DNA from: Auricularia sp. M13
Lineage: Eukaryota; Basidiomycota; Agaricomycetes; Auriculariales; Auriculariaceae
DNA length: 64,000 nucleotides
NCBI GenBank assembly: GCA_037042915.1
Contig: CM073198.1
Coordinates: forward strand, 1,674,001 to 1,738,000
Direction: 5' to 3'
Below, in pieces: positions 1 through 64,000 of this stretch. The notes under the pieces are model-generated. The model was given only the letters and a program-made list of their open reading frames with translations. It was not told the DNA's origin and ran no database searches. How positions within the stretch are numbered: the stretch's first letter is position 1; every line of letters begins with the position of its first letter. The position numbers and the translations under genes were made by a program.

Positions 1-1
1 T

Positions 2-259
2 GTGCGCTCGACCGCTCCTGAACCCTCTACTGTGGCGGTCCTCAGCAACGGCGGCGCGCTGCCGACGCCTGCGCCTCCTGGCTCGACCCTGTCCCCGCCG
101 CTGCGCATGGTCGGCCCTCGCATTTCGAGCCCTCGTGCTCCCGCACACAATAACGCTAACAACAACAACAATGGCGGCAGCCCGCCGTCGGCCACGAACG
201 GGCTTAAGAAGCCCGGCCACCAACAACAGCAAGGACCCGCGCGTGTCGCGTCCCGCTGA
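2..259 (+). CDS. 3' end of an unrecognised low-complexity protein (partial)
   Basis: An open frame enters from the left edge and stops at 257-259. The 85 visible residues are rich in Pro, Ser, Ala, Asn and Gln, with a short Asn run from an AAC repeat and a Gln run near the end. No domain is visible. It looks like the disordered C-terminus of a larger protein whose body lies outside the window. The frame could also be a chance opening in GC-rich DNA, so confidence is low. Confidence 0.35.
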   Translation: MRSTAPEPSTVAVLSNGGALPTPAPPGSTLSPPLRMVGPRISSPRAPAHNNANNNNNGGSPPSATNGLKKPGHQQQQGPARVASR

Positions 260-742
260 AAGAGATGTACGTAGTGTACACCAGCGCTCTATGCTTTCCC
301 ACGTTCCGCTTTCGCCGTCTGTCCTCTTGGGCTGTAGTCGTTCCCTCCTTGTCTTGTGCTGCTCCCGCTCCTTGCCGTCTTTCCCGCGTCGCTCGCTGCT
401 TTCCCCTGCCCATGTCTGCTGCCTGTCTGATCTTGTGCAATCGCCCACCAATCCTTTAGGCCTGTTGCCCCCCATCCTGATCCTGAGCCATCCTGATGCT
501 TGCTGTAACTGTAACACAAATCACACGGACACAATTTCTCGCTCCCTCGAGTGTTTTGCTTATTTATTTTTGCGCCACTTTTTGCTCTCTCTCTCTTTGC
601 CACGATATGTTTTGGAGAGATGGTAACTCCTAAAAGAACTGAAATTCTGCACCGATTGATGATACTCGTGGTTCACGCACCCGCGCGCCTGTCGGCGGTT
701 CCCGTTCGCATCTTCTTTCGTTCCGCGACCGCGACTGCGACG

Positions 743-1132
743 ATGGTGCAGGGCCAGACGAAAAACCTCAAGCCCAGATCGCCCAAGACGTCCAAGGCGG
801 CGGCGAAGAAGGATCTGAAGAAGGGACGGCGCGTCATCGCGCCCAAGAAGAGCGTCGCCGTCAAGCAGGCAAAGCTGCACCACGTTCGTGTTCACTATTC
901 CAAGCGCCAAGCCGACTGACGATGCGCGCGCAGGAGCTGAGTGCGAAGATTAACCGCAGCGTCGAGGCGCAGATGGTCACTGCTGCGAGCAGCGGCAAGC
1001 TGACTATTATGAAGAATGTCGGGCAGCAGAATGCTGAGTGCGTTTGTTTCGTGTTTATTTTCGTTCACTTTTGGATTGGATTTTGTTGCTAATTATTGCC
1101 ATTGCAGAGCGTCCAGTAGTAAGAAAAAATGA
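743..1132 (+). CDS. UPF0390 / DUF2462 family small basic protein
   Basis: Three exons join in frame: 743-883, 934-1037 and 1108-1132, giving 89 residues. The start MVQGQTKNLKPR and the Lys-rich first half (KKGRRVIAPKK) are the signature of the UPF0390 family (fungal relatives of the Leydig-cell-tumour 10 kDa homologue). The second exon gives the family's ELSAKINRSVEAQM and GKLTIMK blocks, and the last exon ends in Ser and Lys residues. The usual length is about 90 residues, so the gene looks complete. Both introns (50 and 70 bp) have GT-AG ends. Reading straight through the first intron hits a stop, so splicing is required. The family is thought to be nucleolar or nuclear; its biochemical role is not known. 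Confidence 0.85.
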
Positions 1133-2948
1133 AGCACGCACCTTGACTGCTCGCTCTCCCCTGCCGCTGCGCCACGAGCTCCCGGTCAGTAGAGAGGTCG
1201 CCTCTCGCCGCTCTACTGTACGCGTCACTCGTACTGGCTACTCGACAGCCCATCTGCTCTCGCGCTTTGCTGTTCACTCCGATGTTTAATTCAGCGTGTA
1301 TCATCATCATTCCTGGCACCGCTCCCGCCGTCTCGCAGCAAACGCAGCCTTATTCATCGCCGCCTTTGGAATATTCTCTTGTTGAAAAGGGGCCTGGTTA
1401 TTCTGTTACCGTGGACATGCTCAGCTTGGACGTGGCGGGTGCTGAAAGGGACTTTGTTGGGGATGGTTATCTGCAGTTGGTCATGATTCGCTCGCTCAGG
1501 GTCACGAACTTTCTGGCTGCGCTTTCTAAACACAGAGGATCGATGCTATCCTATACTTAACTTATCCTGAGTCCGCCGGCGACACTTTGCCTTCATCATA
1601 TCGCCAGCGACCAGATTGTCCACATTTCGCAGTGCCCGCCAAAGCTGTCGGTGATCTTTACTTTGTCCCTTTTTCGTTAGTCAAGGACAGCGGTGGGCTG
1701 GACGGACTGCGGTGTTCCCGAAGGGGTACCGATCTCGGAGTCCATGCTTGGGAGCTCCGTTCAGAAGTACTTGTTCAGGTGCCCCAACATCGACATCCGT
1801 GTCATTCATTTCCCATCACCCTGCGACCGCTGCGGTGTTCCCAGGCTTTCCCTGCCATCTTTATTTAAGGATAAGAGGACCATCGACTTTCCCCTTTCCT
1901 TTGATCCTGGGAGGGCAGTCAGTGGCGTTGTGCTGCCAGTGCCAGCGTCTGGCCGTTCCTGTGCTGGTTATCCCACGCGAATGCTCTGAAAGCCTATTTG
2001 GACCGAGGACGCGCCTTATGTACAAGTGATCTACACTAGCAGGACGTCCCTCTGTCTCGTGCTCTGGCTCGGCTTCGATCGTCCGCCTGCCTAACGCGCG
2101 CTTCTCCTCCATCGACCGCTGCTTTGCAAGGTATACCATTCCTCCATTGGGATGCACTGCAGACTCGTCACTCCTATGACGTGAATGTATCATCCGGGTT
2201 CCTGGCGGTTTGACGCGCTTCAAGCTTCAAGTCTCGGAGCGCGTCTACTGCGACGTGCTTCGCAAGCCAGTCTCGCAAGCCAGACCCTTCTGGCCGCCTA
2301 CACTTCAGTTGAAAGACTGAGGTCCAGAACGCTGAATAGCGTCCTTGACCGCGTCCCCGCGCTCTTGGGAGCTGAAGTCGACGGGGACTTGGCGCTTCGG
2401 CACATTGCCACGCACGACCAGACAACTTGGCGCTTCACCTCCAAGTCATGTCTCCGAGACAAGCTATCGACGCTGCCTTCCTGCATTGGACGAGGAGGAG
2501 TTCATGAAGCAAATACCGGCCTATATTTGCCCCAGGGAGAGCGAGAGCTGGAACACCGCGAGACCCGCAAAGTCGCGTGCAAATGCCCGGCCTTGTTTGT
2601 GCTTGCATTGCCCAGCCCACGGTCTCGCTGCCCCTAATAATATCATGATGTCAGGCCGTAAAACGCCATGCTGCAAGTGCGCGGCAAGCTATAAAGATCA
2701 GACAATAGCTCGCGTCGCGTAACGGGACACCTAATTGCCCTTCCTCTCCCACCTCTTCCACCAGCCCACGATGAATCTCTCTAGTTTTGGTGAGATATCC
2801 GGTATCGTTCTGTTCTGCGCGGCGGGGATTTACGTTTGCACTTGCAGCGTGCCTCCACATCCCGGTTTGGCACCGCAGGCAATCCGGGTCCGCGTCCGGG
2901 ACGACGGACTTGCACCGTGACCCCAAACCACCTTCTCCGACGACCGCG
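1133..2948. other. Long stretch without a recognisable gene
   Basis: Several short overlapping ORFs exist on both strands (for example near 1270-1560 and 1690-1990), but none shows a recognisable domain, a consistent frame or convincing splice signals. A short ORF at 2771-2920 with a hydrophobic stretch precedes the next gene and might be its 5' exon. Nothing else can be supported here. Confidence 0.4.
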
Positions 2949-3302
2949 ATGACCCACACCCACACCGACAACGACGCAGACGAGAAGACGGCAACGGCAG
3001 CGCATACAGGGCAGACGGACGCGCTGCGGCCCGAGGGGCAGGCGAGGCACGGCGAGGAGATCGTGACCGAGTGGCGCGAGGGCCCGCACCTCGTCATCGA
3101 GCGCCAGCGCAGCGACCTCGACGTCGAGGTCGAGGTCATCCGCAACGCGTTCCCGTCCGACGGTGTCGCGCGCTTTGCAGGCAGGCGCGACAAGGTCATG
3201 CGCGACGTCCACGAGCACCTCCAGAGCATCGGCCACCGCGTCGAGGACATGTTTGCTGGCCGCCCGTCGTCCAAGTCGCCCGCTACAGCTCCGAAACAGT
3301 AA
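2949..3302 (+). CDS. Small protein related to the cytoplasmic tail of the Nha1 antiporter
   Basis: Single exon, 117 residues, no membrane segment. Residues about 38-105 match a block in the tail of the Na+/H+ antiporter encoded at 57538-61040 of this window: both contain EWREGPHLV, a Glu-Arg with acidic residues, EVIRNAF followed by Ser-Asp, RFAG, and a heptad-like stretch with VxEHxxSxGHxxE. The N-terminal 30 residues are acidic and Thr/His-rich. It may be a stand-alone regulatory domain derived from the antiporter tail, or the last exon of a degraded antiporter copy; no transporter exons are visible upstream. The start was chosen because it is the first ATG after which the frame looks coding. 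The function is inferred only from the shared block. Confidence 0.6.
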   Translation: MTHTHTDNDADEKTATAAHTGQTDALRPEGQARHGEEIVTEWREGPHLVIERQRSDLDVEVEVIRNAFPSDGVARFAGRRDKVMRDVHEHLQSIGHRVEDMFAGRPSSKSPATAPKQ

Positions 3303-3553
3303 TTTTGGAAGGTGCGCTCGTATAGCCGTCTAACTGTGTATTTGGCTTACAAGGCAGGGCAGCCGAACATCTGGACATGTACATAGTATGTATCTCTAGT
3401 GGGACCTCATCTCAGACACGATGTAGTGCATCGTACCCCCCCAGTTCTAATGCCAACGAACGTGACGGTCGTGATAGTCGTTCATCAACGATCCTACAAC
3501 GCAAAGCAATAATACAGGCGGAAAAAGACTCGCAACCGCTCAGATCTCAGAGC

Positions 3554-5571
<2,018 letters not shown>

Positions 5572-5654
5572 CTTCGCAGTGACGGGGTGCGACGACTGTA
5601 ACTGTTGCGGAGGAGCGGCTGGGCCGGGGGATTGTCGATCGTCACGCGTCTGCG

Positions 5655-5662
5655 TTTATATA
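5655..5662 (-). promoter_or_regulatory. TATA box of the exo-1,3-beta-glucanase gene
   Basis: On the minus strand the sequence reads TATATAAA, about 85 bp before the start codon at 5571. Spacing and sequence suit a fungal core promoter. Confidence 0.5.
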
Positions 5663-6838
5663 CCTCGACCGTAACTGCGCGCGCCCCGCACGAGATATAC
5701 GTATAACCGCAATCTGCTTCTTCGCCGGGCCCGTCTGCTGTTCGTTCCGCGCGCGCGCAGGTACTGCCAGGGTGTGACGGCGCGTGCCAAGGGAGCAGAG
5801 TGTTGCCACGGGGCCGCCAGCTGCAGCCCCCGGCCAGGACGCATCCGCCGAGCGCAGATTCAGAGCCTCCCAGTGCCAGTTCCGTTGATCCAGCAGAGCA
5901 CAAGACCAGCATCGTCGTCAGGAGCAGCCATCAGACGCAGAGCCGCAGAGCACGGGCGCGAATGAGAGTCATGTGAGCGAGCACCGGCGTGCTGGTGTGT
6001 GCTGGCGACATCGATCAGAGAAAAGCAAATGCTTCCGCCCGGCTTGTGGCCTTGCCTTGCCTTGAGATCTCCCACGCCGACTCCATACTCACACGCCCAG
6101 TGTCGCAGCCAAGCGTGTCTGCGTCTGGAAGAACAACACGTGGGTATCTCATGTACCCAAAAGAGCGCTGCGACCGCGTGCATGTTCACCGGTTTCTGTT
6201 GAGCCTGCAACTAAAAACTGATCGGCCGCCCATCCCCAGCCAAGCGCAAGTAAGGGGATTCTCCGCCATTCTCGCCGAGACGCCCATTTGGGCGTATCAC
6301 GACTTCATTTAGAGCGAGCAGGATACGCTGGCGCCGTCGAGCATACGCATGCCTGAAAAGGAAGAACAACAGGAACCACTGAGAACACCGCCACCACTGC
6401 AGCGCAGATCTTGCACACAGCAACAAGAGCCGCGAAGCTTTCTGTGGAGACTCTAATAGAGCTTCGCATAGCGGGGATCGTGACCGGCCTTCTCCCACGG
6501 CTCCGCAACTGCAATGCAGAAAGGTTCTATTTGATTTAGACCGGCTGCTCTTCCCAGGGTAGTACTGCGCCCGTCCAGAGCATCCACGACCTCGCGCGTC
6601 AACCAGACGCAGGCCAACATCCTCATGCGTCTGCTTGCATAAAGCAAGCGCGTGCTAGACGAAATCAGACTTCGGCTGCCGTTTTGGAGACGGGCTGTTG
6701 CAAATACGGCGTTTCTACATGCAGGTGACATTCAACATGAGCGGGCTATGCTACAGAGACAAGCGGATGTACAGCGAGAAAGCAATGCGATGGAGACCAA
6801 GAAGTATCAGAACCAAAGATTAAATCAAGACGATGCAT
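5663..6838. other. Intergenic region between two minus-strand genes
   Basis: This is the promoter side of the glucanase gene and the 3' side of RAD51. Short ORFs on both strands lack any recognisable domain. No repeat or RNA gene was seen. Confidence 0.4.
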
Positions 6839-8220
6839 TCATTGCTCCTCTTCGGCGTCGCCAATGCCGCTCGGCAGGATGGCAAACTGGCACTCGCTCT
6901 CGGGCAGACAGGGCGAGTCATAGATCCGGCATATACGCGTGTTGCCACGTCCCTTCTTCAATTGAAGTCTGCACGCACCATCGTGAGCTACATGCTGTAT
7001 CGGTCAAAGGACCGCGTTTGCGTACCTAGTCGTAGACGCGTGAGCAATGATGTTGCCACCAATAGGCTTCTTGTCGTTACCGCCAAACATGCCAGCGCCC
7101 GCTGAGTCTGGGGAGGACATAACCTGGTTGGTGATTACCACCGCGATGCCGTACTGCGAGACCTTTCAACTGACGCCCATGCTAGAGTTTCAGCAGACGT
7201 ACCTCGTCCGCTAGACGCATGAGCATGCGCAGGAACCGGCCCAGGTGGTTCTGACGCGCAGCCAGCTCGCCACGGCCGTTAAAGTCTGTCCGGTAAAGGG
7301 CCGTTGCGGAGTCCACGATGAGGAGGGCGAATCTGTCAGGCGCACAGATCAGGTCACGTGACATGCACGTGTTGCGTCAATGCGCACCGTGATTGGGACA
7401 TGAGTGCGCTTGCTTGGATGAGCAGATGGTTCTGGTGGTCCACGTTGTAGGCGCGCACGTGTGCGACCTTTTCCAGCACCTCGTCGCTCAGGCCGTAGCG
7501 TTTCGCCGCATCAAGTATCCGCGAAGGACGAAACGTGCCTTCTGTGTCGATGTATAGGCACATACCCTCTGCGCCGCCCATTTTCACGGGAAGCTGGGGT
7601 TTTCTATAAGGAAGCGCGATCGACGTTGACTCGCTGTGACGCACCTGACAAGTCACAGCAAGGGTGTGGCAGATTTGCGATTTGCCTGTTCTAGCTTCGC
7701 CGAAGATCTCGGTAATCGCGCCGGGCTCGATACCACCTGAGAAGAAAGCGTCATGAAAGGGAGAAACGCAAACACAGCTGTGCGCACCACCGAGGAGTGC
7801 GTCCAACTGCTTGGAGCCAGTGGTGAGCAACGCGAGCTCTGCTCGCCGGGCATGCACTTCAGTCGCGCTCTGGAACCCGAGAGGCACAATCTTCCGGGCT
7901 GAGGAGGACGTGTTAGCTCTGACATGCATATCAGCGTGGAGGTCAGCACCTTCTGCTAGGTCTTGTCGGCCTTCGCTTCAGAAATGCCCTTGATAGCGAC
8001 GAGGGCTTTATTGGGTGTATAAACAATGCTTGCGACGGTATAAAACCCCGCGTCCTCGAGTTTCTTAATGTCCTGAGGTGAGATACCCGCTTCCTACTCG
8101 CGCTGTCAGCGCCATGGCGCACGCTAGTCGAGTTGTACGCACCTGGAGTTTGCAGACGAGCACAGGGCCCTGTTCGGACGTCTCATCGACCTCAATTCGC
8201 TGCTCTTGGGGCTGCGACAT
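6839..8220 (-). CDS. RAD51: RAD51 recombinase, with one apparent frame break
   Basis: RAD51 forms nucleoprotein filaments on single-stranded DNA and carries out strand exchange in homologous recombination. The start at 8220 gives [13 protein letters not shown]. The next exon is the helix-hairpin-helix region ([32 protein letters not shown]). Then come Walker A (GEARTGKSQ, about 7675-7700), [11 protein letters not shown], Walker B ([14 protein letters not shown], about 7300-7345), the NQV loop (about 7125) and the C-terminal [13 protein letters not shown]. The stop is at 6839-6841. RAD51 is preferred to DMC1 because of the RTGKSQ and ALYRTD forms. Oddities: Walker A has Ala where most RAD51 proteins have Phe, and near 7960 the frame after KADK runs into TAG while the continuation (DLAEGADLH) lies one base out of phase, with no room for an intron. 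This is a one-base loss, an assembly error, or the start of decay; everything downstream is intact. Confidence 0.85.
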
Positions 8221-8311
8221 GGTGATTTCGTGGAAATGTGGCGGGGAAAGCGTCAGAGTGAGGGGCAGAGAAGGGGACACTTGACAGCGGACCTCGAACC
8301 CGCGCCTTCAT

Positions 8312-8317
8312 ACGCGT
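8312..8317. promoter_or_regulatory. Possible MCB (MluI cell-cycle) box upstream of RAD51
   Basis: The palindrome ACGCGT lies about 95 bp upstream of the RAD51 start. In yeasts this site binds the G1/S factor MBF and occurs in promoters of recombination genes. A six-base match can occur by chance, so this is a suggestion only. Confidence 0.3.
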
Positions 8318-8752
8318 TCTTCCCCTGCGGATGGGATTCGGTGTGCCAGAACGTATTATGCTAGTAGAGGAGCGGTCAAACGAGGCGAAGGCACAAAAAA
8401 TCTGGCCTCCTTTCTATGCCTCCTTGCCGCGGGCAACGAGATTCCCGTCAACGAGGCGAATTGGCGATGAGCAAGAGAAAGTACCAAATAAACCATCACT
8501 AACTTGAACGTACACCGCATTGCGCACCGGCCGCCGCACCAAATCACAGCAACCGAGCTTCAAGTGTAGTCGCACAAACGTCGTATTTACCGAGGCCTTC
8601 CACTGCAGAAACGATTTATGACCGTTTCCTCGGCAGCGATGCAACTGGCAGCTCGCGAAGCCATGTCAGCATCTCAGCATCTGTATCTGCTTCGAAGCTG
8701 GAAGTGCCCCGAGTTTGCTCTGGTATCCCCGCGTCCCTGCTTGCTCGTCTCC

Positions 8753-9094
8753 ATGACCGAGCTCTCCTTCGTAGGCCAGACGGTTGTGCTCACTGGTGCC
8801 GGCGGCGGCGCGTACGTCAACTCGCTGCGCACTGACTGTATCTGACGACCAATGTTGGATGGCCACTTATGCATACGCGCGGAGCGAACGTCGTCAACCA
8901 AGACGCTGCTGATAAAGTTATCACCGCGGGTTCGTGTTGCGATTGCATGTGCTCACATCGTCTATGAAGCCAGCGGGAAAGCAGTGGCCAATGCATCATC
9001 GGACCAGCCCAGCCGTGATCAAGAGCGTTCGGGACGGTTCACATCCTGGTCAATTAACGTGGATCGTAGGGGCTGCTTCGTATCCTCCTTATAG
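8753..9094 (+). pseudogene. Fragment of a FOX2-like SDR (multifunctional beta-oxidation) gene
   Basis: From ATG at 8753 the frame reads TELSFVGQTVVLTGAGGG, the start and Rossmann glycine motif of the first dehydrogenase domain of peroxisomal multifunctional enzyme type 2. After a 50-60 bp intron-like gap come GANVVNQDAADKV and, after another, GKAVANASS, the usual continuation. AVIKSV then follows in a different frame. The match ends where a foldback element starts at 9081. No catalytic Tyr-x-x-x-Lys, no second domain and no hydratase are found beyond the element. It is a truncated, frame-broken relic related to the gene at 54479-56944 but on the opposite strand. Confidence 0.65.
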
Positions 9095-9808
9095 TGTACA
9101 AAAATTATTTTATACAAAAACGAGCCCACATCCAATTTTTTGAGGTGTGTTCCAGCATCTTACCCCTGCATTCAAGATTCTTGTGAGGGATCCAAGTTTT
9201 GGCACCTGTCATCCAGATTGATGTCACCGGATCCAAATCTGGTGCCGGCAAACCAAACTGGGCACACCCCAGATCCAAAAAATGCCTCCGGAGATCCAAG
9301 TCCAATCCAACCAAATTCCAAGCATCTCTGAGCTCTGTTATGAGAAAAATCGAAGTCATTATTTATTTATTCAGGGACTGTCGGAGTCGGCCGATTCTCG
9401 GGCCCGAAGGTCGGCAGTGTCCGACCGACCCCCGGAGCAGCTCAATAGCTGATGATCCGGACCCTCCGGACACTGCCGACCTTTGGGCCCGAGAATCGGC
9501 TGACTCCGACAGTCCCTGAATAAATAAATAATGACTTCGATTTTTCTCATGAGACAGCTTAAAATACTTAGAATTGAGTTGGATTGGGCTTGGAACCTCC
9601 GGAAGCAATTGTTGGATCTGGGGTGTGCCCAGTTTGGATCCCGGCATCGGATTTGGATCCGGTGACCTCAGTCTGGATGACAGATGCTGCTGCTTGGATT
9701 CCTCACAGAAATCTTGGATGCTAGTGTAAGATTTTGGAAAATACCTTGAAAACTTGGATGAGGGCTCGATTTTGGATAAAATAATATTTGTACACATTAA
9801 GGAGGATA
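9081..9808. mobile_element. Foldback / MITE-like element with near full-length inverted repeats
   Basis: The 728-bp element is almost entirely an imperfect palindrome. The left end TATCCTCCTTATAGTGTAC is mirrored by GTACACATTAAGGAGGATA on the right. Similarity runs inward through matched blocks (for example AAATCGAAGTCATTATTTAT at 9348-9367 against its complement at 9526-9545) to a strong GC-rich hairpin at about 9375-9515. A direct repeat GCTTCG flanks it (9075-9080 and 9809-9814), read as the target-site duplication. An alternative is TA duplications just inside, as for Tc1/mariner-type MITEs. There is no coding capacity, so it must be moved by a transposase elsewhere. It interrupts the FOX2-like fragment. 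Confidence 0.8.
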
Positions 9809-9814
9809 GCTTCG

Positions 9815-11034
9815 AGTTTCCTCTCACAAACGCGTTACAGTATTCCCTTCAGCATAAATGAGTATCAGCAGGGCATGGTGTTCTTCTGGGAATACGATTC
9901 TTAACACTGTCTTGAAAACTACCCGCCCGAGAAATGGAACGAGGTCCGACTCGTCGACATCCAGATCATGGGCACAGTCTCTTGCACGCAGGCGGGATTC
10001 CGGACTGTGGCCAATTTCACCGTCACGCACCCAGGCAGTACACCTCAGCGGCGAAGGCCTACATACGTCATTTCAGTCATCATGCGGCGATACAGTAAGA
10101 TCCATGCAGACTGAGATCAGATCAGATTAGATCAGCCAGTTCGGACACACCCACCCTCTCGAAATCTCAAAATCTGCCGAACCCGGATACCCGCGGACAG
10201 CTTCAAGACGCCACTCCGCCACCCTGACACAGTATTTGCTTGCGCACACGCCCAACACGGCCAGCGCACAAACATCGACGCAAGCAAACAACTCCCAGCT
10301 AGTCACCCTGACAGCCTGAGGAGTATCCGGTCATTCGGTGACGTCGGCGCTGTCCCTCAGGCCACTCTACATACAGTACACGACGCAACTTGAAGCACAC
10401 TGATGATCGATGATCGATGATCCCCGGGCCAGGGTCAGCACTAGTCTTTGACGTTCGAAGATAATCGATAATCGTTCGAAGGCCTCCGCCATCCGTCGAT
10501 GACAGCCTGACCGACTCGGACGAAGCCCAGTCGATGCAATGCAATGCAATGTATATCAACGCAAACTCGTGCCAAGCAATGATCGGAGGGGACGAGCAAC
10601 AAAAACAAAAACGACAGCAAAGAGCGTGAGTGAGTGGCAGCGGGATGCAGGCAGAGCACTGAGTGAAGTCCTGACAGCAAGAAAGCGCGACAGCCAGAAG
10701 CGGGGACGAGGACGAGTGAGCGTGGGTGGGTGGTGCGGCACAGTAACAGAGGGGAGGGAGGAGAGAGAGGAGAGATGGGAGAGGCATAGTTAAGCAGATG
10801 TAAACTGCGATCTGATGACGGGGAGTGGGAGTGGGAGTGGGTTAATACTACAAGATGTATTCGTACGGCATCACGATGCAAAGATCGAAATATAATCCAT
10901 GGGTGGGTGCGAGTGACTCGGAGAGCGCGCTAGGGATACGGGAACTGCCAATGGTGCGAATGCGAATTCGGTGGTGGGTACGGATGCGAATTCGGTGGTG
11001 GGTACGGATGCGAAGGCGATGAGGGAGGGGCGTC
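9815..11034. other. Intergenic region, simple repeats only
   Basis: No gene recognised. Short tandem patterns occur: GATCA repeats near 10112-10136, ATGATCG repeats near 10400-10424, ATGCA repeats near 10536-10550, and a Gly/Arg-type purine-rich stretch near 10740-10790. ORFs here are low-complexity and lack family motifs. Confidence 0.4.
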
Positions 11035-13107
11035 CTAGTGTTGCACGACCGTCTCGACGGACGGCGAGTTCAGCGGTGGCGAGCGCGGATGCGAGCTCAG
11101 CGATGGCGAGCGCGGATGCAGGCTCAGCGGTGGCGAGCGCGAATGCGAGCTCAGCGGAGGCGCGTGCGAATGCGAGCTCAGCGATGGCGCGTGCGAATGC
11201 GAGCTCAGCGATGGCGCGGACGAATGCAAGCTCGGCGGCGGCGAACGCGAGCGCAGCGGCGGCGAGTCAGACCCGAGAAACCGCGTCGGCGAGTGAGAAG
11301 CAAGATCCCCCACCCTCCTCGTCGTCGTCGTTGTCGGCGCAGGTCTTGAGGGCGAAGGCGGTCTCGACGGCCAATGTCGCGCGCTCTCCTCCGAGTCATC
11401 GCCGCCCAATATGCGCGTCGCCTTGTACGCGCGCGACGGGCGCGGCGGGGCCGGCGTCAGCGAGTCCTCCGCTGGTGTGCGTCGTGCGAGACACGGTTTC
11501 GACGGAGGAGGTGGTGGTGATGCTGATGGTGGTAAACTCGAAGGACTCGATGGGCGGCGCATCGCGCGCGCAAACGTCCACGACACTGTACTACGACTGT
11601 GCCCGGGCGGCACGGAGCTGGACGCGCGCTCCCACCTCGACCTCGACCTCGGGGCGGGCGCGGGCAACTGCAGCGTGACCTCCTTCACGTTCTCCGGCGG
11701 CTCCGCAAACGGGCGATACGTCGCGGGCAGGGCAAAACGAATGCTGAGACTCGAATGCGTCTGCCCGCTCCCACCCCCACTCCCCTGCGGCGAGTCCAAA
11801 TCCCACTCGCTCCCGAGCACGTCGCCCGAGTCGGTGTAGCTGCCGACGTGTCCCGCGATGGCGCCCACGACCTGCTTCGTGGAGGGCGGCAGGTCGGGCG
11901 GCGGGATCCGGGCGTCTGCGGCGGCGTCGGCGGGCGCGGTGACCCAGTAGAGCACGACGGCGTTGAGCGTGACGTCTGCGCCGCAGGACCCGAGGCAGAT
12001 CCAGCCGAGCTCTTTGCCGTGCAGGATGGCGAGGACGACGATGTTGAGCGTCGAGGTCGTCAGCGCCGCGCCTGCCGCACTTTGTAGTATCATTCCAGCC
12101 GTCAGCGGTGTGCGAAACGGCATGGGGGGAGACTCACGCGAGGGTGCGCAGCGCGACGCGTCTCAGGCGGACGTTGGTGAGCGTCGTGCGCGCCAGGGGC
12201 CAGAGGAAGAGCCCGGTGAGCCAGACGTTGACGAACAGGTCGTAGCTGAGCAGCGCGATCGACCTTCCATCACGTCGCGTCAGGCCGGGGAAAGGGAAAG
12301 GGGGAAGGGGGAGATTCAGACGCACGCTGCCGGGCGGAGGCCGATGACGCAGGTGGCGCCGTCGAGCTGGGCGAGGCGGAAGAGCACCATGAGGACGACG
12401 ACGGCGGCGTACGCGGCGAGGATGAGCATGCACAGCAGATAGACCGGGCACTGGGCGCGCGGGCGCAGCGAGCCGGCGTTCCAGACGATGTACACTTTCT
12501 CGACTGCCGAACGCGATCAGCGAGTGCAGATGTAGATTGTGTATGGACTTGCTGAGAAATATGTAGATCAGGAGCTGCAGGAAAAAGGACAGTTAGACAG
12601 GGAGATTGGATTGGAGGGGGAGAGGGCGGACCTTGGAGGCTGCGTAGAACGCGATGCAGGCGACGATGCCGAGCTCGCACGACGCGTGGTTGACGCTCAG
12701 CCCGACGCCCTCGATCAGCAGTCCGGCTGCACATCCCTCAATCAGGGACGCGTTCCGATTGGACGAGACGAGAACACGCACAGAGGGCGACAAAGAACCA
12801 TCTGCCAGAACGCAGCGTGAGCGTCGGAGAAATGCTCGGAGGAAGGATGGATGGATGGACGCACGAGTCGAGGAAGACGAGCAGGACACACCACTTGGCG
12901 CCCGAGATGTGCTGCAGCCCGCGCACGGAGCAAAAGTCCTCGCCCGCCGTCCGCCGCGCCAGGCAGAACACGCACACGCTCACCCCTGCAGCCCGCCCTT
13001 CCTTCAGCCATTCATTCATCAAGACCCGCACCCACGCACGCACCGAGAATGTGCACGACGCTGGACAGCACGCGCAGGCCGTGGCTGGGAAACACCGTGC
13101 CGTCCAT
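11035..13107 (-). CDS. Uncharacterised multi-pass membrane protein with Ser/Pro-rich C-terminal tail
   Basis: Start at 13107 (MDGTVFPSHGLRVLSSVVHI), stop at 11035. Short exons give about seven hydrophobic segments, including LLIEGVGLSV, LGIVACIAFYAASK, LLCMLILAAYAAVVVLMVLF, YDLFVNVWLTGLFLWPL, and a final pair near LTAGMILQSAAGAALTTSTL and ADVTLNAVVLYWV. This pattern resembles fungal seven-helix integral membrane proteins of unknown function. The last exon adds a cytoplasmic tail of about 270 residues, rich in Ser, Pro and His, ending in roughly six 9-residue repeats of the type SLSSHSHAP encoded by 27-bp DNA repeats at about 11080-11245. No ligand or partner can be named. The exon order is well supported by hydrophobicity; the exact splice sites are less certain. 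Confidence 0.65.
11080..11245. repeat. 27-bp tandem repeats coding Ser/His/Pro 9-mers
   Basis: Six imperfect copies containing GAGCTCAGCG plus a variable half, in frame with the membrane-protein tail, so copy-number changes alter tail length without breaking the frame. Confidence 0.7.
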
Positions 13108-15034
13108 CCTGATCCTAGGGGGCAACAGCAGGCAGAAACCCGGCGAGGGAAGGAGAAAAAGAGGAAAGGGCGTGGAGGGAGCTAGCAGTTGGCGCTGTAT
13201 AATTGTTGCATTACCCAGTCCAATATGACCATATCGAGCTCCTCGCAAACATGCCACTCCCCCTTAGCGCGATCCTCGCATCCATGGCCTTTATCCTTCG
13301 CTTTCTTCCATCCAGCCTAGTATGCATCATTCCCCATTCCACAGCCCAGTGCGCAAAGAGTCCAACCCCCGCTGCTCCCCGGCTGCAGTACTAGTCTAAT
13401 CCCATCCCTTCAGATCCCAATGACCGTCCAAAGTTACGGTCCTGCCCCGCAAACTCCCTTGCCAGCGGATCCTCCCGCACGTCGACCCTGCTGTGTAGTC
13501 CGGCTTTGGCTATCTAATGCGCTGCGTTAAGACGCCGGCCTTGCGTGCCTTAATGCACGATCCGCGTTATCTCCGTTATCACTCCCCGATAAAGTTTGCA
13601 TCAGGGGCTCTATCCGGATTTCGGAAGAATCGCGCAGGTCCGACGCGATTGTCCCAAGTACAGTACTTACAGCGGAGCGGTCGTGCATGCCCGACCCGCA
13701 TGCCTGGCGTTACTTCTACAGTACTGTACTCATCTGGATCCATACACTGCAGATCTGTTGTAGATCTTCAGATCAGCCAACCGTTCGTCAGGTTCGCGTA
13801 CAAACCGACCCTGCGCGGCGCGCCCGTCCAGCGATATCTGAGCGCGGTGCCTATGATGTTCGTCGTGGTATTGATGCGTAATAGTATTAGTCCTAGTGGC
13901 GCTGGAGTGATCACGGGCCACCGCGATGGGACGCGTGCGTGATAGGCAAGTCCGCGCACGTTCGCGAGTTCGAATCGATCTCCTGATTCCGAGCTGCATC
14001 GCTCTCACGCATGCATATGAGGAGAAAATGGTAAAACGAGAGAATGAAATTCGCGTCGCAAGACGGACAGTGGCGAGCAGTCGACCTTCATCTGTAATTG
14101 TAGAAATTGCTGGCTCCAGAGTCCGGAGTGCCCGACGCTCTGGGGTGTAAGAAGACATCTCTTGTTCTGGAGCCCCTCCATTCTCGTCTCTCCCGTCGTT
14201 CCCAACACCGTACGGCTCACTGGACGGATGACTTAGCAAAAAAAGAAAAGGATGGTCGGGTCTAACCAACGCAATATCCTCCCTCCCTCCCAATGCGCAA
14301 GTCGATAGCCGTGCGCTTCTTATTGCTCTCGTCGCGGCGCTGACCGTTAAGCCCGGCTGGGTCGTCCGTACAGTATGGCGAGTCGGGTTTACTACAGTAC
14401 CTGGTTTTGGCCTGGGCCCTGAGCAAGACTCTCAGTCGGTTGAGATTAACCTTGAGTGTTCTGTAGCACCGGGACTCTGGCTGCTCGGCTCCGTTCTCGT
14501 CGCCTCTGCTGCCCCGGACTGTCTGGACATAGTATACATTCTGACTTGCTGCTCGCAACTTCGCTCCGGTCCTTTTGTCGCTGCACAACTTCCCCTATTT
14601 TCAGGTTTGACATTCGGTGCTTGCAGAATCCCTTCACGACCATCTAAAAGAAGAATAATAAGTCTGACCGCATATGACTACCGCTCTGCGCAGCCTGATA
14701 CTAAGTATGCAATACGATCATATTATGTATTTTACCATTCATGTTCTGCGTCAGCAGGCCTCAGGCTGCAAGTCCAGGTGAGCCTACCGCTAGATTCTAG
14801 TTTCCAGCATTCACAACGCATTACTTAATGGTATACAGCATCAAATCCCGCAAATTATGCGCATGCGATCATGCATTCCAGATTTGCAGTTGCCTAGGTC
14901 TCCAGCATGCGCAGGCGTTTCGCCTCAGCTTGAAACCAAACAGGTACCTCCATCTGGACTTCGAACTCTGCGCCGTGTCCCCCGGGCCCGCGCCGCTCAC
15001 CTCGCGCTGATGAAAGAGAGCGTGCCGGCCCCTT
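13108..15034. other. Intergenic region left of the outer transposon
   Basis: No convincing gene. Overlapping ORFs at 13517-14640 show no family motif. The last few hundred bases, read on the minus strand from 15034, should continue the F-box pseudogene that ends at 50612 on the far side of the transposon; across the insertion site a frame runs for about 11 codons and stops near 15008. Confidence 0.4.
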
Positions 15035-15042
15035 GTCCCAAA
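15035..15042. repeat. Target-site duplication of the outer KDZ element, left copy
   Basis: GTCCCAAA lies directly outside the left terminal inverted repeat and is repeated exactly at 50604-50611 directly outside the right one. Eight bases is the usual duplication of KDZ and hAT-type transposons. Confidence 0.9.
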
Positions 15043-15412
15043 CACCCGGGTGTTAGCCCTTCCGGTGATAAGAAGCCCGGGTGATGGGGGGGGGTGTGCC
15101 ATGGCTTGTAGCACTCGGATTGCTAGTGTAGATACGTTCGCGAATAAATCCGCGAATACCTCAATAATCCTCGGCCGCCAAGGAGTCCCTGCGGCCGGTG
15201 CAAGAGTCAGGGACCAGGAAGCAACAGGGATTGCCTGTCAAACTGTCCGGAACGTCCGGCACCTGTCAAAGACGTCCGGGCGCTGTGCCCGCCGCCATCA
15301 ATCATCGTGCTCATCGCCGCAGCGCCGTCGCCGACGACGAGCACGACTCGTCCGCACCGTCTCACTCAAAAATTACAAATCCTATACCGTTCGACTCGTA
15401 CAAACGAGCTCT
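15043..15412 (+). repeat. Left 370-bp terminal inverted repeat of the outer KDZ element
   Basis: It starts CACCCGGGTGTTAGCCC, itself beginning with the palindrome CACCCGGGTG, and ends ACAAACGAGCTCT. The same 370 bases occur in reverse at 50234-50603; the translated frames match across more than 115 codons, so no or almost no differences have accumulated. Confidence 0.9.
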
Positions 15413-15499
15413 ATTCATTTATGGTACTCAGTTCACACGAAAAGAAAAAGCGCAAGAATCAGTGTGTATTGCAAGATCTATACGAGGGAAAGCCGAGCA

Positions 15500-16868
15500 C
15501 TAAGCAACGGCGGTAATGGGCGCGAGGGGCTTGCGCGGCACGTTCTTATCGCTGCGCTCCTTACGAGGCGCCTTGGTTGTGTTCTTGTTCGCAGCTGTGA
15601 GCCGCGCGATGATGTCGTCGCGCCGCTCGTCGATCTCGTCCTCGGGCACAGTGCGCCATCCGCAGGTGCCGGACTCCATGGCGCCGATGAGCCGCTTCAG
15701 CGGCGGTGTTGTGCCCATACGCCCAGGGTCGGGCAAGACGTCCTCTGCGCCGCCAACGAAGTCGACCTTGAACTTGTCGAACATGCCCAGCAAGTCGTAC
15801 GTCATGCGGCCTTTGGGAACGAGCTCTCCTATGCAATTGCGTGAGTAAATTTCACGGTGTTGCGGGCGGGGCGTACGGAATGAAGCGGCGATGAGCTCCC
15901 GCGCCTTGGTCTTCAGCTTCCCAACGTTGTCCGATGCGGACTCAACAGGCTCTACAAAGACGTTAAATGGCTGCTCAGATTAGCAGCGCCAGGCATTCAC
16001 TTACCGTCAACCCTGCCTGAGATCAGGTAGGTATGGAAGTCCATGGCAAGCTTCTCGGGCGTGGTCTTGAGCACGTTGTTGATGAATGATACAGCGCCCG
16101 GCGAGAGCGCGTGCATGCCGGTGCTGTACGCGCTCGAGTTTTGGTTGCCAAAGAACATGAAGAAGGCGGCGTCGTTGCGATTCGCGACACCGGTGGCCTA
16201 TGAGGAAGTGATCAGCACGGACTGGCATAGCATAAAACAAAAACAAAAATACATACCCGTTCCGCGATGGCCTTGACGTTCTGGCGTAGGTCCGCATCCT
16301 GCGCGTGCGCCCAGTGGTGCCGGACATTCTCTTTGTTGCGCTGCTTGGCCTCGTAGTCCTTGAGCAATGAAGCGCGCTGCGCCTCGGTCAGCTCAGCATA
16401 GCCGGCCTTAGCTTGCGCCGACAACTCCTTTAGCTTGTCCCTGCCCGTAGCTACGATGAAGTTAAATATATGCAATGTACCTAGCGAAGAAACACTCACC
16501 ATCGCCCGTGTAGTCCGCCGCGATCTTGCTGATGTACGCGTTGAATGGATTATGCTTGCGCGACCCTTTGCGAATCTTCGCCTGGCAGTTGAACATCATG
16601 CGCACCCAGGGCAGCGGCCTATGCGCGAGTCAGCGGTTTGCACAGTGAGCAGGAAGCGAGATGCATACCTGTCGAGCTCAACAGCCAGCTCCGCCAGCTG
16701 CTCGTCCTGCTGAGCGGCGACCTCGCTGATGCGCTTGTTCTCGTGCTGGCGCTTGTTCCGACGCTGAACGAGCTGCGCGGCCGTGGGCGGGGCGCGCTTG
16801 TCGGAGCGCGAGTACTTGTTGCGCGGGCCCTGCGGCTTCTTTGGGGCGGTGGTGACGAAGAGGACCAT
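15500..16868 (-). CDS. Accessory protein of the outer KDZ element, function unknown
   Basis: The start at 16868 has a strong CCACCATGG context; the stop is at 15500-15502. The N-terminus is very basic (RNKYSRSDKRAPPTAAQLVQ, then RRNKRQHENKR). Further exons give GSRKHNPFNAYISKIAADY, a helical Ala/Glu/Gln-rich stretch (KELSAQAKAGYAELTEAQ), NDAAFFMFFGNQNSSAYSTG, a block with PEKLAMDFHTYLISGR, and a C-terminal exon with MTYDLLGMFDKFKVDFVGGA and a Lys/Arg-rich end. About six exons with short introns. No named domain is recognised. The basic N-terminus suggests nucleic-acid binding or nuclear location. Position inside the terminal repeats, on the transposase strand, suggests a transposon-encoded helper or captured gene. 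Confidence 0.65.
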
Positions 16869-17164
16869 GGTGGGCAGAGCGGGAGAAAAAAAAACGGGAT
16901 TTCAGAGTCAGCGCACGCGGTGAAAAGCGGGATCATGCAAGTCTATTGGCCGGTGCATACAGGCGATGGTCTGGCGAGGCGGCGGCGGAACAGAGAGCTT
17001 TGCGGAGTGGCAGTAGCGGGTGAGGGAAGCGGGGACGGTGCGAGAGTGGGGGACTGCAGCGAGAGCGGGGGAAGGGGCATGATAGCAGCGGCAGCGGCGG
17101 GAGACACTGCAAGAAGGGAACAGGTCAGAGATGCGGAGACAGACGGAATGTGGAGGGCGTACCT

Positions 17165-18596
17165 TTATAGAGGCCACTGTGCATCGAGAAGATCTGTCAG
17201 CGCCGCGTGGACAAGGCGTGCGCAGGTCAGGGGATCAAGATCGTATTCCTCACGGAAGATACGAGGCCAATCGTCGAGGCCCCGGCAGCTTGGCTGCACG
17301 TCGAGCACGACATTCTTGATGGCCAGCGCCATCGGGCCCCTGAGGTGCGTGTGGTCACGAACCGCCTTGTCGAACGTAGGAATACGCGGCACCTGATCGT
17401 GTTGGCGCACGTATCGCACCCGAGCCTCGTGGCGTGCTGTCGTGTCGGCGAGGTCGCGTGTGCTCCATGGCTGATTATGCAGCCCCAAGACCATGGGACC
17501 AGCAACGAATCGGCGCGGGGGGAGGACATTGAGAAGTTGAAGCACCGCGAGGTTGCGGTACTTCGACGAGGGGACCATCAGGTGTTCCTTTCGCGCGGTG
17601 AACCCGGCCACGTGCGGCGCTGCGATACCGTGTCGAAAGGCCTCGACCATGAGGTTGAAGGTCGGCTCGTAGTCCGTGCCAGCGCAGCGGACGGCGCGTG
17701 GCTTGTACCGCACGATCTCCGGCTCCACGGCGACGTCGAGCACCGTATGCCCTTCGTAAGCCTCTGGTGCCGCCTGCGCAAAAAAAGAGACCGTGTCACC
17801 AAGCCTGTCGCAAAGGCAAATCTGAAATTCCCATTAGATGTGCGAACACCGCACAGCGGCTGCAACTCACAGCACTGATAATATCCTGCTGGAGCATGGC
17901 CACGGCCGACTGGCGGGTATTCTTCTGCTTGACGTACCAGGGGTGGGTCCGCTGCACCGTCTGGATGGCCTCGTAGTCGTCGACGCGCGCCAATTCCGCG
18001 AGATCCCAACGCGTGTGGAAGTTCTCAAAGTCGGCAAGGATGGTCGCAAGCTCCGTCCCGATGACGTGACCGCTGACGACGACGTTGCGCGCAAGGCGCT
18101 CGTGTGCCTTTTCCATGAACGCGCGCGCGAGTTTGCGTGTTGCTTTCCTGTGCGCGTTCATGTCGATAGGCGGGCCCCGATATGCAGCAACTGGACCAGA
18201 CGGCGTGGGGGGCGCAGCGGGAGTGGGGGGAGAATAAAATATATCGGTAGCCGAAGAAGGGGTGCTGGGCGTCGGGGGTGCAGCGTCGTGGAACAGACGA
18301 CGGTCAACGGGCTGTGACGGTGTGGACGGTGCAATATCGGCCGTAGAGGACGAGCGCAACGTCGACGGCGATGCAGGTGTAGCACTCGACGGGTATAAGT
18401 ATGTGGAGCGGGCGCTGGACCTCGAGGGGGTGGAGGGCACGAGAGATGAGACCGTAGAATGTGAAGACGTTTTTTTTGTCCCAGACGACGCCGTAGACCC
18501 GCTCTGCGCCGAGCGAGAGACTGCAAGGCTGCCCATGCTGCCGGCGAGAGACTGTGCCGAGTTGCGCGAGGTGCGCGACGGCGTCGAACTCGACAT
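17165..18596 (-). CDS. Second accessory protein of the outer KDZ element, function unknown
   Basis: The start chosen at 18596 (MSSSTPSRTSRNSAQ) opens a Ser/Thr/Pro-rich, probably disordered region of about 140 residues, followed by a folded-looking part: HRKATRKLARAFMEKAHERL, GTELATILADFENFHTRWDL, DDYEAIQTVQRTHPWYVKQK, and after a short intron (about 17775-17870) YKPRAVRCAGTDYEPTFNLM, FTARKEHLMVPSSKYRNL, and an ending DLLDAQWPL with TAA at 17165. No known domain was recognised. A second long ORF on the same strand but in another frame (18304-18726) covers the Ser-rich part and also looks protein-like, so the true 5' end is uncertain. Confidence 0.6.
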
Positions 18597-19216
18597 GAAT
18601 GTCGAAGAGAGAGAGGTTGGGCTCGTCCGGCGATACCCGATTGCTCTCTTCCCACCCGCAAATCGTTGCATTCAGCTTCTGTATTCCCACCGATAATACT
18701 TTTCCACCAAGCATCGCGTAGCCCATATGTACTTCTGCCTGGAAATGAAATATCAGCTTGAGATATCCAACACGACACTAGATATGTTCTGTTCGATGTG
18801 CAAAGCACCGACCACTTCGTGCAATGAGCATTTCTTTACTACCCGTGACATTCGAATGCGCAAACTGCGTGGAATATAGTTCTAGGCCACAATAGCCCGT
18901 GAATCTCGAGTTTGGTGTGATTCTGATGTTGGCAACTCTCTGTGTACTGACGGCGAGGTGGAGGTGCAGTCCATAGTTCACAGTAGAGTTACACTCTGAA
19001 TCCCAGGTAACCTGAGCTGAAATTTAGAGGAGAAGCCTACACCTCACTTAGGAGCCAGTATACATTGTAAAGAGAAGCACTTGAGCACTCATACCAGTCA
19101 ACGGAGGGGTCATGCAGAGTGGGGTTCAACACTTGCACACGGCCGTCACTCACATTCAACTCATTCTCATGTGCTGCCAGAGACAATGAAATAGAAAAGG
19201 CAGTCTATTATACGGT

Positions 19217-19513
19217 CTAGGAGCCCAAGTTCCATGTCAATAAAGAGTGCTCGAGGGGCACACCATCTACATCTCGTGCTACATTCTGCATGAATTGCTC
19301 TAAGACGTCCGCCTGCGCGCCGAGCTGCTCCGAGTCCGAATCCTCGTCATCATCCTGCTGGACCTCCTCCAAGGTCCTGTCCACCATTGGCGAGCGATTT
19401 GGCGCGTCCTGCATGCTCGCCTCGCCGTTTCTCGTGCCGGGACCCGGGACACCGCTGAATCCCGACCACACCGACAAATCGTCGAGCCGGACACGGTGCA
19501 CCGCGTTGACGCG
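19217..19513 (-). pseudogene. 3' fragment of the outer KDZ transposase gene
   Basis: Open frame ending at 19217. Visible residues include HRVRLDDLSVWSGF and a very acidic stretch (QQDDDEDSDSEQL) typical of KDZ C-termini. At 19513 it is cut by the left LTR of the gypsy element. The codon phase matches that of the larger fragment ending at 47132 once one ACGCG copy is counted, which shows the two pieces were one reading frame before insertion. Confidence 0.8.
19509..19513. repeat. Target-site duplication of the gypsy element, left copy
   Basis: ACGCG directly precedes the left LTR and recurs at 47127-47131 directly after the right LTR. Five bases is normal for Ty3/gypsy integrases. Confidence 0.9.
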
Positions 19514-19745
19514 TGTAACCGGCCCGGATTGGAGACATTCCCGGTCTACAACGATGGAGAAGATTCTAGGACTTTCACTACTATTCCATTCCTGTACATT
19601 CTAGAATTAGACTCAAATATGTATATAAGCGCGGGGACTCAGGCAGTAGGAGCGGCATCCTTCGGGATACGGACTTAGCTCGCCTTCGTCCTCCGCACGA
19701 TAGTGCAATCTTATCTAATTATCTTATTCACACAGCCACTCTTTG
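19514..19745 (+). repeat. Left LTR of the gypsy element, first 232 bases
   Basis: Begins TGTAACCGGCC and contains a TATATAA box at 19622-19628. It is interrupted after ACTCTTTG by the 19.36-kb inner element; the remaining 36 bases are at 39111-39146. 232 plus 36 equals 268, the exact length of the right LTR, and I saw no base differences from it. Confidence 0.92.
19738..19745. repeat. Target-site duplication of the inner element, left copy
   Basis: ACTCTTTG, part of the LTR, is present once in the intact right LTR (47083-47090) but twice here: at 19738-19745 and 39103-39110, on either side of the inner element. Confidence 0.9.
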
Positions 19746-19789
19746 GGGGCATGTTGCGGCTTTCAAGGGTAGGAAGCTCCTCCCAACTC

Positions 19790-20095
19790 CGGATTCCTGA
19801 CTCCCAACTCCCAACTTTCCATTTCCTCTCCCCATCTGTATATACATTTTCTACCCTACACTATCTACTTATCCAGCTCCCAACTCCCAGCTCCCAACTC
19901 CGGACTCCCACCTTCGCCGCTCGAATCCCGAGCGCAAGTCCAACTCCAACTCCAAACTCTGCTCCCAGCTCCCAACTCCCAACTCCGGACTCCCACCTGC
20001 GCCGCTCCCATCCCGAGCGCAAGTCCAACTCCAACTCCAAACTCTGCTCCCAACTCCCAGCTCCCAACTCCGGACTCCCACCTCCCGCCGCCAGA
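19790..20095. repeat. Left subterminal repeat array of the inner element
   Basis: CTCCCAACTCC-type words are repeated throughout. Within the array an 85-bp tandem unit occurs about 2.5 times (GGACTCCCACC recurs at 19902, 19987 and 20072). Subterminal motif arrays of this kind are usual binding sites for the element's own transposase. Confidence 0.75.
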
Positions 20096-20801
20096 CACAA
20101 CAGTGACCTTCTCGATGAAGCACTGCAGTGCAACCACGTGCATCGTGTAGCGTAATTTAGGAAGAGCGCGAGCGCAAGGACTTTGGTGGTGTCGGACGCG
20201 TTTCCTATCTGAACTCCAAGAAATGATGATGTACTCATTAACAGCGCAGAGGACGGAAATCGTGCATGGCGACGGCGAACGGAGTGCGCAGGTCGGTAGC
20301 GACGAGCAGTGCAGTACAGCGTACGGGGGCGCCGCTGTACACCTCTGGCGAGAATTCCTGCGGAGCTTGCAAGGGCAGGGCGTACGCGTGGGCTAGCATG
20401 TGCTCGCCCGAGGTGCAGCACGCGGAGGTCGCTAGCGAGCACGGACACAACGGATGTCAACGTTGTGCGGTCACACTGCGGGCGCGGGATGAGACACACC
20501 ACTCCAGCTTCGGGTCGTCTACAGTCTAGTCTTGGCCGCCGCAGTTTCGCTGGTGGGTTTGGCCCTGGCTGGGAAATGGCGGGAGGTCACTGTGTTGGCG
20601 ATCGTCTGCAATTTGCTTCTCTTCGTTGCGCACCGGCTTCGAATGTAATAGATGATGTCTGTCAAGCGCTCAATAAGAGAGTACTTATAACAGACTGGAA
20701 AGAGCGCGTACAATGTTGGATAGAATACTTTTTCTGTTAAGATTACCCTCACGGGGATCAACACCTAGAGCGCCTTGTCAGTCACAAGACAGCGTGAAGC
20801 A
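20096..20801. other. Inner element, non-coding stretch between left repeats and transposase 3' end
   Basis: Only short ORFs without family motifs; no RNA gene or further repeat was seen. Confidence 0.4.
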
Positions 20802-23795
20802 TCACCGAAACCATACGAACTTATGTGCATTCTGTGACTTGGACGAGTTCCGGTACTGGGATAGAGCAGACCTGCCGGTCTTGGCTGCTGCAGCTGGCGC
20901 GAGGTCCTGCTCTTGCTGGCGGAGACGATGCCTGTTCCAGATCGCGAGGAACGAATGCGCCAACTCGATCGCGTGGCGCTGCGACATGTAGCTCATGACC
21001 TTTCGTATTCTAGCGATTCCCGCATTGCCGCACTCGCCTGCGCTGGAGTTGACGCGAGCGAGAAGCTGTCGCCATGGTTCATAGCCGTTGATCAAGCAGG
21101 CTGGCGAGCATCGTGTGTGATCTTGGCCGTGGAACTTGTCGATGATGAAGAGCGTGTCGCCGAAATAGACCGGCTCTCTCGTCATGCAATACGGGGCAGG
21201 GCGCATGCGAAATCGTAGACCACGATTTTGGGCGCCTTCCGCCAGTAGCAAAATAGAGCGGAGAAAACGTCGTTCCGTCCTTCGCCCGCCGGGATAACGT
21301 GAAAGCCAAGGCAGACACTATGCCTGCACCACGCTACCATGAGCCCGCCCGTGAGGCCCTTCTTGCCGTACTCCTGGTAAAACTTGTTGCAGCCGACGTT
21401 CACTCCCTCGTCGGTGACGACTCCGCGCTCCTGCTTGCCGTCTTTCTCCATGTGCGGGTATGCGGGGCGATTACATGAACGCGATGCTTGCCGTAAAAGC
21501 AGCCAGTCTGTGCGCGGACGTGATAAGCACAAGAAACACATGGAGGTAGCGAGTCCGACTTACCTCGCGCCAGTCTTCTTCGTTCGATTCGTTCAGCAGC
21601 GCGTCGTCCGGGTTATGCTCGGACAGCTGGGACCGGACGGTCGTCGCTCGATCCAGGACGAAGGCAGCGAGGCCTCGCAGCTCCTGGCTGATGCACCCGC
21701 GTATACGAAGTTCGAGTTGCGCCACGAGTGCGAACGCCGGGACAATCGGGAGCAGCGGTTCGACCGCGTTCTTGTCGCCCTCAGTCGCGATCTGCTCCAG
21801 GTGCGGCCATGCAGCCGCGGGCGCGAATTGGAGTACGGACTCGTACGCCAAGACCTGCTCGAGCAGTTCCAAGACTAGCCGTCCGTCGTCCTTGCCAAAG
21901 GGATGCTGTCCCGACACGACATGAACAGCGAAAATGAGGGCGAGGTCTTTGTTGACTTTGCAGAGCCGCTCGAACAACACATTCGTGTCGGGCAGCTGTC
22001 CTCCCCGACCCTTGCCTGCGGTGGCTCGTCGACCAGAATCCTTGGAGTTCTTGGCCGGGATTGCGAGATCGTCGTCCTTGCCGTCCACGTCTGCGTCGCT
22101 ACCCTTTTTCCTGCCCTTCTCGTCGCGGCCGAGGAGGCGACGAACCGCGTCTTGGGCTTGTTTCCGAAGCTCTCGATCTTCGACGACGGAGGTAGGGCGC
22201 GAAGGCGGCCGCACATTGGGCCGCGTCGGCGCGTTATCCGACACCATGGTGGGCGGACGCAAGGTCGACGTAAGGGAGCCCTTGGCAAAGCCGGCGGTCA
22301 CGCCGTCGAAGATGATGACCTCGGGTTCATCACCACAGAGCGAGCACTTGAAGCTATCTGGCATGTGCTGCTGACGGCAGAACGCATAGTAGGCGGTTCG
22401 AAAGGTGGTGTCGCCGACGAAGTTGTAAGGCGAGTGCTTCTCGTACACATGGCGAACGGTTTTGCAGTAGGCGGTCAGCGGGGTCTCGGACATGCTCATG
22501 CGGCTCTGAAACGACTCGAACAGCTCGTGGGAGTAGATGCTCTCGTTATTCATATTGAACAGGCCGTATTCGCGGAGATCTGGGCCGCACTTGAGACGGC
22601 AAGAGCTGCATGCCCGGACTTCGATGCGACAGGGCGTTGCTCTCTTTCGCCGTACACAATACATGAGACCGTTTCCACGGTCGAGCTGCTTCTCGGCTCG
22701 CCACCGCAGCGACAGCGAGGATGTTCGCCCAAGGTGAATGATTCGGGTAATTTCACCCCGACGGGCGACGAGTCGACCTTATCCGTCTTGAGCCGGGCCC
22801 ACACTGGTGGCCCAAATGGTAGATGCGAGACGCTGCGCTCGTCTTGCAAGTCTTTCCGACTCTGGGCTTCGACTTTGGCGTTGCGTCAGTATCTGAACAT
22901 CTGCGTTTAGGGCGACTGAGAACTGACCTCGTTCTTGGTCTCGTTGCGCCTTTTCTGCACGGGCGGCCAGAGCCTCGGCGCGGCCGTCCGCATCGTTATC
23001 CGAATCCGCTCTCTCGCCAAAGAAGATCCGCAGAGCCTTCGAGTCCTTCACGGCTTTGATGTGCGCGCACTCGCTGGATCTTGTGTGCTGCGCGCACGCC
23101 CAAGTTCCGTTCCGAGACGAACGCCCGTAATGTGAGACGATTTCGGGAGAGTGCCCGTGTGCATGGGCCAGGAACAGATGGGTTGCCGGGACGGCGTCGG
23201 TCGCCTCCCTGCGATGGAACAGAACGGCGGGAAAGTTATCTACGAGAGCGTTAATCTGTGAACACGCCGTCCAGCGCTAAGGCCCACCTTGGATCGTGAT
23301 GGGCTGGAGTTTAGGAGGGTCCTTGGAGCTGAGGACCATCGCGTGAACGCAAGCTGAGGACTTCTTATAATCTGGGCAGCTGCAGTGATAGGAAATGCGC
23401 TCCTCCTCGTCCAGCTCTCGTCGGATAACGGCCCAGGGGATCAAGCCGCCCACAGGCGTCAGGGTCTCACTGTCGAGATCACATAGCTCGGCGACCCAGG
23501 TTTTCGAATCGATTTGATGGAACGCAAGGTGCTTGCCCAGTGCAACGCGATAGCGCGCATACACGGTGTCTGGCGCGACGTCGGATGGCCGTAGCTTCTT
23601 TCGTTTTGGAGCACAAGGCAGGACGTTCGTAATCTGCCGTTTCCGCTTGGGCTTGGGCTCTGGGCCAAAGATGACGGGGGTGGGGGCTTCAGACGAGGGC
23701 TGTGGGAGCTCATGGAGATCCTTGCGCGAGAGAGTTTTCTTGCCCTTCCCACGGCACCTTGGCAATGGCTTGGGGAGCGGGGAGTAGACCGACAT
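20802..23795 (-). CDS. KDZ-superfamily transposase with SWIM zinc finger and CxC5/CxC6-like cysteine clusters
   Basis: Start at 23795, stop at 20802; a TATATA box lies about 45 bp upstream. Exon 1 ends in a SWIM finger (YHCSCPDYKKSSACVHAMVL). After a 47-bp GT-AG intron at about 23233-23280 the protein continues DNFPAVLFHRREATD and has a second Cys/His stretch (GTWACAQHTRSSECAHIK). Next come cysteine clusters of the type linked to KDZ transposases: HPRCRCGGEP, RACSSCRLKCGPDLREYGLF, FKCSLCGDEPEVIIFDGV. The core at 20802-21500 has GLTGGLMVAWCRHSVCLGFH, KIVVYDFACALPRIA, DTLFIIDKFHGQDHTRC and AGECGNAGI, offering an Asp and a Glu for a DDE-type site. It differs clearly from the outer element's transposase. 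It presumably cuts and joins the element's own ends. Confidence 0.82.
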
Positions 23796-25026
23796 AGTGG
23801 CACGGAATCCCTATAGACAAAGCCGGTTTCCATGCTTCAGTATATATGGCTCGACAATTCGAGTTGCAAAGCCGACTGACCTCCACTAAGGTATGTAAGG
23901 TTCTGTGCCAGCCAGCCAGGTCGCAGATAGAGAGGCGTCTGGGGATAGAAGTGCGAGTAGACGGCGGTGAAATATTCAATTTGACAGTCCAGTCAGTACT
24001 TGCGTCCTGGCGACTCGCATGAACACGACCCACCGCGGGAAAGATCCAGTATATATTCGAAGTTGGTCGAGTTCGTCCCAGAGCAGCAGTCGCGGCCGAG
24101 AAAAATAGTGAGAGAGCGTGGGCGCAGTGTAGCAAGTCGATATGGGTAGCAATAAATGACCGCGTCGCACTACACAGGGACACCCTCGGATTCGAGGGCG
24201 CGCGCTGTGGTCGTGCTCTCGCTCGCTTGCACCTTACTCACGAGAGTCGTGAGTACGGGCAGCGGGGCGAGGTGGGCTGGGTGTCGGCGCTGGGCGGGTG
24301 GCTTGGGGCGAGGAGACAAAGTCCGTTCGGACTCCGCCGGCCGGACGCATCGCACCTTGGCTGACCGTGCGCCGCCCACAATTCTGTGGGCGACCTGCAG
24401 CCCTGGCATGGTGCGATCTCGGCCGCACCACAGACTGTGCAATATGGCAAAAGGTTTACGAATCCGTAAATCTGCGCCAGCGCCGTATGCGTCGGCCGGG
24501 CAATTGCATATGGGCGCGTCCTCGCGTACCTGGAGATCGTGCTTCGCACACTCCCTGTTGCCGTGCAAATCGATCACTGCACGTCGCGCACGACTCCGTA
24601 CGGGGCGCTGCACATCGGGAGCGCCACCGACCCGACATTATTCAGCTCGGACGCCATTTTGCAGGCCGCGATCCAATCGTCGTGCGGCGCACTTGGCCCA
24701 TGCCCGTTATTTCGGCGACCTCGCTAACGCCTCGACTCCGTGGGCGTTTGCCCGGGGTGCGCATCTACGGTCGTCGATGCGCGGGCGCCGGGTAACTGTG
24801 CATGTGGTCCAATCGGTCAGCGTGCTCGAGTTCGTGCTTGGCCCATTTACGCTGCTCTGGCAATTTCGCTAACGGGTTCGATTGCAGTTCGAACGGTCCA
24901 GGTCCTACGACGTCTGACGCCACACGCGAGCCCGTGCAGCGTCATGGCATATATGCGGCAGTCGACTTCGCGCGCACAAGTCTTCGACGCGCCTGCTCCG
25001 CTCCCTGCTCGCTCCCTGTCCGCGCA
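23796..25026. other. Inner element, stretch without an assignable gene
   Basis: Lies between the divergent transposase and small Cys-rich genes, so it probably holds both promoters. ORFs at 24156-24872 and 24170-24613 are long but show no family features; 5' exons of the next gene may be hidden here. Confidence 0.4.
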
Positions 25027-25507
25027 ATGCTACGACAGACTCGACTCGTCGCGAGGCGTCCTCTACCTCCCCAAATCCGGTGCCCCGTTGCTCAATGCGA
25101 CAGGACCTGCGACTGGTACATCTACGACGGACAAGACCCTCTGCTGCACGATGCGGCCATCGCCCAGGTAAGCGCGATCACAATTATTCCAGGATGTGTC
25201 GAGTTGATACGCTCCACAGTGCGATTCGCACGGGCTTGTGGCGTATCGCATCGGTTTCAAGGCTTCGACCATGGTAACGATCATGCCGTTTGCCCTCACG
25301 GCGGAGGAGAAGGTCGCGGAGGAGCAGTGCAAGGAAAGCAAGTCGCACCCCGCGGGTAACACGCCGTGCTTGCGCTGCAGCGCGCGTGGACGCAATACCC
25401 TGTGCACCTTGGCGCTCTGCAAGTTCTGTTGTACGCGGACCAAGCATGAAGGACGCCATATCTCTTGTGGCGTTCAACAACACGACGACGAGAAGGACGG
25501 GAGCTAG
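25027..25507 (+). CDS. Small Cys-rich cargo protein of the inner element
   Basis: Two exons, 25027-25167 and 25220-25507, joined by a 52-bp GT-AG intron, give 142 residues. The first exon carries RCPVAQCDRTCDW, a compact Cys motif. The second has GLVAYRIGFKASTMVTIMPF, a charged stretch with Glu and Lys, then a dense Cys/His block (TPCLRCSARGRNTLC, ALCKFCCTRTKHEG, HISCGV) and an acidic tail. The spacing suggests one or two zinc-binding folds. No named family was recognised. The start is the nearest in-frame ATG; upstream exons are possible. Role unknown; zinc-dependent DNA or protein binding is an inference. Confidence 0.6.
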
Positions 25508-25805
25508 CCTCCGTCCAAGCACTGCAGCGCCCGTAGCTGAGCTCGCTGTCTTGAGCAGGGATTGAATATAATATCTTTGTTTCCCTGCACGCGCCCTCGT
25601 CCGATCCGTTTTATACATTGCTCGCTCCAGAAAGGTCAGCCTCGAGTCCAACGGCCGTGTCGAAGCAGTCAAACTGATTGACATTAAGGCGTGTGATGTT
25701 CTCAGAGACAGGTTGCAGTCGTGCTCGTCGCGAAGACGTGAGCAGCGAATCTATGCTGCATTTCCCGCCGTTATTGACTAAATACATCTCCAGCAGTCGG
25801 TCAGC

Positions 25806-27349
25806 TCACAACCCGGCCATCTTCGCCCTGTACTCCTCCACTATCTTCTCCGCCGCCGCCGCCTGCTCCTGCGCTTGTTGAGCCATCTTGCGAGTCGCCT
25901 CCAACTCGGCCTGCAGGGCCCTCGTCTGCTCCTGGGACTTGGTCTGGTCGTGCTGTAGGCGAGAGATGATCGTGTCGACCTCGCGTGCCCTCTTGGTTCG
26001 AAGCTCGCCCAACTCCTCGAGGAACAGGTCGCGCATTTTCTGAGGAAGGTCCGGCTTCTCGTTCTCGATACTGTCCGAGTGCCAGGTCCACAGCGCCTCG
26101 TGGCCGTTCTTCTGCGCAAACGCGATAAACGCCCATGACGGGCACCAATCGACGAGCTTCTCCATCTGCGCGTTGGACTGGTCAGCCTCAATGGGAATCG
26201 CGCAAGACCGAACCGAACTTACCGCCGCGAATGAAGCTGACAGCTGGGGCTTCACGTTGTGCGACGCGTCGCCGCGGCCTCCATTCCGGGCTGCATTCTT
26301 TATCCACTCCTCGCAGACTCTGGCCGCACGGTTCTTGTACTTCGAGGTGAAGCCGCCTGTGATCTTACCGCCTGCCCCATTGCCCTTCCACCCGTGATCG
26401 ACTGGTAACTTGCCCGTCGAGATTGTGTCGAGATCGACGAGTCCCTTCTTCTTGAGCCGGTCGACCTCGGCGGTCATCTCGATCTCGCACCTTGCTTCGT
26501 CTCCGCCATGCGCGATGTACACGCGGTGAAGCCGATGCGCGAGTTCGTTCATAGAGAGCAGCTTGGGTGGCGTTGGTGGCACGGGCTGCTCGAACGACTT
26601 CGGCGGCGCGGGCGGCGCTGGCGGTGCGGGCTGCTCGAACGACTTCGGCGGCGCGGGCGGCGCTGGCGGTGCGGGCTGCTCGGACGACTTCGGCGGCGCG
26701 GGCGGCGCTGGCGGTGCGGGCTGCTCGGACGACTTCGGCGGCGCGGGCGGCGCTGGCGGTGCGGGCTGCTCGAACGACTTCGGCGGCGCGGGCGGCGCTG
26801 GCGGTGCGGGCTGCTCGAACGACTTAGGTGGTGAGAGGGACAGCGAGAGTGACTCGCGCGGCGCGGGCGACGGCGACCTGGTCTTGTTCGACGCGGATGA
26901 CGTGGGCGCATCGGGTTGGGGGTCGTCCACATCCATGTCGTCGAGTTCCTCGCTGGGAGACTTGCGCGACTCGGGCGAGCTGTCGGCGTCCATATCGTCA
27001 TTGTTCTGCCGGCGGCGAGCGAGGGCCTTCGCCTTGGACGTGATTTTGGCTTTAAGCTGCTGCTTCTTGGCCACGACGACTTCGTCGTCGTTCCGTTTGG
27101 TCTGGGTCGTCAATGAGCCTCATCTAATCCAGCGGAAGATAGTCGACGCACTGGGCAGCCGTTGGAGCCGTGGCGGGCGACAGGATGTCCTTTGGCCACG
27201 GTGCATCTCTTGCAGATGCTCTTGATCGCTTCCTCGACGCGCTGCTGCTTTCCCCGCGTTGCGCCACTGCGAGTCTTGCCAGGAGTTGGGTTGTCGACAG
27301 CGCGTGCGCGCGTCTTCGGCGGGGTGTTGCGTGTTTGGCCGCGAACCAT
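25806..27349 (-). CDS. Pro-repeat / coiled-coil cargo protein of the inner element
   Basis: Exon 1 (27152-27349) starts MVRGQTRNTPPKTRAR and contains a Cys motif (ICKRCTVAKGHPVARHG). A 50-bp intron (GTGCGT donor) leads in phase to exon 2 at 27101. A second short intron probably lies at about 26185-26222, where GTAAGT occurs. The protein has a Lys/Arg-rich segment, an acidic Ser/Asp segment, five 15-residue repeats KSFEQPAPPAPPAPP, a folded region (MNELAHRLHRVYIAHGGDEA, SKYKNRAARVCEEWIKNAAR, VDWCPSWAFIAFAQKNGHEA) and a C-terminal coiled coil of about 75 residues (LQAELEATRKMAQQAQEQAA). Stop at 25806. No family recognised. The layout suggests a structural or chromatin-interacting protein, but that is inference. 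Confidence 0.65.
26597..26822. repeat. Five 45-bp tandem repeats coding Pro/Ala-rich 15-mers
   Basis: Units begin GACTTCGGCGGCGCGGGCGG and differ only at one or two bases. They keep the frame of the gene at 25806-27349, encoding KSFEQPAPPAPPAPP or the KSSEQ variant. Confidence 0.85.
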
Positions 27350-27655
27350 TGTGCTGGAGGTGGAACGAGTCTAAGGGGGAGTTTGGAGTTGGGACCTTTC
27401 AACAAATATCATCGTGCCAACCACATTCGCTCGTGACGCGTCAGCACAGTCGTCAGGGGTATATTCCGAACGTTTTCGCCGGGACTCGAGCCGCCGACGC
27501 TCAAGTTATCGTCGGGCTCCACCGACCATGATTCCCACGGCCGGTGGAGTTCTAAGCGAGATCCTGGTCGTCATAGAAGTCGAGACGTTCATCCCGCCTC
27601 TTGGGGCTCGTGTTTCCGATAGCTTTGGCTGAAGATTCCCGGCGAGCTGCTCGAG

Positions 27656-27662
27656 TATAAAA
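27656..27662 (+). promoter_or_regulatory. TATA box of the gene at 27735
   Basis: TATAAAA lies 79 bp before the start codon. Between it and the start are CTCCCAACTCCCAAC words like those in the element's subterminal arrays. Confidence 0.5.
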
Positions 27663-27734
27663 GTCCAGCCATCGGATGACCATGGGCTCCCATCTCCCAA
27701 CTCCCAACGTCACTCACAACTCCCGACGTCAAGC

Positions 27735-28767
27735 ATGTCGTCTCCCGCTGTCTCCTCGCCCGCTCGTACCGCCCGCTTTGTTCTGCTCTCAAGCAATACG
27801 TTTCGATCGTCGTCGGCACCTGCCCAGCCCCGAGTCGCGTGCATTGCACGGACCCCGCGTGCCCCGCCCAGAGGCTTGACCACCCCCACACCTTCGTCAA
27901 AAAAGGCGTGAACGAGCCCAAAAAATGGTTCATCGTGAGTTATTCGTGTTCATTCCTTTTTTTTCTGTTGGCGGCGCAAGCTGAACGGCTTCTAGTGTTG
28001 GATTTGTGGTCGTCCATGCGCCTCGTACAACACCGAGAGCGAAGAATTTCATTCGTGGGTCAGCAAGAAGAAGCTGAGGGACGAGCTGAAGGAGGCGGGG
28101 GAGAACATGCCGCGGACTGTGCCGTCGCCCTCGGGCGCAGGCTCTGGATCTGGCTCCAGTCAGCGAAGCGGCGGGCCGCCGTACACCCAGCGTTTCCCGG
28201 CAGCGTCCTCCTCCAGCGCTGGGGGGTCTTCTCGCAGGACCTCGGCACGCGTGACCCGTGGCAATGCCAGTGAGCAAAACAACGACGATGACGATGACGA
28301 CGACGGCGGTGACGACGACGTTGGTCACTCCGCGAGCAGCCCCACGGCGAGGCTCGCCAGGCGCACCCCGCGGGAGCTTCTCCTCGAGGGCCTGGTACGT
28401 GGTTCGACTTAGGGCGATCCCATCTCTGCTGACACGCGCTTAGGACGGCACCATCACGCCGTTTATGATCATGACCACGGCGGTCATGGATTACGACGAC
28501 GTGCCCCGTATCATTCATCTCCTCCTGCAACTCTCGGCGTCGGTCCCAGGTCGTCAGTTACAACTCGAAGTCTTCGACCACGGCGTGAACGACTGGATCG
28601 TATTCGACAGGCGTGCCTGGTACTACATCGAAACGCGGCTCCAAGTTCGTGGTCGACTTACCAATGCCCCGCAACCAGCGGAGGCGCCTGTTCCCGCTGC
28701 CAATACGCGGAAGCGCCGCGGCCCAACAACTGGAGGAGGAGCGAGCAAAAAGCAAAAGCAGGCTTAG
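27735..28767 (+). CDS. Cargo protein with an N-terminal Cys4-type motif, inner element
   Basis: Four exons join in frame: 27735-27765, 27828-27934, 27996-28394 and 28444-28767 (861 bases, 286 residues). All introns have GT-AG ends. Near the N-terminus is a probable zinc-binding module: VHCTDPACPAQRLDHPHTF and, after the second intron, CWICGRPCASYN, giving C-x4-C ... C-x2-C-x3-C. A Ser/Gly-rich linker and an acidic run (Asp repeats from GAC/GAT) follow. The C-terminal part has TPFMIMTTAVMDYDDVPRII and GRQLQLEVFDHGVNDWIVFD and ends in a basic KKQKQA tail. No family recognised. The acidic-basic layout and zinc motif suggest a nuclear protein. It may be distantly related in design to the small Cys-rich protein at 25027. 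Confidence 0.72.
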
Positions 28768-28898
28768 AACATGAAATTAGATACACATCGTCCATACCCA
28801 ATCCAAAATGTGTTCCGAGCGCCGTCATACATGCACTATCTAGTCATGATCATTTCCCGAAGTCCTTGTAAGTTGGGTGTGTGAAGGAGAAATCTATT

Positions 28899-30605
28899 CT
28901 ACTCGACTGACTGAGTCGAAGACACCCAGACCGCAGACAAAGGAAGAGGGCCGATAGCTACGTCTTCAAGCATGTCGCGGTGCATAAAATGCGCGACCAT
29001 GACCCTCTGGCCGTCTTTGTGCGTCACAGCGTGGGGCAGAATGCCGCCTCGTAGGAACACCAGTGTTCCCGGCCGATATTCGATTTCCAGGTCCAGCACA
29101 CGCATCACGCCCGACTTGTAGCGACCAACGGTTGCGACTGGCGTCCAGGCCATTTTCATATCCTTGGTGTCCGTGTGCAACGGCGTTTCGCGGTTATAGA
29201 TCAGCGAACGACCGTGAAAGAAAGTGGGGTCGATGGCACTGAGCGCCGCATATGCGGGAAATTTCTCCCCAAGGCGCTGCTTTGCGGCGGTAAACACAGC
29301 GTACTGCGGGGGGTCCACCAGCTGGAACAGATGGTCGAGCCGTTTGCTCATGACCCGAAGTCGCTTCAGCAAGCGCATGGTCGCGTTGAAAGTCTTTATT
29401 TTGTTGAGAATGTCGCGCGACGGTCCCGCGGGGCCACTCTGGATGAGGATTTAGCGTTGTTAGACAGAACTGAAGCAGCTACGCACATGGCGGCCCACCG
29501 CGCCATACGGTGACGAGCTGAAAGACCCCGTGTACCTCGCTCTTGACATGGCGTCTGGTATAACTTCTCGCGGTGTCGCGAGCGTTTTTATCCGCGGCTT
29601 TCTTGATGTTCACCTCGACCTCGCGCCCGAAATCGATGAGGAGCTTGTAGAATATTTTCTGACGCGGCGGTAAGCTTGGCAACCAAATTCTGTGCCCTTC
29701 TCACCCTCGCGTTGCCTCGCAGCCATCTCGGAAAGACGATGACGGCAGGGACGCCTTTTCGTCGACCGCCATCCTTGGTTGTTGACCCTTCCATTTCGTC
29801 TTGGGCATTTTATCGAAGTTTGGCAGGGGCCGGACGATTCGCTTCTGATCTGCGGAGAGGTGCGATTTGAAGTCAAGACCCTTCACCACGTCTGAGAGGG
29901 TGAGAAACGCCGCGAGACTGCAGGAACGAGGTGCGTACGAATGTTCCGCTTTGCGTTTTCCCATGACCTTGTGTTGATTCTGTACCACTTGCGCCAGAAT
30001 TCCTGCGTTGGGCTAGGAATCGCACGGTCAGCGCGTGCGAGAGCAACGTGAGAATCGCTCACTTTCGCTTTCGCTTGCGCGACTTCTTCCGTTGCGGACC
30101 TTCGCTGTCGATTTCTGCTTGGCCGACACGAGTGTTGGCGGGACAGGATGCAGGACGAGGTTCCTGTTCTTTAGATGCGCGGCTTGTGATAGAATTAGTG
30201 ATATGTATGCACAAGCTAACGATGGAGCATACGTGCGCAGAGGTGTAGGCCCGGGCTCGTCGATCTCAAACGGCACCGGGACTTCACCCTCATCGTCTGA
30301 CCACTCGGACACATCGCTATCTTTGCCGACGTCGTCGTTGTCGTCGTCACCGTCGATGGCAGACATCGTCTCCTCTGTGCCATCGGCAGAGAGACCGAAC
30401 ATTTCCCGCACAATTTCGTTCGTGAGCGCTTCTCCTCTGACAGCCTCCAGGACCTGTTCGAAGCTAACTGCCATAGCGGATTCTTCGTCGTAGGCAGCTA
30501 TGACTCTGTGAGAACGATTTTCGCGCACGACGAGAACCGTGACCCACCAATATCGGGATCTGCGGTCAACTGCGACAGTTCCTCAAGCTCCATTGGCATC
30601 GACAT
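28899..30605 (-). CDS. TET/JBP-family 2-oxoglutarate/Fe(II) dioxygenase, inner element
   Basis: Enzymes of this family oxidise methylated or plain thymine-type bases in DNA. The catalytic exon (28899 to about 29440) has the iron ligands HTD (His and Asp near 29170-29177) and the distal His in GGILPHAV (about 29031), with the 2-oxoglutarate Arg in GQRVMV (about 29004). FHGRSLIYNRETPLHTDTKD and RPGTLVFLRGG are typical of fungal TET/JBP proteins. The next upstream exon has KIFYKLLIDFGREVEVNIKK. Exon 1 (30548-30605) begins MSMPMELEEL and splices to VIAAYDEESAMAVSFEQVLE, then an acidic region and a nuclear signal (KKSRKRKRK). Between 29740 and 29990 the coding frame changes without a clear intron, near 29780, so a frameshift is possible. 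KDZ transposons and TET/JBP genes are known to have expanded together in mushroom genomes. Confidence 0.78.
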
Positions 30606-31663
30606 GGTGAGTTGATTCGAAACCGAGCGGGAATCGCAACCTTAGAGCACTTGAAGCTTTCCCGGCCGCCTCGAGGACAAACGCGTGCGAGGACTCGCCG
30701 TGAGGCAAAGTGGCGCCAGGTGCGTGCGGCTGGCGATTAGCAATCTGTCCGAATCGGGATAAGCTTGGCGTCAGGGCTCGCTCCGGATCAGATAAGCCGT
30801 GAGCGTGTTGCAAGGCTGCGGAGGTTGAAACCCGCTTCCCGGGTTGACCCAGTGGTCGCACACCGCCCAAGTACCTGTGCCAGCGCAGCGCAGGCACGGT
30901 ACTTGGGCTCGTGCACGCAGCCTTGCTGACTGCGCAGCGCTGGTCACGGCGCGCGTGCCGGTTCCGCGAACACGCGGCCAACCCCAACCATGCACTTGAC
31001 ACCTGTCCCCCCTGTTTTTTTGTGAAATATTTCGGTCGGAATAGCCTCCTGACCACATCCCGTAGTAGATAGACGCGTAAATCGCGCAAAAGAAGTGCAG
31101 CAACGCCGCGCGATACCCACGTGTACCGGAGCGCGAACCACACGCGTCACATCACGTGACCGTGTCCCGGAACGGACATCTCACCCATCCGGTGTCCGAA
31201 TCTCACTGAGAAACCTCGTGAGAAATGAGAATGGACCATGCTGGCCATGTGAGTCCTTGTGGGACGGAAATGGGACAAAATCGACCAGCTCATTGTTCAT
31301 CACACCCGGCTCACAACGACTTGTCACACAGATTGACATGGACTGAGAAACCACATGAGGGCTGAGGCATCAAGTCACCGTTGTGAGATGAACTGTCATG
31401 GAGCTCCAAACCCGGTGAACGTCGCGTTTGTGAGGTAAACGGTGCGTCGGGCGGCCGCGATTGCACCACCCCATCGACACTGAAGGAGGTGAAGGTCGTC
31501 TTATGACGCCGTCCTGATAAGCTGAGCTGTATGGACGTGTGGCTATAAATTCTCATCATTAAAGGACTCTCCATCCCTCAAACAGCCGTTCCCCCCGGTC
31601 GCGTTTCCGTCTGCCCTCTCCATACACTCCTCTCCTCTCTCAGCGCCCGCGTTCAGTCTACGC
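30606..31663. other. Inner element, promoter-like stretch without a gene
   Basis: Lies between the divergent TET/JBP and 31664 genes. A TATAAAT box at 31544-31550 and a pyrimidine-rich leader precede the latter. Overlapping ORFs show no motif. Confidence 0.4.
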
Positions 31664-32080
31664 ATGGAGATATCCGTGAGATGGCTGCGCGCGCCCTGCT
31701 TTTGTCGACTCGGTATGTCGATGATTCAAGTGCGAGCAAACGATATCCTGACTTGCGTGTTGTCTAGCCGCTCGCGAGCCCTCTCCCGCCGAAACCGATT
31801 CGGTGTATCGCCTTTATAGGCAGTATTGTGAGGATCTTATTCGGAACGATCTCCAACTGTGGGCGCGCATCGTCGCCGCGCAGCTGCCCGCGACGGCGCG
31901 GCTCCTCGACTCCGTCGGTCGTCGATGGCCCGTACTCCCGGAGAACGCGCGGCGCCACGCGGAGCAACTCCTCCGCCAGGTCCAGCTGGACTATACCTTC
32001 AATCTCCCCTCGTCGTCGACGCGGAGGACTACGAGGTCGTCGAGCGCGCGGATGGAGGGGCCGAGCAGGAGCCTAAGTAG
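31664..32080 (+). CDS. Small protein of unknown function, inner element
   Basis: Three exons (31664-31712, 31768-31979, 32027-32080) give 104 residues in a single frame, with GT-AG introns of 55 and 47 bp; a TATA box lies 114 bp upstream. The middle exon is helical and charged (SVYRLYRQYCEDLIRNDLQL, ARLLDSVGRRWPVLPENARR), and the last exon is acidic (DYEVVERADGGAEQEPK). No family recognised. Reading through the second intron instead would give a Ser/Arg-rich end, so the last exon is the less certain part. Confidence 0.55.
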
Positions 32081-32570
32081 GGATCGCCGTTGTAATGTCT
32101 CCAACTTTGTCTCACTGCCCGTGTTTTTCTTGAACTCGATTTTGCCATGAATTTGATTTTTTCACGCTGATACTTTGAGAGGATTCGCACCGCAAAAGAG
32201 TGAGACGAAAGAAATGAATTATTCAGGCGCTGTCGAGCGGAGTTGACAGGAAACTAATATCGGGCGGCTAAGGCCGGCGGCTCCCCAGCTCTCTCTCTTA
32301 CTTCGTGGCACGACTCCGTGACCACCGAAGGCAGACACCGCAGAGAAGTCCGGGCAAGAATCCTTGCCTGCGATATCTGTGTGTGCATAAGCTCTGCGAG
32401 GGGCTCCGCGAGTCAGCGAGACTACCTGACCGCAACTCTGCGGACAGGCGACCGCTCGCGCCAGGAGAAGGGCTGCCAGCTGAGCGCCACAGCACGGCCC
32501 TGCCATTGGCCAGTGGATTTTCTACTGCGGCAAGTGAGCCAGGAATTTACGCAACCACAGAATCGAAGAC

Positions 32571-35500
32571 ATGGACATCGACGACGGCGATCGCATGGAC
32601 TCGAGTGGTCCCCGTAGGGAACCGTGAGTATCTGATGGTAGCACCTTGCACTCATATTCATAAAACATCGTCTAGGACGGAACTCGATGGCCGGGGTCTG
32701 CCACAGGATGGCGACGGTGGACTTGGGGGGAGCTGGAGTGGAGCACGGCAACGCGCCCCGCAGTATGTATATTCTTCGCACCGACAGATCGTAGCACTGA
32801 TCTGTCGCGGTGCGCAGGGACCCCAGCGGTCGAAATCTTGGCTCTTCGAGCTTGAACGCGCCCGTGCGAGCCGAAACAGGCTGCCGCCACTGAGGTGTGT
32901 AACTCGGCCGTTTCGTCGTCCAAAGGCCGTTTTAACTTGCAACGTAGTACCATCACGCAGCCCCTGGCAGAGGCATCTCGACGAAACGCGTGCATGGCGG
33001 GCGAGTTGGGCGGGCTCTTCCCACAAGGGTTCCTTTCGGGGATGCAGTACTGGTGTGCATGGCCAAACGTCACCAGGCCTCGATATCTCGTCCGCTGCAA
33101 TCGCAGCGTCGTCCCCGAAATTCCGGGCGAGGGTCTTCAAACGCGTTGCATCGACGGCCGCCATGGTCTTAACGAGGGCGCCCACCTTCCTCAGTTCTAC
33201 GACGCCAACCAGACTCACACCCTTACACGCCCTCCTCACCGCACCATGGAATCTCGTGCCGTTTCACACCGACCGACCGTGGTACAATCTCGAGCAGGAG
33301 GACCCGTCTGGCGACTTGGGCTGGTTCCAGTTGAAGCGCATCTACGTGAGACCGGTTGGGGCCAATATCTACATGCTCGACAGCGAAGTTCGTCACGGAG
33401 TCCGCGTAAACGTCGACCAGGAGCTGCAAGCATGGGCCGACATGCCGTTGGACTATGAGGACTGGAAGAATCGTGAAATCAAGAAGTCCCTGTCCAATGT
33501 AGCACGTACCCCGGGCAAATCATGAACTCGCTTCTCGCTCTGACCGATATCTTACTCAATCACTGTTTGGGCGACTGGGAACTGACTCAAGCCTTCGCCG
33601 ACTGGCAGGGCTGTCTGAACGAGCTTCGAGGCATGAGAGCGGAAGCTAAGCTAGGAAGGACCAGCATCAGGACCAGCGGTTACGGCGCACTCTTTCCGCG
33701 GACAGGACTCGGTGAAAGCGTCTACTATAGCGAGCTTCAGGAGCTGGAAGGTCGTCTGCACGTCCGAACTCACGAACGGCATGCTCTCAACTGCCGAGGA
33801 GTCTTTACCCGCGACGTGGCTGTCGCAAATGGCTATGCTAGCGTCGATGTCGCCACCTGGTACATCGAGCCATTCGACCCGACGGTGTTCGAGAACCTGC
33901 GAAACCTCCAGCGGCAGGGCGTGCTCAAGCGGGCAACGTACTTCAAATACGGTACCGAGCGCTGTGGGTACATGCGCGCCGTCGAGAAGCGCTTCCACGA
34001 AGTCCCGCTGCCCGCGTTCGATGCTCTGGCTTTCGCCCAATCGAATTCGGCCTACGCCAAGTCCGTCCTGGAGGGTGGTGGCGGGACCAGCCAAGTACCA
34101 TCGAACGCCGAACAACAGATTGCGCCGTTGGACGATGGTGCCATGTCTCCCCCCCCCGTCACAGTCTCGCCGCTGCTGTCGCACGCGCCGCTGCCGTCTG
34201 TTTCGCAACCCCATCCGGCGACCATTGCTGCGACGCAACGGGATCCTCGGCTCCGTTTGCCCGCTAAACCGGTGACCTCGCAAGACGCTGCAACACGGTG
34301 CCCGCGCCAGCAGATGCAGCTCCGAACGCCTTGGACCTCGTCGACATGAATGTGGTCGTTGACGAGCCCGTGGCGTCGACAAGCACGTCTCGCACGGCGG
34401 TCGGCGAGGCTGTTGCGACTGCAAGCACCACGCCCATGGCGGTCGACGAGCCTGTGGCATCGTCGAGTACCAGCACGTCGCACATGGCGGTCGACGAGCC
34501 CGTGGCATCGGCGAGCACGTCGCGCACGCCAATCGGCAGGCCAGGTGCGGTTGCCAGTAGTGACAATGGCGGAAGGAAGAGGAAAGGTAAGCTTCATATG
34601 CAGCTATGCGCTCACGTCCTGAACTTGATGATCAGACCGCAATTACGGCCAAGCAGCTTGAGACCGGAAGCGCCGCAAGAAAGACAAGGGCGAGAGTAAG
34701 CTTGCGCTCTCATCTTCGCCAAAGCAGCGATACTGATATTGGTCGATGACCCAGAAGCCAACGACGATGCTCCGGGACAGGAACCTCGACATCGGAGAGT
34801 CGCCCAGCACCTGATGCGAGACAAGGGCATCGTGGTCAAGACGAAAAATGTCGAGCTGGGCGATGTCGTGGTTACCCGGTTCAACACCACTGAACGTCCG
34901 CCATGGTTCCCAGACACGTTCAGACGCGCAGAGAATATCGTGGGCCGTGTGGATCTGACTCGCGAACGCCAGTTGCGTCTCACCCAAGCGATGGAATACC
35001 CGGTGCCCAAGGCGATTCTCGAGCAAGGCCGGCAGCACAAGATGCCGCTCATTTCGTACTTCGTGAACTCGTGGTACCAAGCCAGGCAGAGTCGGGATTC
35101 GGATAATCCTGAGGAGGCAGCAAAACCCAGACAATCAGTAACGCGTGCGATGATCGTCTGGTTGACGTTGCGCAACTACTACCTTCGTCGGCTTGCTGTT
35201 TCCGCCGTGTCCGACGTGCCTGGGCTAACTGGCCCGGAATGGCGCAACGTCTTGAAGCTCTGTGTACCCAGAAAAGATTTGAGGAGGACGATCGACTACA
35301 TCGGACTCGATGTAGTTATGGAACAGCCGGCGCCGCGCATCATCTCGCCGCCCGAGGAAAACGACGAAGAGCCATTGGATGAAGTCACAGGTGACTCCCA
35401 CACCGCCACTCGATTGTCTGCAGCACAACCCGATACTCCGTCCTCCTCATCGGTACCGGCATCGTCTTCTCGCCGGTCGCCGCCACCGCCGCCGTCATCG

Positions 35501-37101
35501 TCCCAAGCTGCCCCGTCCGACGCAGCGTCGTCCCGAGCATCGCACCCACAGCCAGCCGCACCGCCGGCGTCGCAGACGTCGTATGCTGTTCCGGCACCAC
35601 CTCCGTCAACTCGCTCGACATCTCATTCATCGCGTTCACACGCAACACTGCCCACGCATCCATCGTCGTCGTCCAGGGCATCAAGCTCGTCCCGCACCGC
35701 GACACCGCCGGTTGAACCGCAAACGCTGCCCATCCGTCGCGCTCGACAAGCCTTCCAGGGCTCGGATGACGACTTCACAGACTCGGATGATGAAGACGCG
35801 CCCCGAGGCCCGCCGATTCCAAAACCCACCACAGTGTCCGAAATTCAGGACCCATTGGTGCGGAATATGTTCGACGTCGCTAGCGAAGGCGAGGCTCCTG
35901 CCCGTTCATCGAACCAGCGAGCAAGTGCGGAGCCGAGGGACTGGTATTTCAAGCCCGGGTCAAATAACCCACGGGCCAAAAAAGAATGGAGTTACTTCTA
36001 TTGGGACGATGAGGCCTTTATCGCCACCACGCCGAAAGGCCGGACTTGGGACGAGACAGAGGGACTTGCTGAATGGTGGGATTATGAGCACAGGAGAATC
36101 CTCTTCCTCCCGGTGACGACATCGGGGCTTGATGGCGAGCATTTCCTGAAGACTAACCTGCCATACACGGATATTCAAGGCAAGGCGGTCTTTAATGCGC
36201 GCAATGGCAGACCCTCGCGTCGTATCTGGCGGGAGGATTATGAAGGGTATGTCTGCACGCCGTGTTTTCTGCCAGCGGCTTACGGTGTATCTACAGCGTG
36301 TATGAACGGGCCGGCGTTGCTCGGCCGCTGCAAAAGAAGAGCACTTCCAAGGTTGTTGTGCTGCCTGGTGCTGCAGCGATGCCTCCTCCACCACCCCCTC
36401 ACCCGCCGACGCCGCCTGCACCTCGCCCGCCGACGCCGCCTGCACCTCGCCCGCCGACGCCGCCTGCACCTCGCCCGCCGACGCCGCCTGCACGCCGCCT
36501 GCAAGGTCCGTTTGGCAGCATGCGCGAGTACATCACCGTACTCGGCCCGCCCATGTTCCAAGACATCGAGCTACCACGCGTCCCAAGCTTGGACGATGTC
36601 GACGATGCTGAGGATAAGATCGTCTGGCCATCAGTTCCCTGGCGCCGCTATGTTCTCTGGGAGCTGGCTGAGCTCGAGTTCCGGCATGAACTGTTGTGGC
36701 TGGATCTCGCCATCCGACAGTCGCATCCCGACCACGAGCCACTGCAGTCTCCCGAGGCTTCAGAACGTAACCGGCAGTGTCAAGCCTGCTGGGGTGGCGC
36801 GGACTTTACCCCTGCAGCAGACGAGGACGGCAACTGGCTCTGCAGTGATGACCCGGTGCGCAGACTACGGGCGTTACACACGTTTGCGTCCTTCATGAAG
36901 GCTTGGCCGCGCGCCGCGACGTATCTGAAACCATGGAATGCTCACAAGGACCGCCAGAGTTTCGTCGCGAGCATGGACGTGTCGTCTTCGCACTTCTATG
37001 AGCTCGAGAGTAGCGTCTGGCATTGCTACGCACAGACCTTCTATGACTACCGTCACAAATTGCCGACTTTCCCCTATCTCAAGCCGGAACTGCCATTCTG
37101 A
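32571..37101 (+). CDS. Large multi-exon gene (or two adjacent genes) of unknown function, inner element
   Basis: From ATG at 32571 (MDIDDGDRMDSSG) small exons alternate with clear GT-AG introns up to about 33150. Longer exons follow: WYNLEQEDPSGDLGWFQLKR and IYMLDSEVRHGVRVNVDQEL (33270-33470); DWQGCLNELRGMRAEAKL and VATWYIEPFDPTVFENL (33590-34130); a Pro/Ser/Thr-rich stretch with VDEPVAS repeats and a basic patch (about 34570-34690); NVELGDVVVTRFNTTERPPW and PLISYFVNSWYQARQ (34740-35370); a long disordered Ser/Pro region; KKEWSYFYWDDEAFIATTPK (36000); a 50-bp intron at 36247-36296; four 8-residue PPAPRPPT repeats; and a C-terminal domain with Trp- and Cys-containing blocks (VPWRRYVLWELAELEFRHEL, RQCQACWGGADF). 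Stop at 37101. I do not recognise any domain. The break near 33500-33590 leaves open that these are two genes. Confidence 0.5.
36412..36490. repeat. 24-bp tandem repeats coding PPAPRPPT
   Basis: At least three exact copies of a 24-base unit containing GCCTGCACCTCGCCCGCCGA, in frame within the large cargo gene. Confidence 0.8.
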
Positions 37102-38079
37102 TTTACATAGTATGTATATGGATATCGTCTGGATGCGTTACTTGTATAATATAGATGTAGCTCAGCATATAATTCAACACGTTTTCGCAGCATCCGTCGA
37201 CGCCGTGCGACATCGCGTGAATCAATCCACGGTTTATTTTCCATCATCAAAGTGAGTACTATCGACAGAAATTGCAAAGGTTCTAATATGCATCATTTTG
37301 TAGGAATCATGCAACGGCGACGGTGTCCACGGCCTGCTCGACTGCCCTGGCCAGGCATCGTCCCGGGCATGGTGCTCGGTGGTGGCGTGGCAGGACGGCG
37401 GACTTGAGTCCTCCTTCCAAGCATCGGCGCGTGTTTTCTTTCGACCCTACACAAACGAGCACTCACGCGCCGCAGCCAGGCTGTCACCAAAAATGCTCAA
37501 CCCGCAGCGGAATATACACGGTACGTGTTTTTATTATTGTTCTGGCATTGTCTTTGGGTAGCCCTCTCGTGGCACCGCGAGCGCGACCGCTGTAGATGGC
37601 GTGTACTCGTCATGTTCGCGCTCGAGCACGCCGCGCTCTTATTTCCCTTCACCACCACCGAGTCGGCGCCACGGGCGCGACTATGCCGCTGGACACGTTC
37701 ATTGCTTCGGAGTTGAGAAGTGTCGGCGCTGAGAGCACGACAGAGCTGGCGCCGGTCAGTACTCGCCCTTCTCGCGCCGAGGCTTTTGCCCGGGCGCTGC
37801 TTCTTCTTTTTACCCACACGCGCACGGCGCCAGCGCGATGAGCACGACTCCGTGCTCGTCACCGGCGCCGGCACCGTTTCCCAGACGTCCTACAGCGAGC
37901 CAGCGCCGGCGTCGCGAGACTCCGGCGTTGGCCTGTTTGTCCCGACCGCGTGCTCCCCGTCTCCCACCCCACACGCTGCTCGCCCCCGCCCAGCCCGCAT
38001 ACACACCCATGAATACCTCAGAGCAAATCCCGGTGCTTCCTGCACCAGATTACACACAAAGTACGTCTTTATGCGTTGA
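37102..38079. other. Inner element, possible 5' exons of the next small gene
   Basis: An ATG at 37683 opens a protein-like segment (MPLDTFIASELRSVGAESTT) followed by a donor-like GT, and another segment ends near 38060 before GTACGT. These could be exons of the gene ending at 38801, but the joins are not fixed. Confidence 0.35.
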
Positions 38080-38460
38080 TTATGTCCTTCCACCCCCGCC
38101 TTTCTTCCACACCCGCCTTTCTTCGCGCTCGGGCACTTGCCCGGGCGCGTGCTCGTCTTTCCCCACCGCCGCCGCCGCCGCTGACGCCGCGCGCACGACT
38201 CCGTGCGCGCTCATGGCGTCAGCGGCGGCGGCTCTGCTCGCTTTCTTCGCGCTCGGGCACTTGCCCGGGCGCGTGCTCGTCTCGACCCGCCGCCGCCGCT
38301 GACGCCATGAGCGCGCACGGCGGCGGCTCTGCTCGCTTTTCTTCGCGCTCGGGCACTTGCCCGGGCGCGTGCTCGTCTTTCCCCGCCGCCGCCGCTGACG
38401 CCGCGCGCACGACTCCGTGCGCGCTCATGGCGCCGGCGGCGGCTCTGCTCGCATTTCTTC
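38080..38460. repeat. GC-rich repeat block with embedded palindromes, inner element
   Basis: Four imperfect copies of a unit containing TTCGCGCTCGGGCACTTGCC followed by CGGGCGCGTGCTCGTC, each with the short palindrome GGGCACTTGCCC; copies alternate with (GCC)n/(GGC)n runs and GCGCACGACTCCGTGCGCGC. The block could form strong hairpins. It lies in a probable intron or leader. Confidence 0.75.
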
Positions 38461-38532
38461 GCGCTCTTCTCATTGTTCGCCTTGCTACCTAGCATTTCTG
38501 ACTATCGGGCTTCAGATTCCCTTGCCGATCGG

Positions 38533-38801
38533 ATGGATGTGTTCTATGCCTACCTCTCCACCTTGCCGCTCCCAGGTGAGTCCTTGGTCATTTGCCCTTG
38601 TCATTCTGTCTCTGACTTTGCCTCATTTCAGCCATAAGTTTTGAGGAGCATTTTGCTCGTTTCCAAGCCGATTTTGCGTCCCCAGAACCTGTGCATGCGG
38701 TCAAGGTCCATCGTCCGCTGTGGAAGTTGGACAAGGCCACCGCGCTTCTCAAGGCTAAAAATGTTGCTTACAAGGAGCTTCTAGCTGGCCAAAAAGTCTG
38801 A
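38533..38801 (+). CDS. Small protein of unknown function at the right end of the inner element
   Basis: Two exons, 38533-38575 and 38632-38801, separated by a 56-bp intron with GTGAGT and TTTCAG, give 70 residues: MDVFYAYLSTLPLP, then ISFEEHFARFQADFASPEPV and a Lys-rich helix (KLDKATALLKAKNVAYKELL). The frame is also open upstream of the ATG to a good acceptor at 38514, so longer forms with 5' exons before the repeat block are likely. No family recognised. Confidence 0.5.
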
Positions 38802-38859
38802 TGGAATTTTACTTTTTCTGAACCTTCATGTAACCCATGAGGAACACTATTTTCAATTA

Positions 38860-39089
38860 GATTGGAAGTCGGGAGTTGGGAGTCCGGAGTCCGGAGTCCT
38901 AATCTCAAATTTCCCAATGTGGCCGTTAATAAAGAACCAGGGGAGTCCGGGGTTGGGAGTTGGGAGTCTGGAGTTGATATATCTACTATACAAAATATTT
39001 CAGTCTTCATAAAGACATAATAAATAAGATTTAAATAAGACAAGGAGAGAGGAGTTGGGAGTCGGGAGGAGCTTCCGGACTGTAAGAGG
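38860..39089. repeat. Right subterminal repeat array of the inner element
   Basis: Multiple GAGTTGGGAGTC and GGAGTCCGGAGT words, the reverse complement of the words in the left array, ending in GGGAGGAGCTTCC next to the terminus. The opposite orientation matches a DNA transposon with inverted ends. Confidence 0.75.
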
Positions 39090-39102
39090 TGTAACATATC
39101 CG

Positions 39103-39146
39103 ACTCTTTGCGTGATCCGAAACGACCCATTGGAACTACCGTTACA
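39103..39146 (+). repeat. Duplicated ACTCTTTG plus the last 36 bases of the left LTR
   Basis: 39103-39110 is the second copy of the inner element's target-site duplication; 39111-39146 completes the LTR and ends CCGTTACA. Confidence 0.92.
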
Positions 39147-39202
39147 ATTTGGTGGACACTGTGGTTTGAATTCATAACAGACCTTTTGCGAAGCAAGTAC
39201 TT

Positions 39203-42200
39203 ATGGCTACACCAGCGGATTCCAGCGCGAGCGCTGATGCCAGGGCCCAGGACCCTGATGCCGGGAAAGTGGATCCCGATGCCGGTGTTCCTCCCAAGGA
39301 CGCCGATGCCGGTCCAGAGACCGATGCCGGTGGCGAGCACGCCGAGGAAACGATTCCCTCTCGGCGTAGTCCTTGGGATGCACCAGGAGAAGAAGCCGAA
39401 CCATCAACACCGCATCCAAGAGCGCGGACGAGTAGGCAGAAGAGATATGAGGCTTTGAACTTGCTAGATCTGAAGCCGGAGATGAAGGGCTTAGTGAAGT
39501 CCTTCGAGGATAGATTGATAACTTTGGAGACCGTGTTAGGGAGCATGAGCAAACAATTGAGCGATTTAGATACGAAAACAACGACACAGCACAATCAGCT
39601 CAATTTGACGTTATCGACGGAGGAGACTAAAGTTAGAGACTACATCAAGAGTGTGGTCAAAGTACACACGGACTACTTGGAGAAAATCGTCAAGGACGAG
39701 ATCAGAGGAGAGACAGGTACGATTACCGACAGAATCACAGAAGCCATTGCAAAGTACGACGTTGAGAAGAACGACGTCTTTGAAACCAGACATAATGCGT
39801 TGGTCGAAGAGATAAAGTCGGCGTACAAGATGTCGCAGCATAATAGCGGTGCGATCAATGCACTGAAAGACGACATGACAACGAGGACGAAAGAGATTTA
39901 CAACTTTGTTACCAAGGAAGCAGCGGATGCGGAAAGGCTCATGACTTCCTCGATTACACAGATGCACGAGTTCGAGAATGACATGTGTAAGTACATTAAG
40001 TCGGAATTCAGCGTCATCAAGCCACAAATCGCGCTCCTCGCTGCTAATCGGTCAGAAGATCTCGTGGCCAGCTGCGTGACCGCGGTCAAACAGGCTGTGA
40101 AGCAGGAAGTGCAGGAGTTGCGGCACTTTGTGCCGGAGACACCGCCTCACGTGCAGTCGCCGATAACAGTCGGCGCTCCAGAGACGCCGATGTTCACGAG
40201 GGCGAAGACTCACGAGCCTCCGCAGCGCAGAAGCGCATGGTTTACGCAAGGCACATTGAGATCAGACCCGATTCAGTCGGTTTCGCCGCAACCGCAAGGC
40301 AAGGCGCAGTCCATGAGTCACGAGCACGCGCATCCGACTGCGCAACATTTCACGCAGAGCGTGGTGCAGGCAAAACAGGAAATACCAGCTGACGCGAGTG
40401 CATCTACGTCGTTCCTGCCAACGACGGCCTGGCAAGCTGTACAGCCAGCGACTCAGGTCAAACAAGAGCGTGTCAAGTTCAAAGATGCCACCCATTTTAG
40501 CGGCAAGGACGAGGAGGACATAGATATTTGGATTGAGACCGTGACTAACGAGCTGCAATATGGCGGTAGAACCGACGAAGAAATAGAGCAAGGCCTGCCA
40601 ATGCTGCTCGAGGGCGAGGCCAAGCGCTGGTTAAACCGCATGAGCGCAGACCAGAGGTCGAAGATTAAGGGCTGGGCGGCACCAGGGGGCTGGCAGGACG
40701 CAATGAGGAACGAATTCCGGCCAGCAAATTACCTCAGCACGTCGAGGCAAAAGCTGCTGCAGACAGTCTGGAGTGAAGAGATGTCATTTTCGCAATATTT
40801 TGACAAAAGAAGTCAGCTGCAGATGATCTGCATGAAGGGAAAGAGCGATAGTGATTTCATCGAGGACATGCTGGCAGGCATGTCGGCGGCCGACCAGGCC
40901 GAAGCGCGCAAAGAGATCAAGCCTGGAATGTCGCTGCTGCAGTTCAAAAGGGCCATTATCGAGATAGAGCCTACGATCAGAGCAAGATTGGAACTGAGTA
41001 ACAGGCTCAAGGAGTTGGATCGCAAGTTCGCGCAGCTATCGCGAACACCACAGACAAAGAGGACGACCACATGGTCGCGGTTTGGGAAACGTAATGCGAC
41101 GGGAACGGCGCAGGCCAGTGAAAGCGCTCTGCCGAACGCGCGCGCGAACGTGACACAACCAGGGGGCACGACGACAGAACGCACATCAACTGTTGTTCAG
41201 CGCACGCAGACCGCGAGGTTCCAGCCTGGACAGAATCGACCGCAGCAGGACTCTGGAGCTGCCAATCAGCGTACGGCGAGAACGCAGGTAGCAGCCGTGG
41301 AAGACGATGATGCAGCGGAAGATTTCGACCCATACGAGGACGAGGCGCTGAACGAGACATATGACCCAGAAGCGGAGGCCGACTTTATAGAATGTTTGGC
41401 CGTGCAGAGTTTCATAGATTCTGAGCCGCGCAGACGGTCAGCGCGACTAGCGAAGGGTGCGACTGCGCCGGTGCGCGATGAGCACGTGACAGAGCAATCC
41501 GACGAGGCAAACACGAGGACACCGAGTGTAGAAGAGCGCGTCACAGAGCAGGAACGTCATCAGAACGGGCGCGAGGTCACAAGGCTTCCAGAGATGCGCT
41601 ATGAAGACAAGTCGCCGGCTTATGTGCAAGCCACATTCGACGAGCAGGAAAAGGAAGGATCTTTTAAGGTTTGTGCCGACACGGGCTCATCGATCACGCT
41701 CATAGACAAAGGAATGATTGCGAAATACTTCAAAAACGTTCCGTTGAGACCAGAGAGGCTCATAAATGTGAAGGGCGTTGGTGGTCATACTGCAATTGCT
41801 GGCTCACTGTCGTTGCACATGACGTTGAAAGACAGAGCTGCAAATCTGCGGACATTCTATGTGAAGTTCTTCGTTAATCCATCAGATGAAGAGCGTATGA
41901 TCTTGGGAAATGACTTCATGACGGCGTTGGGGGCACAAGTAGACATTGCCAACCAACGTATGACTTATAGGAGCGCAACGACCGGTGAGGTGGTGGAGAT
42001 TCCATTGACATCGATACGTAATCGAGTGCCGTTATTGCGAGCGGCGGACGCGTTTACTTTGAAACCGTTTCATAAGGCACGTCTGAGGGTACGACTGTCC
42101 GGGAAAGTAGCCACTCCCGACTTTTACATCGATCCTTTGCCGTTGGAAAATGGTACAGTAGCGGTCGCTGCAAGAAGGGGAGTAGCGTGTTCCACCGACC

Positions 42201-45200
42201 GTCACCACGAGGTGGAGGTTTACAACGTTGACCCTTGGCCATACACGTTCGAAGTCGGCCAAGCGGTGGCTGCGGCAATGGAGTTGGAAGACTGCACTGT
42301 TCGAGAAGCGGTAGCGCTACAGGTCGACCAGTACGAGAAGGTGAGTGCGGCAGAAGAACACCGCGATTTAGAACAATTCAATGAGGCACTTCGCGGCTTG
42401 GACATAAATCCCTCCCTATCTCAGGAGCAGAACGAGAAGATTCTGAGGGTTCTGCGTGAGCACAGGCATGCCTTTGCGTACGGGGACAGACCGTTAGGTC
42501 ATACAAACTTGACTAAGGCACGAATCGATACGGGAGATGCCCAACCGGTTTCGACGCCGCCATTCCGGGTTTCTCCGGAGGGACGAAAGTTCATTGAAAA
42601 GGAAGTCGCTAAACTGTTGGCAAACGGCGTAATCGAGGAAGCTGATTCCCCATGGGCTGCGAATGTGGTCTTGATTAAGCAGAAAAGCAAGATACGGTTC
42701 TGCGTGGACTACCGCAAAGTCAATGCAGTTACTAGAACGGATCAGTACCCGTTGCCTCGAATAGACGACTACTTGAATCAATTTCAGGGTAAAAGATACT
42801 TCTCTACTTTCGATGCGAATTCGGGGTTCAACCAAGTAGAGATTGAAGAGGCAGACCGTGAGAAAACTGCCTTCAGGACGCATGTAGGACTGTACCAGTA
42901 CAAACGCATGCCGTTCGGGCTAAAGAACGGTCCGTCCGTGTTTCAGAGATGCATGGACAAGGCGCTGGGGACTACGAAATGGCAGTTTGCACTAGTGTAC
43001 ATTGATGACATCGTCGTCTATTCGGCGGACTTCGAGACGCACTTACAGCACATCGCCGCGATTCTTAGCAGAATTATTCCGACCGGTTTCACGTTGTCAC
43101 TGCCCAAGTCCCACATTTGTTACGAAGAAGTTCATGCGCTGGGGCACACAGTAAGTAGGTTGGGCATTGGAATGAACGGCGAGAACGTGAAAAGCATTCT
43201 GAAGTATCCGCGGCCGAAGTCTGTGAAGCAGATCCAAATATTTCTGGGCATGGCTGGATACTATAGACGATTTATCAAAGGATTTGCAACAATAGCACGG
43301 CCGTTAACTTCGCTGTTGAAGAAGGGTGCAACGTTCGACTGGACACCGGAATGCAACGCCGCGTTCGAAGAACTTCGTAAGCGTCTCTCTGAAGAGCCAA
43401 TTCTGGCCCATCCCGATTACAACAAGGATTTCATCATCTATACGGATGCCTCCGCATCTGGGTTAGGTGCGATTCTGGCACAGAAAGACGATGGGGGCAG
43501 AGAACACATTGTATGTGCGATCTCAAAGACTCTGGAAGACCGAGAAGCTCGTCTTTCGGCAACAGAGATGGAATGCCTGGCATTGGTATGGGCTCTCAGA
43601 CAGTTTCATCCCTATATCGACGGTGTGCAGACAGTCAAGATTGTAACAGATCACTCGGCACTACAGTGGATCTGGGATTACAAGGGCAACAACGCCAAGC
43701 TTAAAAGATGGTCTACAGAACTTCAGGTATGGCGCGACATCGCTAAAATTATACACAGGCCGGGAAAGTCGCACGCGAACGCGGATGCATTGTCGCGCGC
43801 GCCAGTGCAAGAAGACACGTCAGCGGCAGCATTTACAGTCTCGACAGTACAGATTAACAGTGAGATGTTACGGACTGTCAGAGAAGGCTATCTTATCGAT
43901 CAATTCTTTGCGCCGATCATTGAGAACTTGTCCAGCTGCGCACGGAAAGGCATTGCACCAACGGGAACGTTACGACAATTTGAGCTTCAAGACGGAATCA
44001 TATATAAGCGCAACACAGACAAGGACAGTCTGGCAATGTGTATCCCAAGATACAAATCATTACGATCGGACATCATGTACGACATGCACGATGCGAAGAC
44101 TGCTGCGCATATGGGATGGGAGAAGACTCTAGCATCCATTTCACGCTTGTACTATTGGCCAAAGTTAAGAAAAGACGTCAAAAGTTACGTTGCGAGCTGC
44201 GACAAGTGCCAGAAGAATAAATATGCAAACAGGCCGCCAGCCGGACTGCTACAACCTTTAGCAGTCGTTAACGAGCGTTGGCATACAATTACAATGGACT
44301 TCGCTGGTCCATTTGTGAAATCTCCGAACGGGAACGACATGGTCCTCTTGGTTGTCGATAAATGCACGAAGCGCGTGCATTTCGTTGCTTCTAAACAGAA
44401 CGATTCAGCGAAAACAACAGCGCAGTTGTTCATAATTCACATTGTGCGCTTGCACGGTCTTCCTCGCGTAATAATTTCGGACAGAGACAGGAAGTTCACC
44501 AGCGCCTTTTGGACGGCAATCATGTATCGCCTGGGTGTAAAGACGGCGTTCTCGACAGCGAATCATCCCCAAACAGACGGGCAGAGTGAAGCTGCCGTCA
44601 AAGTCCTGAAGACTATGCTTCGTCAGTATATTAATTACAAGCAGGACAACTGGGAAGAATTGCTGCCCATGCTCGAAATCGCGTACAACAGCAGTGTGAA
44701 CGCGACCACAGGATTTACGCCGTTCGAAATGGACACTGGACAGCAGGCGCGTCTGCCACATGACCTAATTAATGTTACTGACAGGTCAGACATTAAGGAA
44801 GTTGATGATCTACTTGTGAGAATCAAGGAAAATACGGTGCAAGCGTCGCAAGCAATCGAGGACGCTCAGCGACGGCAAGCGTCTTATCACGATGACGGTC
44901 GTAGCAAACTTAGATTTCAGCCAGGCGACTTAGTGCTGTTATCGACCAAGTACATCAACCCACCTTGGGCGAAGAAAGTCAAAACGAAGAAGCTGCGTCC
45001 ATTGTGGATCAGTCCATATCGGGTAACTGACGTAATCAACGTCAACAGCTACGGGTTAGAGCTTCCAGCGGACATGCGTATACATAGCACCATAAATGTT
45101 GAGTATCTCAAACCTTACATTTCCTCGCCGGACGAATGGAACAGTAGAACCGAGTATGGTCTGCCCATTCATTCGGAGGAAGGGATCGAATTCTTCATGC

Positions 45201-45385
45201 CAGAAGCAATCCTCGACGACGAGGAACGTGGCAGACACAAGTCCAAGTGGTACCTTGTGAAGTGGAAAGGAAGACCCATGGAAGAGGCTACGTGGCGTCC
45301 TCACATGGAGATCGAGGCCGCCGCACCGCGTCTCATTATGGGGTACCAACGTAATGAACAGAATGGCGACGCCGCGGCGCGCTGA
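39203..45385 (+). CDS. Gag-Pol polyprotein of the chromodomain gypsy retrotransposon
   Basis: One uninterrupted ORF of 2060 residues. Order: disordered N-terminus; coiled coil (about 80-290); retrotransposon Gag domain (about 425-600: FSGKDEEDIDIWIETVTNEL, RWLNRMSAD); aspartic protease (ADTGSSITLIDKG, about 825); reverse transcriptase (VDYRKVNAVTRTDQYPLPRI, then YIDDIVVYS near 1270); RNase H (IIYTDASASGLGAILAQ, about 1412); zinc-binding integrase N-domain (HMGWEKTLASISRLYYWPKL, CDKC); DDE integrase core (MDFAGPF, ISDRDRKF, NHPQTDGQSEAAVK); and a C-terminal chromodomain (KWYLVKWKGRPMEEATWRPH). No CCHC zinc knuckle was seen after Gag. Gag and Pol are fused in one frame. All catalytic motifs are present, so the protein looks functional. 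Chromodomains guide such elements to modified histones. Confidence 0.95.
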   Translation: MATPADSSASADARAQDPDAGKVDPDAGVPPKDADAGPETDAGGEHAEETIPSRRSPWDAPGEEAEPSTPHPRARTSRQKRYEALNLLDLKPEMKGLVKSFEDRLITLETVLGSMSKQLSDLDTKTTTQHNQLNLTLSTEETKVRDYIKSVVKVHTDYLEKIVKDEIRGETGTITDRITEAIAKYDVEKNDVFETRHNALVEEIKSAYKMSQHNSGAINALKDDMTTRTKEIYNFVTKEAADAERLMTSSITQMHEFENDMCKYIKSEFSVIKPQIALLAANRSEDLVASCVTAVKQAVKQEVQELRHFVPETPPHVQSPITVGAPETPMFTRAKTHEPPQRRSAWFTQGTLRSDPIQSVSPQPQGKAQSMSHEHAHPTAQHFTQSVVQAKQEIPADASASTSFLPTTAWQAVQPATQVKQERVKFKDATHFSGKDEEDIDIWIETVTNELQYGGRTDEEIEQGLPMLLEGEAKRWLNRMSADQRSKIKGWAAPGGWQDAMRNEFRPANYLSTSRQKLLQTVWSEEMSFSQYFDKRSQLQMICMKGKSDSDFIEDMLAGMSAADQAEARKEIKPGMSLLQFKRAIIEIEPTIRARLELSNRLKELDRKFAQLSRTPQTKRTTTWSRFGKRNATGTAQASESALPNARANVTQPGGTTTERTSTVVQRTQTARFQPGQNRPQQDSGAANQRTARTQVAAVEDDDAAEDFDPYEDEALNETYDPEAEADFIECLAVQSFIDSEPRRRSARLAKGATAPVRDEHVTEQSDEANTRTPSVEERVTEQERHQNGREVTRLPEMRYEDKSPAYVQATFDEQEKEGSFKVCADTGSSITLIDKGMIAKYFKNVPLRPERLINVKGVGGHTAIAGSLSLHMTLKDRAANLRTFYVKFFVNPSDEERMILGNDFMTALGAQVDIANQRMTYRSATTGEVVEIPLTSIRNRVPLLRAADAFTLKPFHKARLRVRLSGKVATPDFYIDPLPLENGTVAVAARRGVACSTDRHHEVEVYNVDPWPYTFEVGQAVAAAMELEDCTVREAVALQVDQYEKVSAAEEHRDLEQFNEALRGLDINPSLSQEQNEKILRVLREHRHAFAYGDRPLGHTNLTKARIDTGDAQPVSTPPFRVSPEGRKFIEKEVAKLLANGVIEEADSPWAANVVLIKQKSKIRFCVDYRKVNAVTRTDQYPLPRIDDYLNQFQGKRYFSTFDANSGFNQVEIEEADREKTAFRTHVGLYQYKRMPFGLKNGPSVFQRCMDKALGTTKWQFALVYIDDIVVYSADFETHLQHIAAILSRIIPTGFTLSLPKSHICYEEVHALGHTVSRLGIGMNGENVKSILKYPRPKSVKQIQIFLGMAGYYRRFIKGFATIARPLTSLLKKGATFDWTPECNAAFEELRKRLSEEPILAHPDYNKDFIIYTDASASGLGAILAQKDDGGREHIVCAISKTLEDREARLSATEMECLALVWALRQFHPYIDGVQTVKIVTDHSALQWIWDYKGNNAKLKRWSTELQVWRDIAKIIHRPGKSHANADALSRAPVQEDTSAAAFTVSTVQINSEMLRTVREGYLIDQFFAPIIENLSSCARKGIAPTGTLRQFELQDGIIYKRNTDKDSLAMCIPRYKSLRSDIMYDMHDAKTAAHMGWEKTLASISRLYYWPKLRKDVKSYVASCDKCQKNKYANRPPAGLLQPLAVVNERWHTITMDFAGPFVKSPNGNDMVLLVVDKCTKRVHFVASKQNDSAKTTAQLFIIHIVRLHGLPRVIISDRDRKFTSAFWTAIMYRLGVKTAFSTANHPQTDGQSEAAVKVLKTMLRQYINYKQDNWEELLPMLEIAYNSSVNATTGFTPFEMDTGQQARLPHDLINVTDRSDIKEVDDLLVRIKENTVQASQAIEDAQRRQASYHDDGRSKLRFQPGDLVLLSTKYINPPWAKKVKTKKLRPLWISPYRVTDVINVNSYGLELPADMRIHSTINVEYLKPYISSPDEWNSRTEYGLPIHSEEGIEFFMPEAILDDEERGRHKSKWYLVKWKGRPMEEATWRPHMEIEAAAPRLIMGYQRNEQNGDAAAR

Positions 45386-45513
45386 ACGGATCATTGATCC
45401 GTATACTTATCTCCGGGAAGACAACCACGACGGCAAGATCCTAAGTATAATCGCAAAACGAACAGAACGTCGTTCCACGACGATGTGAAGGTCGAGGGGA
45501 GCTACAGAACACA

Positions 45514-45519
45514 TATAAG
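45514..45519 (+). promoter_or_regulatory. TATA-like box before the second ORF of the gypsy element
   Basis: TATAAG lies 88 bp before the ATG at 45602 and is followed by a pyrimidine-rich CTCTCTCCCTCTTACT leader, suggesting that ORF2 has its own transcript. Confidence 0.4.
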
Positions 45520-45601
45520 GCGTACGAAATGCTGCGAGATACACCACCCAACCCGGGCCCAACGCATCGACTCCCAGTCAACGCACTCTCTCCCTCTTAC
45601 T

Positions 45602-46714
45602 ATGCCGTTCATCAACTTCGACAACGTCTCGGTCGCATCCTCCATGCCGTCTCTCGAGGAGGTGCCGCCGCCGAGCTATGACAATGCCCGCGCTGAGGCC
45701 CCGTCGGCCGAGGAATATGGCCACGCCAGTACGGCGGCGGCCAACGCGTTTCTCCGCGAGTTCGGTTGGTGCACGTTCCTTCATCACGTCGCACGCATGA
45801 CTGACGGCGGCGTCCTCTATTTGCAAATCTGGATAGTCGAACGCGCTCACGAGGACGACATTCATCGCGATGACGAGGGCTGGGTGTACCGTACGTTCAC
45901 CATCAATTGGCTCTGGCTCGTTGGCTACAGATTCACTGACGACACGCTGTTCCGTCACGCGACTATGGCAGACATCGGCAGCGTCAACGTCCCCGACAGT
46001 GAGTCGCGCTTCGCATCTCAGCTTACTGGCGCGTACACTCAAATTGCCGCAGACGCGTTGCCGCTTCGCGTCTCGGGCGACCCGCCGGCGCGCAGCAACA
46101 CTAGGCCCGCTACGCCCTACCCAGACATCGACGACGATGACCTTCAGGACGAGGTCGAGGCGAGGCGCGAGGAGGTGCGCGCGAGGGCTCAGGCCGCGAA
46201 TGACATGAGGCGCGGACCAAATGGTTGGGAGCCTACGCAGTGGCGCCCCGAGGACCCCTACACTTACGAGAGCTACAACAACGAGCGTGTCATCATGCAC
46301 GCTAACTGGCTCGAGACCAGCCGCCTCGTCCGTTACGCGCACCTCCCAATCTTCAATCGTCGTACTCCAGAGTTCCCCCAGCATCACCTCTCCGAGCTCT
46401 TCGCGCGCCGTGTCCTCACGTGCAACGCCGGCAACATTTCCGGCATCGACTACAAGATTCTGATCGACACGGGCGAGTTTGTCTGGGTCCGCGACGTTGA
46501 CGCCGTCTGGATAGACGGCGCGGAGGAGGCGATCGCCGAGTTCTGGCGGGTTGGGCACTGCTTGCGCCCCGACATCGCCGAACGCCTTCTGCGCTGGCGC
46601 CCAGCTCGATACTGCACGGAGGAATGGGACCGCGTGCTCTTGGATTGGGCAACGCGGGACGTGCACTCCAGCCACGTCTACAGGATCGAGGAAGGCGTCG
46701 TCGTGAACGCGTAG
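45602..46714 (+). CDS. Extra ORF between pol and the 3' LTR of the gypsy element, function unknown
   Basis: 370 residues, no introns, sense orientation. Visible: MPFINFDNVSVASSMPSLEE, a PPPSY (PPxY) motif, FLREFGWCTFLHHVARMTDG, GGVLYLQIWIVERAHEDDIH, YRTFTINWLWLVGYRF, an acidic/Arg-rich centre (DDDDLQDEVEARREEVRARA), FNRRTPEFPQHHLSELFARR, KILIDTGEFVWVRDVDAVWI. No transmembrane helix or signal peptide, so it does not look like an envelope-type protein. No known domain was recognised. Its third-codon-position GC is higher than that of gag-pol, suggesting a different origin, perhaps a captured host gene. The intact frame indicates selection or very recent capture. Confidence 0.75.
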   Translation: MPFINFDNVSVASSMPSLEEVPPPSYDNARAEAPSAEEYGHASTAAANAFLREFGWCTFLHHVARMTDGGVLYLQIWIVERAHEDDIHRDDEGWVYRTFTINWLWLVGYRFTDDTLFRHATMADIGSVNVPDSESRFASQLTGAYTQIAADALPLRVSGDPPARSNTRPATPYPDIDDDDLQDEVEARREEVRARAQAANDMRRGPNGWEPTQWRPEDPYTYESYNNERVIMHANWLETSRLVRYAHLPIFNRRTPEFPQHHLSELFARRVLTCNAGNISGIDYKILIDTGEFVWVRDVDAVWIDGAEEAIAEFWRVGHCLRPDIAERLLRWRPARYCTEEWDRVLLDWATRDVHSSHVYRIEEGVVVNA

Positions 46715-46844
46715 GCATTCTGTTCGGATTACACTTTGTTACTTAGTCGTCACCATTGGTTAGGATCTACGTTTAGGACACACGCGCAATTATGATTTTG
46801 ACTCCCCACATACACTTATTGACGTCGAGGACGACGCAATTTTC

Positions 46845-46854
46845 AAAGGGGGGG
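46845..46854 (+). other. Polypurine tract of the gypsy element
   Basis: AAAGGGGGGG ends four bases before the right LTR and is the normal site for plus-strand priming in reverse transcription. Confidence 0.75.
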
Positions 46855-46858
46855 TTAT

Positions 46859-47126
46859 TGTAACCGGCCCGGATTGGAGACATTCCCGGTCTACAACGAT
46901 GGAGAAGATTCTAGGACTTTCACTACTATTCCATTCCTGTACATTCTAGAATTAGACTCAAATATGTATATAAGCGCGGGGACTCAGGCAGTAGGAGCGG
47001 CATCCTTCGGGATACGGACTTAGCTCGCCTTCGTCCTCCGCACGATAGTGCAATCTTATCTAATTATCTTATTCACACAGCCACTCTTTGCGTGATCCGA
47101 AACGACCCATTGGAACTACCGTTACA
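46859..47126 (+). repeat. Right LTR of the gypsy element (268 bp, intact)
   Basis: TGTAACCGGCC to CCGTTACA, with TATATAA at 46967-46973. It is the uninterrupted reference copy that proves where the inner element entered the left LTR. The target-site duplication ACGCG follows at 47127-47131. Confidence 0.95.
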
Positions 47127-47131
47127 ACGCG

Positions 47132-50112
47132 CCTGCGATACGCGCACAACTCCTCGAGCTCGACCGATATAGGATTCCCTTCGGCGTGCGCGCGCGTGAC
47201 TGCATCCGCGAGTTCTCGGTCGTTGTTGTCGACGAACGTGCGAAGCCGCCGAACCTCCACGTTCAGCCTTTCGATTTCTTCGCGGGCGCGCAGGGATTTA
47301 AAGTACCTGTTCATGAGCAAGCGGTTAGTAGGTACAGCCCAGGGCTTAGCCCGAACGTCAGTGCGCGCGCAGCGAAGCAGCGTGAAATCTTGAAGCTCGG
47401 TCCAGTCTGCGACGTCGTCCCATACCAGAGGCTCCACGGTGGGGTCGAGCTTGCGCGCCGCATCGTTATACTTGTCGAGCGCGGTACGAATGGCCGCCGA
47501 CCGAGTCTTGAGTGCCCGCGCGATTTGAACACGCATCTTGTAACCTGGGACATCGTCAAATGCAGGCGAGCAATAAAGAGAAATACTTACATATGCCGGA
47601 CATATTCGCCTTCGTGAGCTCGAGAAGCCGCTGCACCACCAGCAGCTCGAGGTGGTCGAGCGCCTTTCGCAGCGCGCGTTCGCGGATGTAGGTTGTTGTG
47701 CGCTGCCAGGCCGGTGTTGTTGCGTTCCAGCGCCTGCCAGGCTCGATGTCAAGCCGGCGCTCGTAGTCCTGTACCGTGGCCAGAGCGGCCATGTACGTTT
47801 CTTGCGCGTGGCGCCTGTTGCGCTCAGCGCTGGCCAGCCGCTTCGACGCGCTGCTCAGGGTAGCGGCGCCACCCTCGAAATCCCCCGAACTGAGGTTCAG
47901 GGCGCTTGGATCGACGTTGGAGGCGTCGTATTTTGTCCTTCCCTGCCCGTCAGAATAGCTGCAATGGACGTTTACGCAGCGCGGACATACCGTGCATCAT
48001 GCAAGACCTGGAGAGCCTGGACGTACCCAACGCTGAGTACGTCCTCCTCGGGCTCCTCCTTGAGCGACACGAGGTATTCGCGCTCCTCCCGCAGCCACGT
48101 CGTGAAATCCTCGGGCCCGAATCCGAGGTCGGCGGCAGCGGCAAGTGCCTCGTTGCATTCCTGCTGAACCTTCACCGCGGACTCGTACTTGTTTACGAGC
48201 CACCGCGACAGTTCCTCGTAGCGCATCTTGTCCCAGTGCTGCCAGTGCAGATCAATGGCCTGGCGGTAATGGAAGAGCGTGGCGTAGCGGACGCCGCGCG
48301 CAACCTCATTTGATTCGAAAAATACTCGCTCACAGGTCTCGAAGTCCTCGAGACCTGCGCCCTCGAATGTGAGCGGATGCCAGGTGAGCTGGCAGAGCCA
48401 ATTGTGCGCGTGGCCATGGAATGCGCCGACCAGGAACTTGAGGCCTTTGTCGCGCGCCAAGGGTCCGAGACAGCTGTTGCGCAGGGTCGTCTCGAACCCG
48501 CAGCCAATGTCATATCCAGGCCGCTGGTTCATCCCGCGATCGAGCGCGAGCATCGCGCCAGTGTGAGCGAGACCGTACTTCGCACTGTTCAATGAGTTAA
48601 TATACAAATATCATGAAGGAACTACTCACAGTTCACCGCTTCGTATCATTTCCGAGCAATGCAAAATGAATGCGTGGCGGCAGACGCTGACGAAGACGCC
48701 CGTCTGCTCAAATTGCTCCAGCGCGGTCTTCATATGCTCAGGCTGCAGGTTCTTCCAATTGTTGATACACGGGATCTCGGTTCCGTCGCCTTCGCCCGGT
48801 GTCGCGCCAGTCGCGAGAGCGTTCCTGGTCGCTGCTGTCTGCGGGCGTACTTGGTCCTTGTAGACGTCGACTTGCTCGGGCGAGATGCTGTAGTCACTTT
48901 TGAATACGAGGCCGTTCGCGCTGCCGGCATTTGCGTGACGCTTGAGTGACCCATTGCCGTCCATTGCCCATAGACGACCGGCTGGAAGCTCGGGTTCGTT
49001 GTCAAGCTACAACTAGTCAGTAAAGAAGAAGTTAAATGTGGTTCGAAACACATACTTTGTACGTGCACGGCGGGCACGAGTTCTGCACCCGCCACCCGGG
49101 CGAGTCCTGCCCCAGGAAGGAGCGCACCCGCTGGTTGACGTCGCGGAGAAGCAGCAAGTACGCGTCAAACGCGTCCGAGAGCTGGTGCCGGAAGGCGGGG
49201 CGATAAGGGACGCGTTCGAACGCGCACATCGCGCGCGCGAAGGCCTGGAAGCCGAGCCGCGGGTGGAAGCGCCGCAGCTGGTGGAAGAGCTCGAGAACGT
49301 GGATGCCCACCGCGAGAGCTGGCTCGGCCGGTGTGCATGCCATGTAGCCGTAACGCATGAGCGTCACGACGGCGTGCTCGTTCACGTCGCGGCGGACGAA
49401 CAGGCGCAGCGCGGGCTTTTCTGTGGGCGTAGAGCGTCAGATGGAGCTTGCATAAATGTAGAAAGCACTCACCAAGTAGGTCCAAAGCTAGAATAGAGAA
49501 AGAGACCGATGTGTCGGTCGGCGCGTCCATGTCACAGTCCAGGCCGGCCGCGCGACGACGCTTGAGCTCCAGATATGTTGGCACAAGCGTAGGCTGGAGT
49601 GATGCCCACTGCGCTGCCCGCGCATCCGATATCTGGCGGCGAGTACGAGTCGTGACGCGCTTGCGCCAGTGTCTATGCAGCCTATCGCGAGTCGGTCAAT
49701 GAGAAGCAAATAAATAAAGCAGCGTACCTGCCAACGCGCGCAAGGTCGACGATAATCGACGGTTGCTCTTGCTCCTGGCCATCTTGCACATCGATCCAGT
49801 CCTCATCGTCGGCAGTTGGGTCTTGAGCATCGGCAACGTGAGACGGTTGAATGCCCCGGAGGGCCGCCTCCTCTGCGACACCCATCGAAGAGCCTGTACA
49901 TGTCTGAGTATAAGGGGCCACTAAGCAAATTTCCACGTACCTGGAGCGCGTTCCGGCACTTTGGTCTTGGCCATCTCGCGCCTTGACATGCTCTGCGCGA
50001 CGGAGAGTGCAACTCCGGGTAGGCCACTCGATACAAAGCCAAAGCCATTCCGCTGTGACAGGGCCCTCTTGCTCGCCGAAGCCATGGGACGACGCGAAGA
50101 CCCAGCAGTCAT
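47132..50112 (-). pseudogene. KDZ-superfamily transposase of the outer element, 5' part, cut by the gypsy insertion
   Basis: Start proposed at 50112 (MTAGSSRRPMASASKRALSQ). Exons joined by short introns give an acidic segment (DPTADDEDWIDVQDGQE), a Cys-cluster region (ARAAQWASLQPTLVPTYLEL, EHAVVTLMRYGYMACTPAEP, RVQNSCPPCTYK), then the catalytic part: QPVVYGQWAMDGNGSLKRHA, FEQTGVFVSVCRHAFILHC, GYDIGCGFETTLRNS, FHGHAHNWLCQLTWHP and GLEDFETCERVFFESNEVAR. These are the hallmark blocks of the Kyakuja-Dileera-Zisupton superfamily, with Asp in YDIGC and Glu in the GLEDFE/CER block as candidate catalytic residues. A helical C-terminal part ends with EELCAYRRR where the right LTR abuts. The rest lies at 19217-19513. 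Intact in frame until the insertion. Confidence 0.85.
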
Positions 50113-50233
50113 GGCGGGCTCGCGGTGGTCGGACGAGGTTGGATGGAAAAGCCACCGACACAGTTGAGACTCAACCACGGTGATGACAGTAAGAACACGC
50201 ACCTTCCTCAAATTATAACTAGCATATCTGCAA

Positions 50234-50603
50234 AGAGCTCGTTTGTACGAGTCGAACGGTATAGGATTTGTAATTTTTGAGTGAGACGGTGCGGACGAGT
50301 CGTGCTCGTCGTCGGCGACGGCGCTGCGGCGATGAGCACGATGATTGATGGCGGCGGGCACAGCGCCCGGACGTCTTTGACAGGTGCCGGACGTTCCGGA
50401 CAGTTTGACAGGCAATCCCTGTTGCTTCCTGGTCCCTGACTCTTGCACCGGCCGCAGGGACTCCTTGGCGGCCGAGGATTATTGAGGTATTCGCGGATTT
50501 ATTCGCGAACGTATCTACACTAGCAATCCGAGTGCTACAAGCCATGGCACACCCCCCCCCATCACCCGGGCTTCTTATCACCGGAAGGGCTAACACCCGG
50601 GTG
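50234..50603 (-). repeat. Right 370-bp terminal inverted repeat of the outer KDZ element
   Basis: Same length and sequence as 15043-15412, in reverse. The outer end is the palindrome CACCCGGGTG at 50594-50603. Confidence 0.9.
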
Positions 50604-50611
50604 GTCCCAAA
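50604..50611. repeat. Target-site duplication of the outer KDZ element, right copy
   Basis: GTCCCAAA, identical to 15035-15042. Confidence 0.9.
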
Positions 50612-51992
50612 GTGAAGGTCCCGGGGGACGACCGATAGCTTGGGCCAGCCCACACGTTACAACTCACGAGTGACGGCGGCGAAGAATTCGTCTCCCACTT
50701 CGCGGCTCCGGTAAACATCGCATCGCTGAAGAGGAGCGTGCGGACGGCGTTCACTGGCAGATGCTGCAGGCGGCCAACATGGCATAAACGGGAAGGAGCA
50801 CGTACTATTAGGAGAGAGCGAGCGTGTGAACCGTGGCGGATATACAGTACGCTCGAAGAACTGCACGGCCTGCCAGTGGGGGAGGATGGTGTTACCTTAC
50901 CCGGGAGAATGAGGGTTTCGAGTGCTGTGCTGGCATGCGCATTCTCTCGAGATGGAGGAAAAAGCAACTGTAATAGGCATCAATGGTGAGGGATTCGAGA
51001 CGAGGTCTAGGCTGGGGACCGGCACGGTTTCATTTCCAATAAACCCGACAGCGAGGCACTCGAGGGTTGAAGAACTGCCGAAAGGATCAAGTACATTTGC
51101 CCTGGAGAAAAGCAGTTCCATGTCCGGAGGATGCGCAGGGAACAGAAGCGTGAAGTAGCTGTTGGATGCACTGCGTTCGGTCCGCAAAGTATCAGTTCCT
51201 GTAGCTTGGGCGCATAAGGGATAAATTTTGTATTCGAGTGGACTTCATGCGATGCCTCGATGCTGAAGAAGCCGAGCCGTTCGAGAAGTGGAAGAGGACC
51301 TTTGAGGACATCAACAAGCTTAAGGTCGGGCCGACCAAGACCATCGGGCAGCCACAGCTCAAAGGTTCTCCAGCGCGCGGCGTGGATCGACACTGAGCTC
51401 AGAATGTACTGGAGTGAGGCAGAGCGCCCCCAAGTATCGCCATACTCGTTCCAGGTGATGGAGATGTCGAGTGGACTTGGTTTGGATCTCTGCAAGCCAA
51501 TCTGGATACGCTTGTGATGTAACTCGGCCTCTCGCTCTTCCATTCGGTCCGGCGCATGGCAGGATATACGTCCATAACCGCGGTAACTGCAGGGCCAGCG
51601 TACGCCAGCGGCTACACACCGCCGCCAGGTAGACAGGCGCCAGCACGCAAGCCCTCGGACCCTTTGCGAATGAACAACGACTCCGGCGGCGCGACAACCT
51701 CGTCAAATATGCAGGACAGCACATCCAGCGGCAGGCTCGCCATAATATCGCGGCCGCCATAAAATCGCGGCCGGTATGACAGACGGATCTCGTCGAGCTG
51801 TGCCTTGGCCACCTCTCGCCTCGAGCAAAGTGTCGTGACTTCTTTTGACGCTTCGTCCAGGACCGCGCGGGCGAGTTCGAAGGCGTGCACAGCGTCGTCG
51901 CGAGCATCGTCGATCCGTTGCTCTCGGGCATCCAGGTCGCTCTGCTCGCGTGAAATGAGTCTTCGGCGAAGATCAAGCGCACGGGACGCCAT
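50612..51992 (-). pseudogene. F-box / leucine-rich-repeat protein pseudogene, 3' end cut by the outer KDZ element
   Basis: Starts at 51992 with a helical Arg/Glu/Asp-rich segment (RRRLISREQSDLDAREQRID) and an F-box-like block (LPLDVLSCIFDEVVAPP). The homologous continuation then moves to another frame (YLAAVCSRWRTLALQLPRLW) and again to a third (HHKRIQIGLQRSKPSPLDIS, WRTFELWLPDGLGRPDLKL, PYAPKLQELILCGPNA). Compared with the intact paralogue at 52218-53763 these two changes are single-base frameshifts with no space for introns. The transposon lies just before the expected end of the gene. Confidence 0.7.
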
Positions 51993-52217
51993 TTACGACG
52001 TCTGTGCGCGTATTGCCTCGGATGTGCGTGGTCAAGAAGACAAAACGCGGAGCTTGCCGGGCTATCGAACTTGCGAAGTAATTCATCGGGTCGCATAGGC
52101 AACTGGCGTCGTGTAGGCTAGATGTAGATTAAATATTTACATACGTATTGTACACGTGGCATCGTCAAGCATCACAGTATGCACATATATCTTGTACAAG
52201 TTAAAGAATAAAAATTC

Positions 52218-53763
52218 TCATGCTTCTATGAGCCGCTTTACTTCGGCTTTGAACCATCGGGGCGTAGACGGCAGATTGACATTGAACTCCTTCAGCCTAC
52301 GCGGACGCGCTGGCTCTGTTGCTTCGTCCGATGCAGGCTGAGCGGGCTGCTCGACAGTCCGCGCACGAATGAACGATAAGATACCCGTGCCCTCGCCCAC
52401 ATCGAGCTTGCCGCGCGAGCACATCGTCACCGATTCCAGCTTTGGCCATAGATCTTTGAATACGTCGGCGTCGCCACCGAAAAACGCGTCGGCGACGTGG
52501 TATCCAAAGTCCACCTCAAGGACGAAATCGTCGAAAACGATCGTGTCGACGTTGTCCAGCAGCTTGAGCGTGTTGAGATAGGGGCGGAGGAGCAACGACG
52601 TGCCGCCAAGCGTTAGCCTGCGGACAGTCGGCGCGACGTGTGTCAAAAAGGGGCCCAGTTGAGGCCGCATGACCCTGCTAGACAGTCCGAGCGACGTCAA
52701 GTTGGGCATCTGCATCATCTCCAAGTGGGGCGTCATGACGAGCGTATCATCTACTAGTATGAGCGACGTGAGGTTGGGCAGGGTGATAGGTGCACTCGGC
52801 AGGTCGTTTGTCTCGCGCACACGAACACAGAGCAGAAGGGACTCCAGGGTCGCCGATGCCGCCGAAATGAGGGTCCAAGCAGTTTCAACCGAAACATTGT
52901 ACCAGAGCCTTATGGATTATCAAGGATGATAGCACCGGCGCAGTACAAGGCCGGAACGCACGCGCCGTTGGCCACAGGATCAATTGCTGAAGCTTCGGCG
53001 CATAAGGCAGGAAGCCCTCACAAAACGTGCTGAACTCTTCAAAGAGATCGTCTGCAGCCAAGAACCGCAGCGAATTGAGCACGGGAAGAGGACCCTTGAA
53101 CGCCACGATATCGTCCTTCGTGCATTGCCCTTGCGGCAGCCAGAGCTCGAACGTTCGCCAGCGCGAGGCGTGCGTGGACAGTTGCGCAATAATCTTCTGC
53201 GCAGATGGACAATCCTTGTATTCGCTCTCGTGCCAGCAAATGAGGACGTCGAGCGGCGCACGAGAAGATCGCCGAAGGAGCAGCTTGACACGCGCCAGGT
53301 GGAGTGAAGCATCCTCGGCCTTTAACTTGTCAGGAAACGAGATGTACGCCCACAAGCGCGGCTGGTGCAAGGCTTGTGCGCGCCATGGCTTGCACACAGC
53401 CGCGAGCGTGAAAGGGCGAACGGCGAGCTGGTGGTTGTAGCATAGTCCGCCTTGCACCTCGTCCCGGAACTTGTCTGGTAGAGCAACCACCTCTTCGAAG
53501 ATGTACTGAAGTATATCAGTAGGGATGGTGGGCATGAACAAGCGCCTGAATCCCTGACGAATGCCATCGAGCTGCTGTGCAGCAGCATCGCGGCGAGCGC
53601 GTAATGTCAAGACCTCGTCAGCGGCAGCTTCTCTAACGGCGCGAGCCAGCTCCAGAGCCCTTTCGGCCTCAATTTCACTGCGTTCAGCTTCGGCCAAACG
53701 TTGATTCAAGGCGTCTAGGTCTTCCTGCTCGCGTCGGATTCGCCTACGATGCACCTCGAGCAT
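52218..53763 (-). CDS. F-box / leucine-rich-repeat type protein
   Basis: Probably a substrate-binding subunit of an SCF ubiquitin ligase; such genes form large families in agaricomycetes. Start at 53763: MLEVHRRRIRREQEDLDALN and an Ala/Glu/Arg coiled coil, then an F-box (TIPTDILQYIFEEVVALPD), TLAAVCKPWRAQALHQPRLW, WRTFELWLPQGQ, LPYAPKLQQLILWPTA, and after a junction at about 52850-52905 LESLLLCVRVRETNDLPSAP, LPNLTSLILVDDTLVMTPHL and further LRR-like repeats to RRLKEFNVNLPSTPRWF, with the stop at 52218. At the junction either a 59-bp GT-AG intron with a weak acceptor or a one-base frameshift is needed. It is a tandem paralogue of the neighbouring pseudogene, about 45% similar by eye in the shared blocks. 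Confidence 0.75.
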
Positions 53764-54478
53764 ATTCGGGTTCTGAAAGTCTGTCAGCTTATAGCAGTCG
53801 GACGACGTTCCGTGTGTGACTTGCCTGCGGCCGTCAGACGCTTGTGGGAGATAACCGGGTGGTGAAGGTGGTTAAGTGACGCAAGTCGGAGTTGGCGCGG
53901 CGTGCAGTTCTTCTTACCGTGACCACGCTCAACAATGCGCTATGACGCCGCGTTGCTCGCTCGCAGTTAGACCGTTTTTCCATCACCGGGTGGTGCTCAG
54001 ACACGCTCGTCTACACCGTCCTGCTTGATACACGGTCTCGCCTGGTCGGCAGTGGTCTATACTGACTGTCTTTCGACGATCGCCTGTGCATAGACTGATC
54101 AGTATGTCGAGCTTTTTTCTACCAGCGCATTTCGTGATATCAGGCAGCATTGCTATGGGCGAACGGCACACAAACAGGACGCGTCGTCCACGAACGATAC
54201 AGAACAGCAGGTATCAACCACGCGAAAACCAGCAGTTACCGGGACATAGGCCTATTGAATACGTATTGCGCTGTCTAGCAATATACGCGTTGTTGCCCCG
54301 GCCTGCGAACATGCGTGGTCTATTTCGGAGCAGAATGTCAAAGTGGTCAATTTGAAACTACTTTATTATAAACCACGTCGATTCGTGGTGATACGTAGAT
54401 GAGTCCTACGCTTGAACCGTGACGTTGCTGAAGTTGGCCATCGCCTAAGGTCATAGTGGATGAGCTACCGGGGGAAGA
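53764..54478. other. Intergenic region
   Basis: No gene recognised; it contains the upstream region of the F-box gene and the 3' flank of the SDR gene. Confidence 0.4.
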
Positions 54479-56944
54479 CTAAAGGACAAGTTTCCATACC
54501 GTCTCAAAGGTGTCTTTGACATTACTGGGGTTGGTTGCACGACCATCGTCTGGAATGATATCAGTATTCTTCTACGCGAGATCATCGTGCTCCCTACTGA
54601 AATCCGTGATTCTCTCCCATTGCGCGATGACGGCCTCTGGATCGAGCTTCTCGTTATGATAGAAACCATGCCCTCCCGTACGCTGCCACAGCGACTGTCC
54701 AACCCAACTACCACTTATCTCAATCAGAGAGCCAGTAGCATTCGTATTGGCTGAATTATGTCAGTAATGCTCTCTATCCTCCCATGCTAGCGAGCGTAGA
54801 CCTTTACTGGCCAGGAAGGCAACGACGGCGGAGACGCTGGTCGCATCGAGTTGTTTACCGTCTGACGGCACTGCGACGTTGACGAGGATGTTGTTCGCCT
54901 TGCCATCGTCTGCGATTGCACGCCCAAAGCCTATGACGGCCCCCTTGGCGCTGGAAAACTAGAAAATGCTCAGAAACGGAATACATGCATTCCCCGCACC
55001 CACTGGCACTTTGTTCTCAGCGCCGTCTAGTAGGAATATAGCGTATCAGCATCGCTAGATTGCCATCATTACGCTCTCACTCACTCAAGCCCGCGGACGA
55101 CGATGTAAGTACAACACGTCCGTAGTTCTGGCTCTTAAAGATAGACCAGCACGCCTTTGTTACCTGCATTGCACGGATAAAAGTCAATCATTCTCGTGAA
55201 AACACAAAAAGGTGAGGCGTACTTTATATGCGGCGCTGTGGAGCCAACGCTCGGTAAATGCTTTCGTTCAGATGACGATTTAACACACCGAAGATGTACT
55301 CTGATGGTCTCGTCCCAATGCCTGTCCGTAAGCTGGGGCAGAACGAATGTAGGAGAGACGTCCGCATTCGTGACAAGTGCATGAATAGTGCCGTAGGCCT
55401 TGACTGCAGCTTGGACTATAACATCGGCGTCATCGGCTGGTGCAACAGCGGCCACTGCATTCCCCCCATCTGCAAATGATGAGACCGAACAAATAAACCC
55501 AGGCCCAGGAGACGAAAAGCGCGACCTTTGACAATGCTCTGAACAAGAGATCTCACTGCGGCTTCGTCCGAGTCGTTCAGGACAACACTGGCACCGAGAC
55601 TGGCAAAGACTCTTGCGTATGCGCGGCCGAGGTCCGTCGTCGCGCCTGTAATGAGGACTGTTTGACCCTCGGACCGGAGGTCTTTTGCATCCCGCGATGC
55701 GAGCTCTGCAAACCCAGGAGCAATATCACCCCACCTTTCCTGAACCTGCAGCGTTCGGTCGCTCAGCTTACAACCAGAAAAACATGCGATAAAGGATACT
55801 CACGATGGCTGGAGTGAGTGGCTTGTCGGCGCGGAACAGAACTCCCTTCGTTCGCGCCGATTTGATTTCTGCGATCCACCCCGCGGCGCACTCAAAAAGC
55901 CTGCCTGTGACGTCTGGGCTGCGCTCTGAATTGGTGAGAGCAAGCCCAAGCGGAGGAATGAAATCAGGCTGAGCCCAGTCAGCCACGCGGTTCCGAATTT
56001 TCCTCACAACTCACGGATATCATCTTCCGGATGTCTTCTGGAAGGATGAGCTCTAGCATAGGAGAATTTGCCAACTGGTGCGAACAATCATTCAGCAAGA
56101 AGGAATGCGGACGTGAATTCACTCACGGGAGCTATGGCGTTCGCTTTGATGCCAAAATGCGCTCCTTCTTTGGCGACAGCTTTCGTGAAGGCGATAATCC
56201 CAGCCTTCACTGCACTATAAGCTGCATTGTCGGGGGATCCTAGGAGAATCAAAACCCACTTATTAGCAGGGCACCAGTCCCTGTGGTCCACTTACCATAA
56301 AGGCCGGCAGCACTTGTGGCATTTATGATATATCCAGTTCTCTGCGTGCAGAACAGCGGCCAGACGGCTAGCGTGCATGAGATGGTACCCTTCAGATGGA
56401 CGTCGACGTGAGAGTCCCATTGCTCGTCGGTGAAGTTCTCGAGACTATATGCATATTAGTGTGCATCATGAGTGACAGGTGCGAGATGTCACAGACGTAG
56501 AGACGCTGCGATTTGCATATGTCGGGGATAAGTGACAGAACCAGGATGTAGGTAGACCCACCCGACGTTACCAGCGTTGTTGATTAGGATATGAACACTG
56601 TCGTATGCGTCCAGAGCTGTCCGGACGATCGCTGGACCGTCAAGGACCGAGTGAGTATCCTTGACAGCCTTTCCACCGGCTATAGAGTGAAAGTCAGATT
56701 CAAAGAGTCGTAATCTCAGAGGGACTTGCGCACCAGCGATGATCTCCTGAACAACCCGCTCGGCAGCTTCCTCGTACAGATCGTTGACGACGACGTTTGC
56801 GCCCCGTTGGGCATACGCCAGCGCATAACTGGGATAGGACAATCAGTGAGATATCTTGACCAAGCGGAGGTAATCATACGCGCGCCCAATGCTGCCACCT
56901 GCGCCGGTGATGATGACCGTCCTGCCTTCGAACGAAAGTGTCAT
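54479..56944 (-). CDS. FOX2-like protein with two SDR domains, hydratase domain absent
   Basis: Peroxisomal multifunctional enzyme type 2 oxidises 3-hydroxyacyl-CoA in beta-oxidation. Start at 56944: MTLSFEGRTVIITGAGGSIG, then after a 50-bp intron ALAYAQRGANVVVNDL, a block with HILINNAG, VHLKGTISCTLAVWPLF and AAYSAVKAG with catalytic Tyr and Lys. A linker (ALTNSERSPDVTGRLFECAA, GFAELASRDAKDLRSEGQ) leads to a second SDR domain: TVLITGATTDLGRAYARVFA, SLGASVVLND, VKAYGTIHALVTNADVS. In this copy the NNAG motif reads TNAD and the active-site Tyr appears as Phe (FSSAK), though an exon edge lies there. The end matches the usual inter-domain linker (GQSLWQRTGGHGFYHNE, ERITDF) and stops at 54479, where yeast-type FOX2 would continue into a hydratase-2 domain. 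So domain 1 looks active, domain 2 degenerate, and the hydratase is missing. Many small introns. Confidence 0.7.
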
Positions 56945-57537
56945 ATCGCTGGTCGATCTGCAAACTCCGAGACTGCTGGGTTATATACCCACGTCTTTCA
57001 TGCTTCTGCTTCGAGACCCAAAGAAGCCGATGTCACCTGACGAATTGGTCCTTAGCCCCCGAGGCTGACAAGATCTGATTGGCCTTGGCTACGCAAGCCA
57101 TGAAGGTCGCTATCATGTTGAGCAGGGCGACGGAGCTACAACCTAAACGTCTAGGGAGTTCGTAGCAGTGTCCAGGCGCATAAGCTCGGCATTCATCAAT
57201 GTCTGCCGGGAGCCGGGTCTGCTGATCTTCCCACGAAGTACTTACACTCACAGTGACAATGATAAGTAAAGGCCGCCTCATCCTCTGTGTGTATTGCGAA
57301 AACAATCTGAAGTGCAGTGTCAACGGGTCAGCTAAAAATAAACTGCCAACGATGTAAGAGTGTGGTATTACCGATGCCTGTGCGTGAGATTGCGTGAAAC
57401 ATGCAAAGGAGACATTATGCGAGCGTGGACGAGACTAATCACATACAGAAAAAGATGAAGCATCCGTGTCGTAGCACCATGTACCGGTGCGTATTTCCGG
57501 GCCGACGAGACAGCTCTAGCCATTCGTCGTCCGTTCC
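56945..57537. other. Intergenic region
   Basis: Contains a minus-strand ORF (57033-57323) without recognisable features; otherwise nothing seen. Confidence 0.4.
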
Positions 57538-60500
57538 TCATTGCTGCTTGCTGAACGAGATCGTCCGCGGCAAGCCCAGCCCGCTCCCTCCTACGCTCTC
57601 CGCGCGCGAGTGCGTCCGTGGCAGACCCAGACCGCTTCCGCCCCGCACGCTGTCTGTTCGCGTCATCCCGAGGCCGCTCCGGCCGACACTGTCGGTCCGC
57701 GGCAGGCCAAGACCGCTGCGCCCAACGCTCTCCGTTCGGGGGAGGCCAAGGCCGCTGCCGCCCAGACTCTCAGAACGCGAGTGTCGGTTGCCATTGCCGT
57801 TGCCGTTCCCATTGCCCGAAGTAGGACTGTTTGGACTGGTTGGTGCCTCGCGGTCGTGGCTCGTGTCGCTCTGGACTGCAAAGCGGATGGAGCGTGCTGG
57901 CGACACCTCGCGGGGGCGCGCCAGCCTGTCCGGCACTGCGCTCGCGCGGCCTCTCTCCATTCGCTGTGCCGCCGACTGACCAGCACTGCCCCGCCGACGC
58001 GCAACAGGTGGTGTGCGGATGGTCACTGTAGGGCCACTCGTGCCTGCAGACGTCGACCCCCGCCTCGCGGGCTTCTTGCCACTCCGGCTGACCCGTCGTT
58101 GTGGCGCTTTGCTGCCCGTGCTGGAGCCGACAGCCGGCTCGTCCGCCCACTCCGCCTCGTCGCCGGTCTGCTCCTCCTCGTACTCTTCGGTGTCGCGGTT
58201 GGACTTCTTGGACCGCAGGCTGGCGCTGCTATCGCGATGCATGAGGTGCGCGAGCTTGTGCTCCATTTTGTGGCCGAGGCTCTCGATGTGCTCCTGCACC
58301 TCGTGCGCCACGCGCTCCGGGCTGCCCGCGAAGCGCTCGATGTCGCGCTCGAGCTGCAGCCGCTCATCACTCGCAAAGGCGTTGCGGATGACCTCGACCT
58401 TGACCTCGCCCGCATCGTCCGCGCTGCGCCGCTCGACGACCAAATGGGGGCCCTCGCGCCACTCGCTCGTGACCTCGTCGTCACCCTCCTTCGCAGGTGG
58501 AACGACGCCCTCGGCATGCGCGCCCTCGGGCTCGGGGTCCGCGTCGGCGTCGTCGTCCAGCGCGGTCGGGATGGCGCGGGCACGGCGCTCGCGCTCGCGC
58601 TCCGAGTCCTCGAGCTTCTCCGTCGTCCGCACGCTGGCGGTCGCACTGCCGCTCTTCTCCTCCTCCGTGGCACCAGGCGGGGGCGCGTCGCGGTTGACGA
58701 CGATCTCCTCCGGCCGGCTGGCGTGGCGCATCCCGTGCGCCCAGTCGGGCGTCTCCTTGCTGTGGTGCCGCGACCACGTCCGACGCACCGAGTGCACGCG
58801 CCGCCCCAGCGAGAAGAAGGGAATGCTCAGACCGTCTAGCAACGAAAGAAAATGGCAGAACATTGCAGTCAGCGTCAAATAATCAACAGAGAATAAGAAA
58901 AGAGAGTATAGATGGGGATTGATGTCGAGGAAAGTGTGTATGTGTGCGGGGAAGAGGGCGAGCATTGGGCAAAATAAAGGACGAAACACGCACGGACGGC
59001 GATGGAGCAGAGCACCATGAACGCCACGATGGGCTGTATACTGGCCGCGAGAATCTCGGCCTGGTCGAGCGGCCCTTCGTCCGGCACCTCAGGCAGCTCC
59101 TTGGCCGCAAGGGTCGAGATGAACACGGCACCTAACAGCAACCGCCGCGTCGTTCAGCGTCACTGACCCTGACGCAGGCGCACCGAACACATACCGACTC
59201 CCATCGGGCCAAAGTGCCCTGCAAAGATCGCCTCGCGAATCGTCTTAATGTCGGGAATCCACCTGGGCAGCGCAAGGGCGAGCACAGGTCAGCGATGGCG
59301 AGCGGACAGGACTCAAGGCTCAGGCTCACTTGTACAGCGCCAGGATGATCGGGAGGCGCCGCAACAGCAGCACGAGGATGCCGATGACGATGAGACGCCA
59401 GGGCGCGAGGGTCAGCTCGTGATTAGTAAATGTCTCGAAGGGCATCCAGGCTCCGATGTAGATGAACGTCGCGACGTTGAATATCTGTGTTGTAAAAGCC
59501 ATAAAGCGGCGGCGGCTCTGCTGTAACGGTGTGGGACTTACGAGGTCGATGACGGACGAGAACACCGCTGCCTCCGTCTGCCGGTTAAAGAATCCATCCC
59601 ACGCGAAGGCGGCTCCAGACGCAAAGGCCGCCAGCAGGTCGTCCGAGCCGATGAGCGTCGTGACGCCGTTGGAGAACATCGCCAAACTAACGTATTGGGC
59701 GACGTACCTAGGGAACGCCGCAAACAGGAAGTCAAGTTAGTAAATATAGCAGCGCAGATCGTACGCATTGTGCAGGGAAGATGCCGAAAGGAGAAATGCG
59801 GGGTGCAGGGGGGAAACGAACTGCGGCAAAAGCGAAGAAAAAAAATCGATACGCACGACTGCCTGTCGATGAGCTCCTTCCGCTCGCAGAACTTCATGAG
59901 GTGGCGGAACAGAAAACCGATAAGTGCGCCGAACACGCAGCTGAGCACGATCTGGTCTGCAGAACACACATCAGCTTGGCATGCAACGTGCGTGGCTTTG
60001 GACTGCAAGCCCGAGCTGCCGTACGCAGACGGCGGATAGCCTGCGGCCGCCAGCAGACCGACGCGAGTGCTGTCAGCGGCCCGCTCGGCGGCCTAGGCTA
60101 GACTTGCAGCCCTCCGCGCGCAAAGGACTCACAGAGCCAGGTGATGAGGAACCAATCCTGCACGGCATGCTTTGTGCTCGACTCCATCGTCAGATAGATG
60201 GCGATGAACAGAAACGGGAACGCCGCGCCATCGTTGCAGCCTGATTCTGCAGCCAGGAGGTGGCGCAAATGAGCCGGTACGTGCTTGTCAGCATACTTGC
60301 CGCCTACGACGGCAGCTGCCAAAATGGGATCCGTTGGAGTCAGGCAAGCTGCTACGGCCAGGGATGACTTGAAGCTGAGCGCAGGGATGAAGGCGTAGAT
60401 GAGGCCTGGAAGTAGTCTAGGTCAGCTCCAGAATTCGAACAGGAGTTTCCGCCAGCAGGTACCTGCAGAGACGAACCAGCCCTGAAGTCGGATTGGGTGA

Positions 60501-61040
60501 GTCAGGCGTGCAGAATGGAGTGCGGACGACGCACCCAGGTCATGACTGGCACGAGGAGGAAGAATATAGATTTCCAGTGTTTCGCCATGTATGCTTTTGG
60601 CAATTCAACGCCAATGGCGAAGACACCGATGGCAAGAACGACTCGGGTGACTTCCAAGGTTATCTCGTTGACGACGTCTTCGTTGCCAGAAGCCCAGTGC
60701 CGCGGGTTGAATATGTTGGCGCCATTGGGACCTACGAGACGGGCGTTTCATGAGGATTAAAGTATGAGAAACTCAAAAATTAGCAACTCACCGACGACCA
60801 CACCGAAGATAAAGGCAAGACAGGCTTCGCCGATGTAAAGCTGATACCAAGAATGAGCTCGGTGTCCTTGGCGACTTGGCGCCACGACGACGGCCGCACC
60901 TTTTCTCGTATAAACAGCGAGAACATTCCAAACTGCGTGCCGTCAGCGTCTCAAGCGCCTTTCCATTGTGGCCAGCAACTCACCAGGACTGTGAAGCCGC
61001 CCAGGACGGTGTAGGCGACATGCGGCGCGTTAATATCGAC
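57538..61040 (-). CDS. NHA1: Plasma-membrane Na+/H+ antiporter, Nha1/Sod2 type (CPA1)
   Basis: Exports Na+ or K+ in exchange for protons. Short exons from about 61040 give the first helices (NAPHVAYTVLGGFTVL, IGVFAIGVELPKAYMAKHW, SIFFLLVPVMTWG), then the key motif AAESGCNDGAAFPFLFIAIY (60170-60240), whose Asn-Asp pair is the ion-binding site, and further helices (IVLSCVFGALIGFLF, TLIGSDDLLAAFASG, WRLIVIGILVLLL, AASIQPIVAFMVLCSIAVRA). The long last exon (57538 to about 58830) encodes a hydrophilic tail: SLGRRVHSVRRTWSRHHSKE, which matches the conserved region just after the last helix, then acidic stretches, the block EWREGPHLVVERR ... EVIRNAFASD, and C-terminal repeats of SGLGLPRT. The start is not settled; no good ATG is visible just before the first coding exon, so a 5' exon may be missing. 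Confidence 0.82.
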
Positions 61041-62265
61041 CTGCGTGTGGCGTGAGACCGTGCGGCCCAAGCGCGGCGACGTAGGCAGCGAGCACACACT
61101 GGATGAAAGCCCATTGCGGCGGGAGCTGCTCTACCAGGCTGTGACGGACGACTGGTAGTGGGTGGTAGGAAGATAAGCCAGCACGGCCGGGATTCGAATT
61201 CGCCAAATTCTATTCTGCCTTTGACCGCGTTCCACGCCTGCCAGTTCAACCCGAAATACCGCTGTCTCAGCCTTCCGCGCAGCGCAATCGACTCATTATC
61301 GCACCTGACCCGTGCCCAATCGTCCGACGAACGCGACGGCGTCGCGGGGATCCAGATGAGGTAAATCCCGCCTGGATACACGTACTGGACGCGGACACCA
61401 TCTAGGGCTCGTATCACGCGACTGGCACTCATTCTGGCTGCTCTGCACGGTGTTCCGCTCATCGCCGTCGTCGTCGCGGCCGCGCCGCGCAGCGTCGGAC
61501 GCGATGACGACGTTCAGGCGCCGTGGGCTTGGCGGCGGGTTCTCAGGTGGCTTCAGCGCTTCTGCGGTGCGAACCTGCACCGGAACACCTGCCGTTCGGT
61601 CTTGCATGCCGAGCGATCCACAGCATCACCCAGCATCCAGGCACTCTCGCTCAGCTCTCCACCATCCACGTCTGTGCCCTACTGGACAAAGCTTTACTGT
61701 TACCGGAACGTGCTCGTTCAGTTGCCAAAACTCGCGTTCAACACGCCTGCAGTTACGGCCAAGCGCCGTTTGTACTTCCCGCCGCGCCGTTCTCATCGCG
61801 CCTTTAGTCAGCGGCCAACAGCGGCCTCCGTCGAACCCCAGAATCCAACAGCTGCATCTGCCATCCATGATAAGCAGCTTCATCTGCCGCCACCCGGGTC
61901 GGCCGAGTCAGACTGCGGCACACTCCCTTACTTTCAGGCCACTTCGGATGCCACCGGCGTGGATGAAGAACTTCACCGAAATGAAACGCCGTAGTTTCAG
62001 GGTCCAGCAGTAGAATTCCGACGCTGGGTTTCTCAAAAGACGAGCATGTATGAAAATCCTCCTGTACCAGCCTGCATAGTGCTTAGCTGACACATCGGCG
62101 ATCGAAGAAGTTTGTGCATTTTAAAACACAGTGGATGCTATTCAAGCACAGATAAGCTCAAATGCCGTCGCGAAGGCATACAAATCGAATACAGAGCTCA
62201 GTAAATACATCAGTGGCACGCACAAGCGAGGGGTGGGAGATCTAAGGATAGTGGAGGGTCAAGAT
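61041..62265. other. Intergenic region or 5' exon region of the antiporter gene
   Basis: Plus-strand ORFs at 61450-62013 are Ser/Arg/Pro-rich without family motifs. The first antiporter exon may lie between 61041 and 61450. No repeats seen. Confidence 0.35.
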
Positions 62266-64000
62266 CTACTTGCCCAGAAAGATGACAGAAAGGATGCGCA
62301 GATACACGACCAAGAGAAAGTCGAAGACAGCCCGCAAGCCCGATACCTCGACGACGCGGAAGAAGAGCGCGAGCGGCTTATTGGCCCTATGCTTACGGTC
62401 CGCGCTACGTATTTCAAATGGAGATTTGGCGCCGCAATAGTCTGCTGCAGCACGCATGCCGGAGGTGAAGCCGTCCTCGTGGAACCCGTAGCGGGTCCAA
62501 GCCCCGGCGAACGAGATGCCTCGTTTATTTTGGATGGAGTCGAGCATCGACTGTGCTTTGGTTGCCTGGCAGATCGGTCAGTAACGCAGAGCGAGATCAA
62601 ATGAGAGCATGAGCGGCCAAACTCACAGCACCGTCAAGCACGGGATGATCGTAACTCCACCGGCCCAGAGTTTTATCGGGGTGTGGTTCGAACGGCGGGT
62701 TAAGCGTGACGAGAACAGGGCCATGCCTTGCCTCGTCGATGTGCTGCAGCGCGTTCATGCCATCTGGTGTTTACAATCAGCTGCGCGTTGTAACATCACT
62801 CGATCCGTGTTTCTTACAGGTTCTAAAAACGATCGTCAGCACAAGTCGAGCCACGCACAAAATAAAACTCACAATGCCACCTGATTGACGTTCGCTTTCA
62901 CACCGCCATCGTCCGTTTTCTCGGACGCAGTAAGATAGTTCCAACAGGCCCAGGCCATGCGGCTCCGAGGCATAAGCTGATGAAAAGGACCCGCGATCAC
63001 TGAGATGGACGCCCGGTCTGCATGCTGCAACGTACCGTGGTGTCACTGTGGAGGACGGCCTCGTTCTTGTTCCAGCTGATCAGACCGAGGATCTCACGTT
63101 CAAGCTCCGTGGCGCCCTTGCCGTTGTTGAGGATCCGCAGCGATGTGTCGGAGTGGCACGCAAGGATGACATGGTCATACACTTGTTCCTCCCCACTGGC
63201 CGTCTTCAAGATCACCGACCCCGGCTTGGATACCGTGTCGAGCGATTCAATGGGCGTGCTAAGGTGTAGGGACTGAGGCGGAAGGCGCCCAAGAATCTGC
63301 TTGACGTATTTGTGGCTGTCAAGTTAATCGTGAGAACCATCCCACGTATGATGGGATTGCCGAATACCTTCCACCTGAAATCGTGAGCCAGGGCGGCTTC
63401 CCAATGAGCTGGAGAAGGTGATGGTTTGCCATGAACTGGATCTGCACAAAGATGAAATTTGATTAGGGTCGCGTCGATCCCTATTTCATCAAGACAAGAG
63501 CCATACCAACGTGCGCGTCGGGAAACCGAGAGAGCATTTCTCCGGGGGCGTTGACCAGACTGCGCTGGTAACCGGCTGAAGCGAAATGAGCGCGGGAATT
63601 GCGAAGCGCGGCAAGCCTCAGCAACGCACCAGGAGGTAGTCGTCGCGGAATGCGGCCGAGTAACCATGTTTATCAAGATAGTCGCCAATGCTGAGGTCGC
63701 CGTCCGCGCTGCCCGGCTCAAGGACTTCGAGCACGCAGGCGTTGAAGCGCAGGATGTCCCAGATCATGCGCCACATGTCCGGGCGGAGCAGGTTGCGCGG
63801 CTGGCAGAACACTGTGGCAGGGTTGGGCGTTCCAGCCCACTCAAACGCGCCCCTGTCGCGCGAAACGGAGAAAGTCATCTGGGTATCGACCGTCTCGACG
63901 CCCTTCAGCTTGAGGAAGCGCAGGAAGTTCGGGTACGTGGCAGGGTTGCACACGATCTACATAGCCCAGGCGGCGCCCATCAGCACCTCTCCTAGCTGTG
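62266..64000 (-). CDS. Flavin-dependent oxidoreductase (amine-oxidase-like, FAD/NAD(P)-binding), 5' end outside window
   Basis: The gene continues beyond the right edge; an acceptor lies at about 63958. Exons give VCNPATYPNFLRFLKLKGVE, MTFSVSRDRGAFEWAG, DLSIGDYLDKHGYSAAFRDD, an exon with KPSPSPAHWEAALAHDF, VYDHVILACHSDTSLRIL, LISWNKNEAVLHSDTT, MPRSRMAWACWNYL, VTLNPPFEPHPDKTLGRWSY and GISFAGAWTRYGFHEDGFTS, then a C-terminal hydrophobic segment (VFDFLLVVYLRILSVIFL). The order matches NAD(P)/FAD-binding proteins often annotated beside cyclopropane-fatty-acid synthases. The GxGxxG FAD motif must lie outside the window. The final hydrophobic helix suggests membrane attachment. Substrate unknown. 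Confidence 0.78.

Follow-up and report, generated by a model that had tools for sequence, protein, structure and literature searches.

A TET/JBP dioxygenase gene in a 19.4-kb KDZ-type transposon of Auricularia and the gene backbone that it apparently shares with TET-less relatives

A 64,000-nucleotide stretch of contig CM073198.1 of Auricularia sp. M13 (hereafter, the window) contains a 19.4-kb segment in which a KDZ-type transposase gene and a gene for a TET/JBP DNA dioxygenase lie next to several genes for unrecognized proteins. This arrangement raises the question whether the segment is a single mobile unit and, if so, which of its genes take part in transposition and which are passengers. 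The first-pass annotation had delimited the segment by exact ends and a duplication and concluded that it moved as one unit with the TET gene; both conclusions hold, the former to the base. An 8-bp target site duplication (TSD), ACTCTTTG, flanks the ends at 19746 and 39102, and the segment interrupts the 5' LTR of a Ty3/gypsy-like element (19514-19745 and 39111-39147). The 3' LTR of this retroelement is a 100% match to the interrupted 5' LTR and is itself uninterrupted, so that the empty site is present within the window. The transposon, with the terminal bases GGGG..CCG and imperfect terminal inverted repeats (TIRs; 40 of 60 positions match between the ends, with an alignment score of 60 against a maximum of 42 for 2000 random 60-mers from the window), was inserted as one unit (Table 1).

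Table 1. Features of the transposon and of its target in the window
Feature	Position	Strand	Remarks
Left TSD ACTCTTTG	19738..19745	.	Empty site in 3' LTR
Whole transposon	19746..39102	.	19,357 bp; end bases common to C8 copy; TSD and empty site in window
Left terminal region	19746..20100	+	Imperfect TIR, then oriented CTCCCA array; CpG-poor
K, KDZ transposase gene	20802..23810	-	SWIM-like (weak) and CxC4 zinc motifs, KDZ-like catalytic core
H	25611..27349	-	Zinc-knuckle-like motif, Pro-rich repeats, C-terminal coiled coil; approximate model
Small ORF G5	28064..28767	+	Weak; found in the two family copies only
T, TET/JBP dioxygenase gene	28899..30605	-	467 aa in the model; HTD...H...R in the catalytic exon, 28899-29450
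ABC	33195..37101	+	Most likely a single large gene; its start is uncertain and may lie at 31.7-32.8 kb
Small ORF D near right end	38516..38801	+	Weak; best piece 81% aa identity, C2 relative
Right terminal region	38856..39102	-	Inverted TIR and CTCCCA repeats; CpG-poor
Right TSD ACTCTTTG	39103..39110	.	Empty site in 3' LTR
3' LTR of host retroelement (empty target site)	46859..47127	.	100% identical to interrupted 5' LTR

The gene content turned out to be smaller than initially counted. Instead of at least six genes in addition to TET/JBP, we find four well-supported genes in total, namely, those for the transposase (K), H, TET and ABC, and two weak small ORFs. Three plus-strand proteins, A, B and C, most likely are the products of one gene: in the relative at C9:2770785-2773070, the matches to all three lie within a single 948-aa open frame, and a splice model unites them in the window copy, so we rejected the alternative of separate proteins. 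The C-terminal part of ABC (36496-37098) is an undescribed domain (hereafter, C domain) for which neither Pfam (best E 0.055) nor PDB profiles (best E 0.71) yielded a credible match; its single-sequence AlphaFold model has a pLDDT of 39.9. Nor did Pfam yield a credible match for H or for the ABC pieces, the best one being TelA in H (E 0.014, below the cut-off). The N-terminal zinc-knuckle-like motif of H was recognized by eye, and H recurs beside other KDZ transposases.

The first-pass annotation also proposed a search for other genomic copies with the same ends, and one was found, at C8:3311058-3335731. Its first and last bases coincide with those of the window copy, and it has the same main genes; its long matching pieces are 97-99% identical to the window copy, and it carries extra insertions. 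No 8-bp repeat was found at its flanks. A second TET family, ~54% alike in TET, was delimited at C5:3337099-3355971, with the 8-bp TSD CATACGCG; the left end of this element is matched in a C3 copy, at the flanks of which no TSD was found, and the right end is matched in C3, C4 and C11. The two families have oriented arrays of the hexamer CTCCCA at their ends, a motif that was chosen after looking at the ends. The left terminal region of the window copy contains 16 such hexamers in 355 bp and none on the opposite strand, and the right one contains 4 inverted hexamers and none in the other orientation; the left/right counts are 13/6 in the C5 element and 9/6 in the C3 copy, again with 0 on the wrong strand. 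When all hexamers are ranked by their joint occurrence at the ends of the window element and of the C5 element, CTCCCA comes first. In one TET-less relative, 400 bp at what is taken to be the left end contain no such array.

The assignment to the KDZ type, also made in the first pass, stands for one of the two signature domains. In K, the KDZ-associated cysteine cluster CxC4 (PF18717) is matched over the cut-off (E=1.3e-25), whereas the KDZ core (PF18758) remains below it (E=1.2e-4, 22.3 bits, cut-off 26.6) in a hand-joined 907-aa protein that spans a frame change; the window copy is not among the matches of a genome-wide PF18758 search. Four TET-less relatives of the CxC4 type do reach the PF18758 cut-off (C8:2211971, C8:2991851, C1:7600005 and C4:180927). 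The frame change, a one-base difference near 21197 in the catalytic core, is common to the C8 copy; of four further copies tested, three, including a TET-less one, also have a change of frame in the core. Because the K frame is broken in the core, the window copy probably moved with an enzyme supplied by another copy. That the window copy is altogether a non-autonomous passenger of such enzymes, with decaying genes, which is compatible with the explanation preferred below, has in our estimate a chance just short of even. The frame change and its presence in the C8 copy favor this possibility, as does the proposal that KDZ transposase pseudogenes of Ectocarpus move in trans (PMC12477816); however, the insertion is in a young retroelement (identical LTRs), the other exons are open, and dN/dS between the families is low for TET and C (0.21 and 0.18, respectively, against the C3 relative, compared to 0.43 for A, all with synonymous sites near saturation).

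The presence of a TET/JBP dioxygenase gene within the unit is borne out by a Tet_JBP domain match over the cut-off (E=1e-11, 44.8 bits, cut-off 34.9) and by the similarity to the nearest solved structure, CcTet of Coprinopsis cinerea (7vpn, E=1.3e-10), with which the protein shares the HxD...H iron triad and the following arginine. This arginine has a 2OG role in TET/JBP proteins. At the positions of Gly331 and Asp337 of CcTet, all 24 TET loci read have Asp and Thr, respectively, and so lack the AG-type signature (Gly or Ser at 331 and Asp at 337, as in CcTet and Kyakuja); the PE-type signature (HxE for HxD) is not found either, all 24 loci having HTD. These two residues of CcTet have been tied to 5mC/6mA recognition (Kojima 2025, PMC12730594), and because both are replaced, activity on 5mC cannot be read across from CcTet.

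Comparison of the window and C8 copies bears on the effect of the enzyme. Transitions in CpG context affect 62 of 3633 sites and other transitions 21 of 13,855, so that the former are ~11 times as common per site. Methylation-type mutation thus reaches the element despite the TET gene, and the CpG hypermutation shows that the protection afforded by TET is incomplete. The TET-less control pair amounts to 990 bp, too small to compare, and the CpG observed/expected ratio does not separate the elements. The host genome yielded 11 exon-level DNA-methylase matches, all over the cut-off. It is conceivable, albeit unlikely, that TET does not remove 5mC but produces some other base or a stable modification, for example, by acting on 6mA or by leaving oxidized C in place as a mark, so that its function would be modification and not demethylation. 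In favor of this reading are the persistently high CpG mutability and the Asp/Thr pair at all 24 loci, together with the retained triad and arginine; on the other side, other residues may compensate, and the alignment with CcTet spans ~100 residues.

Which of the genes belong together is suggested by their order across the 52 Mb of genome searched for KDZ, TET and C-domain loci. The order transposase (-), H (-), TET (-), ABC (+) holds for 18 of the 25 TET loci, some of which lack members; five TET loci stand alone, and one TET/C pair is off the order. The transposase and C occur in the same order in 19 further, TET-less clusters, 15 of which also include H; TET, where present, sits between H and ABC. 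Of the 76 C-domain loci, 50 have a divergent KDZ transposase no more than 25 kb away, compared to 2.5 on average and at most 8 across 1000 random trials; in 14 of the 50, the partner is of the PF18758 type only. Because the order recurs and C is so often found near KDZ, H and ABC seem to be partners in transposition rather than cargo, and TET seems to have been added later. The initial description of H and ABC as unrecognized cargo thus does not stand, and randomly acquired cargo was rejected on the same grounds. The related view that a giant transposon captured host genes, with H, ABC and TET as mere passengers, draws on the existence of giant KDZ elements with extra genes (PMC12477816) and on G5, which is found in the window/C8 family only, but is improbable given that H and ABC keep their order and orientation with K in clusters with and without TET, and that the C protein evolves slowly.

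Copies lacking these genes, or a separate insertion of TET, had been named in the first-pass annotation as grounds against a unit; half of this objection applies, in that TET is the part that some copies lack. The TET-less relative at C6:3648884-3661989 has no match to the TET protein or to the Tet_JBP profile, and a 3.4-kb stretch beside H, part of the gap, gave none to TET (best E 2.2). Because the ORFs of the element had no match in this stretch, the frames there were assigned by position and by eye. In the C-domain tree, the 9 TET+ rows fall on one side of a single branch (moderate support, 84/79; the root is arbitrary), and TET was probably added once to a backbone common to many relatives. 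A late insertion of TET into the window copy alone, which the TET-less backbone clusters might bring to mind, is so improbable that we reject it: TET lies between backbone genes at 18 of 25 loci, in two diverged C-domain groups, and both copies of the window family carry it. For the window copy, separate insertion is refuted; the idea survives solely in the form of an old capture by the lineage.

Taken together, these observations lead us to favor, with some confidence, a KDZ lineage with 8-bp TSDs and TIRs and a K-H-ABC backbone, in which H and/or ABC are transposition partners and a once-captured TET aids expression. Under this scheme, K would cut and join the transposon ends, and the oriented, CpG-poor CTCCCA array at each end would be bound by H and/or ABC, in the manner of TNPA in plant En/Spm. 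TET, presumably captured once in the lineage, would oxidize methylated bases, so that the genes of the element stay expressed, while leaving the copies incompletely protected from CpG mutation; the window copy itself would have relied on the enzyme of another copy. The link between transposition and modification of the DNA of the element itself, as proposed in the first pass, is an inference. More tentatively, ABC, with its undescribed C domain, might be a general second KDZ transposition protein that reads the oriented, CpG-poor end arrays, with a TET of altered active site added, in one lineage, between the divergently oriented H and ABC genes. If so, the transposon ends would offer few CpGs to methylate, and the inner genes would be kept on by the element's own base-modifying enzyme. 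For TET-bearing KDZ elements, the analysis tells an apparent core (K, H, ABC) from an optional part (TET) and names the C domain as a candidate KDZ partner; a single genome with TET+ and TET-less relatives on one backbone offers a natural comparison that bears on the methylation, mutation and expression of a transposon's own copies.

In plant En/Spm (CACTA) elements, which belong to a different superfamily, subterminal repeats are bound by TNPA; like the element described here, these transposons combine oriented short end repeats with a second transposon protein. TET/JBP genes have reportedly been linked to KDZ elements, which are also said to encode additional proteins, including a divergent HMG domain. 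The mobile KDZ1-3 of Cryptococcus neoformans (PMC12810828) have TIRs, as here, and TSDs of 8 bp (KDZ1) or 4-8 bp (KDZ2 and KDZ3), but are ~9-11 kb long, compared to 19.4 kb, and have a CxC1-type rather than a CxC4 transposase, with no TET named in the available text. TET-bearing KDZ transposons of Agaricomycetes are already published (Kojima 2025, PMC12730594), with KDZ transposase and TET/JBP inside delimited ends, as in the window, and an anti-silencing role was proposed there for TET. Among these, the TET+ Kyakuja have 7-bp TSDs, CA..TG ends and no TIRs; the window element differs in all three features, so we rejected membership. According to the same source, Zisupton and Dileera make 8-bp TSDs; TIRs together with such a TSD, seen in both the window copy and the C5 element, make the present lineage Zisupton/Dileera-like. 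In the text consulted, that account describes for KDZ neither a backbone of H and ABC nor a slot nor arrays at the termini, and the K-H-ABC backbone, the C domain and the active-site changes of TET would be the additions suggested by the present sequences.

The first-pass annotation held the KDZ element to be a real, exactly delimited unit that moved as a whole, and its insertion site bears this out. The element lies between two copies of an 8-bp duplication in the 5' LTR of an LTR retroelement that, by eye, is of the Ty3/gypsy type, and self-comparison of the window matches both flanks to the intact 3' LTR, the empty site. The target duplication together with the empty site demonstrates insertion as a single unit. 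The inverted repeat of the terminal 60 bases is imperfect, with 40 matches. Searching the genome with either end of the element recovered a second copy, on C8, which shares the first and last bases; long pieces common to the two copies (tiles of C8) are 97-99% identical, and the C8 copy contains an extra insert of ~5 kb near 28246, as well as smaller differences, and lacks an 8-bp repeat in its flanking sequence.

Features of the window and related loci (C1-C11, contigs of the same genome; positions without a contig are those of the window)
Feature	Position	Strand	Remarks
KDZ element	19746-39102		between ACTCTTTG copies at 19738-19745 and 39103-39110
Left flank	19514-19745		= 46859-47090, 100% identity
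Right flank	39103-39147		= 47083-47127, 100% identity
LTR retroelement	19514-47127		identical 269-bp LTRs, KDZ element in the 5' one
Long open frame of retroelement	39170-45385
Second, different KDZ-type transposase match	48230-48976	-	PF18758 E=1.3e-62; 2 internal stops; just past retroelement
Exact inverted copies, 370 bp	15043-15412, 50234-50603		35 kb apart, flanking the nested elements
Near-palindrome, ~730 bp	9081-9808		83% identity to own reverse complement
C8 copy	C8:3311058-3335731
C5 element, second TET+ family	C5:3337099-3355971		TSD CATACGCG, single exact match in 4.8 kb searched
Strongly diverged TET/JBP match	G000 C4:4292362-4292847		24% to window TET; over Pfam cut-off
TET-less copies L054-L057	C6:3644200-3665950, C9:3352700-3374350		99.6% alike over 991 bp

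The minus strand of the element encodes the KDZ transposase (K), a protein with Pro repeats and a coiled coil (H), and the TET/JBP protein (T or TET; E=1e-11), as approximated by gene models from a codon-usage script. On C9, a single open frame of 948 aa takes in the plus-strand matches A, B and C, and on C1 one of 1184 aa takes in B and C, so that the three most likely make up one protein (ABC). K matches the KDZ-associated zinc cluster CxC4 (E=1.3e-25), and its SWIM-like and KDZ core matches are under the cut-off; the window copy is not among the 149 rows of the whole-genome search with PF18758, the KDZ transposase profile, for which the cut-off is reached by four TET-less CxC4-type relatives, one of them only together with its neighbours. 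A one-base frame shift in K near 21197 is common to the window and C8 copies; the same 190 residues are open in the C3 relative and 183 are open in one TET-less copy (C6), and the frame changes elsewhere in the C4, C5 and other TET-less (C9) copies. The window copy may have moved with an enzyme supplied from elsewhere. An 81% relative on C2, found with the right end, has A, B and C matches nearby and no K, H or TET matches, and is probably a partial derivative.

Across the genome, each locus was reduced by hand to a single row of the match tables (K 46 of 82, T 25 of 34, H 30 of 31, A 17 of 21, B 40 of 59, C 76 of 79; the rows set aside belong to these loci as additional exons or fragments), and rows within 13 kb of one another were linked into clusters. 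The idea of a fixed gene set stood in part: the order K-, H-, T-, A+B+C+ recurs at 18 of the 25 TET loci (11 complete, 7 without one or more members), but K and C also keep this order in 19 clusters that lack TET (11 K-H-C, 4 K-H-B-C, 4 K-C). TET is thus an optional member of a K-H-[T]-ABC order. Of the other seven TET loci, five are alone, one is accompanied by K only, and one, with T and C on the same strand, breaks the order; the remaining loci comprise 20 C alone, 16 B-C, 3 A-B-C and 9 K alone. The Tet_JBP profile gave 19 genome matches, four over the cut-off, all at TET loci already counted. In the TET-less element C6:3648884-3661989, the 3.4-kb stretch beyond H matches neither TET (best E 2.2) nor any other open frame of the window element; judged by position and eye, its frames resemble the remainder of H (-) and the beginning of a gene on the plus strand. 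The TET-less C6 and C9 copies in the table are alike on the transposase side, have little in common on the other, and are possibly a mosaic. The diverged C4 TET/JBP match has none of K, H, A, B or C within 13 kb, and the PF18758 match nearest to it is ~24 kb off.

Neither a Pfam family (best E 0.055) nor a PDB profile (best E 0.71) matches the C-terminal domain of ABC (C domain), in which E59, F62, R63, W99, P106, W137, P138, W175, Q180, D184, P193, P197 and P200 are invariant across 14 aligned copies. With the 149 PF18758 rows thinned to a single one for each locus (95 rows), a divergently oriented KDZ transposase lies within 25 kb of 50 of the 76 C domains, versus a mean of 2.5 and a maximum of 8 for random positions on the same contigs (1000 trials); the arrangement is convergent at 5 loci and same-strand at 8. 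At 14 of the 50 the partner is of another KDZ type, detected by PF18758 alone, and a divergently oriented transposase of this PF18758 type lies within 25 kb of 14 of the 20 lone C loci. In a tree of 27 of the 76 domains, with long branches, an arbitrary root and 12 rows of unknown TET status left uncounted, the nine TET+ rows all lie to the same side of a branch (84/79), and the four TET-less K-H-C rows group together (99/97). H and ABC would be transposition partners, and TET might have been captured a single time.

Both ends of the element carry arrays of CTCCCA, a motif picked after inspecting the sequence: 16 occurrences in the left 355 bp, four inverted in the right 247 bp and none on the other strand, compared with an internal density of 0.27 per kb per strand. 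In a second TET+ family, ~54% alike in TET, the left and right counts are 13 and 6 for the C5 element and 9 and 6 for C3, with none on the wrong strand, and, of all hexamers, CTCCCA has the top rank for occurring jointly at the left and right ends of the window and C5 elements. The C5 element shares its left end with the C3 copy and its right end with C3, C4 and C11; the C3 copy has no TSD and the left side of the C4 copy is not alignable. In one TET-less relative, the 400 bp covered at the presumed left end contain no CTCCCA. These arrays, in which CpG density is 0 to 4.5 per 100 bp versus ~10.5 inside, would be bound by H and/or ABC.

The window and C8 copies differ by 62 transitions at 3633 CpG positions versus 21 at 13,855 others, an ~11-fold excess per site that is somewhat inflated by counting a CpG in either copy; 53 of the 62 CpG losses are in C8. 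Within the second TET+ family the excess is ~5- to 33-fold in three comparisons and ~8-fold in a fourth, short one; in a TET-less pair, 0 of 180 CpG positions changed over 990 bp, too few for comparison. Hence the elements are CpG-hypermutated, and this excess, together with 11 exon-level DNA-methylase matches in the genome, all over the cut-off, makes cytosine methylation of these elements likely; their TET does not prevent the ensuing mutation.

Iyer 2014 reportedly states that KDZ elements contain extra proteins. PMC12477816 cites that work for accessory genes of fungal KDZ elements, and Kojima 2025 (PMC12730594) already describes TET-bearing KDZ elements and proposes an anti-silencing role, which TET could also have here. 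In the KDZ literature covered, neither the K-H-[T]-ABC backbone nor the C domain was found described.

Relative to the C3 copy, dN/dS is 0.21 for TET, 0.18 for C and 0.43 for A, with synonymous sites near saturation, and protein change is slower than synonymous change in all three; relative to C2, synonymous sites are saturated for TET. The signature HTDx(R/K)DxKxA(W/F)TP is present in 24 of the 24 TET loci read, with the 25th (C4:4292362) left out. According to Kojima 2025 (PMC12730594), Asp337 of CcTet, the TET of Coprinopsis cinerea, is essential to its 5mC activity and is conserved in Kyakuja TETs. By ungapped alignment, CcTet has Gly331 and Asp337 where the 24 TET loci read have Asp and Thr, respectively.
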